DNA of 60,298 nt, taken from the NCBI GenBank assembly GCA_902801765.1, contig CADCJO010000005.1:1-60298 (forward strand). Direction: 5' to 3'. Source of the stretch: an uncultured Eubacteriales bacterium. Lineage in GTDB: Bacteria > Bacillota > Clostridia > Christensenellales > Aristaeellaceae. Made by a program: the position numbers and the translations under genes. Of this stretch, positions 1-60,298 are shown one piece after another; within the stretch, counting starts at the first letter, position 1, and the number at the start of each line of letters is the position of its first letter. The notes under the pieces were generated by a model that saw only the letters and a program-made list of their open reading frames with translations, was not told the DNA's origin and made no database searches.

Positions 1-49
1 AATGATCCAGTGGATCATTCTCAGCGTAGGCCGGGCGGCAGCCCCGTGA

Positions 50-93
50 GAAATCTCCTGGTGCAGGTGCACGAGGGCCGCATAGGCCCTCGC
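50..93 (+). repeat. 44-bp terminal repeat, copy 1
   Basis: This 44-bp sequence recurs identically but inverted at 60224-60267. It contains a hairpin with arms CGAGGGCC and GGCCCTCG around GCATA. Bases 1-19 just outside form another near-perfect palindrome (AATGATCCA, one base, TGGATCATT). Together the two copies bracket the window, which suggests a dispersed intergenic repeat at which a contig assembly may have ended. Confidence 0.8.
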
Positions 94-128
94 TTCGTCG
101 CTTTTTATACTTTATAAACCTATGAAGG

Positions 129-160
129 AAAAGGGCAGCAGCCCATACAGACCGCTGCCC
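129..160 (-). terminator. Terminator after the small membrane protein
   Basis: Read on the minus strand, GGGCAGC and GCTGCCC pair around a 14-base loop and are followed by TTTT. It lies 12 bases beyond the stop of the 131-residue membrane protein and would end the GH3 operon. The T-run is short, so efficiency is uncertain. Confidence 0.55.
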
Positions 161-172
161 CAGGATACTTGA

Positions 173-568
173 TTAAGCCTTGGATTTTTTGTTGAAGCTG
201 GCAAGGATGGCCGTGATGATGGCAACGATGTTGACGCCCGCCAGGGTATAGTTCATGCCCGCCAGTTCGGGCTGACCGACCATCTTGATGCCGTTCATGG
301 CTTCGGCGATGTTCCAGATGCCGTCGGAGAACACAGTCATGCACACGTAGGCCAGGGCCACCGCGCCGATGATGGAGGTGAAATCCGTCCAGGGCTTTTC
401 ACCCAGGAAGGCCAGTCCTTCGCAGACGATGGCCACGGCCAGCGCCGCGTAAACCAAAGGCTGCACCTGCCCGCCCTTGGAGCCGTAGACCAGCAGCAGA
501 ACGAGCGTCACGAGAGCGAGAACACAGGTGATGGCCGCAAAATAGAAGCCGATGCTCTTTTTCTTCAT
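173..568 (-). CDS. Small four-helix membrane protein, function unknown
   Basis: A 131-residue protein with four predicted membrane helices (about residues 6-30, 34-56, 62-82 and 107-126), a basic start (MKKKS) and a basic end (NKKSKA). No family is recognised. The start chosen is the ATG at 568, preceded by a GAGGGAGGAAAA ribosome binding site; an upstream in-frame extension is only the other frame of the GH3 gene. It follows the membrane-anchored GH3 with a 14-bp gap, so the two are very likely co-transcribed. A role as partner or accessory of the anchored glycosidase is inferred from position alone. Confidence 0.75.
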   Translation of the reverse strand: MKKKSIGFYFAAITCVLALVTLVLLLVYGSKGGQVQPLVYAALAVAIVCEGLAFLGEKPWTDFTSIIGAVALAYVCMTVFSDGIWNIAEAMNGIKMVGQPELAGMNYTLAGVNIVAIITAILASFNKKSKA

Positions 569-582
569 GTTCTTTTCCTCCC

Positions 583-3500
583 TCAGTTTTCCTTCTTCTT
601 GCCGTTCAGCTTGGACACGGCCAGCATGCACAGGCTCAGGGCGGCCAGCGCGCCGGAAGCGATCTGGGTCGCGTTGATGGCGGTGACCCACCAAGGGGTG
701 ATGTGCTCGATCACGGCGGTGGAGCTGTAACCATTGGTGATGACGGAGCGGCTGATGGCGTATTCCCAGCTGATGGCGGCTTCCTTGAGCAGGTTCAGCA
801 GATAGCCGTCATCGGTTTCCCGGGCCTTGTTCAGCACCCAGTTTCCATGGCCGCCCACGCCGTCCAGGCACCATTCCTGGGTACCGGCGGCCAGCACTTC
901 CGCGGCGTGATACTTGAAGCCGCCGTCGGTGTATTCGCCGAAGCAGGGAGCGGCGTCGGTGTCGATCGCGCCCTGCCAGCCCCATTCGTTGCGCAGCACC
1001 TGGGTGTTCAGGGCATAGCTGGAGGAGTTCCACTTGAGGGCCAGGCGGGAGAAGGACTGCATGATGCCGCCGGCCTTGGCCTTGCGCACGGAGCCTTCAA
1101 AGGCCCGCAGGTTGCCTTCGCGGAAAGCCTGTTCGTTGAAGAAGCAGGCCACGCCTTCGCGGTAGAATTCCTGATCGTTGCCCACGAAGTGCTTGGGCGC
1201 GGCGTGGGAACCGGTCTTTTCCATGGCTTCCACTTCTGCGGCGCCGGCCAGGTAGTTCATGGTGGGGCATTCGGACATGTACTCGAAGCTGCGGCCGCCG
1301 AAGGGGGTGCGGTGCAGGTCGTTGCCCACGTTGTAGTTGATCATGAACTTGCTCCACATGCCGTCCTCGCCCATCATGGTGCCGCGGCCCGCAATGATGT
1401 CATAGTTGAAGGTGCCGGTCATGATGGGATTGGAGCAGTAGCGGGTGGTGGGCACGGTGACTTCTTCTTCGCCCACCTTCACGGGGATGGGATAATTGCC
1501 GCCCACGGAGTCGCATCCGTCGCCCACGCCGAAGGAGGGGCTCAGCTCACCCACGGCGGGGCAGGAGAAGCTTTCAGCGGTGGCGTTGGGCAGGTCTTCC
1601 ACCTTGAGCTGGTAGATGAACTTTTCCCAGGTTTCGGTATCGGAGAGGGGAATGTCCTTCATGGAGGCCAGGTTCAGGCCGCTTTCCACGCCGAACTTGG
1701 CGGCGATTTCGTTGAAGCTTGGGGCGTCGGCGGGCTTTTCATACCATTCGCCGTCCAGCACGTCCATCATGTCCTTGGTGGCGCTGACGGTGGTCTGGCT
1801 CACAGGGAAGGTGCCCGCCCAGTCGCTGCGGCTCAGATAGGTGCCCGCACCGGGAACCCAGTAATTCAGGTCGCAGTCCGCGAACTGGTTGGTCACGGCC
1901 ACGCCGTTTTCGCCGTAGCGGTACTTTTCTTCGTTGAAGGTTTCGCTCCACTTGTAGCTCTTGGCGGATACGCCGTCGGCGGTCATGCCGTTGGCGGCGG
2001 TGTAGCCCTGGGCGGCGAGCACGTTGTTCAGCGCGTCGTGCACGTCGTCGCCGATAGCCAGGAAGTAATCGCCGCCGGAGAGGATGTAGCCGCCCGCGCC
2101 GCTGTTGGCGGTCATGTCATAGCTGGCCAGCAGGTACTTGTCGATGGTCACGGTCACAGTTTCGGAAGCGCCGGGCTGGAGCATCTGGGTCTTGCCGAAG
2201 CCCACGATGGCGATGGCGGATTTTTCCACCTTGTGTTCTTTTTCGTAGGCATCATAAGGCGTCTGGGCATACACCTGCACCACGCTCTTGCCGGGCACGG
2301 AGCCGGTGTTTTTCACGGTGGCCTTCACGGTGATTTCGTCATCGCCCACGGTCACGCTGTCCAGGGTCTGCTCGAAGGTGGTATAGCTGAGGCCGAAGCC
2401 AAAAGGATACTGCACTTCGTCGGCATAGTTCCAATTGGCCGCGCCCTTCAGCGCGCCCACGCTGGAGGTGGCGTTGCCCTGGCCCATCACGGCGTCGGCA
2501 TAGCGGGTTTCGTAATAGCGGTAGCCGATGTAAATGCTTTCGGCCTGGAAGGACATGTATTCGGCCTGTTCGTCCTGGCCGATGGTGGCGTTGATTTCGT
2601 CCACGTTGGCAAACTTGGGGGTATCGGTGCCGGAGTTCACCACAGCGGGGGCGGACAGGGAATTGGTGGCGTAGGTGTCCACCAGCTTACCGGAGGGGTT
2701 CACGACGCCCTTGAGGATCTCCGCCACGCCGGTGAAGCCCTGATGGCCGGGATAGCCGATGAACAGGATGGCGTCTGCGTATTCCTTGATTTCGTGCACT
2801 TCCATCTGGTTGGGGCTGTTCAGCAGCACGACCACCTTGCCGAAGTTCGCGCGCACCAGCTCCAGCAGGTCGCGTTCGTTCTTATGCAGCGCCAGGGAGC
2901 TGATGGGATCGGCGGAACCGCCCTCGTCGTCCTTGTCCTGCATATTCAGGTCGGTGCCTTCGGCGCCTTCGCGGGTGAACACCACGATGGCGGCGTCGTT
3001 AAAGTCGGCGAAGCTGTCGGTGTACTGTTCGTAGAACGCGCGGTTCTCTTCCGTGCCGGCGGCGGAGCCGTTGACCTGGATGGAAGCGCCGCCCCAGGGG
3101 GTGGTGCTCAGCACGCCGCGGGCGGCGGTGCCGGACAGCAGGCCGTTCCACAGGGTTTCATTGACCTGGAAGCCCTGGGCTTCCAGCGCGGTTTTCAGGT
3201 CGATGGCGTTGATCGCGCCGGTCTTGACCTTGGTGCCTGCGGAAGAAGCCTGGTAGGCGGGGTCCACCGCGCCGTGGCCGAACACGGAGATCTTGGTCAC
3301 GTCCGTCAGGGGCAGCACGCTGTTGTTGTTCATCAGCAGCGCCGCGCCTTCGCGCATTTCGTTCACGTTCTGCTCCAGCGCCGCGGCGATGGCTTTCGCC
3401 TGGGCTTCGGGATCGTCGAACGCGCCGAACTGGCTCTTGAAGTAGGTCGTGTCAGCAGGGGCCGTGCCCTTTTCCACCACGCGGGCGGTGTTGATGCCCA

Positions 3501-3615
3501 GCGTGCTGTTGATGTAGCTGGCGTTGGCGGTGGCCAGCGTGTTGCCGATCAGCGCGATCACCAGAATGACCGCGAAAATCGACGTGAGGCCGGACCACAG
3601 TTTGGAATTTTTCAA
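583..3615 (-). CDS. Membrane-anchored glycoside hydrolase family 3 with swapped domain order
   Basis: GH3 enzymes are retaining exo-glycosidases, usually beta-glucosidases or xylosidases. In this 1010-residue protein the domains are permuted. The alpha/beta sandwich comes first (LLMNNNSVLPL near residue 90, then IAIVGFG and PFGFGLSYTTFE), followed by the fibronectin-like part. The TIM-barrel half comes last: HRTPFGGRSFEY, APKHFVGNDQE and the nucleophile motif GAIDTDAAP with Asp887. The usual SDW there reads TDA. A helix at residues 8-30 and another at about 975-1000 followed by KLNGKKKEN suggest anchoring at both ends with the catalytic part outside. The start codon is TTG, 8 bases after GGAGG. 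Swapped GH3 domains are known in some ruminal Firmicutes. The substrate cannot be read from the sequence. Confidence 0.9.
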   Translation of the reverse strand: MKNSKLWSGLTSIFAVILVIALIGNTLATANASYINSTLGINTARVVEKGTAPADTTYFKSQFGAFDDPEAQAKAIAAALEQNVNEMREGAALLMNNNSVLPLTDVTKISVFGHGAVDPAYQASSAGTKVKTGAINAIDLKTALEAQGFQVNETLWNGLLSGTAARGVLSTTPWGGASIQVNGSAAGTEENRAFYEQYTDSFADFNDAAIVVFTREGAEGTDLNMQDKDDEGGSADPISSLALHKNERDLLELVRANFGKVVVLLNSPNQMEVHEIKEYADAILFIGYPGHQGFTGVAEILKGVVNPSGKLVDTYATNSLSAPAVVNSGTDTPKFANVDEINATIGQDEQAEYMSFQAESIYIGYRYYETRYADAVMGQGNATSSVGALKGAANWNYADEVQYPFGFGLSYTTFEQTLDSVTVGDDEITVKATVKNTGSVPGKSVVQVYAQTPYDAYEKEHKVEKSAIAIVGFGKTQMLQPGASETVTVTIDKYLLASYDMTANSGAGGYILSGGDYFLAIGDDVHDALNNVLAAQGYTAANGMTADGVSAKSYKWSETFNEEKYRYGENGVAVTNQFADCDLNYWVPGAGTYLSRSDWAGTFPVSQTTVSATKDMMDVLDGEWYEKPADAPSFNEIAAKFGVESGLNLASMKDIPLSDTETWEKFIYQLKVEDLPNATAESFSCPAVGELSPSFGVGDGCDSVGGNYPIPVKVGEEEVTVPTTRYCSNPIMTGTFNYDIIAGRGTMMGEDGMWSKFMINYNVGNDLHRTPFGGRSFEYMSECPTMNYLAGAAEVEAMEKTGSHAAPKHFVGNDQEFYREGVACFFNEQAFREGNLRAFEGSVRKAKAGGIMQSFSRLALKWNSSSYALNTQVLRNEWGWQGAIDTDAAPCFGEYTDGGFKYHAAEVLAAGTQEWCLDGVGGHGNWVLNKARETDDGYLLNLLKEAAISWEYAISRSVITNGYSSTAVIEHITPWWVTAINATQIASGALAALSLCMLAVSKLNGKKKEN

Positions 3616-3886
3616 GGCTGTCTCCTCCCTTTTGCAACGGGCTGCAAGCCCATCTCATGTCACGATCAGTATAAATGATACCAAATCGGCAGGGAAAGAC
3701 GTACTTCGTAACTGGTCGTTTTTTTGACGCAGGTGGTTTCGCTTTTTGCGTTTTCTTATCGTTTAATACTATTTCTCGTCTAAAATATTGAAAGATTCGG
3801 GATGGATTTTTCGTTCTGGCAAAGCTGAATGAAGGGAGGCGTAGCAGCGCTACGTTGACCGGAAGAGAAATAGTATAAAGGGTAAA
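3616..3886. other. Intergenic region upstream of GH3
   Basis: No credible gene. It holds the leader of the GH3 gene, read leftwards. A TATACT/TATCAT-like element near 3675-3685 could be its -10 box (TGGTATCAT resembles an extended -10), but no convincing -35 is present. The rest is AT-rich and featureless up to the deoC terminator. Confidence 0.4.
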
Positions 3887-3929
3887 AAGCAAAAACGAGG
3901 CAGAGAACTTTTTCCGTTCCCTGCCTCGT
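3887..3929 (-). terminator. Terminator after deoC
   Basis: On the minus strand a 13-bp near-perfect stem (CGAGGCAGGGAAC with GTTCTCTGCCTCG, one G-U type mismatch) has a short loop and is followed by TTTTT. It lies 34 bases past the deoC stop. This is a standard intrinsic terminator. Confidence 0.85.
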
Positions 3930-3962
3930 CAGCTTTGAGATTGATGATGGATTGCAAGGCTG

Positions 3963-4703
3963 TCAGTACGCACCGTTTCCGGCGTTTTCCACCGGGCTGA
4001 GCGGCTGATCGGTGAGGGTCCCTTCCTCCAGGCGCTTCTTGGCTTCCTCCATGATCTTGACCGTGGCGGAGACGCCGCAGCGGGAAGCGCCCGCGTTTCG
4101 GCAGGCCAGCACCATGTCCAGCGTGCGGATGCCGCCGGACGCCTTGACCCGCACCTTGTCGGATACCGCGGCGCGCATCAGCTTCACGTCGGCCACTGTC
4201 GCCCCGGCGGAGCCGTAGCCTGTGGAGGTTTTCACAAAATCCGCCCCCGCCGCTTCACTCAGGCGGCAGGCCAGGTTCTTCTGCTCGTCGTTCAGGTAAC
4301 AGGTTTCCAGGATGACCTTCAAAATGGCGTCCCGGCTGTGGGCCTTCTGGGCCAGCTGGGCGATTTCATCCTGCACATAGGCGGAATCGCCATGCAGCAG
4401 CCGGCCGATGTTCAGCACCATGTCCAGCTCCACGCAGCCGTCATCCAAGGCTTTTTCCGCCTCGAACACTTTCACGCTCGCGTGGTGCGCGCCGTGGGGG
4501 AAGCCGATCACCGTGCAGGGCTTGACGCCGCTGCCGGACAGCAGCTTCACCACCAGGGGCATGTCCCCCGGGCGGGCGCAGACCGTGGCGGTGTCGTATT
4601 GCAGGGCAATGTCGCAGCCCTTGCGGATGTCGTCCTCCGTCAGGAAGGGCTGCAGGGTGGAATGATCCAGGGTCTTGGCGATGTCGTACAGGGTAATGGA
4701 CAT
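3963..4703 (-). CDS. deoC: Deoxyribose-phosphate aldolase
   Basis: Cytosolic class I aldolase that splits 2-deoxy-D-ribose 5-phosphate into acetaldehyde and glyceraldehyde 3-phosphate in deoxynucleoside catabolism. The 246-residue product carries the family signatures: ELDMVLNIG with Asp94, the Schiff-base lysine Lys158 in FVKTSTGYGSAG, and Lys187 in VKASGGIRT. The ATG at 4703 is used because AGGAGG lies 6 bases upstream; an in-frame ATG 18 bases earlier would put that site inside the gene. No other deoxynucleoside genes are adjacent, so it appears to stand alone. Identification is firm. Confidence 0.95.
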   Translation of the reverse strand: MSITLYDIAKTLDHSTLQPFLTEDDIRKGCDIALQYDTATVCARPGDMPLVVKLLSGSGVKPCTVIGFPHGAHHASVKVFEAEKALDDGCVELDMVLNIGRLLHGDSAYVQDEIAQLAQKAHSRDAILKVILETCYLNDEQKNLACRLSEAAGADFVKTSTGYGSAGATVADVKLMRAAVSDKVRVKASGGIRTLDMVLACRNAGASRCGVSATVKIMEEAKKRLEEGTLTDQPLSPVENAGNGAY

Positions 4704-4730
4704 GCGATCCCTCCTTCTCATGTTATGTAG

Positions 4731-4829
4731 TTCAAAGTTCCAAGTTCTAAGCGATAAAGTCTGAATAGTCCGGTCTCCATGATATACTGACCACTATTGG
4801 CTTGGAACTTAGAACTTGGAACTTAGAAC
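4731..4829. repeat. Intergenic direct and inverted repeats
   Basis: A 14-bp unit CTTGGAACTTAGAA occurs twice in tandem (4801-4814 and 4815-4828). Its inverse (GTTCCAAGTTCTAAG, 4737-4751) pairs perfectly with 4808-4822, so the leader between the zinc-ribbon gene and deoC could fold into a 15-bp stem with a 56-base loop. No T-run follows, so it is not an obvious terminator. Confidence 0.7.
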
Positions 4830-4857
4830 AATGATTTAAACGGCAAATAAATATAGG

Positions 4858-5505
4858 TTACTTTCCTTTACAATACTTCCCCACATACGCCTTCGCCAGT
4901 TCGTATTCCTCCGGCGGCAGGCGCAGCACGAGGGGCGCGAGGTGCGGGGTGTGGTAGAGGGCGATGACGGCTTTTCCAGGGCGGTACTGCACCTGGGCCA
5001 CATCCTTCCACAAAAGGTGGCGTTCCTGGCTCAGATGCACCACACTGCCGTCCTGCTGAGGCACATTCTTATTGGGGTCGGCGCTTTGCAGCCGCGCCCA
5101 GCTTTTCCATTTCTGCGGCCCGTGCCAGGTGCGCAGATGCGCGCCCTGGGCGTCCAGCTTGAACACGTCCACCTCCTGTCCCTGCAAAAGCAGGAACAGC
5201 AGGGTGACCGCCATACCCACGGGCACGAGGGCCAAAATCATCCGAGGCAGAGAACCGCGGAACAGCACGCCCGCCGCCTCTCCCCCATTGATCGCGGCCT
5301 CCATGCCAAACACCACCGCCATTAGCAGCAGCGCGGCGGAGGTCAGCGCGGTCAGCGCGGCGCGCCACGCGCGCCCGTCCATCAGTGGATTGACGGCGAT
5401 GCTCCACTGATCCATCTGGGCGGACACGGCGGCGCGCTTGCCGCAGCCGGTGCAGGTGTCCCCGGGGCTTTCCAGGCTGCAGCGTTTACAGTAGCTGTAG
5501 ATCAT
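4858..5505 (-). CDS. Zinc-ribbon membrane protein, function unknown
   Basis: A 215-residue protein. The N-terminus carries two CxxC knuckles (Cys6, Cys9, Cys18, Cys21) of a zinc ribbon. Two membrane helices follow (about residues 46-70 and 83-107), then a roughly 105-residue soluble C-terminal part rich in Trp, Gln and His. The ATG overlaps the gpmI stop codon as ATGA, which indicates translational coupling. No enzyme motif is visible. Similar zinc-ribbon plus membrane architectures are common unassigned proteins in Clostridia, and linkage to gpmI may be only operonic. Confidence 0.75.
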   Translation of the reverse strand: MIYSYCKRCSLESPGDTCTGCGKRAAVSAQMDQWSIAVNPLMDGRAWRAALTALTSAALLLMAVVFGMEAAINGGEAAGVLFRGSLPRMILALVPVGMAVTLLFLLLQGQEVDVFKLDAQGAHLRTWHGPQKWKSWARLQSADPNKNVPQQDGSVVHLSQERHLLWKDVAQVQYRPGKAVIALYHTPHLAPLVLRLPPEEYELAKAYVGKYCKGK

Positions 5506-7043
5506 TCAATCAGGCTCTTTCCGGTCATTTCCTTGGGCACTTCCACGCCCATGCTGGTGAGCATGGTGGGCGCGATGTCGGCCAGCCGTCCGCCGGAGCG
5601 AAGGGACTTTCCGATCAGCGCTTCGTCGCAGGCGATGAAAGGCACGGGGTTGGTGGTATGGGCGGTGAAGGGCTCCTTGGTGATGGGGTCGATCATCTGG
5701 TCGGCGTTGCCGTGGTCGGCGGTCACAAAGGCGCGGCCGCCCTTCTTGATAATTTCGCTCACCAGCATGGCTACGTCCTTGTCGATTTCCCGCACAGCTT
5801 CGATGGCAGCGGGGATAACGCCGGTGTGGCCCACCATGTCGCAGTTGGCGTAGTTCAGGATCATCACGTCATACTTGCCGCTGTCGATCAGCTCCAGGGC
5901 CTTGGCGGTCACTTCGGGGGCGCTCATTTCGGGCTTCATATCGAAGGTGGCCACCTTGGGAGAATCGATCAGGAAGCGTTCTTCGCCCTCGTTGGGGGCT
6001 TCCACGCCGCCGTTGAAGAAGAAGGTCACGTGGGCGTACTTCTGGGTTTCGGCGATGTGCGCCTGGGTCATGCCCAGCTTGGCCAGATATTCGCCCAGAG
6101 TGTTGTTCAGATTTTCGGGCGGGTTGACCACCTTCAGGTTGGTGAACGTGGCGTCGTACTGCGTCATGGACACGTACTGCACGGGGATGTAGCCCTTCTT
6201 GCGCTGGAAGCCCGGGAAGTCTTCCATGATGAAGGCGCGGGTGATCTGGCGGGCGCGGTCGGGACGGAAGTTAAAGAAGATGATACTGTCGCCCGGCTCC
6301 ACGGTGGTCAGAGGCTTGCCGTCCTTTTCGATGACGGTGGGCAGCATGAATTCGTCGGTCTTGCCGTTGTCATAGCTGTGCTGCACGGCGTCCACGGGGT
6401 CGGTTTCCCGCACGCCTTCGCCCAGGGCGATGGCGTCGTAGCCCTTTTCCACGCGGTCCCAGATGTTGTCGCGGTCCATGCCCCAGAAGCGGCCCTGGAT
6501 GGACGCCACCTGGCCCACGCCGATTTCCTTCATCTTGGCGACCAGCTGGCGCATATAGTCGATGGCGGAGGTGGGCGGCACGTCGCGGCCGTCCAGATAG
6601 CAATGGACGAACACCTTGGAAAGGCCCCGCTTTTTCGCCATTTCCAGCAGGGCGTACAGGTGGGTGATGTGGCTGTGCACGCCGCCGTCGGAGAGCAGGC
6701 CCATCAGATGCAGGCTGCCGCCGTTTTTCTTTACGCTGTCCATGGCCCAGATGAGGGGTTCTTTTTCAAAAAACACGCCGTCCTGAATATCCTTGGTGAT
6801 GCGGGTCAGTTCCTGATACACGATGCGGCCCGCGCCCATGTTCAGATGGCCCACTTCGCTGTTGCCCATCTGGCCGTCCGGCAGGCCCACGTCCATGCCG
6901 CTGGCACCCAGCTGGGTGTGGGGATACCGAGCCATGAGCTTATCCAGTTCGGGCGTGCCCGCCATATAAATCGCGTTGCCCTCGTGGTTGGGGTTGATGC
7001 CAAAGCCGTCCATGATGATCAGGGCCGTCATTTTCTTGTCCAT
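5502..7043 (-). CDS. gpmI: 2,3-bisphosphoglycerate-independent phosphoglycerate mutase
   Basis: Manganese-dependent glycolytic enzyme of the alkaline phosphatase superfamily that interconverts 3- and 2-phosphoglycerate in the cytosol. The 513-residue length is typical. The N-terminal metal motif LIIMDGFG and the phospho-serine loop GNSEVGHLNMGAG (Ser62) are intact. The RDNIWDRVEKGYDA stretch and the C-terminal metal ligands in NYANCDMVGHTG and TADHGNADQM are also intact. It starts at ATG 7043 and is driven by a clear sigma-A promoter about 85 bases upstream. The downstream zinc-ribbon gene overlaps its stop. Confidence 0.97.
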   Translation of the reverse strand: MDKKMTALIIMDGFGINPNHEGNAIYMAGTPELDKLMARYPHTQLGASGMDVGLPDGQMGNSEVGHLNMGAGRIVYQELTRITKDIQDGVFFEKEPLIWAMDSVKKNGGSLHLMGLLSDGGVHSHITHLYALLEMAKKRGLSKVFVHCYLDGRDVPPTSAIDYMRQLVAKMKEIGVGQVASIQGRFWGMDRDNIWDRVEKGYDAIALGEGVRETDPVDAVQHSYDNGKTDEFMLPTVIEKDGKPLTTVEPGDSIIFFNFRPDRARQITRAFIMEDFPGFQRKKGYIPVQYVSMTQYDATFTNLKVVNPPENLNNTLGEYLAKLGMTQAHIAETQKYAHVTFFFNGGVEAPNEGEERFLIDSPKVATFDMKPEMSAPEVTAKALELIDSGKYDVMILNYANCDMVGHTGVIPAAIEAVREIDKDVAMLVSEIIKKGGRAFVTADHGNADQMIDPITKEPFTAHTTNPVPFIACDEALIGKSLRSGGRLADIAPTMLTSMGVEVPKEMTGKSLIE

Positions 7044-7125
7044 ACTGATTAACTCCTTTGCAAATCATTCTGTTGACAGCGGGTCTGAGTTTTTCCCACC
7101 GTAAAGCCATATCATTACAGGATAT

Positions 7126-7154
7126 ATTATACCCAAAGTGAGGCCGTCCTTCAA
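7126..7154 (-). promoter_or_regulatory. Sigma-A promoter of gpmI
   Basis: On the minus strand TTGAAG (7154-7149) and TATAAT (7131-7126) are separated by exactly 17 bases. The expected start site near 7119 leaves a leader of about 75 bases before the gpmI ATG. Confidence 0.75.
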
Positions 7155-7166
7155 GCCCTTTCCACG

Positions 7167-7201
7167 AAAAAAAGACGGCTGCCCACGCCTGACAGCCGTC
7201 T
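7167..7201 (-). terminator. Terminator after the secreted orphan
   Basis: A 9-bp perfect stem (AGACGGCTG with CAGCCGTCT) with an 11-base loop is followed on the minus strand by seven T residues. It lies 22 bases beyond the stop of the 293-residue secreted protein. Confidence 0.9.
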
Positions 7202-7223
7202 GATCATGCTGACTGTGTACCGG

Positions 7224-8105
7224 TCAGAATTCCCACAGGTACAGCGCCCCTGTATCTCCGCTCATATCCACAGCATAGCGGTGGGTGGCGCCGTCTTCGT
7301 CAACAAAGGAAATACCATTGTTGGGAATATCGCCATAGAATGTCAGCGACAGCCGTATCGGAGAATCAGGATTCAATTCGTCCAGCTTGTATACCGTTTC
7401 CGTGTCAAAGATGATTCCCGCCTCGTCGTCAAAACCTGTCATATCCAGGGAAAGCACCTGGACATCCCGGACAGGCCGCCGGGCCGCGAACGTCACCCAG
7501 GTACTGTATTCATCATCACTGACCACGATGGAAGGCAGGCCGTCCATCTCCTCGCCGTCTTCCACGCGCACGGCGGGCAGCGGGCCGAAGGACACGGTTT
7601 TCAGGATGGCGGATAAACGTCTTCCAAAGCCTTCCATGGCCTCCATCGGGCAGCTGAGATACGCCGCCGCCCATTCATCTCCGGCTTGAATCACGTAAAA
7701 CCCCTGCATGATTTCTTCATTGAAATCTGCGAACTTTTCAAAACCTGTGATCTTTCCGCCTGCTTCGCAGGGATATTCGTCCATCTCTTCTTCGTCGTCG
7801 CCGTTCACAGCCAAATATTTTTCAGCGGGAATCCCAACGGAATTGGACGTCATGATTTCCAAATAAACCGGCAGGTCGCTTTCCACGGGATAAACCGTCA
7901 GGCTTTGCCCGCTCTCCGACTGGCTGTCATTCACGGTGAACGTTTCCGCGTCGTACCAGAAGGAGAAGCCCCAGGGTGTTTCATACAGCGTTTCGGTGAC
8001 AGGTTCCGCTTCCCCTTCCAGATAAACCACGCCCTCACGCGTTTCTGCACAGGCGGCGCTTGCCAGCAGAGCAATCATCATTAAAGCATTTATCAGTCGT
8101 TTCAT
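7224..8105 (-). CDS. Secreted acidic protein, function unknown
   Basis: A 293-residue protein with a signal peptide (MKRLINALMMIALLASAACA, probably cut before Glu21). Cys19 sits in an AAC context, so lipoprotein processing is also possible. The mature part is strongly acidic, including an EEEMDEYP patch, and is predicted to be mostly beta strand, with no family motif recognised. It has its own promoter and terminator, so it is a single-gene unit. Start is ATG 8105 after AGGAGGAATTCGC. It could be a cell-surface or stress-related protein, but nothing in the sequence decides this. Confidence 0.75.
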   Translation of the reverse strand: MKRLINALMMIALLASAACAETREGVVYLEGEAEPVTETLYETPWGFSFWYDAETFTVNDSQSESGQSLTVYPVESDLPVYLEIMTSNSVGIPAEKYLAVNGDDEEEMDEYPCEAGGKITGFEKFADFNEEIMQGFYVIQAGDEWAAAYLSCPMEAMEGFGRRLSAILKTVSFGPLPAVRVEDGEEMDGLPSIVVSDDEYSTWVTFAARRPVRDVQVLSLDMTGFDDEAGIIFDTETVYKLDELNPDSPIRLSLTFYGDIPNNGISFVDEDGATHRYAVDMSGDTGALYLWEF

Positions 8106-8137
8106 GCGAATTCCTCCTTTATGGGTTGTCCAAGTTT

Positions 8138-8166
8138 ATTATACTGCATTTACTTTGTTTGCGCAA
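8138..8166 (-). promoter_or_regulatory. Promoter of the secreted orphan
   Basis: Minus-strand TTGCGC (8166-8161) and TATAAT (8143-8138) are spaced by 17 bases. The predicted start is near 8131, giving a 25-base leader that includes the AGGAGG site. Confidence 0.7.
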
Positions 8167-8497
8167 GAAAACACGAATGTAAAAGATTGGGCAAGGAATT
8201 CGACCGGTGTATTGAAAGAACGCCTTCAATCACGCTCCAATCCCTTGCGGGGGAAGGCGGGCCGCGCGGCTCGGATAAGATGAGCTCACCCGCTGGAATG
8301 CAGGGAAAAGGAACGCCCCAGCCGTTAAGCGCGAACTTGCTTGATAATGCTGACTATCCTGGTTCCGCACACGACGCCATCCGTAGTCCTTCCGGCCCCG
8401 ACTACGGTGAGAACAGGCCCAAAGATGATTGCGGGTAAAGAACCTGGGTTTTGAGCATTGGTTTGGACAAATTTCCATCTGCATCCGGCTGATAATA
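8167..8497. other. Intergenic region without a recognised gene
   Basis: About 330 bases between two divergent promoters. The short open frames here have no ribosome binding site and no recognisable content. An 8-bp inverted repeat (CCGTAGTC at 8381-8388 and GACTACGG at 8400-8407) is the only structure seen; no T-run follows it. Nothing else is supported. Confidence 0.4.
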
Positions 8498-8506
8498 TGA
8501 TATAAT
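8498..8506 (+). promoter_or_regulatory. Extended -10 promoter for the sialidase-fold gene
   Basis: TGATATAAT fits the extended -10 form (TG, one base, TATAAT). No good -35 lies 16-18 bases upstream. It precedes the ATG at 8577 by about 70 bases and would start the 8.6-12.2 kb gene pair. Confidence 0.5.
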
Positions 8507-8576
8507 GAATACGGTAACGCGCTTCGGCAAAATAGCCCGTTCTTTGGGGGCACAGGATAAACGGAGGGAAAAGCGT

Positions 8577-9623
8577 ATGAAAGCAGTTCAGGTAACGCAG
8601 GAATTCGCGGTACCGGAGGATAAACCCTTTGACAGCTGCCACGCGTCCACGCTGGTGGAGCTGAAAGGAGGCGGTATCCTCGTCGCCTACTTTGGCGGCT
8701 CCTGGGAAAAAGCCCCGGATACGGCCATCTGGGTTTCCAGAAAGCGCGGCCAGGCCTGGGAATATCCCCGCGTTGCGGCGGATATTCGCGGCGTTCCTCT
8801 GTGGAATCCCGTGCTGTTTCGGCGAAACGACGGAAGCATTCGGCTGTTTTTCAAAGCCGGAAAAGAAATATCGGAATGGAAAACCTATTTTTCAGACAGC
8901 TATGACGAGGGCGAAAGCTTCACCCCACCCGCGGAGCTGGTACCCGGAGACGATTCCGGCGGCAGGGGCCCGGTAAAAAACAAGCCGATTCGGCTGAAAA
9001 ACGGCGCGGTGCTGGCCCCCGCTTCTCTGGAAGCCGGCGGTATATGGGATTGCTTTGTGGATATTTCCGCCGACGACTGCGTCAGCTGGACAAAAAGCGC
9101 TCCGGTGCCCCTTCGCCGGGTGCTGCTTCACCAGGGCGGCAGCACGGACGCGCAAATCATTCACCGGCCCTACGATCCGCATTTGCTCTTTGGCAGGGGG
9201 ATGATTCAGCCGACCCTGTGGGAGGATGAGACAGGAGGGGTGCACATGCTGTGCCGCACCACTTCCTCCCGCATTTTCCGCAGCGATTCCCTGGATGGGG
9301 GCCATACCTGGAGCCTGGCCTATGACACCGGGCTACCCAACAACAATTCCGGTATTGACGCCTGCGTCTTGCCGGACGGTGCGCTGGTGCTGGCATACAA
9401 TCCCCGGGAAAACCTGCCGGGTTATTATAAAGGGCCCCGCACACCCTTGGCGGCGGCTGTATCCCTGGATCAGGGGCGTACCTTCCAGCCTCTGCTCACG
9501 CTGGAGGATCAGGCCGGCAATTTTGCCTATCCCGCCGTGATCGCGGAGGGAAACCGGGTGATGATCACCTATACCTGGAACCGGGAAAGAATCCGTTTCT
9601 GCTCGTTTGTCCTGGAGAAATAA
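8577..9623 (+). CDS. Sialidase-fold (BNR/Asp-box) glycosidase-like protein
   Basis: A 348-residue cytoplasmic protein with repeated Asp-box signatures of sialidase-type beta-propellers: SYDEGESF, SLDGGHTW and SLDQGRTF, with a degenerate SADDCVSW. No signal peptide is present. Family members include sialidases, but the same fold serves rhamnosidases and other exo-enzymes. In this pectin-like locus an unusual acidic sugar or rhamnose is as likely a substrate as sialic acid. ATG 8577 is chosen for its GGAGGGAAAAGCGT site; the longer frame to 8505 would overlap the promoter. The GH106-like gene follows 28 bases later, probably co-transcribed. The fold is secure, the activity is not. Confidence 0.75.
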   Translation: MKAVQVTQEFAVPEDKPFDSCHASTLVELKGGGILVAYFGGSWEKAPDTAIWVSRKRGQAWEYPRVAADIRGVPLWNPVLFRRNDGSIRLFFKAGKEISEWKTYFSDSYDEGESFTPPAELVPGDDSGGRGPVKNKPIRLKNGAVLAPASLEAGGIWDCFVDISADDCVSWTKSAPVPLRRVLLHQGGSTDAQIIHRPYDPHLLFGRGMIQPTLWEDETGGVHMLCRTTSSRIFRSDSLDGGHTWSLAYDTGLPNNNSGIDACVLPDGALVLAYNPRENLPGYYKGPRTPLAAAVSLDQGRTFQPLLTLEDQAGNFAYPAVIAEGNRVMITYTWNRERIRFCSFVLEK

Positions 9624-9651
9624 GGCTGGGAGAGGAAGGGAGAGGCTTGGC

Positions 9652-12165
9652 ATGAAAAGCAGCCATTTGCTGCCGTTTTTGTGGCTTCACGGTGAAAATG
9701 ACGACGCATTGCGCCGGGGCGTACAAGCCATCCGGCAGTCCGGCTGCGACACTTTCTGCGCCGAATCCCGCGTCCATCCCGATTATCTGGGCCCCGGCTG
9801 GTGGCATGAAATGGGCGTTCTTATGGCGGAATGCAAGAAACTGGGCATGCGGTTTTATTTGCTGGACGACGCCCATTTTCCCTCCGGCTTCGCCAACGGC
9901 GCGGGGGCGAATACACCCTGGCAGCGCATGCTGCTGCGGGAAACCCACGCGGATTTTGCGGGGCCGCTGCGGGGCGGCCGCATTCTGGCCTGGCCGGACG
10001 GGCAGAGCGGTATCCCGGCGGCCATTGTGGCGGGACGAAAGCTTGAAACCGGCAACCGGGTGGAAAGCTTTGTGGATTTGGGCGGGTTTGCCGTCGCGGA
10101 TCTGATGGATTTGACGGACCGGGTCAAGGACGGACTCATCCGCTGGGATATTCCGGAAGGAACCTGGCGCGTGTTTTACCTGACAGCGGATTACGTGAGC
10201 GAAAGAAACCCGCCGCAGCAGTTTTTGAATCCCTTGCTGCCGGACAGCGGAAGGCTGATGCTGGAAACGATCTATCGGCCTCACGCGGCGTTCTTTGGGG
10301 AAGAAACAGGCCGCACCTTCTTGGGGTTCTTTTCCGACGAACCCGCCCTGCGGGCAGGGAGGGGCTCTCACGCAGTGCTGGGGGAATATCCCAATCTGCC
10401 CGTTCCCTGGCGGGAGGATATGGCAGAGCTGCTTTCCCGGCGCATGGGCAGGGACGCCCGGCCGCTGCTTCCCGGCCTGTGGTACGACATCGGGGCGGAA
10501 ACGCCCTTCATCCGCTACGCCTTTATGGATTTGTGCAGCGAGCTGTACCGAAAAAACTATGCTGATCCCATCGGCAATTGGTGCCGGGAGCGGGGCCTGG
10601 AATACATCGGCCACGTGATCGAGCAGAACAACGCCCATTCCCGCCTGGGCCAGGGGGCCGGGCATTTTTTCCGCGCGCTCGGCGGCCAAACCATGGCGGG
10701 CATGGATTTGGTGCATCACGAGCTGCGGCCCGAATTTTACGGAGGCCATCACGCCTCCCACAGCCGGGATTTCGAGGCGGAGGACGATTTTTTCCGTTTC
10801 ATGCTGCCGCAAATGACCGCCTCGGCCGCCGCCCTGGACCCAAACAAAAAGGGCCGGGCGCTATGCGAGCTTTTCGGCGCATACGGCTGGCAGGAAAGCC
10901 CGGGCGAAATGCGGTATCTGGCCAATCTGCTCTTATCCAGGGGCATCAATTACTTTACCCCGCACGCTTTTTCTTTAAACCCCGCCCCCGATCCGGATTC
11001 TCCCCCGCATTTTGGCGCTTACCCGCCCATGGAGCCCTTTATCGCCAGGCTATTTGGGCAGATAGAGAAGGCTGCCGCCCTCATCGACGGCGGACGCCAC
11101 GCCGCCCGGGCCGCCGTGCTGTACTATGCGGAAGCGGAATGGGCCTGCGGCAGCGGGGTGATGAAAACCCAGCAAATCGTAAGGGTTCTGAACGAAAGCC
11201 AGATTGCCTGCGAAATCGTTCCCATCGATCTGCTGAGGCCGGGCAGGTACCAGGCTTTGCTGATTCCCGGAGCGCAGCGGTGGCCCCGGAAACTTTTTGA
11301 AAAGCTCCGCGCTTTGTCCGCCTCCGGCTGCACCGTCGCCTTTGTGGAGGAATATCCTTCCGCTTACTGCGACGCCGCGGGCGCGCCGCCTCGGGCATTT
11401 CACAGGGTGCCTTTGGCGCAGGCCGCAAAGTGGTGCTCATCCGTCAGTTCCTCAGCCGTTCAGCCCTTATCCTTTTCACCCATGATTCACGCCTATCCCT
11501 ACGACAGGCCCCAGGGGCGGCTTTTCCTGTTCTTTAACGAAAGCAGCCGGGAATCCTCCGCCTTTACGGGCGTGCTGGAAGGCGTTTCAAGCCCGGTTCT
11601 CTATGACCCGGAGGCGGAGAAATGCTTTTCTCCTCAGGGAGAAGCCACAGCCCGGGGCTATCGGGTCTCCCTGACCCTTTCCCCAGGCCAGCTTGTCATC
11701 CTGACCCAACCGCTGCCTCAATTGCCCAAGGCCGAGCAGGCAAGAAAGCTGCTCGAAGGAAAAAGCCTGACGCCCTGCTGGCGCGTCAGCTTTCCAGACG
11801 CCCCGGAAATGCAGGATTTTCACACCTCGCAATTGTTTGATATTGCTTCCTGCTTCCCCAGGTTTGCCGGAACGGTTCGATACGAGGCGGAAGTGACGGC
11901 AGACTGTGCCTGTTTCGGGCTGAGAATCAAAAACCAGTTCGACGCGGCCAGGGTGTGGGTGGATGGCAGGGAAGCGGGAATGCGCATGTCTCCCCCTTAT
12001 GATTTCTTTCTGTCCCTCTCCCCCGGGCGGCATACCATCACCATCGAAACGGTAAACGCCCCGGTGTACCGCTGGCGCGATCCCCTGTCCATTCACGGCT
12101 GGCTGCCTCCAGTTGGTCTGCTCGGCCCCGTCGTTCTGCTGACGGACGCTTCCGCCGGAAGCTAA
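9652..12165 (+). CDS. GH106-like glycoside hydrolase (putative alpha-L-rhamnosidase)
   Basis: An 837-residue cytoplasmic protein. The N-terminal half resembles the TIM-barrel of GH106 alpha-L-rhamnosidase relatives (YLLDDAHFPSGFANG near residue 70, EYIGHVIEQNNAHSRLG near 320, CELFGAYGW near 405). A beta-sandwich follows at the C-terminus (YEAEVTADCACFGLRI, VWVDGREAG). It is a distant paralogue of the 1022-residue enzyme at 40990, sharing the ERFPSG/AHFPSG and CE(L/M)(F/Y)G motifs. Start at ATG 9652 after GGGAGAGG. The stop is followed by an AT-rich region and the ABC importer operon. Rhamnose specificity is inferred from the family, not shown. Confidence 0.7.
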   Translation: MKSSHLLPFLWLHGENDDALRRGVQAIRQSGCDTFCAESRVHPDYLGPGWWHEMGVLMAECKKLGMRFYLLDDAHFPSGFANGAGANTPWQRMLLRETHADFAGPLRGGRILAWPDGQSGIPAAIVAGRKLETGNRVESFVDLGGFAVADLMDLTDRVKDGLIRWDIPEGTWRVFYLTADYVSERNPPQQFLNPLLPDSGRLMLETIYRPHAAFFGEETGRTFLGFFSDEPALRAGRGSHAVLGEYPNLPVPWREDMAELLSRRMGRDARPLLPGLWYDIGAETPFIRYAFMDLCSELYRKNYADPIGNWCRERGLEYIGHVIEQNNAHSRLGQGAGHFFRALGGQTMAGMDLVHHELRPEFYGGHHASHSRDFEAEDDFFRFMLPQMTASAAALDPNKKGRALCELFGAYGWQESPGEMRYLANLLLSRGINYFTPHAFSLNPAPDPDSPPHFGAYPPMEPFIARLFGQIEKAAALIDGGRHAARAAVLYYAEAEWACGSGVMKTQQIVRVLNESQIACEIVPIDLLRPGRYQALLIPGAQRWPRKLFEKLRALSASGCTVAFVEEYPSAYCDAAGAPPRAFHRVPLAQAAKWCSSVSSSAVQPLSFSPMIHAYPYDRPQGRLFLFFNESSRESSAFTGVLEGVSSPVLYDPEAEKCFSPQGEATARGYRVSLTLSPGQLVILTQPLPQLPKAEQARKLLEGKSLTPCWRVSFPDAPEMQDFHTSQLFDIASCFPRFAGTVRYEAEVTADCACFGLRIKNQFDAARVWVDGREAGMRMSPPYDFFLSLSPGRHTITIETVNAPVYRWRDPLSIHGWLPPVGLLGPVVLLTDASAGS

Positions 12166-12406
12166 ACAGGCGATAAATGTTTAGTTAATTTTTCTGTTTT
12201 ATTTTCATAGCCCTGCTTCATTCAAAATCCAGAGCTTTTGTGCTGCTATATTTTCCAGAATTTACCTGTACTATTCAATTTTTATTCTGGCTATTTCTTT
12301 TCCGTTTCCGGCAAATTGCTTTTCTTCATTCTGCAGTTTTCACGTCAATCAATCACAAAAACTAAACATACTAAAATTTCTGCAAGATATTTAGTTATGT
12401 TTATAC
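12166..12406. other. AT-rich regulatory region before importer operon 1
   Basis: About 240 bases of AT-rich DNA without a credible gene. It holds several copies of a TGTTTAGTTA / TAACTAAACA-like element: 12178-12187, 12361-12370 and, inverted, 12391-12400. The last two form an imperfect inverted pair just upstream of the promoter. Related elements stand upstream of importer operon 2 at 40723-40744. They may be binding sites for a shared regulator. Confidence 0.5.
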
Positions 12407-12435
12407 TTGACATTCACAAACAAGTTTGTTATAAT
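12407..12435 (+). promoter_or_regulatory. Consensus promoter of importer operon 1 with spacer palindrome
   Basis: TTGACA (12407-12412) and TATAAT (12430-12435) are separated by exactly 17 bases, a perfect sigma-A promoter. The spacer carries the inverted repeat ACAAAC-AA-GTTTGT (12416-12429), a plausible repressor operator placed to block RNA polymerase. The permease ATG lies 77 bases after the -10 box. Confidence 0.9.
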
Positions 12436-12511
12436 TTCCATAGATAATCAATAGCATCTTCCACACGCAAACGGGTCTTCATGATGTAACAGAAATGGGG
12501 AGAAGCAGTGT

Positions 12512-13456
12512 ATGAAAGATTCAGCGAAAGCAATAAGCGCGAAGCGAAAATCCCTGCGTTTTCGCTTCAGCAATACATGGGATTTGTATTTTTTCCTCAT
12601 CCCCACCCTGGTGTATTTCGCCATTTTCCACTACGCCCCGATGTACGGGCTGCAAATCGCCTTCAAAACCTTTAAAATCCGTCAGGGCATCTGGGGCAGT
12701 CCCTGGGCCGACCCCTGGTTTTACCAGTTTGAGCGCCTGTTTTCCACCAGCCTGCTGCAAACCGCCCTGCTCAACACCCTGGCGCTGAGCGCCTATTCCT
12801 TGCTCTTCGGCTTCCTGCCGCCCATCATTTTAGCACTGATGCTCAACCAGGTAACGAACCTGCGCTTCAAAAAGTTCGTGCAGACCGTTTCCTACGCGCC
12901 TCATTTTATCAGCGTGGTGGTTATGGTGAGCATGCTGTTTTGTATGTTTTCCACCACCAACGGCATCGTAACCAGGCTGCTGGGGCTGCTGGGCATTGGG
13001 CCCTACCCCATCACCACCGAAGCCAGGTATTTCCGCGGCCTCTACGTAGGCTCGGATATCTGGCAGAACATGGGCTTTTCCGCCATCATTTACATCGCGG
13101 CCCTGGCCGGCATCAGCCCGGAGCTTCACGAGGCCGCCGTCATCGACGGCGCCAACAAGGCGCAGCGCATCTGGCATGTGGATATACCCGGCATCCTGCC
13201 CACCATTACCATCCTGCTCATCCTGCGCAGCGGCTCCATCATGAACGTGGGCTTTCAAAAAGTGTATCTGATGCAGACCAGCCTGAACCTGAGCAAATCG
13301 GAAATCCTGTCCACCTATGTGTATAAGGTGGGCCTGGAAAACGGCGATTTCAGCTTTTCCACCGCCGTGGGCATGTTCAACTCCGTGGTCAACTTCATCC
13401 TGATTATTTCGGTCAACGCCATCACCCGGCGGCTGAGCGAAACCAGTCTCTGGTAA
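12512..13456 (+). CDS. Sugar ABC transporter permease, LplB type
   Basis: A 314-residue integral membrane subunit of a CUT1-family oligosaccharide importer. It has about six helices, the LplB hallmark start (DLYFFLIPTLVYFAIFHYAPMYGLQIAF) and the cytoplasmic EAA loop (EAAVIDGANKAQRIWHVDIPG, split here as EAAVIDGANKAQ and RIWHVDIPG) that docks the ATPase. Start ATG 12512 after GGGGAGAAGCAGTGT. It leads a three-gene operon with a second permease (13 bases on) and the binding protein. No ATP-binding subunit is encoded nearby; such systems generally share an MsmK-type ATPase. Confidence 0.93.
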   Translation: MKDSAKAISAKRKSLRFRFSNTWDLYFFLIPTLVYFAIFHYAPMYGLQIAFKTFKIRQGIWGSPWADPWFYQFERLFSTSLLQTALLNTLALSAYSLLFGFLPPIILALMLNQVTNLRFKKFVQTVSYAPHFISVVVMVSMLFCMFSTTNGIVTRLLGLLGIGPYPITTEARYFRGLYVGSDIWQNMGFSAIIYIAALAGISPELHEAAVIDGANKAQRIWHVDIPGILPTITILLILRSGSIMNVGFQKVYLMQTSLNLSKSEILSTYVYKVGLENGDFSFSTAVGMFNSVVNFILIISVNAITRRLSETSLW

Positions 13457-13469
13457 GGGGGTGGATACA

Positions 13470-14387
13470 ATGGCCGAAGCAAAAAAGAAGCTAAAGGGCA
13501 CGGCGGTGCGCAAGACGCGGTTTGACAGGATTTTTGACGCCATCATTTACACCATCCTGGGGCTGCTCACCGCCTCCTACCTCTACATCCTCATTTTCAC
13601 CGTCAGCGCTTCCTTCTCCGACCCCAACGCCGTGTATTCCGGCCGTGTCATTCTGTGGCCGGTGGACTTTACCCTCCAGGGCTATGAGCGGGTGTTCCAG
13701 GAAAAAATGCTGTGGATCGGCTATCGCAACTCCCTCTTCTATATGATCGTTGGCACGGCCATCAGCACCATGCTTACCATCACCGGCGCGTACGCCCTCT
13801 CCCGCAAAGATCTGCCCGGCAGGAACATCATCACGGGCATATTAGTGTTCACCATGTTTTTCAGCGGCGGCATCATTCCCCTGTATCTGATTGTGCGCTC
13901 CTTAAAGCTGCTGGACACCATGTGGGCCCTGATTCTGCCCGGCGCCATCAGCATGTCCAACCTGATTATCGCCCGCACCTTCTTCGCCAACAGCATTCCC
14001 ACCGGCCTGCTGGACGCGGCGCGCATTGACGGCTGCAACAATATCCGGTTCTTCTTCCGCATCGCGCTGCCCCTGTCCAAGCCCATCATTGCCGTGATCG
14101 CGCTGTATTACGCCATCGGCCTGTGGAACGATTACTTCAACGCCATGATCTACATCAAAACCCGCACCAATTATCCCCTGCAATTGTTCCTGCGGGAAAT
14201 CCTGATTTCCTCCCAGACCTCCTCCGCCATGACCGGGGACGTGCTGGAGCAGGAATTGCTGGCCCAGCTACAGGAAATCATCAAGTACACCCTCATCGTT
14301 GTGGGCAGCGTGCCCCTGCTGGTCATTTATCCCTTCCTGCAAAAGTACTTTGTGCAGGGCGTGATGATCGGCTCTCTCAAGGAATAA
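13470..14387 (+). CDS. Sugar ABC transporter permease, YtcP type
   Basis: A 305-residue partner permease with about six helices and the EAA loop DAARIDGCNNIRFFFRIALP, ending in the characteristic KYFVQGVMIGSLKE. It forms the heterodimeric channel with the preceding LplB-type protein. ATG 13470 is preferred over an in-frame GTG at 13461 because the AAGGGGG site sits 8 bases before the ATG and would touch the GTG. The binding protein starts 45 bases downstream. Confidence 0.93.
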   Translation: MAEAKKKLKGTAVRKTRFDRIFDAIIYTILGLLTASYLYILIFTVSASFSDPNAVYSGRVILWPVDFTLQGYERVFQEKMLWIGYRNSLFYMIVGTAISTMLTITGAYALSRKDLPGRNIITGILVFTMFFSGGIIPLYLIVRSLKLLDTMWALILPGAISMSNLIIARTFFANSIPTGLLDAARIDGCNNIRFFFRIALPLSKPIIAVIALYYAIGLWNDYFNAMIYIKTRTNYPLQLFLREILISSQTSSAMTGDVLEQELLAQLQEIIKYTLIVVGSVPLLVIYPFLQKYFVQGVMIGSLKE

Positions 14388-14432
14388 TTCTCCGCGTCCG
14401 ACGGAGATTATATCAAAAAGGAGGAAACACTC

Positions 14433-16031
14433 ATGAAAAAACTGGCTGCTCTTTTCCTGGTTCTGATCATGATGACCGGCACGGCGCTGGCGGACACGTC
14501 CGTTCTGAACACCGAAAGCGTCTACCCCGTGGTCAAATCCGAGCTGACCCTGAATATGCTGGGGCCCCGTGATGCCTCTCAGGGCGAATGGCAAGACCTG
14601 AAGTTCTTCAAAAAATGGCAGGAAATCACCGGCGTTACCCTGAACATCGAAACCGTGCCGGAAGACAACTGGGCCACCTCCATCAACCTGCGCATGATGG
14701 AAGAAGGCAACCTGCCTGACTTCATCTACGCCGGCGGCATCACCGCTGCCCAGGAAGTGGACTGGGGCGATGATCAGGGCATCCTGCTTCCCCTGGAGGA
14801 TCTGATTCCCCAGTATATGCCCAACCTGTCCGCTCTGCTGGACGCTGACCCCGTGCTCCGCAGCTCCATCACCACCCCCGCGGGCCATATCTACTGCCTG
14901 CCCTGGATTAACGATATGCCCCGCGACCTGACCAGCGGCAAGTACTGGATTAACAACGCGTGGCTGAAAAAGCTCGGCCTCTCCGAGCCCAAGACCGTAG
15001 ATGAGCTGTACGCCGCTCTCAAGGCCTTCAAGGAACAGGACCCCAACGGCAATGGCAAGGCCGACGAAATCCCCTACAGCGGCACCAAGCAGATCAAGGA
15101 CTTCTACCGCACCCTGGCCTGGTGGGGCAAGAACATTGACAACACCAACTTCCTGGGCACCACCGACGATGGCGAAGTGTACTACGGCCCCCTGACCGCC
15201 GAATGGAAAGACATGGTTACCTTCTGGGCCAACGCCTGGAAAGACGGCCTGGTAGACCCCCAGATTTTTGAAATGGATTCCGCCGCGCTGAAGGCCAAAG
15301 GCCAGGCGGAAGGCGACCAGACCCTGGGCATGTTCCAGACTGCCGGCGCGTTCCTGGTGGTTCCCTCTGAACAGAACGAAGAATATTCCATCGTAGGCTG
15401 CCTGGTCAAGAACGAAGGCGACACCCCCGTTTGGACCCGTACCACCGGCCTGACCCGCGGCGCTCTGGCCATCACTTGCGAATGCGAGTATCCCGAAGTG
15501 GTGCTTCGCATGGCCGACTGGGTGTACGAATGGAAAGAATATGAAGGCGGCATCTACAACATGCGCGGCGAAGCCGGCGTTGACTTCTACTATGTGGATG
15601 AAAACGGCGAGCAGACCGAGCAGGCCAAGATTGACCGCGAGCACCTGGTGCTGGAATACACCGGCTACGATTCCTTTGAAGTGAAGCGCGCCAAGGTTCT
15701 CACCGCCAACTCCGGCTCCATCACCCCCGGCATCGGCGGCGGTACCATGCCCCAGGTTATCTATCCTCTGAACGACTGGATCAACGCGGAAGTGGAACGC
15801 CAGCAGATTCCCTACTGGAAGGTCGCTTATCCCGATGTGTACCTCTCCGCAAAGGACACCAACCGGGCTGCCGACCTGAAGGTGCAGCTGGACTACGCCG
15901 TGGAAACCTGGACCGCTGAGTTCATCACCGGTTCCAAGTCCGTTGAAACGGATTACGACGCTTTCCTGAACGAAATCCAGAAGCTGGGCGAAGAATACCT
16001 GGCCATCTACCAGGCCGCTTACGCCAAATAA
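14433..16031 (+). CDS. Extracellular solute-binding protein (LplA-like)
   Basis: A 532-residue sugar-binding protein that delivers glycans to the two permeases. The signal peptide MKKLAALFLVLIMMTGTALA ends in ALA and is followed by Asp21. There is no lipobox cysteine, unusual for a binding protein in a single-membrane Gram-positive, so it may be released or held otherwise. The mature part follows the large LplA pattern (NLPDFIYAGG, FFKKWQEITGVTLNIE). A consensus AAGGAGG precedes the ATG. The gene ends in a strong terminator. Large size favours oligosaccharide rather than monosaccharide ligands. Confidence 0.9.
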   Translation: MKKLAALFLVLIMMTGTALADTSVLNTESVYPVVKSELTLNMLGPRDASQGEWQDLKFFKKWQEITGVTLNIETVPEDNWATSINLRMMEEGNLPDFIYAGGITAAQEVDWGDDQGILLPLEDLIPQYMPNLSALLDADPVLRSSITTPAGHIYCLPWINDMPRDLTSGKYWINNAWLKKLGLSEPKTVDELYAALKAFKEQDPNGNGKADEIPYSGTKQIKDFYRTLAWWGKNIDNTNFLGTTDDGEVYYGPLTAEWKDMVTFWANAWKDGLVDPQIFEMDSAALKAKGQAEGDQTLGMFQTAGAFLVVPSEQNEEYSIVGCLVKNEGDTPVWTRTTGLTRGALAITCECEYPEVVLRMADWVYEWKEYEGGIYNMRGEAGVDFYYVDENGEQTEQAKIDREHLVLEYTGYDSFEVKRAKVLTANSGSITPGIGGGTMPQVIYPLNDWINAEVERQQIPYWKVAYPDVYLSAKDTNRAADLKVQLDYAVETWTAEFITGSKSVETDYDAFLNEIQKLGEEYLAIYQAAYAK

Positions 16032-16045
16032 CCCAAAAATGCATC

Positions 16046-16078
16046 GGAGCACAGCGCAAACGCGCTGTGCTCCTTTTT
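16046..16078 (+). terminator. Strong convergent terminator
   Basis: A perfect 12-bp stem (GGAGCACAGCGC with GCGCTGTGCTCC) with a 4-base loop and TTTTT follows the binding-protein gene. On the minus strand the same stem is followed by a T-run a few bases later, so it probably also ends the 31.7-16.1 kb operon. Confidence 0.92.
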
Positions 16079-16099
16079 GTGTGCATAACCTTCAATGCG

Positions 16100-16912
16100 T
16101 CATGGCCGCGTTTTGGGCAGGGTGTGAAGGATGCGGCGGGCTTCCTCCGGAGTTGCGGCCTCCAGACCCATGGCATGAATGAGCTGCACCAAGCGCTCCA
16201 CCACCTGCCAATTATATTGGGCGTATTCGCTGGGAGCCAGGTAAGCGCTGTCCTCAAAGCCGATGCGCACCACGGACGCGCCCAGCGCCATGGCCCCGGC
16301 CAGGAAATCCCAGTTGTCCCGTCCGTAATGGGTCACGCCCCAGCGGGCGTCCGCGGGCACGGCGGAGCGGAACGCGGTCAGGCAGGTCATGTCTGGCTGC
16401 ATACCGCCCTGGTGACCGAACACCAGGTTGTAAAAAATGGGGCGGCGGTAGGGCGTGCGCTGAGCGCTGCGCTCGATGTTGTAGATCATGCCGATATCGA
16501 ACACTTCCACCTCGGGAATGATGCCCCTGTCATAGCTTTGCTTGGCGCAGTAATCGATGTCGGCATCCGTATTCACATATAACGCGCCGTTCAAGTTGGT
16601 GCTGCCGCCGTTCAGGGAGGAGCTTTCCACCCGCCAGTAGTTCAGCGGATGGCAGCGTTCCTCGATGGTCATGCTGGAAATGCCTCCGGTGGAGGCCTGC
16701 ACCACGACGTCGGTGCGTTTCAGGATCTCTTCAAAGGTGTCGATGAATTCAGCCGTATCCGGGGTCAGGCTTCCATCCGGGCGGCGGCAGTGCAAATGGC
16801 ACATACCCGCGCCTTTTTCCACGCATTTTTTCACGTCCTCCGCCAGGGCGATTTTATCAATGGGCGTTCCGGCCTTCACCGGAGCCAGGGAAATAATAAT
16901 TTTTCGGGACAT
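16100..16912 (-). CDS. Beta-keto acid cleavage family enzyme (BKACE, DUF849)
   Basis: A 270-residue zinc enzyme of the family whose founding member Kce condenses acetyl-CoA with 3-keto-5-aminohexanoate and cleaves it to acetoacetate and a new acyl-CoA. The zinc motif CHLHCRRPDG (His39, His41), PEVEVFD and the late ligand Glu220 in VRIGFED are all present. Members act on many different beta-keto acids, so the substrate is open. It is the last gene of the long operon, 18 bases after the DUF1537 kinase, and its own RBS is GAGGAGG. Together with that kinase and the racemase-fold gene it suggests degradation of a sugar acid. Confidence 0.88.
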   Translation of the reverse strand: MSRKIIISLAPVKAGTPIDKIALAEDVKKCVEKGAGMCHLHCRRPDGSLTPDTAEFIDTFEEILKRTDVVVQASTGGISSMTIEERCHPLNYWRVESSSLNGGSTNLNGALYVNTDADIDYCAKQSYDRGIIPEVEVFDIGMIYNIERSAQRTPYRRPIFYNLVFGHQGGMQPDMTCLTAFRSAVPADARWGVTHYGRDNWDFLAGAMALGASVVRIGFEDSAYLAPSEYAQYNWQVVERLVQLIHAMGLEAATPEEARRILHTLPKTRP

Positions 16913-16930
16913 AGAACGCTCCTCCTCTCC

Positions 16931-18382
16931 TCAGCACAGGGTTTCCACGATAATCCGCAGCGTGTCCGCCCCGCCCACGTTGCCGGGGAAAATGACGTAG
17001 GACAGGCCGGGAAACAGGCTTTCTTTTCCCGTTTTCCATACGGGAATGCCGGGGGCCGCCTGGCCCAGCACCAGCGCTTTTTTCACCCGCAGGGCTTTCA
17101 CCCCCACGTCGCTGGACGTGATGCCGCCTTTGGCGATGAGGAACCGTGGCCGGAAGGACAGGGAAGAAACCACGCCCGTCAGCGCATTGGAAATATTCAC
17201 GGAGATTTCCAGCATTTTTTCCGGATTCATGCCCTCCGGCGCGATGAGCGTACGGCTGGTATAGACCACCGCTGTTTTCCCCTGCTTCATGGCTTCCTCG
17301 GCCAATGCGGTCACCCGCTTGGTTTCCTGCGCCAGGGCCCCTTCCCGGCTCCAGCCGCTGACGTCAAATTCAAGAAAGGACAGCGGAGCGGAGGATTCCC
17401 GCAGGCAGTTCAATTGATCTGTGGTTTTCTTCACATGGGAGCCCACAATCACAAGGCCGCCAAACGGTGAAGATACGTCGATCATTTCCTCCCGGGACAG
17501 CAGGGGCCGGTCCTCCACATGTCCGAATACCTTGGGCACCGCCGCGGCGCTGCGGAGCATGTAATGCCGCCCCTGCCGGATCAGGCGCATCAGCACCACG
17601 GCCAGGGCCATTACGTCCGTTTCTTCCAGGGCGTCGGCCACGATGTACCGATACCCTTTGGCGCTTTTCAGTTTTTCTTCCATCGCCTGCCATTGAAGGC
17701 CCCGAAGCTCCGCAAGAGAAAGCACGATCACCTGATCGGCCCGGATTCGTCCACCGGATTTTTCCTCAATATACTCCGGCAAATAGGAATGATGATAGCC
17801 AAAGGTCTTATCCCTGGCAAATTCCGTTTGGGCCGCGGGGGTCAGCTGATCCCCCTCCTTCACGTAATGCACGCCGTTCAGGGTAAAGCGTCCCCCTTCC
17901 CGGAAGAAGGGGCACAGTACCTCCCCGGCAAAGGCCGGATGGCCGTTTTCTTCCAAAGCCCGGCGCAGCGTTTCCGTTTCCAGGGGATAATGGCCTCGCA
18001 GGGTGGAATCTCCCCGGGAGATCACGGTAAGCGTTTTGCCGGCTTTCACGGCCGCCCGGCAGGCGTTTTCGGCGATTTCCTGGTGTGCCGCTTCCGTCTT
18101 TTCCGCGGAAAAGCTGCGGGAATTGGTGAGCACGAAAAATATACCGTCCTCCCGCATGGCGTCCGTCAGGGTATCTTCTTTCCAATCCGTGACCACGGGA
18201 ATATCGTGCACCGTCTGCACGCCGGTGGGGTCGTCGTCCAGCACCATGACCTGGCTGTGAAATCCGGCATACGCTTCATCGTACAGGCGGCGCACGGTTG
18301 TCCGGGCGTTTTCATCCGCCCACAGCTTTTCGCATTCCGCAAAGACTTCCGCCGCGTTCAGGGGCTTGAATTGTTCGTCCAC
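16931..18382 (-). CDS. Four-carbon acid sugar kinase family protein (DUF1537)
   Basis: A 483-residue ATP-dependent kinase. Relatives phosphorylate threonate or erythronate (DtnK/OtnK), 3-oxo-isoapionate or 3-oxo-tetronate. The N-terminal substrate domain shows VLDDDPTGVQ, FFVLTNSRSFS and ISRGDSTLRGHYPLE. The C-terminal nucleotide domain shows KGGITSSDVG and FPGNVGGADTL. The usual dehydrogenase and aldolase partners (PdxA2, OtnC) are absent, so its substrate is unusual or is supplied by genes outside the window. The start is GTG 18382, 9 bases after GGGAGG; the upstream ATG is out of frame. It begins 4 bases after the GH127 stop. Confidence 0.9.
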   Translation of the reverse strand: MDEQFKPLNAAEVFAECEKLWADENARTTVRRLYDEAYAGFHSQVMVLDDDPTGVQTVHDIPVVTDWKEDTLTDAMREDGIFFVLTNSRSFSAEKTEAAHQEIAENACRAAVKAGKTLTVISRGDSTLRGHYPLETETLRRALEENGHPAFAGEVLCPFFREGGRFTLNGVHYVKEGDQLTPAAQTEFARDKTFGYHHSYLPEYIEEKSGGRIRADQVIVLSLAELRGLQWQAMEEKLKSAKGYRYIVADALEETDVMALAVVLMRLIRQGRHYMLRSAAAVPKVFGHVEDRPLLSREEMIDVSSPFGGLVIVGSHVKKTTDQLNCLRESSAPLSFLEFDVSGWSREGALAQETKRVTALAEEAMKQGKTAVVYTSRTLIAPEGMNPEKMLEISVNISNALTGVVSSLSFRPRFLIAKGGITSSDVGVKALRVKKALVLGQAAPGIPVWKTGKESLFPGLSYVIFPGNVGGADTLRIIVETLC

Positions 18383-18386
18383 GTTC

Positions 18387-20336
18387 TCATACCTCCCGCC
18401 AGGCCAGGGGCATCCAGATCAGCATTTCGCCCCGTCCCCGGTTATCCCAGGCGTAATAAGGAATCAGCCGCGCTTTCACCGTTCGGAGCGGTGCCGCATC
18501 CAGGGTGCGGTACAGGCTTTCCCGTTTTTCAGCAGGCACATCCCGGCACAGCAGGGTGGTTTCATAACCCGGCACCGTGCGCCCGTCTATGGTCAATTCT
18601 GTTTTCTCAAACTTGGGGTTTGCGGGCAGCATCAGATCCTGCAGGCTTTCCGCCTCCGGCGCGTCCAGGTATTCCAGGCAGTACACCAGGGGCCCCGCTT
18701 CCACGGCGGCCCGGCCCCGATCCTCCTCGATCATCCCGTTTCCCACGGTGAGCCGCGGCGCGGCGGGCAGGCGCAGCGCGCAGGAGAAGCCCTCCCCCGC
18801 CGGAACAGCAACGTACGATCCGGCCTGTAATTCCTGCGTTTTCCCAGCAAGGATCAATTCAGCCCCTTCCGCCCACGCGGGAATGCGCAGATGCAGAAGG
18901 AAAGGAATCCCGTTGCTGTCTTTTACGGTAAAGAGAATTTTTCCATCGAAGGGATAATCCGTTTCCTGGCACAGCGTAAAAGCTGCGCCGTTTTTCAGGG
19001 CAAAGGCCGCCGTGCTTGCCCCATACAGTCCCGTCCACACCCCGTTTTCATCCGCGGCGTAGGCGTATTCCGCGGTCTGCGCCAGGGTGCGGGCCAGATT
19101 GGGCGGGCAGCAGTAGCTGGTGATGTATTCGGTGCGCTCCTGTCCCCACAGCAATTCATAGGCCAATTCCTTGGCCCGCTCCAGCATGTTTTCGTAGAAG
19201 AATTTTTTGCCGTTCAGGCTGATGCCCGCCATGTTTACGTTCAGGATCATGCGCTCCAGCATGTCCATATACTCCGCCCGGGGCTCCATCAGGAACATGC
19301 GCCAGGCCCAGAACACCCCGCCCAGGGACGCGCAGGTTTCGTTGTAGGCGGTAATATTGGGCAGCTGATATTCGTAGCCGTAGGCCTGGTGCACCAGCTG
19401 GTGATGAAAGAAATTGCCGTAGGGCGACGCGCCGTTGTACAGCGCCCCGCAGCCGCCGGTCAGGTACATTTTCCGGGTAACCAAATGGTTCCATACGGAC
19501 GTCAATACTTCCCGGTAATCCGTGTCGCCCGTTTCCATGTACAGGTCGGTGACCCCGGCGTAAAGGTAATTGGCCCGAACGGCGTGGCCTACGATTTTCC
19601 GGTGCTGCTTTAAGGGCAGCCGGTCCTGGTTGTCATCCAGCCCGTTTTTCACGGAATCCCGCAGCTCCACCGCCAGCTTCGCCAGATCCAGATATTCCTT
19701 CTTTCCGGTGGTGCGGTACAGCTCGATCAGGCCCATGTAGTGGGAAGGACACACGGCGGTTTTCACTTCGCCCGTGCGGGCGGCTTCCTCATACAGATTC
19801 TTCAAATACCCGGCGGTTTTTTCGGCCACCTTCAAAAAGCTGTCCTTCCCCGTCAAGCGGTAGTACAGGCAGGCGGAGGTAAACATGTGGCCCATGTTGT
19901 ACACCTCAAAATCGTTGATGTCCCCCTGCCGCATGGGGCCCTTTCCCTGCTTTTCGCCGATGATCTGCTTGGTGGAAAGATAGCCGTCGGGCTGCTGGGC
20001 CCGGGAAAACAGAGCGATATAATCCTCCAGCTGGTCCAACAGCTTTTCATTCCCGGCCTTTACGGCTGTATAAACCGCGGCCTCGAACCACTTGTAAAAA
20101 TCTCCGTCGCCAAAAACGGTGCCGTCGAAGTCCCCTTCCGCTTCCCCGGCGGCGATGCGGAAATTTTCCACTACATGGCTGATGTCCTTTTCCTCGAACA
20201 TGCGCTGCAGGTGGGGCACGGTGACGGCGGCCACGGTGTCGAACCTTTCCTTGTACAGGCCGCCCGTCCACGCTGCGTCTTTGTAAGGGATCGCGGACAG
20301 CCGGGCGTAAGGAGAACGGGAAGTATCGGTGATCAT
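18387..20336 (-). CDS. GH127 beta-L-arabinofuranosidase-like enzyme
   Basis: A 649-residue (alpha/alpha)6-barrel hydrolase without a signal peptide, acting in the cytoplasm. The zinc and catalytic set known from Bifidobacterium HypBA1 is present: Glu333 and Cys335 in YNETCASL, and Cys409-Cys410 in SYCCPPNLART, one of which is the unusual cysteine nucleophile. Relatives of GH127 also release other L-arabinose or branched sugars. Length matches the family. The ATG at 20336 overlaps the racemase stop as ATGA, so it is translationally coupled to the sugar-catabolic genes. In this locus it would remove terminal beta-L-arabinofuranose from a pectic side chain. Confidence 0.92.
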   Translation of the reverse strand: MITDTSRSPYARLSAIPYKDAAWTGGLYKERFDTVAAVTVPHLQRMFEEKDISHVVENFRIAAGEAEGDFDGTVFGDGDFYKWFEAAVYTAVKAGNEKLLDQLEDYIALFSRAQQPDGYLSTKQIIGEKQGKGPMRQGDINDFEVYNMGHMFTSACLYYRLTGKDSFLKVAEKTAGYLKNLYEEAARTGEVKTAVCPSHYMGLIELYRTTGKKEYLDLAKLAVELRDSVKNGLDDNQDRLPLKQHRKIVGHAVRANYLYAGVTDLYMETGDTDYREVLTSVWNHLVTRKMYLTGGCGALYNGASPYGNFFHHQLVHQAYGYEYQLPNITAYNETCASLGGVFWAWRMFLMEPRAEYMDMLERMILNVNMAGISLNGKKFFYENMLERAKELAYELLWGQERTEYITSYCCPPNLARTLAQTAEYAYAADENGVWTGLYGASTAAFALKNGAAFTLCQETDYPFDGKILFTVKDSNGIPFLLHLRIPAWAEGAELILAGKTQELQAGSYVAVPAGEGFSCALRLPAAPRLTVGNGMIEEDRGRAAVEAGPLVYCLEYLDAPEAESLQDLMLPANPKFEKTELTIDGRTVPGYETTLLCRDVPAEKRESLYRTLDAAPLRTVKARLIPYYAWDNRGRGEMLIWMPLAWREV

Positions 20337-21004
20337 GCCATCAATCCTTTCGCCTGCAGCGCTTTTTTCAGTTCAATCGCGCCAAACCGGGGGCTGGACA
20401 GGGTGGGTTTGCCCACCGCTTTTTCAATATCCTGTTCCACATAAGCCATGGAACCCTGGGCCAGCACGATCACATCCACCTGATCGGCGATTTTTTCCGC
20501 CGCGCCGATGAGCAAGGCGCGGAATTGCTCCTGATCCAAGTTGAAGGCGTCCACCAGGCCGTCCACCAGCTCCACATGCTTTCCCATTTCCCGGGCGGTG
20601 CGCAGAATGGTGTTCTTGGTGGGCTCCAGGGTGGTGGGCAGCGTAGCCAGCACGCCCACGCGGCTGCCCAGCCGGGCCGCCTCCCGGCACATTTCTTCAT
20701 CAATACGCACCACCGGCACCCCGATATACCGGGCGGCTGGCTGGAACGCGTCCGCCACCTCGCCCACGGAGGAGCAGATGTTCAGGATCGCGTCCGCACC
20801 CTGCTGCACGGCGGCGGCATACATACCGATGAGCCTTGCCGCCGCGCCGGGGGTCACATAACCCGCCTGGCGCACTTCCCCAATGATGGTGGGGTCGGCG
20901 CTGCTGATCATTTCCGCGTCGGGGCCAATGTTTTTTCTGACTTCCTGTTCCACCAGTTCGATCAGTTCCGGGGTCGTGCCGGTATACACCAATGCTGCTT
21001 TCAT
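20333..21004 (-). CDS. Asp/Glu racemase superfamily protein with one catalytic Cys
   Basis: A 223-residue protein of the fold shared by aspartate/glutamate/hydantoin racemases and arylmalonate decarboxylase. The first catalytic cysteine is present (Cys77 in LNICSSVGE). At the second site the expected Cys is replaced: VLAQGSMA, with Gln183. A two-base racemase therefore seems unlikely; an isomerase or decarboxylase reaction is possible. It lies between the FGGY kinase (16-bp gap) and GH127 (4-bp overlap) and precedes the DUF1537 and DUF849 genes. RBS AAAAGGAG before ATG 21004. Function is unassigned. Confidence 0.8.
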   Translation of the reverse strand: MKAALVYTGTTPELIELVEQEVRKNIGPDAEMISSADPTIIGEVRQAGYVTPGAAARLIGMYAAAVQQGADAILNICSSVGEVADAFQPAARYIGVPVVRIDEEMCREAARLGSRVGVLATLPTTLEPTKNTILRTAREMGKHVELVDGLVDAFNLDQEQFRALLIGAAEKIADQVDVIVLAQGSMAYVEQDIEKAVGKPTLSSPRFGAIELKKALQAKGLMA

Positions 21005-21020
21005 GGATTGTCACTCCTTT

Positions 21021-22487
21021 TTATAGAATCCTGCGAACGGCTTCCTTCCATCCCGCATGTTTTTCCTGCCGGGTGGTTTCGTCCATCCGGGGTTCATAAC
21101 GGAAGTACCGGTTGTTTTCAAAAATGCTGTCATCGTACAGGCCCAAGGCCATGCCCGCGGCGTAAGCCACGCCCACGCAGGACAGCTCCTCCGCCTCCGG
21201 CACCAGCACGGGGCTTTTCAGCATATCGCTTTGAAACTGCATGAGCCACTTGTTCCGGCTGGGACCGCCGTCCACCCGAAGTTCGATTTCAGGGATATTC
21301 GCTTCCTGCTGCATCAATTGCACGATGTCGGTGATCTGGTAGGCGATAGCCTCCAGCCCGGCCCGCACCAGCTCGGCCCGGCCCGTGGTGCGGCTCATGC
21401 CGATAAACGCGGCGGAAACGTCGCTGCGCCAATAAGGCGCGCCCAGACCGGAGAAAGCGGGCACCAGATAGGTTTTGTCGCTGGGATTGGCCTGCTCCGC
21501 CAGCGCCTGGGATTCGGCGGCGGTTTTCAGCAGTCCCGCCTGATCCTTGAGCCAGGTCACGATGGCTCCGGAATAATTCACGTTGCCTTCCAGAATATAG
21601 TTGACCTGCCCTTTCAGCTTCCAGGCCAGGGAGGTGACGATGCCGCGCTGGGACAGGATGGGCTTTTCCCCGATGTTCATCATGATGGAGGAACCGGTAC
21701 CGTAGCCCACCTTCAGCATCCCTTCGGTCAGGCAGCCCTGGGCAAACAGCGCGGCGTGCGAATCGCCCATAACGCAATGAATGGGAACAGGGGCGGGCAG
21801 AGCGCCGCCAAAATCGGTGTATCCGAACAGCCCGTCCGAGTCCGTCAATTGCGCCATGCAGCAGGCGGGAATGCCGAACAGCGACAGCAGTTCCTCATCC
21901 CATTGCAGGGTATGGATATTGAAAAGCTGCGTGCGGGAAGCGTTGGAATCATCCGTGCGGAATTCTTTTCCCCCCGTCAGGCGGAACACCACATAGCTGT
22001 CCATGGTGCCGCAGCAGATTTCGCCCTTCTCCGCCCGTTCTTCGATCCCCGGCACGTTCCGCATGATCCAGGCCAGCTTGGCGGCGGAAAAATAGGGCGA
22101 CAGTTTCAGCCCGGTTTTCTGCTGCACGGTTTCCGCGTGATCCTCCAGGCTGTCGCAGATCGCCGCGCCTCGGGCGCATTGCCAGACCACGGCGTTGTAT
22201 ACCGGTTTTCCGGTCGCCCGCTCCCACATCACCGATGTTTCCCGCTGGTTGCTGATGCTCACCGCCGCAATCTCTTTCGGGTCCACGCCCGTTTTTTCGA
22301 TCAGTTCCGGAATCAGAGCCAGCAGGTTTTGATAGATTTCCTCCGGATCATGCTCCACGTAGCCCCGCTCGTCGATGATCTGGCGGTGGGGCCTGTCCAC
22401 CCGCAGGCAGATATGGCCCTGGCTGTCAAACAGCAGGGCCTTGGTGCTTTGGGTGCTTTGATCGATCGCTATCAGATAGGACGCCAT
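21021..22487 (-). CDS. FGGY carbohydrate kinase, glycerol-kinase-like (candidate D-apulose kinase)
   Basis: A 488-residue sugar kinase close to glycerol kinase: IAIDQSTQSTKALLFD, Arg82-Glu83 in SNQRET and Tyr132 in PYFSAAKLAWI match the glycerol pocket. The usual GDQQAALFGQ reads GDSHAALFAQ (Asp242, Ser243, His244), which suggests a larger or different substrate. ATG 22487 is used, just after the TGA of the transketolase C subunit, with GGAAAGGGTGAG as RBS. An FGGY kinase beside an isomerase and a two-subunit transketolase is the composition of the non-oxidative D-apiose pathway, where AplK phosphorylates apulose. Glycerol, xylulose or another ketose remain alternatives. Confidence 0.85.
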   Translation of the reverse strand: MASYLIAIDQSTQSTKALLFDSQGHICLRVDRPHRQIIDERGYVEHDPEEIYQNLLALIPELIEKTGVDPKEIAAVSISNQRETSVMWERATGKPVYNAVVWQCARGAAICDSLEDHAETVQQKTGLKLSPYFSAAKLAWIMRNVPGIEERAEKGEICCGTMDSYVVFRLTGGKEFRTDDSNASRTQLFNIHTLQWDEELLSLFGIPACCMAQLTDSDGLFGYTDFGGALPAPVPIHCVMGDSHAALFAQGCLTEGMLKVGYGTGSSIMMNIGEKPILSQRGIVTSLAWKLKGQVNYILEGNVNYSGAIVTWLKDQAGLLKTAAESQALAEQANPSDKTYLVPAFSGLGAPYWRSDVSAAFIGMSRTTGRAELVRAGLEAIAYQITDIVQLMQQEANIPEIELRVDGGPSRNKWLMQFQSDMLKSPVLVPEAEELSCVGVAYAAGMALGLYDDSIFENNRYFRYEPRMDETTRQEKHAGWKEAVRRIL

Positions 22488-22494
22488 CGTGTGC

Positions 22495-23430
22495 TCACCC
22501 TTTCCATATTTCAAGAACGGTTTTGACGATGCCCGAGCCTGTGAGCCCGTAATATTCAAACACTTCTTTGGAGGTGCCGGTAATCACGGGACTGTCCGGC
22601 AAGGCCAGGTTGATCACCTTTTTCGGGTCGTTGGCGCTGATTACCTGGGCCACCATGGAGCCCAGCCCGCCGAATGGCGCGTGCTCCTCCACAGTGACGA
22701 TCAGGCGCTTGCCTTTGGCGGCTTTCAGCAATCCTTCTTTGTCCAGGGGCTTCACGCAGTACATGTCCAGCGCGCCGGTGGAAATGCCCTGGCTGTTCAG
22801 CAGCTTGGCCGCTTCCTGGATGGGGCGTACCATTTCGCCGCAGGCCACCAGCAGCACGTCCGTACCCTCGGACAGCACGGTGGCCTTGTTCATTTCAAAG
22901 GGCACGTTGTTTTCTTCGTACACATCTTCCACCGGGTTCCGGCCCAGGCGGATGTAAGCGGTTTGCGTATCCTGTAAAAGAGCTTCAAACAGCTTTCGGG
23001 TCTGGTGGCGGTCAGAAGGCAGATACACCCGCATACCGGGGATGGCGCTCATGGCGGCGATGTCCTGGGCGGAATGATGGGTCATACCCAGGGCCCCATA
23101 GCTGACGCCGCCGGAGATGCCCACCAGCTTCACATTGGTGTTGGAATAGGCGCAGTCTACCTTGCACTGCTCGTAGCTGCGGGTGCTGATGAACGAGGCG
23201 GGAGACACAGCAAAGGACTTTTTTCCGCAGGAGGCCAGGCCGGCGGCGATGCTGACCAGGTTCTGCTCCGCAATGCCCACTTCCACGAACTGCTGGGGGT
23301 AAGTATCGGCGAAGGAGGTCATGCTGCCGCTGCCCCGGCTGTCGCTGCACAGCACGACAACATTTCTGTCTTTCGCCGCCGCTTCCTTCAGTACTTCGCA
23401 CATGATGGCCCGATTGGGAATCTTATTCAC
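22495..23430 (-). CDS. Transketolase, C-terminal subunit
   Basis: A 311-residue subunit with the pyrimidine-binding and C-terminal domains of transketolase. VEVGIAEQNLVSIAAGLA carries the catalytic glutamate that activates thiamine diphosphate; GALGMTHHSAQDIA follows. It pairs with the N-terminal subunit, whose gene overlaps its start by 8 bases. Such split enzymes occur widely in Firmicutes and archaea. Apulose-4-phosphate transketolase (AptAB) has the same two-chain form and would give dihydroxyacetone phosphate and xylulose 5-phosphate. General pentose-phosphate use is the alternative. Confidence 0.9.
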   Translation of the reverse strand: MNKIPNRAIMCEVLKEAAAKDRNVVVLCSDSRGSGSMTSFADTYPQQFVEVGIAEQNLVSIAAGLASCGKKSFAVSPASFISTRSYEQCKVDCAYSNTNVKLVGISGGVSYGALGMTHHSAQDIAAMSAIPGMRVYLPSDRHQTRKLFEALLQDTQTAYIRLGRNPVEDVYEENNVPFEMNKATVLSEGTDVLLVACGEMVRPIQEAAKLLNSQGISTGALDMYCVKPLDKEGLLKAAKGKRLIVTVEEHAPFGGLGSMVAQVISANDPKKVINLALPDSPVITGTSKEVFEYYGLTGSGIVKTVLEIWKG

Positions 23431-24253
23431 GGAGCAGCGCCTCCTTCCGTTCTTTCAGTTCCTTGCTGATCGCGGCGTATTCCTCTGCGTTGGGCAAATG
23501 ATGGTGCCAGGAAGCCTTGTTTTCCATGAGCACGGAGCCCTTGCCCTTGACGGTGTTGGCGATGATCACCGTGGGCATGCCCTTTGTATTCTCCGCTTCG
23601 TCAAAAGCGGCGTTCAATTGATCCACGTCGTTGCCGTCCTGCACGTCGATCACATGCCAGTCAAACGCGGCAAAGCGTGCGTGCAGATCGTGATGGGCCA
23701 TCACGTCCTCCGTGCTGCCGGAAATCTGCAAATGGTTGCGGTCGATGACGGCACACAGGTTGTCCAGCTTGTAGTGGCCCGCTGCCATCGTCCCTTCCCA
23801 CACGGAACCCTCCGCCAGTTCACCGTCGCCCATCAGGGTATACACCCGATAATTCTTTTGATCCATCCGGCCTGCCAGCGCCATGCCGACACAAACAGAA
23901 AGGCCGTGGCCCAGGGAGCCGGAATTCATTTCGATGCCGGGCAGGGTGTTGTGGGGATGGCCGATGTATTCGCTGCCGAATTTGGAGAACTTCGCTTTGA
24001 CTTCTTCAATATTCAAAAAGCCCTTATCGCACAGCACGGCGTACAGCGTTTCCACACAATGGCCCTTGCTGAGCACAAAGCGATCCCGGTTCGGGTCATT
24101 CTGCTTTTCGGGCGACACATTCATGCGGCTGTACAGCGTCAGCATGATTTCCATGCTGCTCATGTCCCCGCCGATGTGCCCGCCCCCGCCGGACACGATG
24201 ATGTCCAGCACATCCTGGCGGAGATCATAGGCTTTTACTGCTAAAGGATTCAT
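23423..24253 (-). CDS. Transketolase, N-terminal subunit
   Basis: A 276-residue subunit that binds the diphosphate of thiamine diphosphate: GGHIGGDMSSMEI, LSKGHCVETLYA, and the GDG-N motif MGDGELAEGSVWEG ending in VIDRN. The start is ATG 24253 after GAGAGG. A longer reading frame runs into the upstream palindromic repeat and is not coding. It overlaps the C-terminal subunit by 8 bases, so the two chains are made in step. The isomerase gene lies 125 bases upstream, separated by the hairpin repeat. Confidence 0.9.
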   Translation of the reverse strand: MNPLAVKAYDLRQDVLDIIVSGGGGHIGGDMSSMEIMLTLYSRMNVSPEKQNDPNRDRFVLSKGHCVETLYAVLCDKGFLNIEEVKAKFSKFGSEYIGHPHNTLPGIEMNSGSLGHGLSVCVGMALAGRMDQKNYRVYTLMGDGELAEGSVWEGTMAAGHYKLDNLCAVIDRNHLQISGSTEDVMAHHDLHARFAAFDWHVIDVQDGNDVDQLNAAFDEAENTKGMPTVIIANTVKGKGSVLMENKASWHHHLPNAEEYAAISKELKERKEALLRE

Positions 24254-24276
24254 AACAACCTCTCTATTCTTTTCTT

Positions 24277-24340
24277 CTGGGGGAAACCGCTCTTTGCTGT
24301 CCAAAGAGCTGTTTCCCCCAGACCCCTTTCCGAGAAAGAC
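24277..24340. repeat. Palindromic dispersed repeat, copy 1
   Basis: A hairpin (arms 24277-24297 and 24301-24321, with a few mismatches) has outer arms CTGGGGGAAAC and GTTTCCCCCAG, followed by a tail similar to ACCCCTTTCCGAGAAAG. The same element occurs at 55549-55613 and 56382-56445. Here it lies inside the transcript between the isomerase and transketolase genes, where it could tune mRNA stability. Confidence 0.85.
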
Positions 24341-24378
24341 GCATTGGGATATGTTTTTATTGATTGAGCTGATGGTGC

Positions 24379-25803
24379 TCAAACCTCGTCAAAAGTTACG
24401 TCTTCACCGTGCAGATACGCCTTCACCTTGTCCTCAATAGGATCGTACAGGTCAGGCTTGACGCCGATGTACTTGCAGGCCTCATACACGATGGGCACAA
24501 TGTCGCCGTGAATGGCTGCCACGTGATGGATGTAGGGGCCTTCCACCACCTTGGCTTCCAGGCGCTTTAAGTTGTTCACTTCCACCCATACATAGGTGCC
24601 TCTCGTCCAGGGGCCGTCGATGCCCCGGGCGTGCCCCAGCAGGATGGAATACTCGCCCTCGTCGCCGTCAAAGCGCAGCAGGCTCATGAGGCCGTGCTTG
24701 GCCTCGGCGGATACCGCGCCGTTCTCCGGGAAGGCCACGGGCACGCAGATGGTGGGCTTTTCCTTGGCGACGGAAATGGGCCAGGGGCCGCAGTGCTGCA
24801 AAAGTTCGCCGTTGTCGTTGTCGGGGTGCCGCACCGTCCAGTCGCTGAACATGACGCGCCGCTCGTTCATGCTGGCGGCTTCCGCCATGAGCTGGGAGAT
24901 AGCGCCGTGAATGTCCGTTTCGCAGACCACGGGAATCCCTTCCTCGTTCAGCAGGCTGTTGGCGGCGCAGGGCATGATGTGGATTTCATCCTGTAAGGCG
25001 TTCCAGCACTGAATGGCGATGGCGTTGCAGCCGTATTTTTCCGCCAGGGCTTTCATGGCAACCTTCAGTTCCGCCACGTTCGCCAGATAATTGTCCTCGA
25101 TTTTGCAGATCATGTTTGCCTTGCAGTAATCGACGACCTTCTGAACCTCCGTTTTTTCTTCCCGCCATTTCTTCATTTCGGCGTACAATTCAGGCAGCGG
25201 GATCGGGGCCAGTTGGATATTGAATTTTTCCAGCAGTTCCCCTTCATTGCACATGGTGGACCAGAAATCGAAGGGACGGGGGCCGATCTGCAGAATGCGC
25301 GTGTGGCGGAACACCTTCACCACGTTGCACACGGCCAGGAAATCTTTTATGCCCCGCTCAAATTCGGGGTCTTCCAGGTTGCAGTTGTTCATATAGGTGA
25401 AGGGCACCCGGAAGCGGCGCAGCACCTTGCCGGTGGCGAACAGGCCGCACTGGCTGTCCCGCAGTCTCATGCCGTTGGCATCGGGCCGCTCGTCCCGGGG
25501 CCCCCACAGCAGCACCGGCACGTTCAGGGCCTTCGCCAGCCTGGCGCACTCATATTCCGTGCCGAAATTGGCGTGTGGAATGAACAGGCCGTCCACCTTT
25601 TCCCGCTGGAATTTTTCGATGATTTTTTCCAGCCCCGCATCGTCGTAGAGCAATCCTTCTTCATTGACGTCGTCAATGTCCACAAAGTCGATGCCCAATT
25701 CCTTTAAGCGATTCGCGGTCAGCTTCCGGTATTCCACGGCGGCCGGGGCGCTGAAAATAGCCCGGCGGGTGGGGGCATAGCCCAGTTTGATATGTGCGCT
25801 CAT
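24379..25803 (-). CDS. Sugar isomerase, L-fucose/L-arabinose isomerase family
   Basis: A 474-residue metal-dependent aldose-ketose isomerase. The C-terminal half carries the metal-binding region VCETDIHGAISQ (Glu295, Asp297) and a late histidine in AAIHGDIVP, as in the FucI/AraA group. The N-terminal half (DGLFIPHANFGTEYECARLA) fits the fucose isomerase-like domain. It has no signal peptide. GH78 lies 33 bases upstream. With the transketolase and FGGY kinase downstream it would supply the ketose; apiose to apulose is the attractive reading. L-fucose or L-rhamnose released by the GH29 or GH78 enzymes are alternatives, though no matching aldolase is present. Confidence 0.8.
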   Translation of the reverse strand: MSAHIKLGYAPTRRAIFSAPAAVEYRKLTANRLKELGIDFVDIDDVNEEGLLYDDAGLEKIIEKFQREKVDGLFIPHANFGTEYECARLAKALNVPVLLWGPRDERPDANGMRLRDSQCGLFATGKVLRRFRVPFTYMNNCNLEDPEFERGIKDFLAVCNVVKVFRHTRILQIGPRPFDFWSTMCNEGELLEKFNIQLAPIPLPELYAEMKKWREEKTEVQKVVDYCKANMICKIEDNYLANVAELKVAMKALAEKYGCNAIAIQCWNALQDEIHIMPCAANSLLNEEGIPVVCETDIHGAISQLMAEAASMNERRVMFSDWTVRHPDNDNGELLQHCGPWPISVAKEKPTICVPVAFPENGAVSAEAKHGLMSLLRFDGDEGEYSILLGHARGIDGPWTRGTYVWVEVNNLKRLEAKVVEGPYIHHVAAIHGDIVPIVYEACKYIGVKPDLYDPIEDKVKAYLHGEDVTFDEV

Positions 25804-25835
25804 GGTAAGATCCTCCCTTTCTTTTTGGCCGTTGT

Positions 25836-28610
25836 TTATTCATTCAATTGATAAGTGACCGTCCATGTGCCGGAGCCGGTTTCGGCCTGCCATTGGCGCT
25901 GGCCGTTCCGGACAAATCTCAGCTCGCTTTCCGGATTTTCCGCGCCTTTTTCCAGGATGATGGACGCGGAAGCGTTCACCGGCACCCGCGCCGTTAACGT
26001 GACTTTTCCTTCGTCCCGCGTCCAATGAGAAGATACGGGGCCATATACGCTGTCGTATTCCCCCTGAACCCAGGCAAGGCCTCCGCCGGTCTGAGGCGCG
26101 ATGACGGCATGGCGGTAACCGGGCTGAGTCTCATCAATTTCCAGGCCCGCCGCCGCCCGGTACAGCCATTCGCCAATGGCTCCGTAGGCGTAATGATTGA
26201 AGGAGTTCATGTCCGGGCTCCACATGGCGCCGTCAGGCTTCAAGCCGTCCCAATGCTCCCAAATGGTGGTAGCCCCCGCCTTGACCTGATACAGCCAGGA
26301 GGGGAAATCCTCTTTCAGCAAAAGATCATAGGCTTCCTTTTTGCAGCCGTTCTGGCTGAGCGCGTGGCAGAAATAGGGCGTGCCCACAAAGCCGGTGACC
26401 AGATGACCGTTTTCTTTTTTCAGCAATCGCTTCAGCCCTTCCACCGTGCCGGGGATGCCCTTATCCGGAATCAAATGGAAGTATAGGGCCACAATGTGGG
26501 CCGTCTGGGTCTGCACGGTCATGACGCCGTTTTCGTCCAGGAAAGCGCTTTGGAACTTGTCCACAATTTTTTCATAAAGCGCCGTATATTCCCGGGCAAG
26601 CGCGTTCCTTTTCAAAGCCTTGCAGATTTTCACGAACAGGCCTGTGGAATATGCGAAATAGGCGGTGCAGGTGAGATCGTTGGGCGTCGCGCCCCAATAG
26701 CTGCCGTCCTCCGCGTCCAGGGCCACCCAATCGCCGAACTGCAGCTTATAATTCCAGATATAGTCCTTGGCGTGGTCCCGCATGAAATCGATCCAGGCCT
26801 TCATGCTGTCAAACTGATCTTTCAGGATTTGGGTGTCCCCGTAGGTCAGATACAGTGTCCAGGGCAGAATCACCGCCACGTCCGCCCAGGCCGCGGCGGA
26901 ATGGATGCCCTGGCTGAGCAGCCAGTCCTGCGTGGCGGGGAAGTATTGCAATTGGTTGGGCACCATATGGGGCACGCCGCCTCCGGCTTTTTGCTGATCG
27001 ATGGCCACGTCCCGCAGCCATTTGCGGTAGAAAGCGTAGGTATTGCGCAGGAAAGAGGCGGTGCGGCAGAAAATCTGAGCGTCTCCCGTCCAGCCCATGC
27101 GCTCGTCCCGCTGGGGGCAGTCCGTGGGAATGTCCAGGAAATTGCCCCGCAGGCTCCATTCGATGTTGCTTTCCAATTGATTGAGCAGGGGATTGGAACA
27201 GGCAAAACGCCCGGTTTTCGCCATCTGGGAATGAATGACGCAGGCGGCAAAATTCTCTTTTTTGATTTCCTCCGGCCATTCCTGGATCAAAGCGTAGCGG
27301 AAGCCCTGGAAGGAAAAGCGTTCATCATAGGTGATCGGCTGATCATCGCGGCAGATATACCGGATTTCCGCCAGCGCTCCCCGCAGATTGTCAAAGTACG
27401 CGTTGCCTGCCGTGTCCAGCGTTTCAAAGCAGCGAAGATGCGCCAGGGCCCCCGCCCTGCCCCGCACAGTAAAGCGCACGTGACCCGTCAGGTTCTGGCC
27501 GAAGTCCAGCACGGTTTCTCCCTTGGGGGTTTTCAGAATTTCCCGCACCGGCAGTTCACACAGGATTTTCGGCCGGGAAGCGGCCTGCGGCGTAAGGATG
27601 CCCAGGGGCACGCTGACGGTATCCACGGGCCGCCACAGAATGTCTTTCGGGCGGTATTCCTGGGCGAAGCGGCGCTGGGCAGCCTTTTCCTCGTCGGTGT
27701 AGCTTTCTTTCAGGCGATTCAGCAAAGGGGGAGCAGGCTGCTCGTTCCGCGCTCCGCCCCTTTGCGGCGCAAAGCCCGGCGCGTTCCAGCCAGGCTGCTC
27801 CAGCCGGGCGTCGTACCGTTCGCCGTCATAAATCTCGGAGAAGATCACGGGCGACGCGCAGCCCAGCCAGCTTTCATCCGTGACGACGGTTTCCTCCGTT
27901 CCGTCCTGATAGCGAATAGTCAATTGGGCCATCAGCGCGGTGCGGTTCCCATAGGTGCAGCGCTCGTGCACAAAGCCCATCATGCCCTTGTACCAGCCCG
28001 CGCCTACATGGGCTCCCAGCACGTTTTCACCCTGCCGGAGAAGCCTGGTCGCTTCCCAGGTCTGGTAGCACAGATGCTCGTGATAGCTGGTCCAGCCGGG
28101 CAGGAACTGTTCTTCGTTTACCTGTTCGCCGTTTATATAGACGTGGTACAGGCCCAGCGCGGTGGCGCACACATACGCTTCCTTCACGGGCTTTTCCATG
28201 CGCCAGCTTTTACGCAGATAGGTGCCTTTGGAATTGACCCAGTCGTTTTCTGTTTCTGCGGTAATGAATTTACCTTTCCAGTGCCCGCCTGCCATCCCGG
28301 TGATAAAGGAAGCTGTTGCCCAGTCGCTTTCTTCCGTTCCCGCCCATACCTTTGCCCGGATAAAATAATACCGGCAGGGCAGCAGGGAAACATCCGGCAG
28401 CGGCACGGAACGGGATTCGTCGCTCTCTACCCTTTTGCTGTCGTACAGGGGATGTTCAAAAGTTTCCGTTTCAGCAAGCTGCCATTGATAGGCGCTTTGC
28501 CGCACGTTCCGCCCGTCGCTTTCCAGCGCCCAGCCAAGCTGCGGCATTTCCTCCGCCCCCAGGAGCGGCTGATCCTGGTAATCCAGCAGGATTTTTTGAA
28601 TGGCAATCAC
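25836..28610 (-). CDS. GH78 alpha-L-rhamnosidase
   Basis: A 924-residue inverting exo-rhamnosidase with the full family layout: N-terminal beta domains, a carbohydrate-binding sandwich (AYVCATALGLYHVYINGEQV region, residues 145-165) and an (alpha/alpha)6 barrel. The acidic signature DCPQRDERMGWTGDA (residues 497-511, with Asp502, Glu503 and Asp510) and the general base Glu785 in TTIWEHWDGL are intact. No signal peptide, so it works inside the cell. Its ATG overlaps the GH42 stop as ATGA. Rhamnose removal from rhamnogalacturonan or flavonoid-like glycosides is expected. Confidence 0.95.
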   Translation of the reverse strand: MIAIQKILLDYQDQPLLGAEEMPQLGWALESDGRNVRQSAYQWQLAETETFEHPLYDSKRVESDESRSVPLPDVSLLPCRYYFIRAKVWAGTEESDWATASFITGMAGGHWKGKFITAETENDWVNSKGTYLRKSWRMEKPVKEAYVCATALGLYHVYINGEQVNEEQFLPGWTSYHEHLCYQTWEATRLLRQGENVLGAHVGAGWYKGMMGFVHERCTYGNRTALMAQLTIRYQDGTEETVVTDESWLGCASPVIFSEIYDGERYDARLEQPGWNAPGFAPQRGGARNEQPAPPLLNRLKESYTDEEKAAQRRFAQEYRPKDILWRPVDTVSVPLGILTPQAASRPKILCELPVREILKTPKGETVLDFGQNLTGHVRFTVRGRAGALAHLRCFETLDTAGNAYFDNLRGALAEIRYICRDDQPITYDERFSFQGFRYALIQEWPEEIKKENFAACVIHSQMAKTGRFACSNPLLNQLESNIEWSLRGNFLDIPTDCPQRDERMGWTGDAQIFCRTASFLRNTYAFYRKWLRDVAIDQQKAGGGVPHMVPNQLQYFPATQDWLLSQGIHSAAAWADVAVILPWTLYLTYGDTQILKDQFDSMKAWIDFMRDHAKDYIWNYKLQFGDWVALDAEDGSYWGATPNDLTCTAYFAYSTGLFVKICKALKRNALAREYTALYEKIVDKFQSAFLDENGVMTVQTQTAHIVALYFHLIPDKGIPGTVEGLKRLLKKENGHLVTGFVGTPYFCHALSQNGCKKEAYDLLLKEDFPSWLYQVKAGATTIWEHWDGLKPDGAMWSPDMNSFNHYAYGAIGEWLYRAAAGLEIDETQPGYRHAVIAPQTGGGLAWVQGEYDSVYGPVSSHWTRDEGKVTLTARVPVNASASIILEKGAENPESELRFVRNGQRQWQAETGSGTWTVTYQLNE

Positions 28611-30643
28611 GGCAGTTCACCCCCGTCCTTGTCCAGCCTGAGAATCCACACGTCCCGACCCCGGATGGTTTGCCTCCCGGATACGCATTCATCCGTGATC
28701 CGGTTCGTCAGTTCCGCTTTGCCGAAGTCCACCTGGGCGTCTTCGGCGTTATGGTTGATCACAAATACTGTGGTTCCCTTTTCGCCCGTTCGGCGGGTGA
28801 TTTCGATGCCGGGATCGGCGGAGAATAGCCCATTCAGCCCTGTATCGGCGCAGATCGCATGCAGCAGATCCGCAAGGAAAGCATCCTCCGGCTGGGTGCC
28901 GATATAATAGGCCGTCCCTTTGCCAAAATGATTTTTGGCCGCGCAGGGCATTCCCGCATAGAAATCGCTTTCATAATGCGCCAGCGGCTGTGCGGAGCGG
29001 CAATGCAGCAAATCGCAAAGGAAGGTGCATTCGTAGCGTTCCCGGGGGAAACCCGCGCTTCCTTCCATCACCATCCGGTTGTGTTCATCCGGCCGCAGAG
29101 CATCCGTTTCCTCCACCCAGACGCCCAGCACGTCCCGCAGCTTGCCGGGGTATTCCCCGAACACGCACCGGTCGTTTTCATCCGCCAGGCCGCTCATGAC
29201 GGTGGCGATCAGCGTGCCGCCATTTTTTACATATTCGGTCAGGCGTTCCGCGACCCCGGGCTTTGTCATGTACAGCATGGGCGCCACCACCAGGGAGTAA
29301 CCGGCATAATCCGTATCGGCGGCGGGGTTCACAATATCCACCGGGATGTTTTGATCGTGAAGGGGCTTGTAATACCGGGCCAGGGTTTTCAGATAATCCA
29401 TGTCCTTGCTGGGGCCGCTGGCAAGCTCAAGGGCCCACCAGTTGTTCCAATCCATGAGCATAGCCGCCTTCGCCGGGGTGCGGGCCCGGAGGAAGGAATC
29501 GCCCAGCGCTTTCAGCTCATGACCTAACTTTTCCGCCTCCCGGAACACCCGGGTGTTTTCGTGCCCCGCGTGGCTGATGATGGCCCCGTGGAATTTTTCC
29601 TGCCCGGCCACGGATTGGCGCATCTGGAAAAACAAGCAGGTGTCCGCCCCGTGGGCCATGGCCTGGTAGGACAAAAGGCGCACTTCCCCGGGCCGCTTTA
29701 ATTTATTGTAGGGCTGCCAGTTCTGCTGGTTGGGAGACTGCTCGGTGAGCACGAAGGATTGCCCGCCCTTGAGTCCCCGCATAATATCATGCTTCATGGC
29801 GACGAAATGGGGCGGGTCCTGGGGCCAGGGGTAATTGTCCCAGCCCACCACGTCCATTTCTTTGGTGAAGGTGAACTGGTCCAGCTTCTTGATAAAGCCG
29901 CTCATGTTGGTCAGGATGGGAATATCGGGGTTGTAGCTTTTCAGCACGTCGTATTCATTGCGGAAGCATGCGGCAGTGGAATCCGTCAGAAAACGCATGT
30001 AATCCAATTGAATGGCGGGATTGAAGCGGTAATCGTCGTTCAGCTCCGTGGGCAGGGTCACTTCCTCAAAGGAATATACCGTGCGCCCCCAGAAGGAAGT
30101 ATGCCACCGTTCGTTCAGTCCTTCCACGCTGCCGTAGCGCCTGCGCAGCCACAGCCGGAATTTGGCCTGGCAGTTGGGGCAGTAGCAGCTTGTTCCGTAT
30201 TCGTTGCTCACGTGCCACATGGCCAGGGCGGGGTGATGGGCATAGCGCTTCCCAAATTCATGGGCGATGGCGGCGGCCCGCTCCCGGTATTTCAGGCTGT
30301 TTACGCAGAAAAACACCCGCATCCCGTGGGTACGCTTTCTGCCCTGAATATCCACCGGCAGCACCTCGGGATACCGGGTGGACAGCCAGGCAGGCTGAGC
30401 GGTGGTGGGAGTAGCCAGGCAGACATAAATGCCGTTTGCCCAGATCGTGTCGATGATTTTGTCAAGCCAATCAAAATTGTACACGCCCTCGTCCGGCTCC
30501 AGCTTGGCCCAGGAAAATACCGGCAATGTCAGCAGATTGATGCCCGCCTTTTTAAACAGGCGCATATCCTCCCGCAATGTTTGTTCATCCCATTGGTCGG
30601 GGTTGTAGTCCCCGCCGTAATAGATCCGGTCCGCCTGCTTCAT
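28607..30643 (-). CDS. GH42 beta-galactosidase
   Basis: A 678-residue retaining beta-galactosidase. Catalytic acid Glu148 lies in WHVSNEYG and the nucleophile Glu301 in FVLTEQSPNQQNW. The zinc cluster typical of the family is complete (Cys113, Cys153, Cys155, Cys158). A trimerisation and C-terminal beta domain follow. It is cytoplasmic and translationally coupled to GH78. The LacI-type regulator ends up upstream with a 15-bp gap, so regulator and enzymes share a transcript. Galactan or arabinogalactan side-chain fragments are likely substrates; some members act on beta-L-arabinopyranose. Confidence 0.95.
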   Translation of the reverse strand: MKQADRIYYGGDYNPDQWDEQTLREDMRLFKKAGINLLTLPVFSWAKLEPDEGVYNFDWLDKIIDTIWANGIYVCLATPTTAQPAWLSTRYPEVLPVDIQGRKRTHGMRVFFCVNSLKYRERAAAIAHEFGKRYAHHPALAMWHVSNEYGTSCYCPNCQAKFRLWLRRRYGSVEGLNERWHTSFWGRTVYSFEEVTLPTELNDDYRFNPAIQLDYMRFLTDSTAACFRNEYDVLKSYNPDIPILTNMSGFIKKLDQFTFTKEMDVVGWDNYPWPQDPPHFVAMKHDIMRGLKGGQSFVLTEQSPNQQNWQPYNKLKRPGEVRLLSYQAMAHGADTCLFFQMRQSVAGQEKFHGAIISHAGHENTRVFREAEKLGHELKALGDSFLRARTPAKAAMLMDWNNWWALELASGPSKDMDYLKTLARYYKPLHDQNIPVDIVNPAADTDYAGYSLVVAPMLYMTKPGVAERLTEYVKNGGTLIATVMSGLADENDRCVFGEYPGKLRDVLGVWVEETDALRPDEHNRMVMEGSAGFPRERYECTFLCDLLHCRSAQPLAHYESDFYAGMPCAAKNHFGKGTAYYIGTQPEDAFLADLLHAICADTGLNGLFSADPGIEITRRTGEKGTTVFVINHNAEDAQVDFGKAELTNRITDECVSGRQTIRGRDVWILRLDKDGGELP

Positions 30644-30658
30644 GGCATTTTCCCCCGT

Positions 30659-31672
30659 TTATCTCGTTTTCACGCTGTCCCGCATCACCAGTTCCACGCC
30701 CACTTCGGTTTTGATAAAGCAGGCGCTTTGCTTTTCCGGCAGGGCAAAGAGGGTGTGCACCACGGTTTGCCCCAGCTCCTGCCGGAATACATGCACGGTG
30801 CTTAATTGGGGCGTGCAGGCCAGGCAGATGGAGGTATCGTCCATGCCGATGATGGACACGTCCTCCGGCACCTGGTAGCCCGCCTCCCGGATGGCCCGCA
30901 TACAGCCGATGGCCATAATGTCGTTGCCGGCAAAGAAGGCTTCCGGCAGGCGCTTCCCCGCCTGGAGCAGGGCTTTCATATCCTCATAAGCGCCGTTCAT
31001 GGTGGGCCGCACCGGCCAGATTTTCTCGTTCTCCAGGGAAAGGCCGTACTTGTTCAGGCCCTCCGTTAATCCCCGCTGCCGATCCGTCATATTATTGAAA
31101 CCGATGCTGCTGGTAATGTGCTGAATGTCCCGGTGTCCGGCGGCGTACAGCGCTTTGGCGGCCAGGTACCCCGCCTGCCAGTTGTTCATCACCACGGAAT
31201 GCACCTTCTGCAGCCGGAACAGATTATCCAGCACCACCATAGGCGAACGGAAATCGGAGAACTGCTTCAGCTCTTCTTCGTTCATTTCCGTCCCCAGCAA
31301 TATGATACCGGCGCATTCCTCGCTGCGGAAGGCGTTGATTTGATTGACATAATCCGCGTCCTTCTTGGCGCTTACATGGCTGATGAGCAGCTCCAGCTCC
31401 ATACGATGGCACTCCAGCTGAATGCTTTCGATCAGCTCGGAAAAAAACTGGGTGTCCATCACCACCATGCCGTGGGAACGGAAAATAATCAGGCGGACGT
31501 GGCGGCTGGCTTTCGTGCTTTCCCGGCTCAGCTGATACCCCATTTCCTGAGCAATGGATAAAATATGTTCCTGCACCGCTTTGCTGACGCCCGCCCTTCC
31601 GTTCAGCGCGTTACTGACCGTGGCGGGAGAAACGTTGGCGCGTTTGGCAATATCTCTAAGGGTATACTTCAT
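30659..31672 (-). CDS. LacI-family transcriptional regulator
   Basis: A 337-residue repressor with an N-terminal helix-turn-helix and hinge (YTLRDIAKRANVSPATVSNALNGR) and a periplasmic-binding-protein-like sensor domain (VHSVVMNNWQAGYLAAKAL, IIGMDDTSICLACTPQLSTV). The start is ATG 31672, an MKYTLRD opening typical for the family. It is the first gene of the 31.7-16.1 kb operon and is expressed from a consensus promoter just upstream. It likely senses a sugar from the imported glycan and controls this operon, perhaps also the neighbouring ones. Confidence 0.92.
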   Translation of the reverse strand: MKYTLRDIAKRANVSPATVSNALNGRAGVSKAVQEHILSIAQEMGYQLSRESTKASRHVRLIIFRSHGMVVMDTQFFSELIESIQLECHRMELELLISHVSAKKDADYVNQINAFRSEECAGIILLGTEMNEEELKQFSDFRSPMVVLDNLFRLQKVHSVVMNNWQAGYLAAKALYAAGHRDIQHITSSIGFNNMTDRQRGLTEGLNKYGLSLENEKIWPVRPTMNGAYEDMKALLQAGKRLPEAFFAGNDIMAIGCMRAIREAGYQVPEDVSIIGMDDTSICLACTPQLSTVHVFRQELGQTVVHTLFALPEKQSACFIKTEVGVELVMRDSVKTR

Positions 31673-31712
31673 AGGAAAAGCCCCTCTCATCTTGGTTCTT
31701 GCTTTCCTCTAC

Positions 31713-31741
31713 ATTATACAAAAGAAATAAACAAACGTCAA
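31713..31741 (-). promoter_or_regulatory. Consensus promoter of the LacI-led operon
   Basis: Minus-strand TTGACG (31741-31736) and TATAAT (31718-31713) are 17 bases apart, with the transcript expected to start near 31706. The promoter sits only 8 bases past the GH2 stop, so upstream transcripts probably run into it. ACAAACGTCAATTG across the -35 is a possible LacI-type site with a central CG. Confidence 0.88.
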
Positions 31742-31748
31742 TTGGAAA

Positions 31749-34037
31749 CTAAATATTTATAAAAAATTTTGTTGAATTTTCTTTTCGCAGCCCGTCTGCC
31801 CAAGCGGCTACAAGGGGTGGTTCATCCGAAAATTGAACAACCGCGGTGGCTTGGCCGTGGTAAGCCCGGGCATTTTCCTGCTGAAAGCCCTCCCCCGAAG
31901 CGGGATTGGCGCTGCCGACGGCCAGAATCTTGCCGCCCTCGCAGGAAAAATGGATTTCCCGGCTGTCGAAATAGCAGGGATTCCCCTCCGCGTCGGCAAT
32001 CTGTGCGGTCACCCAGGCCAGGCTTCCCATCCGGGAGGAAGATAATTGAATTTGAGCCGCGGAACCCGGAGTGCGTAGGGAAGCGATGTGTCCCGAAGCG
32101 TCCACCGCCTTTAAGGCGCCGGGGGTATACGTCAGGTCAAAGGAAGCGACACATTCCTGACAGGACGCCGTTCCCATTTCCTTCCCGTTCAGGAACAGGG
32201 TAACGCTTTGCGCAGCGCTGTACACATCCACCTGCACGGGCTTTCCCTCGAATCCGGGATAATCCCAGGCGGGATGCCTTTCGGGCCAGGCCCAGTAGGA
32301 CACGTCGCCGTCCTCATGGTAATGTTCGGGATGCTGCACGGCGATATAAGGACGCTCCAGCGTACCCCACACCGCTTTTCGATAATACCCCGCCGGGGTG
32401 ACAAAGCCGCACAGGTCCATATCTCCGCAGTTGGCCTGGCGCCATGGCCATTTTTCAAAGAAGCCTTCCCCGTCTCCGGGTTGACGCCACACATGGCCGA
32501 TGCCCGCCTCGCCCAGATAGTCCATGGCCGCCCAGGCAAAGTCCCCGATGACACGGGGCAGGGCCAGCGTTTTTTGCCAGCATTCCAGCGCTTCCTTCGC
32601 CACGCTTTCCGTGCCGCAGATAAAGCGATGCGGATGATCCTCCAAATCCTTTTCGTACCGCCGGGACAGATAATTGTAGCCTGCCACATCCAGCGGAGCC
32701 AGGTATTTTTCGCTCAGGACGCCAAAATAATCAATGCTGTCCGGGTCGTCCGCCTGCACGTTGGCCGCCAGCATGTCCAGCCGCCGCCTGCCGATATTGT
32801 TCAGGGCAGCCGTGACCAGGCGGGTATCATCCCTTTCCCGCACAAAGCGGCACATTTCTTCGCACAGGGCGAAGCCGTTTCCCGAACCATCCCGTTCGGG
32901 AATTTCATTCCCGATGCTCCACAGGATCACGGAAGGATGATTCCAGTCCCTTTGAAGCATCCTTTCCAAATCCTGCCGCCAGCAATTCTGAAAATGGAGA
33001 TGATAATCATAGGGATTTTTGCCGATGTTCCAAATATCGGTAAACTCATCCATCACCAGCAAACCTGATGCGTCGCAGGCATCCAGAAACGCGGGGGCGG
33101 GGGGATTGTGGGCGCAGCGCACCGCGTTAAAGCCCTGCTCCTTGAGACGGGCTGCCTTGATATACTCGGCGTCCTTCAGGCTCACCGCACCCAGCAGGCC
33201 GTTATCGTGATGCACGCAGCCGCCCCGGAGCTTGATGGGCTGCCCGTTGAGCAAAAGGCCTCTGCCGGTATCCAACTTGACTTCCCGGAAGCCCACGGAA
33301 ACAGAGGCTGCATCCACCGTTTCCCCGCTGGAGCGCAGCTCCGCCGTCAATTGGTACAGCGTTGGCGCATCCGGCGTCCAGGCCCGGATATTTTCAAGCG
33401 CCGCCTCTGCGGAAACGCTTTGGGTCCTCACCGGTTCTTCCGCCTGGTATACGCTGTTTCCCGCATCATCCTGTAAGGTTAGAAGCAGCGTGTGCTTTGA
33501 GCTGACAGCTTCCGCGGACACGGGAACCATGACGCTCAGGCGCCATGCGTTATCTGCCTGACGCGTCTGCACGCGCAGCCCCCGAGGTTCAACGCAGGCC
33601 CTGGGGCTTTCCAGCAGCCAGACCGGGCGGCAAATGCCCGTGCCCACATACCATCGGGAATTGGGCAAGGCGTCGCCGTGCACGTTCACCCGGATTTTTT
33701 GCGTCCCCAGGCGAAGATGAGGCGTCATATCCGCCAGGAAGGACACATAGCCGTAGGGCTGACGGGCGAGCAGGGTATCATCCAGATACACCTCTGCATT
33801 GGGCAGCACGCCTTCAAATTCCAGCATGAGCCGCCGGGAAAGCATGTCCTCAGTTATCTGGATTTCTTTGTCGTAGATGATGTTTGCCCCCTGAAACCAG
33901 CCGCCGGCGCTGCCCGCTTTGCTGTCCGGAGTACGGGGCAGATGCTGGCTGTAATCATGGGGCAGCGCGACAGGCGCATCCCCCGGAACACCCCAGACGC
34001 GGTACGTCCAGCCCTGGCAAAAATCCGTGCGCTTCAT
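31749..34037 (-). CDS. GH2 family glycoside hydrolase
   Basis: A 762-residue retaining hydrolase with the GH2 layout: jelly-roll sugar-binding domain (VGTGICRPVWL near residue 131), immunoglobulin-like domain, then TIM barrel. Acid/base Glu378 lies in WSIGNEIPE and the nucleophile Glu477 in ICGTES. A C-terminal domain with VDASGHIASLRT follows. Family activities include beta-galactosidase, beta-glucuronidase, beta-mannosidase and alpha-L-arabinopyranosidase-like; the barrel does not settle which. Cytoplasmic. It is the last gene of importer operon 2, 6 bases after GH29. RBS AAGGAG before ATG 34037. Confidence 0.92.
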   Translation of the reverse strand: MKRTDFCQGWTYRVWGVPGDAPVALPHDYSQHLPRTPDSKAGSAGGWFQGANIIYDKEIQITEDMLSRRLMLEFEGVLPNAEVYLDDTLLARQPYGYVSFLADMTPHLRLGTQKIRVNVHGDALPNSRWYVGTGICRPVWLLESPRACVEPRGLRVQTRQADNAWRLSVMVPVSAEAVSSKHTLLLTLQDDAGNSVYQAEEPVRTQSVSAEAALENIRAWTPDAPTLYQLTAELRSSGETVDAASVSVGFREVKLDTGRGLLLNGQPIKLRGGCVHHDNGLLGAVSLKDAEYIKAARLKEQGFNAVRCAHNPPAPAFLDACDASGLLVMDEFTDIWNIGKNPYDYHLHFQNCWRQDLERMLQRDWNHPSVILWSIGNEIPERDGSGNGFALCEEMCRFVRERDDTRLVTAALNNIGRRRLDMLAANVQADDPDSIDYFGVLSEKYLAPLDVAGYNYLSRRYEKDLEDHPHRFICGTESVAKEALECWQKTLALPRVIGDFAWAAMDYLGEAGIGHVWRQPGDGEGFFEKWPWRQANCGDMDLCGFVTPAGYYRKAVWGTLERPYIAVQHPEHYHEDGDVSYWAWPERHPAWDYPGFEGKPVQVDVYSAAQSVTLFLNGKEMGTASCQECVASFDLTYTPGALKAVDASGHIASLRTPGSAAQIQLSSSRMGSLAWVTAQIADAEGNPCYFDSREIHFSCEGGKILAVGSANPASGEGFQQENARAYHGQATAVVQFSDEPPLVAAWADGLRKENSTKFFINI

Positions 34038-34043
34038 GGAAAA

Positions 34044-35471
34044 CTACTCCTTATCCAAGCGAATCACGAAGCCTTCCTCAAAAGGCCGCTCCTCCGGCAG
34101 GCGTAGGGTCATCGCTTCCCCATTCCGCTCAAACGTCACCTTGGCTTCCGTGCCCAGCATCCGGGCGGAACGAACGGCGCCCAGCTCGCTTCCTTCCCGC
34201 AGAGCGCGCAGGCGAAGGGTGTTGTTTTCCGGGATGCCGAAGCCGATCACATACAGCGCTTCATCGGTCTGGGTATAGCGCACGTCGTCCCCCGTCAGAT
34301 GGTATTGGCCGCTTTCCAGGGCGATCCCATCCTTCATCTGGGCCTTCAGCCGCTCCGCATTGTAATCCTCGTTGGTGCCAACCGTTACGCCCTCCCCGGC
34401 CACGGTATAGGGCCGCGTGCAGTAAATAGCCTCCCCGTTCACGCGCAGCCATTCGCCGATGCGCTTTAACTGCTTCACCGCGTCGGGGTGGAAGGTTCCG
34501 TCCTCCCGGGGCCCCACGTTCAGCACCAGGCAGCCGTTTTTGGCGGTTACGTCTGCGATCTGCTGGATCATTTTCCCGGCGCTCTTGTATTTGGGCTCCT
34601 GCACGATGCACCAGGTTATGTTGTCCTCCAGCCGGTCGTCCGTCTGCCAGAAGAAGGACTGCCTTTCCGCGAAGCGTCCGCATTCCACGTCAAACACACC
34701 CAGGCCCTGGGGAAAGTCCTCCTGCTTGTAGGTGATGATCCCATGGGGGACCGCGTCGTAATAATACCGGGCTGCTTGGTAGCGGTATTCTTCCGGCAGG
34801 ATCATCACCCGCCCGTCAAAATACAGCACATCCGGGCGGTAAGCCTCCGCCACCTCCCGAATCTTTTCCAGCCAAATGTCGGCAAATTTCTTGTCCGGCT
34901 TCCGGTAAGGAATGTACCGGTTGGTTTCCAGGGGCAGAGCCGGGCCGTAATACATCTCATTGGCGGGGTCGTACACGTCCGCTTCGTTGTCCGTGGACAT
35001 GAACCAGCCCCACAGCCATTGATGGTGGAAGGTGGCCAGATACTTGATGCCCTGTTTGCGGAACGCCGCGGCGCATTCCCCCGCAATGTCCCGATGAGGG
35101 CCTGTTTTCACGGAATTGATGGGGTTGATTTTGCTGTCCCACAGGGAATAATTGTCCGCGTGCTCGGTAACGGGGCCGGCATATTTGGCCCCGCTGAGCT
35201 TCACCAAATCGGCCCAGGCGTCGGGATCAAAATGCTCCGCCTTGAACATGGGAATAAAATCCTTGTAGCCGAATTCGCTCAGCTTGCCGTAATGCTGCTC
35301 ATGCCACAGGTTTTGCTTGCAGCCCTTTAAATACATGTTTCGGGAATACCATTCGTTTTCGCAGGCGGGCACGCTGTACACGCCCCAATGGAAAAACAAG
35401 CCGAACTTGGCGTCCCGCATCCACTGCGGCGCGTCGTGCTCCAGGGGCTTCCAATCCAGATTCCAGCTCAT
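34044..35471 (-). CDS. GH29 alpha-L-fucosidase-like enzyme
   Basis: A 475-residue retaining exo-fucosidase. FGLFFHWGVYSVPA opens the TIM barrel, and the nucleophile Asp219 lies in RPDVLYFDG. The usual KHHDGF motif reads TEHADNYSLWDS, so the substrate pocket differs from the standard enzyme. A C-terminal beta domain follows (EDGTFHPDAVKQLKRIGEW, then TVAGEGV). No signal peptide. Its ATG overlaps the esterase stop as ATGA. L-fucose or a related deoxy sugar on a pectic chain is likely; L-galactose-type substrates are possible. Confidence 0.88.
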   Translation of the reverse strand: MSWNLDWKPLEHDAPQWMRDAKFGLFFHWGVYSVPACENEWYSRNMYLKGCKQNLWHEQHYGKLSEFGYKDFIPMFKAEHFDPDAWADLVKLSGAKYAGPVTEHADNYSLWDSKINPINSVKTGPHRDIAGECAAAFRKQGIKYLATFHHQWLWGWFMSTDNEADVYDPANEMYYGPALPLETNRYIPYRKPDKKFADIWLEKIREVAEAYRPDVLYFDGRVMILPEEYRYQAARYYYDAVPHGIITYKQEDFPQGLGVFDVECGRFAERQSFFWQTDDRLEDNITWCIVQEPKYKSAGKMIQQIADVTAKNGCLVLNVGPREDGTFHPDAVKQLKRIGEWLRVNGEAIYCTRPYTVAGEGVTVGTNEDYNAERLKAQMKDGIALESGQYHLTGDDVRYTQTDEALYVIGFGIPENNTLRLRALREGSELGAVRSARMLGTEAKVTFERNGEAMTLRLPEERPFEEGFVIRLDKE

Positions 35472-36865
35472 ACAGATACCTCCACATGATCAAAAGCAAG
35501 AATGGGCAGATAAGTCTGCGCATCCACGATGCAGCCCTCCGGCCCCTGGGGATGCGCGCCGTAGGAAAGGTACGCTTTCCCGACAACGGGCCGGTCGGGA
35601 GTGAGCCACAATTCATTTTCCTGCGCGGCGACGTTTTGAACAGCGTTTTCGCCCTGTTCATCGGTCAGCTGAAAATCGGAAGCGTCATGCAGCGGGCGCA
35701 GGCGCGTAAAGCCAGTGGCATTGCGGAAAGTCAACCGGATTTTTTCGTCCTCCATCCGCGCCTCTGCTACGTCCGGCGCTTCAAAGGCCGGACCGCCGTT
35801 CAGCGCGCCATGCGCCTGCCGGGCCAGCATTTCGCCCAGCATCACATTGCCCGCCGCGGAGGAATGGATTTCATCCCCCTGGGGAATCCCTGCGGTTGGC
35901 AGAATCCAGACTTTTTCCAGGTTCAGCGCCGCCTGCCGCTGGATCTCTTTGATTTTTCCCCAGGCGGCGGCGTCGGGCTGGGTTTCGTAGCGGTTCAATT
36001 GGAAGGTGAAAAAGGGGATTTCCCAGCCCAGCTCTCGCCGCGTGTCTTCCGCCATCCGGGCGAAGCTGTCCGCATAAACAGCAGCGTTTTCTTGATCCGC
36101 GTCGGCGCAGCCCTGATACCAGAGAATCGCGCGCACGCCCCCCGCCGCCTGAATCTTCGCTGCCATATTGCGATACAAATCGCCGTTCCGGCGTCTGTCC
36201 CACCGAGCCATGGGAGACCCGCCCTGGGCAGCCTGAACGAGGCCCACGGGCAAGCCGGTATAATCCGCGTACCGACGGCCAAAGGACAAGAAGGGCGATG
36301 TGCCCGTGACGCTCATGGGAGCGTTCACGCAGTCCGCCGCGTCCGTGGCGTCGTTCATGGGGTGGGCGGCCATATCCCATTTGCCACTGTTGCGCTGCAG
36401 ATGCACGCGCACGTCCGGCGGGTCAAAGGCCAGGCCCTTGGCGTATCCCGCCGCGTTGGACTGGCCCGCCATGCAGAACACGTCCCCCACGCCGATATGC
36501 ACTCGAATATCCCCCCGGAACATCCAGTGCTCCCCCGTCGCCTTCGATACCGCGTCCAGGGAGGTTTCCAGGCGGTAAGGCCCGCCCTGGGGAAGCGTAA
36601 TGTCCGCTTCCCAGCTGCCCTTCACCTCTTCCCCGGTCAGGACATCCCCGCCGGTTTGACGGCTGCAGGCCGTCCAGGGAATCATGATGCATTGGTCCTG
36701 CTCGCTGACCAGCCGCCACACGGGGGTCGCGGACCGGACGCCCGCCCGGATCGCGCCTTTTTCCAATTCCCAGCGGCCTTTCAGCGTTGCTTTCGCTTTT
36801 CCCTCATGCCGCTGCAGCACCTGCCAATCCTGCAGGCCGGTGATGATTTCCACGCCGTAAAACAT
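35468..36865 (-). CDS. SGNH esterase, sialate O-acetylesterase family
   Basis: A 465-residue carbohydrate esterase. A beta-rich N-terminal region precedes the serine block VFCMAGQSNAAG (Ser136). ILWYQGCADAD and the Asp/His pair in GDEIHSSAAGNVMLGEM complete the SGNH set. No signal peptide. In this locus it would remove acetyl groups from imported pectic oligosaccharides rather than from sialic acid. It heads the esterase-GH29-GH2 part of the operon; the terminator at 36979-37013 just upstream suggests either read-through or its own promoter, which is not obvious. Start ATG 36865 after AAAGG. Confidence 0.85.
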   Translation of the reverse strand: MFYGVEIITGLQDWQVLQRHEGKAKATLKGRWELEKGAIRAGVRSATPVWRLVSEQDQCIMIPWTACSRQTGGDVLTGEEVKGSWEADITLPQGGPYRLETSLDAVSKATGEHWMFRGDIRVHIGVGDVFCMAGQSNAAGYAKGLAFDPPDVRVHLQRNSGKWDMAAHPMNDATDAADCVNAPMSVTGTSPFLSFGRRYADYTGLPVGLVQAAQGGSPMARWDRRRNGDLYRNMAAKIQAAGGVRAILWYQGCADADQENAAVYADSFARMAEDTRRELGWEIPFFTFQLNRYETQPDAAAWGKIKEIQRQAALNLEKVWILPTAGIPQGDEIHSSAAGNVMLGEMLARQAHGALNGGPAFEAPDVAEARMEDEKIRLTFRNATGFTRLRPLHDASDFQLTDEQGENAVQNVAAQENELWLTPDRPVVGKAYLSYGAHPQGPEGCIVDAQTYLPILAFDHVEVSV

Positions 36866-36978
36866 AGATACAGCCTTTCATCGATTCAGTTTATTTTGAT
36901 CGGACGATTGTCCGCTGCTTTCATTGTCGGGCGGAAGCGCTTTGGCTTCCGATTCGATTTTGCAAACCTGCTCCTTTG

Positions 36979-37013
36979 AAAACGCGGGCCGGGAGGGAAC
37001 CTCCCAGCCCGCG
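36979..37013 (-). terminator. Terminator after binding protein 2
   Basis: A GC-rich stem (CGCGGGC-GGGAGG with CCTCCC-GCCCGCG, one mismatch in the middle) is followed on the minus strand by TTTT. It lies 16 bases past the binding-protein stop. In importer operons such partial terminators often raise binding-protein mRNA over downstream genes. Confidence 0.8.
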
Positions 37014-37029
37014 AAGGGTTTTCGGGGAA

Positions 37030-38718
37030 TTACTTATAGTACTGCAGGGATTCGATGTCGGTCTTTTCGTTCAGGGTCTTGAAGAAGCCGTCGAAATCTT
37101 CGGTCTGGCTCTTCACGCCCGCCACATAGGCTTCCCAAGCGGCGTCGTCATTGATATCCAGTTCGCCGGTGATGAACTGATTGGCGCCCACCTTGGAATA
37201 CTTTTCGCAGGCGGAGGTCAGAGTGGACTTCATCTTGCTTTCTTCCTCGTTCAGGTGGGTCAGAGGAGCGCGGTCATAGGGAGAAATGGAATCGGGGCCG
37301 CCGTTCACAGCGGTGTCGATCCAGTACTTGCCGTCATAGTAGCCCTTTTCAGCGGACCACCAGGGTTCGGTGGAGGAGTACTGCAGGATGGTGGAGAAGA
37401 TCTGGGGCACGAAGGGGATGCCGGTGCGGGCGCTGGCGGAAGCCATGATGCCGCGGTCAGCCAAGGCCTGGCCGGGATTCTCGGCGTTCAGGATCTCATC
37501 CACATAGGTGCGGGTGCCGTCTTCCAGGGTCACGAAGTCTTCGCCTTCCACGCCCCAGTTCAGCATCTTGTAAATGTCTTCGGAATACTGATAGTCGATC
37601 AGGCGCACAACGTATTCGGGATATTCGGTGTCAGCGCTGATGATGATGCCCATGGTCAGGGTGGTGCCCAAGTTCTTGCCGTTCAGCTTGGAGCCCCACT
37701 TCCAGGCGGTGCCGAACTGAGAGGAAGGCAGGTAGGCCAAGCCCCATTCCATATCTTCGGAAACCTTGGCCTGGTTCCAGGACTGCACGGAGCCGGCCCA
37801 GTTGGTGGGAACGATCAGGATGTTGCCGTTGGCAGCCTTGGCGTCGCAGCTTTCATCGGTGGCGTATTCGGGATCGATGTAACCGGCGGCATACAGCTCG
37901 TGCATTTCCTTCAGCATGGTGCGGAAGTTGTCCTCAATGGGGCCGAAAGCCCATTCGGTGCCGTTCCAGTAGGTGGTGTCCCAGGTATGGAAGGTGCCCA
38001 CGAAGCCACGGAAGAAGGCCATCCAGGAAGCGCCGTTGGACATGACGTACTTGGCGTTTTCAATTTCACCGGCGTCGATCTTTTCCTTCAGGAAGGCGCA
38101 CAGCGCTTTGAATTCTTCCCAGGTGGTGGCGGGCTTCAGGTCGTACTTCTTCAGCACGTCGAAACGATAGGCGTAAGCGGAGAAGCTCTGGCCGCCGGCC
38201 AGGTTCAGGTCGTTGTCATAACCGTCCCAGAACACATAGGAGGTGCCGTCGTCGTTGAGAACGCCGTTCCAGCCGCCTGCCTTGCCTTCCACGAATTCAG
38301 GATAGTACACCAGGTAATCCTTGTAATCCATGATGTCCAGCACCAGGGAATCGCCGTCCTCGTCCTTGCCGTAGCCGTTCACCAGGGTGCCCTGGGAATA
38401 GGTGTTGATGTCGGACAGGTCGCCCGCGGCCAGGTTGACGGATTCATTGTTGCGGAAGTCGTTCCAGGGTGCGATCTGCCAGGTGATATCCAGCTTGCAG
38501 CCCAGGTATTCTTCCACCTTTTCCTGCCACAGCTTCTGCATCTTGGTGGGCAGCTGGTCGGTGCCCCAGTTGGCGGTGGTGACGGTGAGCTTCAGGGTGT
38601 TGTTGGGAAGCTCGGGGAAGGTGAGGCCGTCGCGGTTCATAGTGCCCTCAGCGGAAGCAAAGGACACGCAGCCCAGCAGCAGGGCCAGCGCAAGGATCAG
38701 CGCGAGAGTCTTTTTCAT
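37030..38718 (-). CDS. Extracellular solute-binding protein (LplA-like), importer 2
   Basis: A 562-residue sugar-binding component. The leader MKKTLALILALALLLGCVSFASA offers a lipobox-like LLGC (Cys17) and an ASA cleavage site, so it may be a lipoprotein. The mature protein has the large LplA pattern (KMQKLWQEKVEEYLGCKLDITW) with no close resemblance to the importer-1 protein, suggesting a different ligand. RBS AAAGGAGG before ATG 38718. It is third after the two permeases and is followed by a terminator. Confidence 0.92.
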   Translation of the reverse strand: MKKTLALILALALLLGCVSFASAEGTMNRDGLTFPELPNNTLKLTVTTANWGTDQLPTKMQKLWQEKVEEYLGCKLDITWQIAPWNDFRNNESVNLAAGDLSDINTYSQGTLVNGYGKDEDGDSLVLDIMDYKDYLVYYPEFVEGKAGGWNGVLNDDGTSYVFWDGYDNDLNLAGGQSFSAYAYRFDVLKKYDLKPATTWEEFKALCAFLKEKIDAGEIENAKYVMSNGASWMAFFRGFVGTFHTWDTTYWNGTEWAFGPIEDNFRTMLKEMHELYAAGYIDPEYATDESCDAKAANGNILIVPTNWAGSVQSWNQAKVSEDMEWGLAYLPSSQFGTAWKWGSKLNGKNLGTTLTMGIIISADTEYPEYVVRLIDYQYSEDIYKMLNWGVEGEDFVTLEDGTRTYVDEILNAENPGQALADRGIMASASARTGIPFVPQIFSTILQYSSTEPWWSAEKGYYDGKYWIDTAVNGGPDSISPYDRAPLTHLNEEESKMKSTLTSACEKYSKVGANQFITGELDINDDAAWEAYVAGVKSQTEDFDGFFKTLNEKTDIESLQYYK

Positions 38719-38792
38719 GGGGAGTCCTCCTTTACATATTTAATTTCACCGCGCAAACGCGGAAAAATCCAGCTTTCATTTTGGGCTGCCTT

Positions 38793-39710
38793 TTATCCTT
38801 TGACCGCGCCGACCTGCATTCCCTGCTCGAAATACTTCTGAATGAAGGGATAGATCAGCAGCAGCGGGGCGATGGTGGCCACCAGGCAGGCATATTGCAC
38901 GTTCTTGGGGTTCACCTGGCCGTTGGTCAGCATGATGTTGGCGTCGCCGCCGAAGGAAGAGCCCATGGAATTGGACGTGAACACGATGGAGCGCAGGATC
39001 ATCTGGATGGGATGGCGGGAAGCGTCCTTGATATAGAGCAGGGCGCTGAAATAGCTGTTCCACATGCCCACGATGGCAAACAGGGAGAAGGAAGCGATCA
39101 GCGCCTTGGACAGGGGCAGGATCACGCTGATCAGGATGCGCACCTCCCCCGCGCCGTCAATCAGCGCCGCTTCGCGGATCTCGTGGGAAATGCCCTTGAA
39201 GAAGGAGCGGTACATGAACACGTTCCACGCGGATACGCACCCCGGCAGCACCAGCGCCCAGGTGGTGTTCATCAGGCCCAGATTGCGGATGTTCAGGTAG
39301 GAGGGAATGGTGCCGCCGCTGAAAAACATGGTGATCAGCATGATCACGCTGATCAGGCCCTTCAGCTTGAATTCCTGCACAGACAGGGCGTAGCCCAGGC
39401 AAGAGGTCAGCGATACGTTCAGCACCGTGAACAGCAGGGCGTACCAAATCGTCCACAGATAGGAAGTGTAAATCGTGGCCTTGGAGAACACGATTTCATA
39501 ACCCTTTACGTTCAGCTCCTGGGGAATCAGGCCCACCGCGCCGCGGGTGATCATACGGCTGGAGCTGAGCGATACGGCGATCACATGCAGGAAGGGATAC
39601 AGGATGATGACGCAGAAAAGCACCAGCAGCAGAATCAGCGTGATGTCGAAGGAAATATTGCCGATCCGGATTTTGTTTTTCGGCTTGGAAGAAATCGTTT
39701 TCTGGCTCAT
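38793..39710 (-). CDS. Sugar ABC transporter permease, YtcP type, importer 2
   Basis: A 305-residue permease with about six helices, EAA loop REAALIDGAGEVRILISVIL and the typical end KYFEQGMQVGAVKG. It pairs with the LplB-type protein encoded 12 bases upstream. RBS GAGGAGG before ATG 39710. It belongs to the same CUT1 subgroup as the permease at 13470 but is a separate system. Confidence 0.93.
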   Translation of the reverse strand: MSQKTISSKPKNKIRIGNISFDITLILLLVLFCVIILYPFLHVIAVSLSSSRMITRGAVGLIPQELNVKGYEIVFSKATIYTSYLWTIWYALLFTVLNVSLTSCLGYALSVQEFKLKGLISVIMLITMFFSGGTIPSYLNIRNLGLMNTTWALVLPGCVSAWNVFMYRSFFKGISHEIREAALIDGAGEVRILISVILPLSKALIASFSLFAIVGMWNSYFSALLYIKDASRHPIQMILRSIVFTSNSMGSSFGGDANIMLTNGQVNPKNVQYACLVATIAPLLLIYPFIQKYFEQGMQVGAVKG

Positions 39711-39722
39711 ACCGGCACCTCC

Positions 39723-40688
39723 TCACCAAATGCTCTGTTCAGGATCGATGAAGCGCACGATATAGTTCGTGCCCACCACCAGGATCAGGCTGACCAGGGA
39801 AACGAACAGGTTCACGGCGGTGGCGAATTCAAAACGGCCATCCTGGATGCCCATGCGGTACACGTAGGTGCTGATGACCTCCAAATCCATGCGGTTGGTT
39901 TCGTTCATCATCAGCAGGATCTTGGTGTAATCCTGGGTGAAGATATTGCCCGTGTTCAGAATCAGCACCACGGTGGTGGTGGGCAGGATGGCGGGCAGGC
40001 AGATGTGGCGGATTTTCTGGAAGCGGTTGGCCCCGTCCAGGTTCGCCACGTCATACAGCGACGTATCCACGTTGGACAGGGCGGACAGGTAAATGATGCT
40101 ACCCCATCCTACGCCTTGCCAGATGGCCGAGCCGATGAACATCGGCATAAAGAACGCCGAGCCCGCGTTCATGTTCACCCTCGCCATGCCGAACATTTCC
40201 CGCACGTTGTTGAACAGGCCGTCCAGGGAGCCGAAGGTGTTCAGCATGGAGCAGATAACCACGATGGAAATGAAGTGGGGCAGATATGAAATGGTCTGGA
40301 CGGAGCGCTTGAACCATTTGGAGCGCACTTCATTCAGCATCAGGGCCAGGATGATGGGCATGGGATAGGTAAACAGCAGCGACAGGATGCCCACCTTGAC
40401 GGTCTGCAAAATGATGTGTTCGCAGTTAACGTTATTAAAAAATTCCTGAAAATTTTTGTACCACGGGTCAAGCCACGCGCTGCCCCACACGCCCTTCTTG
40501 GGCTTGTATTTTTTAAAGGCGATCAGCACGCCGTACATGGGCACATACTGGAACAGGATCACCACGGCCAGCGGGACCAGACACAGGGCCACCAGCGCCC
40601 GCTGCTGCCACAGGATGCGAAACCATTTTTTCAGTCGTTCCCACGGCGTTTTCTTGGTGATGGTATGCATTGCGGCCGTGTTGCTCAT
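39723..40688 (-). CDS. Sugar ABC transporter permease, LplB type, importer 2
   Basis: A 321-residue first permease of importer 2. It shows the LplB start region (LVALCLVPLAVVILFQYVP, then MYGVLIAFKKYKP) and EAA loop DVANLDGANRFQKIRHICLP. ATG 40688 is selected because AAAGGAG lies 7-8 bases before it; an ATG two codons earlier is too close to that site. It is transcribed from an extended -10 promoter with two copies of ATTACTAAACA in the leader. No ATPase gene accompanies the system. Confidence 0.92.
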   Translation of the reverse strand: MSNTAAMHTITKKTPWERLKKWFRILWQQRALVALCLVPLAVVILFQYVPMYGVLIAFKKYKPKKGVWGSAWLDPWYKNFQEFFNNVNCEHIILQTVKVGILSLLFTYPMPIILALMLNEVRSKWFKRSVQTISYLPHFISIVVICSMLNTFGSLDGLFNNVREMFGMARVNMNAGSAFFMPMFIGSAIWQGVGWGSIIYLSALSNVDTSLYDVANLDGANRFQKIRHICLPAILPTTTVVLILNTGNIFTQDYTKILLMMNETNRMDLEVISTYVYRMGIQDGRFEFATAVNLFVSLVSLILVVGTNYIVRFIDPEQSIW

Positions 40689-40989
40689 AAGCATTCTCCT
40701 TTCACCCGGAAGATGAACGCAGATTACTAAACAATTACTAAACAAAGTTCTCTGACTGGTTCAATTATAACACGATCACCGCGCTTGATAAATGGGAAAT
40801 TTGGAAAATAATTTTACATCAATTCCATCTTTAGACAGTGTTATCGTTTGTTTACTAATCTGTTCAGTAAATTTTTACTGCAAAATTTTTAAATATAGCA
40901 GGAAATTCAATTTTCATGTATAATACATAAAATAGGAATCCTGTACGCTGAACGAGCTGAATCCCCAGAGCAAGAAACGGAGGAATACC
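40689..40989. promoter_or_regulatory. Divergent control region with ATTACTAAACA repeats
   Basis: This 301-base AT-rich region lies between importer operon 2 (leftward) and the hydrolase operon (rightward). It contains a tandem 11-bp repeat ATTACTAAACA (40723-40733 and 40734-40744). It also contains TTTACTAATC followed by an inverted AGTAAA (40851-40871). A weak rightward -10 (TATAAT 40919-40924) has no good -35. Similar ACTAAACA elements precede importer operon 1. The region probably co-regulates both directions. Confidence 0.6.
40764..40791 (-). promoter_or_regulatory. Promoter of importer operon 2
   Basis: Minus-strand TATAAT (40769-40764) is preceded by TGT, an extended -10, with TTATCA (40791-40786) 16 bases upstream. 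The transcript would start near 40757 and pass through the ATTACTAAACA repeats, a position suited to repressor roadblock. Confidence 0.7.
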
Positions 40990-43900
40990 ATGGATGCTGC
41001 CGCAAATCACGTTTCCTCTCCTGAACAGGCTTTTCTTTCTCCGCCCGCACGGTTTCGCGGGGTGCCCTTCTGGGCGTGGAACTGCAAAGTAACAAAAGAA
41101 AAGATCGACCGCCAGGCGGCATATTTTCAACAGATGGGCATGGGCGGCGCTATGGTGCACCCGCGGACAGGGATGGATACCCCTTATTTATCGGATGAAT
41201 ACTGGACGCTGGTCGCCTACGCGGAAGAAAAGCTGCGGGAAAAAGGCATGACCTGCTGGCTGTACGACGAGGAACGTTTTCCATCCGGCGCGGCGGGGGG
41301 CATCGTGACCCGGAATATGCGGTATCGGGCCCGGTATATCGTTTTGTCTGATCATCCATTGTCCGGCTATTGCGAAAGCAAAGCGGCCTTTGACAGGCAG
41401 ATAGACGCCGGAGAAAAGCCCAGGGGGTATTTTCTGTGCGATTATCAGATCGGGTTTGACAACGGTTTTCTTTCTTCCTATAACAGGATGCAAGCGGGCG
41501 GCAATTATCACGCCTATGTGGAATTGATGGAAGAAAGCCCTTGGTTCAACGGCGAAACCTATGTGGACGTATTCAATCCACAGGCGATTGATGAATTCCT
41601 GCGCGTGACCCACGAACAATACTGGGAAGCGCTGAAGGATCATATCGGCAAATCCGTTCCCGCCATTTTTACGGACGAACCCCACATGAAGGGCAAGCAC
41701 TGCCTGCCCACCGCCCAGGCAGGCCGCGCCACCCTGGCCTATACGGACGATATGAACGATACCTACCGGGCGGCTTACGGGACGGAGCTTCTGGAGATTC
41801 TGCCGGAGCTGGTTTGGGAGCTTCCGGAAGGATACAGCGTATGGCGCTATCGGTATCATGAGCATGTGACCGAACGCTTTGCCGCCGCTTACGGCGATCG
41901 GATCGGCGCTTGGTGCGGGCGGCACGGCATCGCCTATACCGGCCATTTTCTGTCCGAGCGCACGCTGTTTTCCCAGACCCTGGCCCTGGGCGAAACCATG
42001 CGGCAGTACCGCAGCCAGCAACTGCCCGGCATCGATATTCTGGCAGGCCAATTGGAGCTGACCACCGCCAAGCAGGCAGAGTCCGTCCGCCGCCAGATGG
42101 GGCGGCAGGGGCTGGTATGCGAAATGTACGGCGTGCTGGAATGGGACGTAACCTTCCGCCAGCATAAACTGCAGGGCGATTGGCTGGCCGCGCTGGGCGT
42201 CACCACTCGTGTGCATCATTTGGCTTTTATGGGCATGGGCGGCGAAGCCAAGCGGGATTGGCCCGCGGCTATCGGCTGGCAGTCCCCCTGGTGGACGCAG
42301 TATGAATGGCTGGAAACCTACTTTGCCCGCGTCAATACGCTGCTGACCCGCGGAACCCCCGTCACCCATGTGGCGGTGCTGCATCCCATCGAATCCTTCT
42401 GGCTGCTGTTCGGCCCCAACGATCAAACCCTGGCCCGCCGGGAAGAAATGGACGGACAGTTTGAAAACCTGGCCCAATGGCTTTTGTATGGGGGGATTGA
42501 TTATGATTATTTGTCAGAAGCCATGCTGCCGGACTTGTGCGAACAGGGCGGAAATCCGCTGCGGGTAGGCGCGTGCGCCTATGACGCGGTGATCGTGCCG
42601 CCCGTCCTCACCCTGCGGGAAACTACCCTGCGCCGCCTGAATGCTTTCCTGGACGCGGGGGGGGCTTTGATTGTACTGGGAGACGCTCCGAAACTGATCG
42701 ACGGCGTACCCTCGATCAAGGCAAAAGCACTGTGGGAAAAGAGCCGCCGCGTTCCCATGGAACGCGCGGCGGTGCTGGACGCGCTTTCCGCCCAGCGGGA
42801 AATCGAGGTGCGCAATCAAGCCACGGGCAGCCTGTCCGACAATCTGTTTTATCAACTGCGCCGGGATGGGCAGGAGCGGATTCTGTTCCTCTGCCACGTG
42901 CGGGACGAAATACCAGCCCGGCCCCGAACCTACCGTATCCGCATCAGGGGCCTGTGGCGCGTTCAGCGGATGAACGCCCTGGACGGCGCCGTGCAGGAAA
43001 TGGGCGGCACGCAGGAAAACGGCTGGACAGAAATCCTGTGGCCCTGCAATCCCCAGGACAGCCTGCTCTTGCGTCTGATCCCCGGCGAGTGCAATCTTCC
43101 CGGCCCGCTGCCGGGAAACCCCAAAGCGTTTATGAAGCTTTCCGAAACGGAGGATTTCACGCTGGACGAGCCCAACGCCCTGCTGTTGGACCGGTGCGAG
43201 TACGCATTGGACGAAGGCCCCTGGCAGCCTGCCGACGATGTGCTCCGGGCTGACAACGCCCTGCGGAAGCAAATCGGACTGCCGCTTCGCAACGGCAATC
43301 AGGTGCAGCCCTGGCTGACTCCGGAGGAAGACGCGTCCGGGCATACGGCCCGCCTGCGTTACCGCTTCTATGCGGAGGAGGCTGTGGACGGCCTGCTTCT
43401 TGCCATGGAACAGCCGGAAAAAGCGGAAATCACGCTGAACGGCGCGCCTGTTTCCAACAGATCAACAGGATTTTATGTGGATGAAGCCATTCAAACCCTG
43501 CCTTTGCCGCCGGTGCGGCCGGGAGAAAACGTGCTGACCCTGCGGGTGCCCCTGTCCCGCCGAACAGACCTGGAAGCCCTCTACGTTTTAGGGCGCTTCG
43601 GCGTGCGCATCGCCGGTACGGAACTGACCTTGACCGGCGCGCCTGAACGCCTGGCGCTGGATGATCTGGCCCGCCAGGGTTTGCCCTTCTATACGGGGAA
43701 TGTCACCTATCGTTTCCGTGTGCGGCTAAACGGGGATCATCCCCACGCGTTCCTGCATATCCCGCACATGGCGTCCCCTGTGGCGGCTGTGCGGGTGGAC
43801 GGGCAGGAAGCGGGAAAAATCGCCTGGGCTCCTTATCGGGTGAAGCTGCCTTTCCTGCAAGCGGGGGAACACGAAATCGAAGTGACCGCTTTCGGCAGCC

Positions 43901-44058
43901 GCTTCAACGGCTTCGGCACCCTGCACAATGCCAACCCCAACTATAAATGGTACGGCCCCGACGCCTTCCGCACCACCGGCGACGATTGGACGGACAATTA
44001 TCTCGTCCGGCCCAGCTATATCACTTCGCCCATTGAGCTGATGGAGGACATGGAATGA
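40990..44058 (+). CDS. GH106-like glycoside hydrolase, large form
   Basis: A 1022-residue cytoplasmic hydrolase. The opening FRGVPFWAWNCKVTKEKIDRQ (split: FRGVPFWAWN and VTKEKIDRQ) with MGMGGAMVHPRTGMDTPYLS is typical of the GH106-related TIM barrels of Firmicutes. TCWLYDEERFPSGAAGG, ALGETMRQYRSQQLPGID and CEMYGVLEWD follow. C-terminal beta-sandwich domains occupy about residues 780-1010. It starts the five-gene plus-strand operon (ATG 40990 after ACGGAGGAATACC) and overlaps the next gene as ATGA. alpha-L-rhamnosidase is the family expectation; activity on another deoxy sugar cannot be excluded. Confidence 0.78.
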   Translation: MDAAANHVSSPEQAFLSPPARFRGVPFWAWNCKVTKEKIDRQAAYFQQMGMGGAMVHPRTGMDTPYLSDEYWTLVAYAEEKLREKGMTCWLYDEERFPSGAAGGIVTRNMRYRARYIVLSDHPLSGYCESKAAFDRQIDAGEKPRGYFLCDYQIGFDNGFLSSYNRMQAGGNYHAYVELMEESPWFNGETYVDVFNPQAIDEFLRVTHEQYWEALKDHIGKSVPAIFTDEPHMKGKHCLPTAQAGRATLAYTDDMNDTYRAAYGTELLEILPELVWELPEGYSVWRYRYHEHVTERFAAAYGDRIGAWCGRHGIAYTGHFLSERTLFSQTLALGETMRQYRSQQLPGIDILAGQLELTTAKQAESVRRQMGRQGLVCEMYGVLEWDVTFRQHKLQGDWLAALGVTTRVHHLAFMGMGGEAKRDWPAAIGWQSPWWTQYEWLETYFARVNTLLTRGTPVTHVAVLHPIESFWLLFGPNDQTLARREEMDGQFENLAQWLLYGGIDYDYLSEAMLPDLCEQGGNPLRVGACAYDAVIVPPVLTLRETTLRRLNAFLDAGGALIVLGDAPKLIDGVPSIKAKALWEKSRRVPMERAAVLDALSAQREIEVRNQATGSLSDNLFYQLRRDGQERILFLCHVRDEIPARPRTYRIRIRGLWRVQRMNALDGAVQEMGGTQENGWTEILWPCNPQDSLLLRLIPGECNLPGPLPGNPKAFMKLSETEDFTLDEPNALLLDRCEYALDEGPWQPADDVLRADNALRKQIGLPLRNGNQVQPWLTPEEDASGHTARLRYRFYAEEAVDGLLLAMEQPEKAEITLNGAPVSNRSTGFYVDEAIQTLPLPPVRPGENVLTLRVPLSRRTDLEALYVLGRFGVRIAGTELTLTGAPERLALDDLARQGLPFYTGNVTYRFRVRLNGDHPHAFLHIPHMASPVAAVRVDGQEAGKIAWAPYRVKLPFLQAGEHEIEVTAFGSRFNGFGTLHNANPNYKWYGPDAFRTTGDDWTDNYLVRPSYITSPIELMEDME

Positions 44059-45065
44059 ATATCGAGCATCTTCTGACCCCGTACAAATATGGAAAGCCCA
44101 TTCTGTCCGGCACGGGCACGGAAGGCCGTTTTGATCGGAACGCCGTGGACTGTCCCACTCCCTTTCGCCACAACGAACGGTATTATCTGCTTTTCGTTGG
44201 CTTTGACGGAACAGGGTACCAAACCGGCCTGGCGGTTTCCGACGATCTGGCAAGCTGGGAAAAATTGGGTGTGATCCTGCCCCGCGGCGGCAACAGGGAC
44301 TGGGACAAGGTGGGCATGGCGGGCACCGGGCTGCTGATGGAAAACGATCTGTTCGGCCCCCGGACGCTGAAAAAAGCCTTCGGGAAATATTGGATGATCT
44401 ATCATTCCTATCCACGGACGGGTTATGAAGCTGGCGCGGCGGAAATCGGCCTGGCCTGGACGGAGGATGAAGATTTGCTCCATTGGCATTTCGTGGGCGA
44501 TCCCATCCTGTCTTGGCGGGATGGGGCGGCCTGGGAGCACGGCGGGCTGTACAAAGGCTGGCTGATGGAGCATGAAGGCCTGTTTTATCTGTTCTACAAC
44601 GCCAAAACGGACGAAACGGAACGGGGCTGGATCGAGCAGACCGGCTTTGCCACCTCCAGGGATTTGCTGCACTGGGAAAGGAATCCTTTGAATCCCGTGC
44701 TGCCCGTAACGCCCGGCGCGTGGGACAGCGTGTTCGCTTCCGATCCGGCGGTGTTTTACGACAGCCGGGAAAAGCAATGGGTGATGTACTACTACGGCCT
44801 GGGCAACCTGAGCGCCTGCGAGGGGCTGGCGGTGAGCAGGGACTTACGGGCATGGAAGAAATTTCCTATCCCCATCCTGACCATCGGCACCCGGAAATCC
44901 GTGGACCAGATTCACGCCCACAAGCCCGGCATCCTGTACGACGGGAAAAACCTGTATCATTTTTACTGTGCCTGCCGCCCTGCCGCAGCGCAGGACGCTA
45001 CTTTCCCCTATTCCCCGGAGCACCGCTGCATCACGGTGGCGCGGGATACAGCATGGACGAAATAA
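44055..45065 (+). CDS. Five-bladed beta-propeller glycosidase, GH43/GH32-like
   Basis: A 336-residue protein with the repeated blade pattern of GH43/GH32-type propellers: DCPTPFRHNERYYLLFVGFD, GLAVSDDLASWEKLG, GLYKGWLMEHEGLFYLFYNA and ASDPAVFYDSREKQWVMYYYG. Acidic residues at blade starts (Asp near residue 32, Glu and Asp later) could form the catalytic triad, but exact alignment is needed. No signal peptide. Translationally coupled to the GH106-like gene. alpha-L-arabinofuranosidase or beta-xylosidase-type activity fits the locus; a distant unassigned family is also possible. Confidence 0.75.
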   Translation: MNIEHLLTPYKYGKPILSGTGTEGRFDRNAVDCPTPFRHNERYYLLFVGFDGTGYQTGLAVSDDLASWEKLGVILPRGGNRDWDKVGMAGTGLLMENDLFGPRTLKKAFGKYWMIYHSYPRTGYEAGAAEIGLAWTEDEDLLHWHFVGDPILSWRDGAAWEHGGLYKGWLMEHEGLFYLFYNAKTDETERGWIEQTGFATSRDLLHWERNPLNPVLPVTPGAWDSVFASDPAVFYDSREKQWVMYYYGLGNLSACEGLAVSRDLRAWKKFPIPILTIGTRKSVDQIHAHKPGILYDGKNLYHFYCACRPAAAQDATFPYSPEHRCITVARDTAWTK

Positions 45066-45077
45066 GGAGGTATGATC

Positions 45078-46379
45078 ATGCTCACGTTATCCAAGGATCG
45101 CCGCTATTTCCTTCGGAATGGAAATCCCTTCTTCTGGCTGGGAGACACGGCCTGGCTGCTGTTTCAAAAGCTGACCGTCGAGGAAGCCATGGTGTACCTG
45201 AAAAACCGGGCGGGAAAAGGCTTTACCGTTATCCAGGCTACCCTGGTGCACAAACCCGATTACCGGAACCGGGCGGGCTCTCCCGCCTTGCTGGACGATA
45301 ACTTTGCCCGGCCCAATCCCGATGCATCGCCGGAGGCCTATTGGCCCATGGTGCGGAAGCTTGTGGACGCGGCGGCGGAAATGGGATTGGTGATGGCGCT
45401 GCTGCCCTCCTGGGGACACTTTGTTTCAAACGGAGCATTGTCCGGGGACGCTGTGGACGTATATGTGGATTTCCTGGCGGAGCGCTTCGGGGACTGTGAA
45501 AATGTAATCTGGCTGGTAGGTGGCGATGTGCGGGGCAGCGACGCTCCGGAGGATTTCAACCGCATTGGCAGCCGCCTGCGGAAAAAGTGCCCGCACCAGC
45601 TGATCGGCTTCCATCCCTTCGGCCGCTGCTCCTCCTCCCAATGGTTCCAGGACGCCCCCTGGCTGGATTTCCATCTGTTCCAGTCCGGCCACCGGCGGTA
45701 TGACCAGATCAAGCTGAACCAATGGGACGATAAGGTGGACGCGGAAACCTATGTAGGAGAAGACAATTACCGCTATGTGCAGCACGACCGGGCGCTGACC
45801 CCTGTGCGCCCGACGCTGGACGGGGAACCCAGCTACGAGTTTATCCTCCAGGGCTTGCACGATCCTGCCCAGCCCTATTGGCAAACCCGGGACGTGCGGC
45901 GCTACGCCTATTGGTCGCTGCTGGCGGGAGCGGCGGGATTCACCTACGGCAGCAACGCCATCATGCAGTTCTGGCAGGGAACGGAAGAAGGCGCTTTCGG
46001 CGTTTTTGAAACCTGGCAGGAAGCGCTGCACAATCCGGGCAGTATGCAGATGACCCACGTCCGCCGCCTGATGGAGGATATCCACTGGCAAACCGGCGAA
46101 CCGGCCCAGGAGTATTTGGTCAGCAATACGGGCACACAGTACGAATACAACCTGGCGCTGAAAACGGACTGCGCGCTCTGCGTCTATACCTATACCGGAA
46201 AGCCCTTCTCCGTGGATACCAGCGCTCTTGGTGAAACTGATGCCTGGTGGTTCGATCCCGTATCCGGCGGGAAAAGCTATCTGGGAAAAAACCCATCCCG
46301 GAAAAACGTGTGCTTCACCCCGCCGGACCGGCGCTGTGACCAGAACGACTGGATTCTGCTCATCTCCCCGGCGGACTGA
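45078..46379 (+). CDS. DUF4038 / GH140-like glycosidase (candidate apiosidase)
   Basis: A 433-residue TIM-barrel hydrolase. The family opening RYFLRNGNPFFWLGDTAWLLF is followed by NVIWLVGGDVRG and RPTLDGEPSYE, which carry the probable acid/base and nucleophile. A small C-terminal beta domain (about residues 345-430) resembles the collagenase-type putative-binding domain often attached. The characterised GH140 enzyme BT1012 releases D-apiose from rhamnogalacturonan II. ATG 45078 is chosen because AAGGAGG lies 7 bases before it and only 1 base before the ATG at 45072. Cytoplasmic. Substrate is inferred from family and from the apiose-type catabolic genes at 21.0-25.8 kb. Confidence 0.85.
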   Translation: MLTLSKDRRYFLRNGNPFFWLGDTAWLLFQKLTVEEAMVYLKNRAGKGFTVIQATLVHKPDYRNRAGSPALLDDNFARPNPDASPEAYWPMVRKLVDAAAEMGLVMALLPSWGHFVSNGALSGDAVDVYVDFLAERFGDCENVIWLVGGDVRGSDAPEDFNRIGSRLRKKCPHQLIGFHPFGRCSSSQWFQDAPWLDFHLFQSGHRRYDQIKLNQWDDKVDAETYVGEDNYRYVQHDRALTPVRPTLDGEPSYEFILQGLHDPAQPYWQTRDVRRYAYWSLLAGAAGFTYGSNAIMQFWQGTEEGAFGVFETWQEALHNPGSMQMTHVRRLMEDIHWQTGEPAQEYLVSNTGTQYEYNLALKTDCALCVYTYTGKPFSVDTSALGETDAWWFDPVSGGKSYLGKNPSRKNVCFTPPDRRCDQNDWILLISPAD

Positions 46380-46409
46380 AAGAGAGTAACGGCATGGAGG
46401 CGACCCTGC

Positions 46410-48560
46410 ATGCGGGCGGACATTGTGCGGCTTCTTTCCTCCTGCAGCCGCACCCTGCCGGGCCATCCCGACAAATGGATGCTTGGCCCCACGGGGAAAC
46501 GGCTGTGGGTAGATTACCTGGACGGCGCGCCGGGGTTTTCCGGCAGGGTGGATTTTATTCACAAAATGAATCTTCCCCTGCTTTTTTCCGTGCGCTTCGC
46601 GGGAGAGGAAGAAGGCGCGTTTTCCCCCGCGCGGGTGCAGTGGCGGGTGAACGAAAGCCGCGTCGATGCCCGGAGAGGCGATTATACCTTTTTTGAAAGA
46701 AAGCTCATCACCTGGGAGGACGAAGCCCTGTCCTGCCAGGTTTGGGAAAACAAAGGGGACAAGCCCCTCACCTTGGAGCTTTGCCTGCCGGAGGGAGCCG
46801 CTTTGGGGGTTCCCTATCGCTTTCCCGTCTGTCTCCACGGCGTTTCCCCCGTGATGCTGGCAGGCAGCACCGCTTCCTGGAGCAATGGACAATTGACCAT
46901 CGGCCCCGGGGAAAAGCGCGTCTTTTTGCTGGCCGCGGCGGTGGGCCTTTCCGGGGAAGAAAGCGAACTGGCGCGCAGGCTTTCCGCCCTGCTTAAGGAG
47001 GAGGACCCTCAGGGGCTGATGGATAAAAAAGCCCATGAGAACGCGCGCTGGCTGGACAGCGTGCCGGATTTTGAATGTGAAGACCGGCAGCTCACCGCCT
47101 GCTGGTACTACCGGTTTTACCTGATGCGGAAGAACTTGGCGGAGCCGGGCCTGGGCCGTCTGCCCGGCCGCTGTCTGTACGAAGGGCGCAGTCACCGCAT
47201 GGAGAAAACGCCCTGTCAAGCCTCGGGCTGGGAGTTTTCCCGGGTGATTCCCCTATCCGTGCCTCTGCAGGCGATGGACGCCCGCTGGACCAAGGATGGC
47301 CAGGCCGCCCGGGACGCGCTCGGGGCCCTGATCCATTGTATGGATGAAAACGGTGTGTTCGCCGTTACCAGCGTGGACGCCTGCCAAAAAGAATACGCCC
47401 ATTTCGCCGCATGGGCGCTGTACCAGTATTATCTGGTTTCCGGGGACGCCGCGTTCATCCGGGCTGTGCTGCCCGCGTTCAAGCGAGACGCCCGGAACGT
47501 ATATGAACGTACCCGCAAGGGCGACGCTCTCCAAATCGAGCGCACCCACGCCCTGACCGGCAAGGAATACCAGCCCAGCTTCTGGTTCTTTACCCAGGAT
47601 TGTTTTCCCGCCTCCGTCCGCCCCGCCCGGGAAGGCTACACTCCCCTCAAGCGAGTGGACCGATCCGTCTATACCTATCTGAACTTTACAGGCCTTTCCC
47701 GGCTGTGCCGCGTCCTCCGGGACGGGGACGAAGAGTATTTTGCTGGGGAAGCGCTGAAAATCAAAAGGGATATTCTGGAAAAAATGTGGGACGGCCCCTC
47801 CCGATGTTTCTATGATCTCCACCATGAAACGGATGAAAAGGCCTATGTGAAAAACATCGTGGCCATCTATCCCCTGTGGGCGGATATGACGGAGGAAGCG
47901 CATCTGCCCATCCTGGAGTATCTGCTGAGCCCGCATTATTTCTCCCTGGGCTCCGGCTTTGCCTCCTGCGCGTCGGACTGCCCGGTGTTTTCCTCCAACG
48001 GCGGCTGGCGGGGGAATTATTTCAAAGGCCCCCACGGCTGCATGTGGAACGGACCCTCCTGGCCTTATACCACCGGCATCGCCTTAGACGCCCTGGCCAG
48101 GCAATCCAAAAAATACGGGCACGCCTATGACGCGGCCTTTGAAAAGCATTTGACGGAATATACCCTGGAGCATTTCCGGGCGGGTGATTCCGCCGTGCCT
48201 TGCCTGGTGGAATTTTATGACAGCAAAACTGGCGCCCCGCTGAGCGAAGAGGCGGATTACTTCCATTCATTCTATATCGACTTAATCGTTCGCCATCTGG
48301 CGGGCATCGAGCCAACGGAAAAAGGCGTGGTCTTTCACCCGCTGCGAACGGAAAGAAGCTATTTTTCCCTGCTGAACCTGCACGTGCGGGGAACAAGCGT
48401 GGATGTGTACTACCAAAAGAAAGACGGGCTGCGCTATCCCTATCCCGCGGGGTACGCCGTGTTTGCGAACGGGAAGCTATGTTATCAGGGCAGCGGCAGG
48501 GAACCGGTTTTCCTCTTTCCTTATCCTGAGGAAAAGCCTGCCGCGGAGGAAAACGGATAA
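46410..48560 (+). CDS. (alpha/alpha)-barrel glycosidase-like protein, GH63/MGH-like
   Basis: A 716-residue protein. The N-terminal ~210 residues form a beta-sandwich. The rest shows six-hairpin barrel features (WALYQYYLVSGD, YDLHHETDEKAY, and CMWNGPSWPYTTGIALDAL, which resembles the GH63/mannosylglycerate hydrolase motif GPxW). EYQPSFWFF and ASDCPVFSSNGGWRG may line the active site. No signal peptide. It lies 30 bases after the GH140-like gene with GGAGG 9 bases before ATG 46410. The exact family is not recognised; GH142-like or another rare L-sugar activity is possible in this locus. Confidence 0.65.
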   Translation: MRADIVRLLSSCSRTLPGHPDKWMLGPTGKRLWVDYLDGAPGFSGRVDFIHKMNLPLLFSVRFAGEEEGAFSPARVQWRVNESRVDARRGDYTFFERKLITWEDEALSCQVWENKGDKPLTLELCLPEGAALGVPYRFPVCLHGVSPVMLAGSTASWSNGQLTIGPGEKRVFLLAAAVGLSGEESELARRLSALLKEEDPQGLMDKKAHENARWLDSVPDFECEDRQLTACWYYRFYLMRKNLAEPGLGRLPGRCLYEGRSHRMEKTPCQASGWEFSRVIPLSVPLQAMDARWTKDGQAARDALGALIHCMDENGVFAVTSVDACQKEYAHFAAWALYQYYLVSGDAAFIRAVLPAFKRDARNVYERTRKGDALQIERTHALTGKEYQPSFWFFTQDCFPASVRPAREGYTPLKRVDRSVYTYLNFTGLSRLCRVLRDGDEEYFAGEALKIKRDILEKMWDGPSRCFYDLHHETDEKAYVKNIVAIYPLWADMTEEAHLPILEYLLSPHYFSLGSGFASCASDCPVFSSNGGWRGNYFKGPHGCMWNGPSWPYTTGIALDALARQSKKYGHAYDAAFEKHLTEYTLEHFRAGDSAVPCLVEFYDSKTGAPLSEEADYFHSFYIDLIVRHLAGIEPTEKGVVFHPLRTERSYFSLLNLHVRGTSVDVYYQKKDGLRYPYPAGYAVFANGKLCYQGSGREPVFLFPYPEEKPAAEENG

Positions 48561-48575
48561 AAAGGCGGTGACACC

Positions 48576-50408
48576 ATGGCGCATTTTCGCTATATCGGAG
48601 AAGAAAACGCCGACACGCGCTTCCACGACGGAGCGCTTCGGCCCATTATCGGCGCTCAGAATATTCAGGTGATGCGGGCCAACCGGGAGCACCCGGAGCA
48701 AAGCCAGGGGCTTTCTTTTACCTATAATCACGCCCCCATGCTGTGCAGGTGGCAAAAAAAGCTGTATCTGATGTACCTGACCAGCCCGGTGCATGAGCAC
48801 GACGGCCTGGGCCGCGTGATGCTGACGGAGAGCGGCAACGGGTTTTCCTGGGCTGCTCCCCGCCTCCTTTTTCCGGAGATCCCGGTGCCTCAGGGCGTCT
48901 ACCGGGGCAAAGGGGCGGACAGTCTGCCCCCGGACGCGAAAACAGTGGTGCACCACCGCATGGGCTTTTATCTTTCCTCTGGGGGTGTGCTGCTGGCCAT
49001 GACCTTTCACGGCGTGTCGCCAAACATTCATATTGCCCCCAATTCAGGCTGGGGCATGGGCCGGGTGGCGCGCAGGATTTTTGAGGATGGCAGCCTGGGC
49101 GAAGTTTTCGTGCTGCGGGTCAATGAAAAGGCAGGCTGGAAAAAGGAGCATTTTCCCTATCGGTTTTTTGAAGAAAGCGAGGACAGGGACTTTGTGGCCG
49201 CCTGCCAGGAATTGCTGGCAGACGGTCTGGCCACGGGGGCCTGGTGGGAGGAGGAGCGGCTGGACGAAGCCTTTTTCCCGTTAAAGAACATAAAAGCCCC
49301 CTCCTTTTGCCCGCTTCCGGACGGCCGTGTGGGCGTCATTGGTAAAATGGGCCTTACTGCCGTCAGCCAGGATCACGGCGGCACCTGGTCGGAACCCGAA
49401 AGAATGGACGGACTGTTTACCGCCACAGGCAAGTGCGCCATGCTGAAAACCGGTGACGGGCGGTACGCCATTGTATACAACCCATCGCCGGATGGACAGC
49501 ACCGCTGGCCCCTGGCGGCCATTGTGTCGGAGGATGGGTATAACTACAGCCATCTTGCCTGCGTATGCGGCGAGGTGCCGCCCATGCGCTACGGCGGCTA
49601 CTTGAAGGATTTTGGCCCCCAGTATGTTCGGGGCATCATGCCGGGCAACGACGATTCCCCGGACGGGTACACCTGGCTTGCCTATTCCATGAACAAGGAG
49701 GATATCTGGGTACTACGGCTGCCTCCCCGGCTGGAATGGCGGGAAGACCGACCCGTGCGGGAGGTGTTTTCCCAAATGTCCGGCCCCTTTCCGGAGCGCT
49801 GGCACATCTATTCTCCCCAATGGTCAAGGGTGGGCATTGAGGACGGGGCCCTGACCCTGCGCCAAAGCGATGCCTGGGATTACGCCAAGGCCATCCGTGT
49901 TTTTCAGGAGGGGGAAACCGCCTGCCTGCGCCTGCTTTTATCCGTCCAGGGCCTGGAAAACGGGGAAATGCACATCGAGGTATCCGACGGGAAGGGCATG
50001 AACGCCGTCAGGCTTCTGCTTCGGCGGGACGGACAGGCCGCTCTGCGGGGCGGAGGCGGCCAATGGCCCATCGCGGCGTATCAAAACGGAGACCTGCTGG
50101 ACATTGTGATCAAAATAGATTGCCGCAAAAAGCGGGTGTCCGCCAGCGTAAACGGAACGGACAGCGGGGATTACATGCCTATTTCTCCCTGCCGCACGGT
50201 GGAAAGGCTGACCCTGCGCACGGGAGAAAGCCGCACCGGGCCAACGCTGGAAACAGAGCTGAAAAACATACGCCTGCCCGATGTGCCGGGCGCGGGCGAA
50301 AGAGGAAAGGAAGCCGTATACCGGCTGTATCAGGTGGAAATCAGCCCAACAGGATTTCCCCAGGATCAAATTGCCTGCGATTCCAAACAAGCGTCCTTCC
50401 ATCAATGA
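48576..50408 (+). CDS. Sialidase-fold propeller with C-terminal beta-sandwich
   Basis: A 610-residue cytoplasmic protein. Residues 1-400 form a beta-propeller with one clear Asp box (SQDHGGTWSEP) and conserved-looking motifs TYNHAPMLCRWQKKLYLMYL, GKGADSLPP and HHRMGFYLSSGG. Residues 400-580 form a concanavalin-like sandwich (LTLRQSDAWDYAKA). It resembles propeller enzymes linked to pectin rhamnose-glucuronic or keto-sugar residues, but no characterised match can be named. It is the last gene of the operon, 16 bases after the previous one, RBS AAAGGCGG. Different in sequence from the propeller at 8577. Confidence 0.65.
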   Translation: MAHFRYIGEENADTRFHDGALRPIIGAQNIQVMRANREHPEQSQGLSFTYNHAPMLCRWQKKLYLMYLTSPVHEHDGLGRVMLTESGNGFSWAAPRLLFPEIPVPQGVYRGKGADSLPPDAKTVVHHRMGFYLSSGGVLLAMTFHGVSPNIHIAPNSGWGMGRVARRIFEDGSLGEVFVLRVNEKAGWKKEHFPYRFFEESEDRDFVAACQELLADGLATGAWWEEERLDEAFFPLKNIKAPSFCPLPDGRVGVIGKMGLTAVSQDHGGTWSEPERMDGLFTATGKCAMLKTGDGRYAIVYNPSPDGQHRWPLAAIVSEDGYNYSHLACVCGEVPPMRYGGYLKDFGPQYVRGIMPGNDDSPDGYTWLAYSMNKEDIWVLRLPPRLEWREDRPVREVFSQMSGPFPERWHIYSPQWSRVGIEDGALTLRQSDAWDYAKAIRVFQEGETACLRLLLSVQGLENGEMHIEVSDGKGMNAVRLLLRRDGQAALRGGGGQWPIAAYQNGDLLDIVIKIDCRKKRVSASVNGTDSGDYMPISPCRTVERLTLRTGESRTGPTLETELKNIRLPDVPGAGERGKEAVYRLYQVEISPTGFPQDQIACDSKQASFHQ

Positions 50409-50537
50409 TCACCAATCACCCAAGGGCAGGTTTTCCGGGCGCTTCGTCGCTTCTACGGGGGGATGGTTGCGTTTTTCCAACTTGTGTGATAGCGTTAAAG
50501 CGTCCTTTCAGCATCGTCCGAATCATCTCCGCGGGAA

Positions 50538-50566
50538 TTGCATTTGCCCGTGTTCCGTGTTATAAT
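50538..50566 (+). promoter_or_regulatory. Promoter of the CBS-domain gene
   Basis: TTGCAT (50538-50543) and TATAAT (50561-50566) are 17 bases apart, and TGT precedes the -10, an extended form. It separates this housekeeping-like gene from the glycan operon; no clear terminator is seen after 50408. Confidence 0.8.
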
Positions 50567-50622
50567 CTCCGCAGGAAAGGGGGCTCCCTTTTCCAACCCA
50601 CGCAAAACTGGAGGGAATGTAT

Positions 50623-51963
50623 TTGGACGACCCGATTGGCCGATGGTTGATTGAAATTGGACTGATGCTGCTTTGCGCTCTGCTGGCGCTGTGCCAGGCG
50701 GCGCTGACGCACGCAAACGACAGCAAGCTCCGCGCAGCCGCTCAGGACGGGAATGGACGGGCGAAAAAGCTGCTGCCGTATCTGGAAAATCCTGAACCTG
50801 TGATCGCCCTGCGGGGCCTGCGTACGCTGTTTTTGCTGTTCTTCGGCGTATGGGGCGTGCAGCTGTTTGAGTATATGGGCCTGCCCTTCGCGGGGGCTGC
50901 CGTGGTATTCTGTCTGATCGCGGCGCTGGTGATCATGACGCTGTGCAAGCTGACGCCGGAGAAGATCGGCAAGCGCCGGGCGGATGACATCGTTTTGGCC
51001 CTGCAGCCTGTGATTTCCTTCGTCACCCGCGCCATGACGCCCTTTACCCTGCTGGAGCAGTGGGCCGCCCGCGGCGTCGTGCGCCTGTTTGGCATCGACC
51101 CCCACGCGAAGGACGAGGAAGTGACGGAGGAGGAAATCCGCGCCATGGTGGACATTGGCGGGGAGTCCGGCGCCATCGAAAGCAATGAGCGGGACATGAT
51201 CAAGAACGTGTTCGAGTTCGGCGACCTGACCGCCGCCGACTGCATGACCCACCGCACCGACGTGACCTCCATCTGGATCGGCGACGACCAGGAAACCATC
51301 CTGGATACGATCAAGGAAAGCGGCCTGTCCCGCTTCCCCGTTTACAACGACGATATTGACGATATTATCGGCGTTCTGTCCACGCGGCAATACCTGCTCA
51401 ACATGAGCGAAAGCAAGCCCAAATCCTTGAAATCGCTGCTGCGCGACGCATACTTTGTTCCCGAAACCGTGCCCGCCGAAGTGCTGCTGCGCAACATGCA
51501 GCACGTAAAAACCCACATTGCCATCGTGGTGGACGAGTACGGCGGCATGAGCGGCATCGTGACGATGGAGGATTTGCTGGAAGAAATCGTGGGCAACATC
51601 TATGACGAATTCGATCCCGCCGCCGAAACGGAGATTCAGCCCCTGGGCGACGATACCTGGCGCATCAGCGGTTCCGCCGACCTGGAAACCGTGGCGAAGG
51701 AATTGAACGTAACCCTGCCGGAAGATGAAGATTACGACACCCTGGGCGGCCTGATTTTCAGCCGCTTCCGTTCCATCCCCGAGGACGGCTCCACCCCCAG
51801 CCTGACCCTGTATGCCACCGAGGATGGCGAAGCTCCCGAGGAAGGCCAGGCCGACACAGTCGAAATCCAGGTGGAAACCATCGAGGACCGCCGCATCGAA
51901 TGGGCCCGGGTGCGCGTCATCCGTGCGGAACAGGAAATCGAAGAAGCAGAAAAAGAAGACTGA
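50623..51963 (+). CDS. HlyC/CorC-family membrane protein (DUF21-CBS)
   Basis: About 446 residues. An N-terminal DUF21 membrane domain (three to four helices, residues 5-140) is followed by a tandem CBS pair ([15 protein letters not shown] and [28 protein letters not shown]). A CorC_HlyC transporter-associated domain follows ([15 protein letters not shown]) with an acidic tail. Members are tied to magnesium or cobalt export and ion homeostasis. The TTG at 50623 is preferred because GGAGG is 8 bases before it; the ATG at 50617 is only 2 bases from the site, though it cannot be excluded. Single gene between its promoter and terminator. Confidence 0.92.
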
Positions 51964-51970
51964 ACATGAG

Positions 51971-52005
51971 AAACGCCGCAGCTGACAAAACCGCTGCGGC
52001 GTTTT
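51971..52005 (+). terminator. Convergent terminator
   Basis: A perfect 12-bp stem (AAACGCCGCAGC with GCTGCGGCGTTT) with a 10-base loop follows the CBS gene and borders the stop of the converging efflux ATPase. T-rich bases on both sides suggest that it works in both directions. Confidence 0.88.
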
Positions 52006-52010
52006 GCTGT

Positions 52011-53963
52011 TTACTTTTCTTTGTCCGCGGCCTTCATGGCACGCATGGCGTTGAGGATGGCGAGGAAGCACACGCCCACGTCGGCGAATACGGCCGCCCA
52101 GAGGGGCGCCAGATGCAGCACGCCCAGCACCATGACCAGAAGCTTCACACCGAGGGAGAAGATCACGTTTTGCCGTACGATCGTGCGGGTCTTGCGGGCA
52201 ATGCGGATGGCGGAAGCCAGCTTGCGCGGATCGTCGTCCATCAGCACCACGTCGGCAGCTTCGATGGCCGCGTCGCTGCCCAGCGCGCCCATGGCCACGC
52301 CGATGTCCGCCCGGGCCAGCACGGGCGCGTCATTGATGCCGTCGCCCACGAAGATCAAAGCGCCGTTTTCGCCGCGCTCCTTCAGCAGCCGTTCCACCTC
52401 GCCCACCTTTTCGTCCGGCAGGAGGCCGGCGTGCATTTCGTCCACGCCCACGTCCCGAGCCACCGCTTCGGCTACGCTGCGGCTGTCGCCGGTGAGCATA
52501 ACGGTTTTACGAACACCCAGGCGCTTGAGCTCCGAAATCGCCTCGGCAGAACCGGGTTTCACGGTGTCGGCAATCACGATATATCCCAGGTATTCCCCAT
52601 CCGCCGACACATGCGCCACGGTACCGACCTGATTGCCGCGCGCATAACTGACGCCCTCCCGTTCCATGAGCTGGGCGTTGCCGACAGACACGGCTTTTCC
52701 GTTCACCTTCGCCCGCACACCGTGACCGGGGATTTCCTCCACGTCCTCCACTGTCCAGGCGGAAATGTCCTTCTGGCACCCCTGCCGCAGGGATTCCGCG
52801 ATGGGATGGGTGCTGAACCGCTCGGCAGCGGCAGCCAGGACGATCAAGTCTTCTTTGCTGCCCTTCACTGCTTCGGCGGAAGCGATGGCAAAGCTACCCT
52901 TCGTCAGCGTGCCGGTCTTATCGAATACAGCAGTATCCGCTTTGGCTAAGGTTTCCAGATATCCGGCTCCCTTCACCAGGATACCCCGCCGGGACGCGCC
53001 GCCGATGCCGCTGAAAAAAGTAAGGGGCACGGAAATGACCAGCGCGCAGGGGCAGGAGATGACCAGGAAGGTGAGAGCCGAGGTGATCCACTGACTCCAA
53101 TCCCCGCCGAAAAACAGCGGGGGGACAATCGCCACCAGCACCGCCAGCGCCACCACCACGGGGGTGTAGACGCGGGCAAAACGGGTGATGAACCGGTCCG
53201 CCTGGGATTTGTTTTCCCCCGCGTGCTCCACCAGTTCCAGGATGCGGGCCACGGTGGAATCCTCGTAAGCGTGGGTGACCTGAATTCGCAAAAGCCCGTT
53301 CAGGTTCACGCAGCCGCTCAGGGCCGCATCGCCCTTCTTTACGTGCCGAGGCGCGCTTTCGCCGGTGAGCGCCAGGGTATTCAGGGAAGAATCGCCCTCG
53401 ATGACCGTTCCGTCCAGCGGCACCTTTTCGCCGGGGCGCACCACGATGGTCTCCCCTACCTGCACATACTGGGGCAGGATGGTTTCCACCAGGCCTTCCC
53501 GTTCCACGTTCGCGGAGTCGGGGCGAATATCCATCAGTTCCGCGATGGAATCCCGGCTCTGATCCACGGCATAGTCCTGGAAGAATTCGCCGATCTGGTA
53601 CAGCAGCATCACTGCCACGCCCTCAGCATAATCCCCCAGGCAGAACGCGCCGACGCTGGCCACGGTCATCAGGAACATTTCGTCCAGCGGCTCCAGGCGC
53701 AGAATGCTCTTCACCGCCTCGATCACCACCTGATAACCCACCACCAGATAGGACGCCGCGAAGCACACGATTTTCAGCCATTCCGGCAGCGGTGCAAGCC
53801 ACCCGATCAGCAGCAGCACCGCGCTGACGCCGATGCGGATCAGCATGACCTTGCGGTTTTCGCCTTCCCCGCCGTGTTCATGGCCGTGTTCGTGCGAATG
53901 TCCATGTTCATGCTCGTGTTCATGTTCTTCCTCGTGGTCATGATGGCAATGCTTGCAGCTCAT
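52011..53963 (-). CDS. Zn/Cd/Co-type P1B ATPase (heavy-metal exporter)
   Basis: A 650-residue P-type ATPase that exports divalent soft metals across the membrane. The short N-terminus is a His-rich metal-binding tail (CKHCHHDH, then alternating EHEHEH and HGHEHGG) in place of a CxxC domain. It has the transmembrane ISCPCALVISVP metal site, phosphorylation Asp in DKTGTLTKG, the HP motif STHPIAES and the hinge GDGINDAP. TGES is present in the actuator domain. ATG 53963 is used since GGAGGG is 7 bases upstream; ATG 53978 has no such site. The SmtB-type repressor lies upstream in the same operon. Confidence 0.95.
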   Translation of the reverse strand: MSCKHCHHDHEEEHEHEHEHGHSHEHGHEHGGEGENRKVMLIRIGVSAVLLLIGWLAPLPEWLKIVCFAASYLVVGYQVVIEAVKSILRLEPLDEMFLMTVASVGAFCLGDYAEGVAVMLLYQIGEFFQDYAVDQSRDSIAELMDIRPDSANVEREGLVETILPQYVQVGETIVVRPGEKVPLDGTVIEGDSSLNTLALTGESAPRHVKKGDAALSGCVNLNGLLRIQVTHAYEDSTVARILELVEHAGENKSQADRFITRFARVYTPVVVALAVLVAIVPPLFFGGDWSQWITSALTFLVISCPCALVISVPLTFFSGIGGASRRGILVKGAGYLETLAKADTAVFDKTGTLTKGSFAIASAEAVKGSKEDLIVLAAAAERFSTHPIAESLRQGCQKDISAWTVEDVEEIPGHGVRAKVNGKAVSVGNAQLMEREGVSYARGNQVGTVAHVSADGEYLGYIVIADTVKPGSAEAISELKRLGVRKTVMLTGDSRSVAEAVARDVGVDEMHAGLLPDEKVGEVERLLKERGENGALIFVGDGINDAPVLARADIGVAMGALGSDAAIEAADVVLMDDDPRKLASAIRIARKTRTIVRQNVIFSLGVKLLVMVLGVLHLAPLWAAVFADVGVCFLAILNAMRAMKAADKEK

Positions 53964-54010
53964 TTGTTTGCCCTCCATTCAATCAGCGTTGGATATATCA
54001 GTCATTATCA

Positions 54011-54035
54011 TCTGAACTCTGTGCTCTGAACTCTG
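54011..54035. repeat. Short direct repeat in the efflux operon
   Basis: TCTGAACTCTG occurs twice (54011-54021 and 54025-54035) in the 78-base gap between the repressor and ATPase genes. No function is apparent. Confidence 0.5.
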
Positions 54036-54041
54036 CACGTT

Positions 54042-54416
54042 CTACTCACAGAGGTGTTCCATCCCCATTCCGATGATGGTGCGCACATGGTCGTCGGCCA
54101 GGGAATAGTACACCGTCTTGCCCTCCCGGCGAAACTTGACCAGCTTGTTGGCTTTCAGCACTCGCAATTGATGCGACACCGCCGAGGGGCTGGCATTGAG
54201 CAGCTCGGCAATATCCCCCACGCACATCTCCGCCTCAAACAGCACATACAGGATTTTGATGCGCGTGGTGTCGCCAAATACTTTGTACAGCTCCGCCAGG
54301 TCATAAAGCAATTCCTCGTCCGGCATATCTTCGTTGACAGAAGAAATCAGGTCGGGATGGATGTCCTCGCCCGTATCAACGGAACCCCCGACTTCCCGTT
54401 CATCGTGTTTGCCCAC
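54042..54416 (-). CDS. ArsR/SmtB-family metal-responsive repressor
   Basis: About 124 residues. Winged helix with AELLNASPSAVSHQLRVLKANKL as recognition region (helix about ASPSAVSHQLRVL). The C-terminal helix reads ADDHVRTIIGMGMEHLCE. Asp-x-His, then 11 residues to His and 3 to Glu, is the alpha-5 zinc site of SmtB (Asp104, His106, His117, Glu120), so it senses zinc-type metals and derepresses the exporter. The start is taken as GTG 54416, 9 bases after AAAGG. ATG 54425 abuts that site and ATG 54449 lies in the operator at the transcript start, so upstream starts are less likely. Confidence 0.88.
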   Translation of the reverse strand: MGKHDEREVGGSVDTGEDIHPDLISSVNEDMPDEELLYDLAELYKVFGDTTRIKILYVLFEAEMCVGDIAELLNASPSAVSHQLRVLKANKLVKFRREGKTVYYSLADDHVRTIIGMGMEHLCE

Positions 54417-54434
54417 GTTGATCATCCTTTCATT

Positions 54435-54448
54435 TGAACAACTGTTCA
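54435..54448 (-). promoter_or_regulatory. SmtB/ArsR operator
   Basis: TGAACA-AC-TGTTCA is a perfect 6-2-6 inverted repeat of the kind bound by SmtB/CzrA repressors (12-2-12 with AT-rich flanks). It covers the predicted transcription start of its own operon, so metal-free repressor would block it. Confidence 0.8.
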
Positions 54449-54454
54449 TATATT

Positions 54455-54483
54455 ATTATATACAAAACGCCCCTGCTTGTCAA
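54455..54483 (-). promoter_or_regulatory. Consensus promoter of the repressor-exporter operon
   Basis: Minus-strand TTGACA (54483-54478) and TATAAT (54460-54455) are separated by exactly 17 bases. This is full sigma-A consensus, expected for an operon controlled by a tight repressor. Confidence 0.9.
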
Positions 54484-54508
54484 GGGCGTAGATTGTCTGA
54501 TATTGATT

Positions 54509-55498
54509 TTATTGTTGATCTTCTTCGATCCAATGCCTGTCTTTGCTTTCCCAGGTGCGTTCGCTGATAATATAGCGCGGGCGGCGCTTGGTTTCCAGGT
54601 AGGTTTTGCCGATGTATTGGCCGATGATGCCGAGGCTGACGAGCTGCATCCCGCCCAGCAGGCAGATAATGCACACGGTCGATGTCCAGCCTGCCATGGT
54701 GTTGCCCCTGAATGCTTCCACGATAGCCCAGATGGCGATGATCACGCCCAGCAGACTGACGATGACCCCCGTCCCGGCGATAATATTGATGGGCTTGACG
54801 GACAGGCTGGTGATGCCGTTGAAGGCCAGGGCCAACATTTTTTTCAGCGGGTAATGGCTCTCCCCCGCGATGCGCTCGGCGCGCTCGTAATACACGCTGG
54901 TGCTCTTGAACCCTACCAGCGGGAACATGCCGCGCAGGAAGATATTCACTTCCTCATAGTCCGCAAAGCAGTTCAGCACGCGGCTGCTCACCAGGCGGTA
55001 ATCCGCATGGTTGAAGACCACCTCCGCGCCCATCAGGTTCATGAATTTGTAGAACCCTTCGGCAGTGGTGCGCTTGAACCAGGTGTCCGTTTCCCGCTTG
55101 GAACGCACGCCGTACACCACCTCGCACCCAGCCAGGTATTCGTCCACCATCTGGTCCATGGCGTTCATGTCGTCCTGACCGTCGCAGTCGATGGAGATGG
55201 TAATATCGCACTTGTCCTTGGCTTCCATCAGACCCGCCAGCACGGCGTTCTGATGGCCCCGGTTGCGGCTCTGGCAGATGCCAATATAGTGCTCGTCCTG
55301 CTTCGCCAAGTCGCAGATAATCTCCCAGGTTCTGTCTTTTGACCCGTCGTTGACGAACAGCGCCCGGCTGTTTTTGCTGATCTTTCCGGCGTCGGCCAAT
55401 GCTTTCAGCTTGTTCAGAAACATCGGCGCGGTGATGGGCAGCACCTGTTCCTCGTTGTAGCAGGGAATCACGATCCATAGGATCGGCTTTGCGCTCAT
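54509..55498 (-). CDS. GT2 glycosyltransferase, GtrB/DPM1-like
   Basis: A 329-residue membrane glycosyltransferase that likely moves a sugar from a nucleotide to a polyprenyl phosphate. The GT-A domain shows IVIPCYNEEQVL, FVNDGSKDRTWE and the metal motif SIDCDGQDD. Two C-terminal helices (about residues 236-258 and 270-292) precede the cytoplasmic end RRPRYIISERTWE. This matches GtrB, which makes undecaprenyl-phosphate-glucose for cell-surface decoration. RBS AGAGGAGG before ATG 55498. No flippase or acceptor-specific transferase is next to it. Confidence 0.9.
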   Translation of the reverse strand: MSAKPILWIVIPCYNEEQVLPITAPMFLNKLKALADAGKISKNSRALFVNDGSKDRTWEIICDLAKQDEHYIGICQSRNRGHQNAVLAGLMEAKDKCDITISIDCDGQDDMNAMDQMVDEYLAGCEVVYGVRSKRETDTWFKRTTAEGFYKFMNLMGAEVVFNHADYRLVSSRVLNCFADYEEVNIFLRGMFPLVGFKSTSVYYERAERIAGESHYPLKKMLALAFNGITSLSVKPINIIAGTGVIVSLLGVIIAIWAIVEAFRGNTMAGWTSTVCIICLLGGMQLVSLGIIGQYIGKTYLETKRRPRYIISERTWESKDRHWIEEDQQ

Positions 55499-55548
55499 AT
55501 TTCCTCCTCTATTAATCAGATAATTGACAATAAAATGAGCCCTTTTTA

Positions 55549-55613
55549 CGGCTTTCTCGGAAGGGAGTCTGAGGGGAACCGCTCTTTGGCCTCCAAAGAG
55601 CGGTTCCCCTCAG
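55549..55613. repeat. Palindromic dispersed repeat, copy 2
   Basis: A perfect 21-bp stem (arms 55569-55589 and 55593-55613) with a 3-base loop; the tail GGCTTTCTCGGAAGGGAGT lies on its left side. It is inverted relative to copy 3, and the two flank the XRE gene. Compensatory differences between copies preserve pairing, which points to selection or replication as a hairpin unit. Confidence 0.9.
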
Positions 55614-55626
55614 CAACTCCATGTTC

Positions 55627-56364
55627 TTACGTCAGCTCCGCTTCCAGGCGCACGCAGCGGCCAACGAAAGTCAGCTCGTTGAAGTTCTTGATTTCGCTTT
55701 CAAAGGCTTCGTCGTATTTTTGCAGCATGGCCTGGTAATCGTTGACGCGCTTGACCTTACGCAGCACGCGGCCCTGGGGCGTTTGCAGCAGCATGATGGC
55801 GCCGTCCACCGCGGCCTGGGCGGGAACGACCAAAAGCAAATCCCCCCGCTGTACCCGGAAGCCCCGCAGTCCGTTGTCCGGGGCCATGAAATAGAACACC
55901 TTGTCCGGAGCCGCGCCTTCGATTTTGCCGTTGGTGATGGGCAGCAGGCGGTGGCCCACCTCCTTCATCACGGCGTTGTAAATGGGTACGTGCTTGAGCA
56001 CGCCGGACAGCGCGTCCAGCCAGATGGAGCCCGCCACGCCGGGGTCGCTTTCCGCCACGGCCTCGGCTTCCTTCGTCGCTTTGGCGGGCGCTTTTTTCGC
56101 TTCCGCGGCGCGGGTCAGCTGCGGCACAGCAGACTGCAAATCCACCGTGGCGGCAATGTCGTCCAGGGTGAAATCCGCCTCGGTGTGCTCGGTCATGCCC
56201 ATGGATTTCAGGATGCGCCGGGCCTGGTCGTCCGCGATGATGCGGGTGCCCGCCTCCACTTCCATCAGATACTTGTCGCTCACGCCGCACTTCCGGGCCA
56301 CCTGCTTGTGGGTCAGCCCCTGGCGAGTGCGCTCCAAACGAATCAAATCGCCTAATCTGCTCAT
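55627..56364 (-). CDS. XRE-family regulator with S24-like C-terminal domain
   Basis: A 245-residue protein. The N-terminal helix-turn-helix (LIRLERTRQGLTHKQVARKC and VSDKYLMEVEAG) is of the Cro/MBF1 type. A flexible Ala/Lys/Glu-rich linker (about residues 88-110) precedes a domain resembling the LexA/S24 fold (APDNGLRGFRVQRGDLLLVV, VDGAIMLLQTPQGRVLRKV), but the Ser/Lys protease pair is not evident. ATG 56364 follows AAAAAGGAGACGCAGAC. The gene is enclosed by inverted palindromic repeats at 55549 and 56382. Target unknown. Confidence 0.78.
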   Translation of the reverse strand: MSRLGDLIRLERTRQGLTHKQVARKCGVSDKYLMEVEAGTRIIADDQARRILKSMGMTEHTEADFTLDDIAATVDLQSAVPQLTRAAEAKKAPAKATKEAEAVAESDPGVAGSIWLDALSGVLKHVPIYNAVMKEVGHRLLPITNGKIEGAAPDKVFYFMAPDNGLRGFRVQRGDLLLVVPAQAAVDGAIMLLQTPQGRVLRKVKRVNDYQAMLQKYDEAFESEIKNFNELTFVGRCVRLEAELT

Positions 56365-56381
56365 GTCTGCGTCTCCTTTTT

Positions 56382-56445
56382 GCGGGGGAAACCGTTCTTT
56401 GGAGGCCAAAGAACGGTTTCCCCCGCACCCCCTTCCAAGAAAGCC
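56382..56445. repeat. Palindromic dispersed repeat, copy 3
   Basis: A perfect 21-bp stem (arms 56382-56402 and 56406-56426) with a 3-base loop; the tail ACCCCCTTCCAAGAAAGCC lies on the right. It matches copies 1 and 2 and sits upstream of the XRE gene. Confidence 0.9.
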
Positions 56446-56479
56446 ATAAAGAGGGTATAGCATTTCAATTTCTAATCAT

Positions 56480-56722
56480 TCAGCGAACTTTTTGAAGAAT
56501 AAATTGTGCCTGTTCTCTGATCAGCTTTTTAAAATACGTCATTTCCGCTTCGGAATACCCCGTAACCTTTTCCCACTGATACTGCGGAAGCCAGCAAACG
56601 GCGTTGTGAAAGCCGTCCTTTTCATCCGGCGTTTCGATATATACCTTCACCCGCCCATCGGGCTTCATCTCCGAATTGGTGATTTCCGTATCGTCGTTAA
56701 GGGTCATAAACGGATACATCAT
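56480..56722 (-). CDS. Small conserved-looking protein, function unknown
   Basis: An 80-residue soluble protein (starts MMYPFMTLNDDTEITNSEM) with an alternating beta pattern, then a helix near the end (EMTYFKKLIREQAQFIL). ATG 56722 has GGAGGAG 6 bases upstream; a longer frame would overlap malQ. It begins 38 bases after malQ and is likely co-transcribed. Resembles short unassigned Clostridia proteins of about this size whose role is not known. Confidence 0.7.
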   Translation of the reverse strand: MMYPFMTLNDDTEITNSEMKPDGRVKVYIETPDEKDGFHNAVCWLPQYQWEKVTGYSEAEMTYFKKLIREQAQFILQKVR

Positions 56723-56759
56723 GGAAAACTCCTCCAATTCGCAAACGATTTTCCGAAGA

Positions 56760-58247
56760 TTATTCTTCCTCAACCTGCCGCTTGCATTCCTGATTCAGCT
56801 TTTTCAGCTTCCGGGCCAATGCGGGCGTCGCCGCGCCGGGCTTCATGCGCCACAGCCAGTTGCCGCCGATGGTGCCGGGGCGGTTCATGGTGGCCCAGTC
56901 GTCCAGCCCCAGAATATCCTGCATGGCCGCCATGGCGATGCGCGCCTTGCTGGCATACACGGTTTTCACGAACGCCCAGGGCGCGTCGTCGATTTCCTTG
57001 AAGCCGGTGATTTCCTTGGCGGATTTCAGCTCGCTCTTCGTGCAGTTTTTCACCCGGGCCAGGGCGGTCACGTTGTCGTGGGTGCCGGTGTAATAGGCGG
57101 TGTTTTCCGGGATGTTCTCGGGGATATGCACGTTGGAATCATCCGCGCCGAAAGCAAAGGACAGCACCTTCATGCCCGGATACCCGGTGAAGGCGATCAC
57201 CTCGCGCACCCGGTCATTCACCGCGCCCAGGTCTTCCGCCACGATGTTCAGGCCGGGCAGCTTCTTATTCAAGACTTTAAACAGCTCCTCGCCGGGGCCG
57301 ATGACCCAGTGTCCGCCCCGGGCGTTGGGCGCGCCGTGGGCCACGGAGAAATAATTGGCGAAGCCGATGAAGTGGTCCACGCGGATGATGTCGTACATTT
57401 TGCCCATGTGCGCCATGCGGCGTACCCACCAGTCGTAGCCCTTGGATTTCAGGTAGCTCCAGCGGTACAGGGGATTGCCCCACAGCTGGCCGTCCTCGGA
57501 AAAGTAATCCGGCGGCACGCCCGCAATACGCCGCGGCACCCGGTCCTTGTCCAGCTGGAACACCTCGGGTTTGGTCCAGGTGTCGGCGCTGTCCTCAGCC
57601 ACGTAAATGGGCATGTCGCCAAAGAGCTGGATGCCCAGGCCGTTGCAGTATTCCTTGAGGGCATACCACTGCTGGGCGAACACGTACTGACACCACATAT
57701 GGAACCGGATTTCCTTGTCCAGCTTTTTGGTATACTTTTCAATCGCCTTCGGCTCCCGCATCATGATGGCCTTGTCGGGCCACTTCGTCCACATGGTCTT
57801 GTCGAAGTGATTCTTCACCGCCGTGAACAGCGCGAAGTCCCGCAGCCAGTCGTTCTCGTCGGCGAACTGCTGAATGGCTTTTTTCAGCTTCCGTTCGGAG
57901 GCGGCAAACGCCTTGCGCAGCAGCGCCCACTTGTATTCCTGAACCGAAGGAAAATCCACCTGGTTCAAATCAGTCGGCACGAACCGTTCTGCGTCCGACA
58001 GATCCAGCCAGCCGTTTTCCGCCAGCTTGTCAATGGAAATCAGCAGGGGGTTGCCGGCAAAAATGCTGGTGGACTGATAAGGCGATTCCGCATAGCCCGT
58101 CGGCCCCATCGGCAGCACCTGCCAGATGGACATATTGGCCGCGTGCAGAAAATCCGCAAACTGGTAGGCTTCCTTGCCCAGGCTGCCGATGCCGTCCGGC
58201 CCCGGCAGGGAAGAAATGTGCAGCAGGATACCGCTTTGACGCCGCAT
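56760..58247 (-). CDS. malQ: 4-alpha-glucanotransferase (amylomaltase, GH77)
   Basis: A 495-residue cytosolic enzyme that moves alpha-1,4-glucan chains between maltodextrins. It has the family opening GILLHISSLPGPDGIGSLG, the nucleophile Asp in IIRVDHFIGF, the acid/base Glu in IVAEDLGAV and the third acidic residue in TGTHDN. Length is normal. No other starch genes lie nearby. The ATG at 58247 uses GAAAGGATGA as RBS; these bases are the end of the tandem repeat upstream, which carries three copies of the same sequence. Confidence 0.95.
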   Translation of the reverse strand: MRRQSGILLHISSLPGPDGIGSLGKEAYQFADFLHAANMSIWQVLPMGPTGYAESPYQSTSIFAGNPLLISIDKLAENGWLDLSDAERFVPTDLNQVDFPSVQEYKWALLRKAFAASERKLKKAIQQFADENDWLRDFALFTAVKNHFDKTMWTKWPDKAIMMREPKAIEKYTKKLDKEIRFHMWCQYVFAQQWYALKEYCNGLGIQLFGDMPIYVAEDSADTWTKPEVFQLDKDRVPRRIAGVPPDYFSEDGQLWGNPLYRWSYLKSKGYDWWVRRMAHMGKMYDIIRVDHFIGFANYFSVAHGAPNARGGHWVIGPGEELFKVLNKKLPGLNIVAEDLGAVNDRVREVIAFTGYPGMKVLSFAFGADDSNVHIPENIPENTAYYTGTHDNVTALARVKNCTKSELKSAKEITGFKEIDDAPWAFVKTVYASKARIAMAAMQDILGLDDWATMNRPGTIGGNWLWRMKPGAATPALARKLKKLNQECKRQVEEE

Positions 58248-58254
58248 GGGAAAA

Positions 58255-58416
58255 TCATCCTTTCTTTATTGGATGGTCGGCGTGCATCCCTACAGGGCCC
58301 GCCGACACGCGCAACCGCTTTGCGGTTCGCTCATCCTTTCTTTTTGGATGGTCGGCGTGCATCCCTACAGGGCCCGCCGACACGCGCAACCGCTTTGCGG
58401 TTCGCTCATCCTTTCT
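58255..58416. repeat. 76/75-bp tandem repeat before malQ
   Basis: Two nearly identical units (58255-58330 and 58331-58405, differing by one indel) are followed by 11 bases of a third. Each holds a GTCGGCG/CGCCGAC stem and a smaller AACCGC-TTT-GCGGTT hairpin. Each begins with TCATCCTTTC, which on the minus strand reads GAAAGGATGA, the ribosome binding site used by malQ. Confidence 0.92.
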
Positions 58417-58452
58417 GACGCTTCATCTGTTTGATGGATTGGGGAGGCATGC

Positions 58453-59109
58453 TCATTTCAAATAGTCCGCGCAGCGGCTCCACATTTTCAGTTCTTCCAC
58501 CACCAGCTCCGCGATCTTTTCCGCTCCGAAGGCATTGAAGTGGGTTTTGTCGTCATGGCCGTCGGGGAAATCGGGGTTTTCACCGGGGGCGAGGCGCACG
58601 AACAGCTCCGCCGTCTTTTCCGGACCCAGGGAAAGATACAGCTTCCGGCTGTCCGCTTCCAGGTCGCACAGGGGCAGGCCTTCTTTCTTCGCCAGTTCCC
58701 GCACAGCGCGGGGGTATTCGCCATGGGTGTACATCAGGCTGGTGGGCTCGGAAAAGAACCGCCGGGACACTGAAGTCAGCAGCACGGGCAGGGCGCCTTT
58801 TTCCCGGGCGGCGTTCACATACCGCATCAGGTGTTCGGGATAGGTGGAATCCGGGTCGGTGTGGCGCTCGTCGTCCTTTTCGTCGTTATGGCCGAACTGG
58901 ATGAGCAGCATATCTCCCGCCGTTATATGTTCGGCAACGGGAGCGAATAATCCTTCTTCCCAAAAACTTCTGCTGCTGCGGCCGCTGAGGGCGTGGTTTT
59001 TTACCGTCACGCCATCCCGAACAAACTCCGGCAGCGCCCAGCCCCAGCCCCGGAACGGCGGCTTGTTGTCCTCTACCGTGGAATCACCGATGATCCAAAT
59101 GGTGGGCAT
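58453..59109 (-). CDS. CE12-like SGNH acetylesterase (rhamnogalacturonan acetylesterase type)
   Basis: A 218-residue cytoplasmic esterase. Block I IWIIGDSTVEDNKP carries Ser10. ALSGRSSRSFW provides the Gly block, QFGHND carries Asn75, and DDKTHFNAFGA gives the Asp187/His190 pair. This is the layout of rhamnogalacturonan acetylesterases. ATG 59109 lies 5 bases after the lyase stop, so they form an operon. It would deacetylate oligogalacturonides or rhamnogalacturonan fragments. A longer upstream frame is an alternate frame of the lyase. Confidence 0.88.
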   Translation of the reverse strand: MPTIWIIGDSTVEDNKPPFRGWGWALPEFVRDGVTVKNHALSGRSSRSFWEEGLFAPVAEHITAGDMLLIQFGHNDEKDDERHTDPDSTYPEHLMRYVNAAREKGALPVLLTSVSRRFFSEPTSLMYTHGEYPRAVRELAKKEGLPLCDLEADSRKLYLSLGPEKTAELFVRLAPGENPDFPDGHDDKTHFNAFGAEKIAELVVEELKMWSRCADYLK

Positions 59110-59114
59110 GGCGA

Positions 59115-60176
59115 TCACCAGTCCTTCCAGACCTGATGCAGGTCGATCACGCACACCTGAGCGATGCCGTTCTCGTCGGGGTTGGAGAACAGGATCTGAT
59201 CGCCCTTGCGGTTGAAGGAGGGATGCTGGTGGTCGGCTCCGGTTTTGCAGAAACCAGTGGAAGCGATGAACTTGGCCTTCCGGGTCGCCCTTTCGATCAA
59301 CACCACGCCCTCTTGAATCCGAGTGCCCAGGTAGCTGATGCGGTCGGCGCAGAGCCATTTCTTGTCCCGGCTCAGGCAGGGATGCAGCAGCTGGGTTTCC
59401 GTGGCCGCTACGTCAAAATGCCGCCCGTCCTTATCGCCGATGATGATATTGCCGGTGTGGGTCTCCCCCTTGCTTCCGTCCACAAAGCCCGCGGGGTCCA
59501 GCTTCATCAGCGCCATTTCGCTTCCGTCCGCCGCCCACACCTCGTGGGTGATCCACTCGCTGGGATGCTCCACGTAGTAGGGTCGGACGTAGCGCTCCTT
59601 CACATCGAACATCCAGGTGCGCTGGAAGGCGTCTCCCTCGGTTTCGTGGATGTAGAAAATCAGGTTTTCGTCGGTGGGGCAGATCTGCGCGTGGCCCAGC
59701 CGGTAGTCGGACTGGTACACGATCTCCGCTTCCTTGCCGGGGTCGAGAATCACCAGGGCGTAATACTTGTTCGCCAGATGATAGCTGCACGCGATTCGCC
59801 CGGTATTGGCGGCGGTCAGGTGCCCTGTGATCTGGCCGCCCTTGGGGAGGTCGCCCACCTTGGTCATTTCATTGGTGGTCAGGTCAACGGCATAGACTTC
59901 GGTGTCGTTCTTGCAGGTGTAGCCGATGTTCTTTTCCCGGTCGGTGGCAAAGCCCCGGTATTCGTCATTGGTCACCTGGATCAGTTCGCCCGTTTCCACG
60001 TTGGCCTTGTAGCATCCGCCGCCCAGCTCCTTCTGCATGGAGTTTTTCATGAAGAAAAAGTATTGGTCGTCCAGGGAAAAGTTTTCGCAGGTGAAGTACA
60101 GCTTAGAATTGCGCTCCGGCCCGTCGGTGTATTTCCGGATTTCATACCCGGTGATGGGGTCTTTGTAGATTTTCAT
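59115..60176 (-). CDS. PL22-like oligogalacturonide lyase
   Basis: A 353-residue seven-bladed beta-propeller lyase that cleaves galacturonate disaccharides and short oligomers to unsaturated products in the cytoplasm. Opening YKDPITGYEIRKYTDG, GHAQICPTDENLIFYIHETEG and the metal-site motif ADHQHPSFNRKGD (histidines for Mn) match oligogalacturonate lyases. No signal peptide. ATG 60176 follows AGAAGGAG. With the CE12-like esterase it forms a small pectin operon, separate from but fitting the large locus at 8.5-50.4 kb. Confidence 0.9.
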   Translation of the reverse strand: MKIYKDPITGYEIRKYTDGPERNSKLYFTCENFSLDDQYFFFMKNSMQKELGGGCYKANVETGELIQVTNDEYRGFATDREKNIGYTCKNDTEVYAVDLTTNEMTKVGDLPKGGQITGHLTAANTGRIACSYHLANKYYALVILDPGKEAEIVYQSDYRLGHAQICPTDENLIFYIHETEGDAFQRTWMFDVKERYVRPYYVEHPSEWITHEVWAADGSEMALMKLDPAGFVDGSKGETHTGNIIIGDKDGRHFDVAATETQLLHPCLSRDKKWLCADRISYLGTRIQEGVVLIERATRKAKFIASTGFCKTGADHQHPSFNRKGDQILFSNPDENGIAQVCVIDLHQVWKDW

Positions 60177-60223
60177 AGAAACTCCTTCTTTGTTGTTTGT
60201 TGGGCACTTTAATACACTACGGG

Positions 60224-60267
60224 GCGAGGGCCTATGCGGCCCTCGTGCACCTGCACCAGGAGATTTC
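60224..60267 (-). repeat. 44-bp terminal repeat, copy 2 (inverted)
   Basis: The exact reverse complement of bases 50-93. The sequence around its outer end adds a 9-bp hairpin, CCAGGAGAT-TTC-ATCTCCTGG (60256-60276). It lies upstream of the lyase gene near the window edge. Confidence 0.8.
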
Positions 60268-60298
60268 ATCTCCTGGACCTCAATAGCGGAAGCAGCAT

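Follow-up and report, generated by a model that had tools for sequence, protein, structure and literature searches.

A candidate D-apiose cassette with a variant isomerase in a pectin-degradation locus of an uncultured Eubacteriales bacterium

The locus described here lies in a 60,298-nucleotide stretch of DNA from an uncultured Eubacteriales bacterium (the window) and raises the question of whether four adjacent genes equip this organism to use the branched sugar D-apiose. A sequence-only reading had proposed such a cassette, with a GH140/DUF4038 enzyme in the same locus. Both gene assignments were confirmed: positions 21021-25803 of the minus strand form one run of an isomerase, a split transketolase (N and C subunits) and an FGGY kinase, and a PF13204 gene of the expected family was located elsewhere in the window (Table 1).

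The spacing of the cassette genes is operon-like, with the two transketolase chains overlapping by 8 bases and the C chain separated from the kinase by 7 bases. The isomerase is 125 bases from the N chain, provided that the latter starts at 24253, a probable start judged from homologue length and upstream sequence; 22487 is the probable start of the kinase. An isomerase-based scan kept 80 relatives, which by title are nearly all from Bacillota with one from Spirochaetia. Since all four genes have relatives in 68 of these 80 loci, their grouping is not a chance arrangement.

Table 1. Coordinates of the cassette and of neighbouring features in the window.
Feature	Position	Strand	Remarks
Candidate D-apiose isomerase, window-type clade	24379..25803	-	L-fucose/L-arabinose isomerase superfamily
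Candidate AptA-like transketolase N subunit	23423..24253	-	longer ORF from 24382
Candidate AptB-like transketolase C subunit	22495..23430	-	
Candidate AplK-like apulose kinase	21021..22487	-	GlpK-like subfamily of the FGGY family; ORF extends to 22559
GH78 alpha-L-rhamnosidase family	25836..28610	-	directly upstream, same run
GH42 family protein	28607..30643	-	same run as cassette
LacI-family regulator	30659..31690	-	same run as cassette
Candidate oligosaccharide importer	37030..40745	-	two permeases and presumed binding protein
Importer permeases	38793-39710 and 39723-40745	-	
Presumed importer binding protein	37030-38718	-	signal-like N-terminus, no Pfam match
GH140 apiosidase-family protein	45072..46379	+	PF13204 322 bits; 19 kb from isomerase
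Adjacent separate module	16100..21004	-	the four genes below
Asp/Glu racemase family	20333-21004	-	
GH127 aceric-acid-hydrolase-like	18387-20336	-	two genes downstream of FGGY kinase
DUF1537-type kinase	16931-18382	-	
BKACE	16100-16912	-	

Phylogeny and active-site residues of the cassette enzymes

The sequence-only reading had proposed placing the transketolase chains and the kinase in trees with AptA/AptB and AplK. The transketolase was recovered as sister to the proteobacterial AptA/AptB clade with support of 100/100, the comparators being two other split transketolases and one full-length enzyme. The window and AptAB-type transketolases also have an SYG...THH stretch in common, where a solved split enzyme has VGEDGASHQ.

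The placement of the kinase is less decisive on the tree alone. A grouping with AplK was preferred over one with GlpK at a support of 90/66, but the GlpK arrangement, the single alternative topology submitted to the AU test, was retained at p 0.18. The residues of the substrate site point the same way as the preferred tree: at the positions where glycerol kinases have Q246 and F270, the window kinase and AplK both carry serines. This S/S pair was found in all 43 kinases linked to the isomerase or transketolase, including 4 AplKs, compared with Q/F in six of seven GlpK-like comparators and Q/T in the remaining one; neither of two xylulokinase-like outgroups has it. The window kinase scored 556 with the GlpK equivalog TIGR01311, below its cut-off of 590, and passed only the subfamily model NF000756 (566, cut-off 498). 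Placement by similarity score alone was dropped because the genome's own GlpK-like protein (43% identity to the window kinase) outscores AplK (38%).

The isomerase is predicted to adopt the L-arabinose/L-fucose isomerase fold. Searched alone against PDB it gave no match at E 0.1, and a 26-row profile retrieved only L-arabinose isomerases under 0.01. The earlier reading had taken a grouping with L-fucose/L-arabinose enzymes to speak against apiose; the fold does match these, but the rule was mis-posed, as annotations of the isomerase gene in enterobacterial apiose clusters likewise read fucose isomerase or L-fucose/L-arabinose isomerase family. The enterobacterial enzymes, taken as ApsI by cluster position, belong to the same superfamily and can be aligned with the window isomerase at 28% identity; the two fall in separate clades in a quick tree made with one setting and no bootstrap. 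On this comparison, the predicted starter enzyme and the known one represent different branches of the same family. The two clades interchange within one bacterial family in otherwise similar cassettes, and relatives of the window type (35-53% identity) also occur outside such cassettes.

Genomic context and comparison with known systems

The cassette sits inside a rhamnogalacturonan-II-type (RG-II) pectin locus. The GH140 protein both carries PF13204 and closely matches a solved enzyme (315 bits to PDB 3kzs/5msy, of which we take 5msy to be BT1012). The GH78 protein is a candidate for removing rhamnose from apiose, and a LacI-family gene also accompanies 65 of the 80 kept loci.

Amongst isomerase carriers, PF13204 apiosidase-like genes are enriched (in a phylum draw, 9 of 28 against 5 of 370), a comparison that ignores shared ancestry. 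Around the 80 named loci, searched with one setting and likewise counted regardless of ancestry, a strict GH140 profile was matched in four and the wider PF13204 set, including DUF5060-bearing proteins, in 13; the window GH140 itself was matched by BLAST in only three of these 13, the others holding a DUF5060-type protein. PF13204 was absent at E 1e-10 from 42 of the 80 genomes. DUF2291 importers of the type present in the E. coli apiose cluster accompany many relatives of the cassette. DUF2291 and PF13204 did not overlap across the 80 loci, and neither was found in the stretch examined around 30 of them. A clean division between importers of free sugar and cutters of glycosides was nevertheless rejected, and is a tendency only, because one locus (L079) has importer-type genes together with a PF13204 gene and another (L072, genome G528) has a DUF2291 importer with PF13204 12 kb away.

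The enterobacterial ApsI-AplK-AptA/AptB pathway, as in Pectobacterium, resembles the window cassette in its superfamily isomerase, GlpK-like S/S FGGY kinase and two-chain transketolase, and its importer of binding protein, DUF2291, ATPase and permease recurs in many relatives. The window differs in its isomerase clade, in its gene order (isomerase-N-C-kinase) and in its pectin-degradation setting with GH140; a Pfam scan of 40 window proteins showed no DUF2291. The E. coli SE15 apiose cluster has a kinase and transketolase chains 38%, 40% and 36% identical to those of the window, but it contains two SDR oxidoreductases and lacks an isomerase. Strains of E. coli related to SE15 and bearing the cluster grow on apiose (PMC13001218), the only paper found in a search for literature on apiose isomerase and apulose.

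The RG-II enzymes of Bacteroides thetaiotaomicron (the GH140 apiosidase BT1012, BT1020 and GH127) all have window counterparts, that of BT1020 (416 bits to PDB 5mqr) being two genes rather than one. Unlike that system, the window has ABC permeases and no Sus-type match among the 40 scanned proteins, and no signal peptide is apparent by eye on its GH140, GH127, GH78, GH42, GH2 and GH29 proteins.

The GH127 protein (532 bits to PDB 5mqo, presumably BT1003) co-occurs with racemase-like, DUF1537 and BKACE genes even where the cassette does not adjoin. The oxidative apiose route uses a DUF1537 kinase; the gene seen here was not read as a marker of that route because its companions are GH127 and BKACE and it does not follow the cassette. 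This conserved block may represent an undescribed aceric acid route.

Assignment of the cassette

The four genes very probably encode the non-oxidative, transketolase route of D-apiose catabolism. The support is good and comes from gene composition, the clustering and phylogeny of the genes, the predicted fold, active-site residues and the association with apiosidase-like and importer genes, from which we infer the reactions on apiose; the comparisons make a strong case for assigning the cassette to an established pathway in which the isomerase is a variant. The ABC systems would import pectic oligosaccharides, from which the GH140 enzyme would release apiose intracellularly, its rhamnose being removed by a rhamnosidase, for example the neighbouring GH78 protein. 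The isomerase would convert D-apiose to apulose and the FGGY kinase apulose to apulose 4-phosphate. The two-chain transketolase would then pass a C2 unit on, with glyceraldehyde 3-phosphate as the acceptor and xylulose 5-phosphate and dihydroxyacetone phosphate as the products.

Other substrates were weighed against this. An ordinary aldose (L-arabinose, D-xylose or L-fucose) might be isomerized and phosphorylated to a ketose phosphate, with the transketolase as extra pentose-phosphate capacity; the isomerase fold and the GlpK-like kinase subfamily would suit this, and these sugars are present in RG-II. It is improbable, however, given a separate full-length transketolase in the same genome and a four-gene unit with no epimerase or aldolase, and it leaves the apiosidase-like association and the interchange with ApsI-type isomerases unexplained. 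A sulfo-TK pathway for sulfoquinovose or a related sulfosugar also employs a superfamily isomerase (SqvD) with a two-chain transketolase, SqwGH, but has no sugar kinase in the passages describing it (PMC11659671). The sole NCBIfam match of the window isomerase is the sulfoquinovose isomerase model, yet at 119 bits this is far under the cut-off of 700, and a Rahnella apiose-cluster isomerase scores similarly (116 bits). With the transketolase grouping with AptAB in the tree that omits SqwGH, and no GH31 among the 40 scanned proteins, this pathway is very unlikely.

Equally little weight attaches to a cassette acting on aceric acid, the second branched sugar of RG-II. The GH127 gene lies in the same run and scores 735 bits, against a cut-off of 950, with the model for aceric acid hydrolase, but it keeps to its own block, and no GH127 relative was found in the stretch examined at 79 of the 80 named cassette loci. 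It is possible, though rather doubtful, that one transcription unit would combine apiose use by the transketolase route, through a non-ApsI isomerase, with release and breakdown of aceric acid by the GH127 block.

The comparison yields a marker set (isomerase clade, AptAB-like transketolase and S/S kinase) that occurs in many Bacillota, including Blautia, Faecalicatena, Monoglobus, Anaerovibrio and Listeria; Monoglobus pectinilyticus is a cultured carrier. Apiose is a rare branched sugar of plant cell walls, and the literature retrieved here says little about how Gram-positive bacteria of the gut and rumen use it. The swapping of two isomerase lineages within one cassette makes the apiose assignment directly testable by one enzyme assay, and the GH127 block offers a handle on the fate of aceric acid.

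The cassette and its surroundings

As proposed by the sequence-only reading, the genes for an isomerase, the N and C chains of a split transketolase and an FGGY kinase are consecutive (21021-25803); all four were confirmed on the minus strand, and a GH140 enzyme was found in the same window. GH78, GH42 and a LacI regulator lie upstream of the cassette in the same gene run, and a racemase-family protein, GH127, a DUF1537-type kinase and BKACE lie downstream. Away from the cassette the window encodes GH2, GH29 and a SASA esterase; it also has two pairs of ABC permeases, with binding-protein-like neighbours. The counterpart of 5mqr, solved as one chain, is two adjacent genes (46410-50408). Amongst the other structures matched by window enzymes, we take 5msy to be BT1012 and 5mqo to be BT1003. 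Our reading of the window is that it forms an RG-II-type pectin locus. BT1012 is described as a beta-apiosidase working beside a rhamnosidase on Rha-Api (PMC7939467).

Coordinates of features in the window and of a compared Listeria locus (last row)
Feature	Position	Strand	Remark
Isomerase	24379-25803	minus	cassette gene
Transketolase N chain	23423-24382	minus	likely start 24253, from homologue lengths and upstream sequence
Transketolase C chain	22495-23430	minus	cassette gene
FGGY kinase	21021-22559	minus	likely start 22487, from homologue lengths and upstream sequence
Asp/Glu racemase family, GH127, DUF1537-type kinase, BKACE	16100-21004		block
GH140	45072		elsewhere than cassette
5mqr first half	48576-50408		aligns to 5mqr 28-613
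5mqr second half	46410-48560		aligns to 5mqr 642-1091
L115, Listeria monocytogenes NCTC7974	4004-13086		isomerase 70% identical; PTS and PF13204 gene alongside cassette

The genes of the downstream block occur together in all ten loci examined with a DUF1537 relative at ≥51% identity (window, L098, L106, L156, L254-L256, L258, L259 and L261, where the contig stops within the racemase-like gene). No four-gene cassette lies between block and GH78 in G229. G201 and G266 show none in the contig stretch that carries the block, and have their isomerase on another contig. Because its genes cluster even where no cassette adjoins them, the block is regarded as a separate, second module, a candidate aceric acid catabolic route. 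The window GH127 scores 735 bits against the aceric acid hydrolase model, below the cut-off of 950. GH140 is present in each of the 12 family genomes whose DUF1537 protein is at ≥66% identity; of these 12 and a further 11 with the protein at 45-52%, nine of the 12 were looked at for the block. L101, of the same genus, has GH127 without the other three block genes in the examined stretch.

Placement of the transketolase and kinase

The proposed kinship with the AptA/AptB transketolase was borne out by a tree of 44 joined N and C chains, built without the sulfo-TK SqwGH, in which the window cassette clade (33 rows) and a proteobacterial AptAB-type clade (eight rows) are sisters (100/100). Outside this pair fall two further split enzymes and the full-length transketolase of the window's genome.

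That the kinase might instead belong with glycerol kinases is less readily settled by its tree. In a hand-picked set of 52, many of them related, 43 isomerase- or transketolase-linked kinases group at 90/66 and seven GlpK-like kinases stand apart at 83/92 (the others are two xylulokinase-like outgroups; one of the 43, from L078, has no transketolase in its examined stretch). An AU test did not reject the alternative, GlpK grouped with the cassette kinases (p 0.18). All 43 linked kinases have S and S at the residues matching 246 and 270 of E. coli GlpK (numbered from the alignment), which contact glycerol; the GlpK-like kinases have Q/F (6/7) or Q/T (1/7), and neither outgroup has S/S. These residues are a clearer guide than the tree.

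PMC13001218 names the apiose genes aplK, aptA, aptB and apsI and lists their locus tags in E. coli SE15. Three E. coli strains with the cluster, and E. fergusonii, grew on apiose in that study, which also remarks that apsI is absent from Escherichia and cites Carter et al. 2018 on the use of apiose by Bacteroides and Clostridia of the gut. The SE15 kinase, N chain and C chain are 38%, 40% and 36% identical to those of the window. Clusters of the SE15 kind in Rahnella, Sodalis and Klebsiella have one extra gene, annotated as fucose isomerase or L-fucose/L-arabinose isomerase family, which from its position would be ApsI.

Isomerase lineages and apiosidase-like genes

Amongst 300 family genomes (counts tallied by hand, contig-cut isomerase fragments included), the isomerase at ≥70% identity was found in 45, GH140 at ≥44% in 32 and both in 23 (p 4e-15, ancestry ignored, as in all Fisher tests here). 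Seven further GH140 matches at 33-37% were left out of the 32; with all 39, the proportions are 23/45 isomerase carriers vs 16/255 others (p 3e-12, ancestry again ignored). Six of the nine GH140 genomes without the window-type isomerase (G229, G166, G118, G098, G153 and G073) have transketolase, kinase and an ApsI-type isomerase 43-45% identical to that of Rahnella, so that one cassette position is filled by either of two isomerase lineages. Five of these six cassettes adjoin a gene for a protein related to the DUF5060/PF13204 one of Monoglobus, and the sixth has GH140 about 8 kb away; that of G153 is cut by a contig end, its N chain unseen. Of the remaining three genomes, G272 has a C chain and a kinase where its contig breaks off, and neither G048 nor G148 had a cassette in the examined stretch with GH140 or an isomerase match in the family-draw search. 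Window-type and ApsI-type isomerases would appear to do the same job, and their interchange is the best comparative argument. L262 and L263 (G201, G266) also have a second split transketolase, its chains 37-41% identical to those of the window, about 7 kb from GH140; their window-type isomerase lies on a different contig.

In a phylum draw of 398 genomes, 28 had an isomerase relative, 14 had PF13204 and nine had both (p 2e-8; 1.6e-7 without the own genome; ancestry ignored). The 28 comprise 11 window-type carriers (≥46% identity), among them the window's own genome, and 17 at ≤31%, of which four and five, respectively, have PF13204. Restricted to strong matches (E 1e-40 or better), the figures are 6/28 carriers vs 5/370 others (p 3e-5), or 4/11 vs 5/370 for window-type carriers alone (p 4e-5; without the own genome 3/10, p 7e-4), ancestry likewise ignored. 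Not counting the window, isomerase relative and PF13204 gene were on one contig in five of the nine co-carriers, at distances of 0.4 (G576), 7 (G664), 12 (G528), 18 (G361) and 54 kb (G464), and on different contigs in G381, G434 and G436. The association remains clear, though weaker DUF5060-type links cut the counts.

Importer and PF13204 genes amongst cassette carriers

Among the best 80 of at least 584 isomerase relatives in named genomes, 68 loci had all four cassette genes in the examined stretch (some of the other 12 are contig-cut, some not). PF13204 (E 1e-10) was found in 38 of these 80 genomes (25/50 plus 13/30), with a strong match in 17 (14 plus 3), and within flanks of up to 10 kb at 13 loci, three with a BLAST match to the window GH140 and ten of DUF5060 type only. 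DUF2291, which belongs to the apiose importer of E. coli, is present at 37 of the 80 loci, and ribose-type importer genes at 37-38, with a permease up to 58% identical to that of E. coli. PF13204 and DUF2291 occurred together in the examined stretch at none of the 80, and neither at 30.

It was also observed that transketolase and kinase genes are several kb apart in L119, L121, L123, L136, L144, L146, L176, L189 and L192; in two of these the gap holds importer-type genes, a DUF2291 gene at 9966 (L136) and an importer permease at 16932 (L189). Window-type isomerase relatives (35-53% identity) in L071, L074-L077 and L085-L097 have no transketolase partners in the examined stretch.

Monoglobus pectinilyticus has the same four cassette genes followed by a DUF5060/PF13204 protein. 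The Listeria locus runs LacI, isomerase, N, C, kinase, beta-glucoside PTS and apiosidase-like PF13204 protein, a content that makes use of apiose glycosides likely.

Taken by comparison, the case is strong that the cassette encodes the D-apiose transketolase pathway, which it very probably does. The pathway itself is already known; the literature surveyed in part contained no mention of a separate isomerase lineage, of its interchange with the ApsI type or of a cassette operon with RG-II glycosidases, some of which Carter et al. 2018 may cover. There is a tendency for carriers either to take up apiose as the free sugar or to release it from glycosides, with L079 and G528, which combine importer and PF13204 genes, as exceptions; the window looks like the glycoside-cutting kind.
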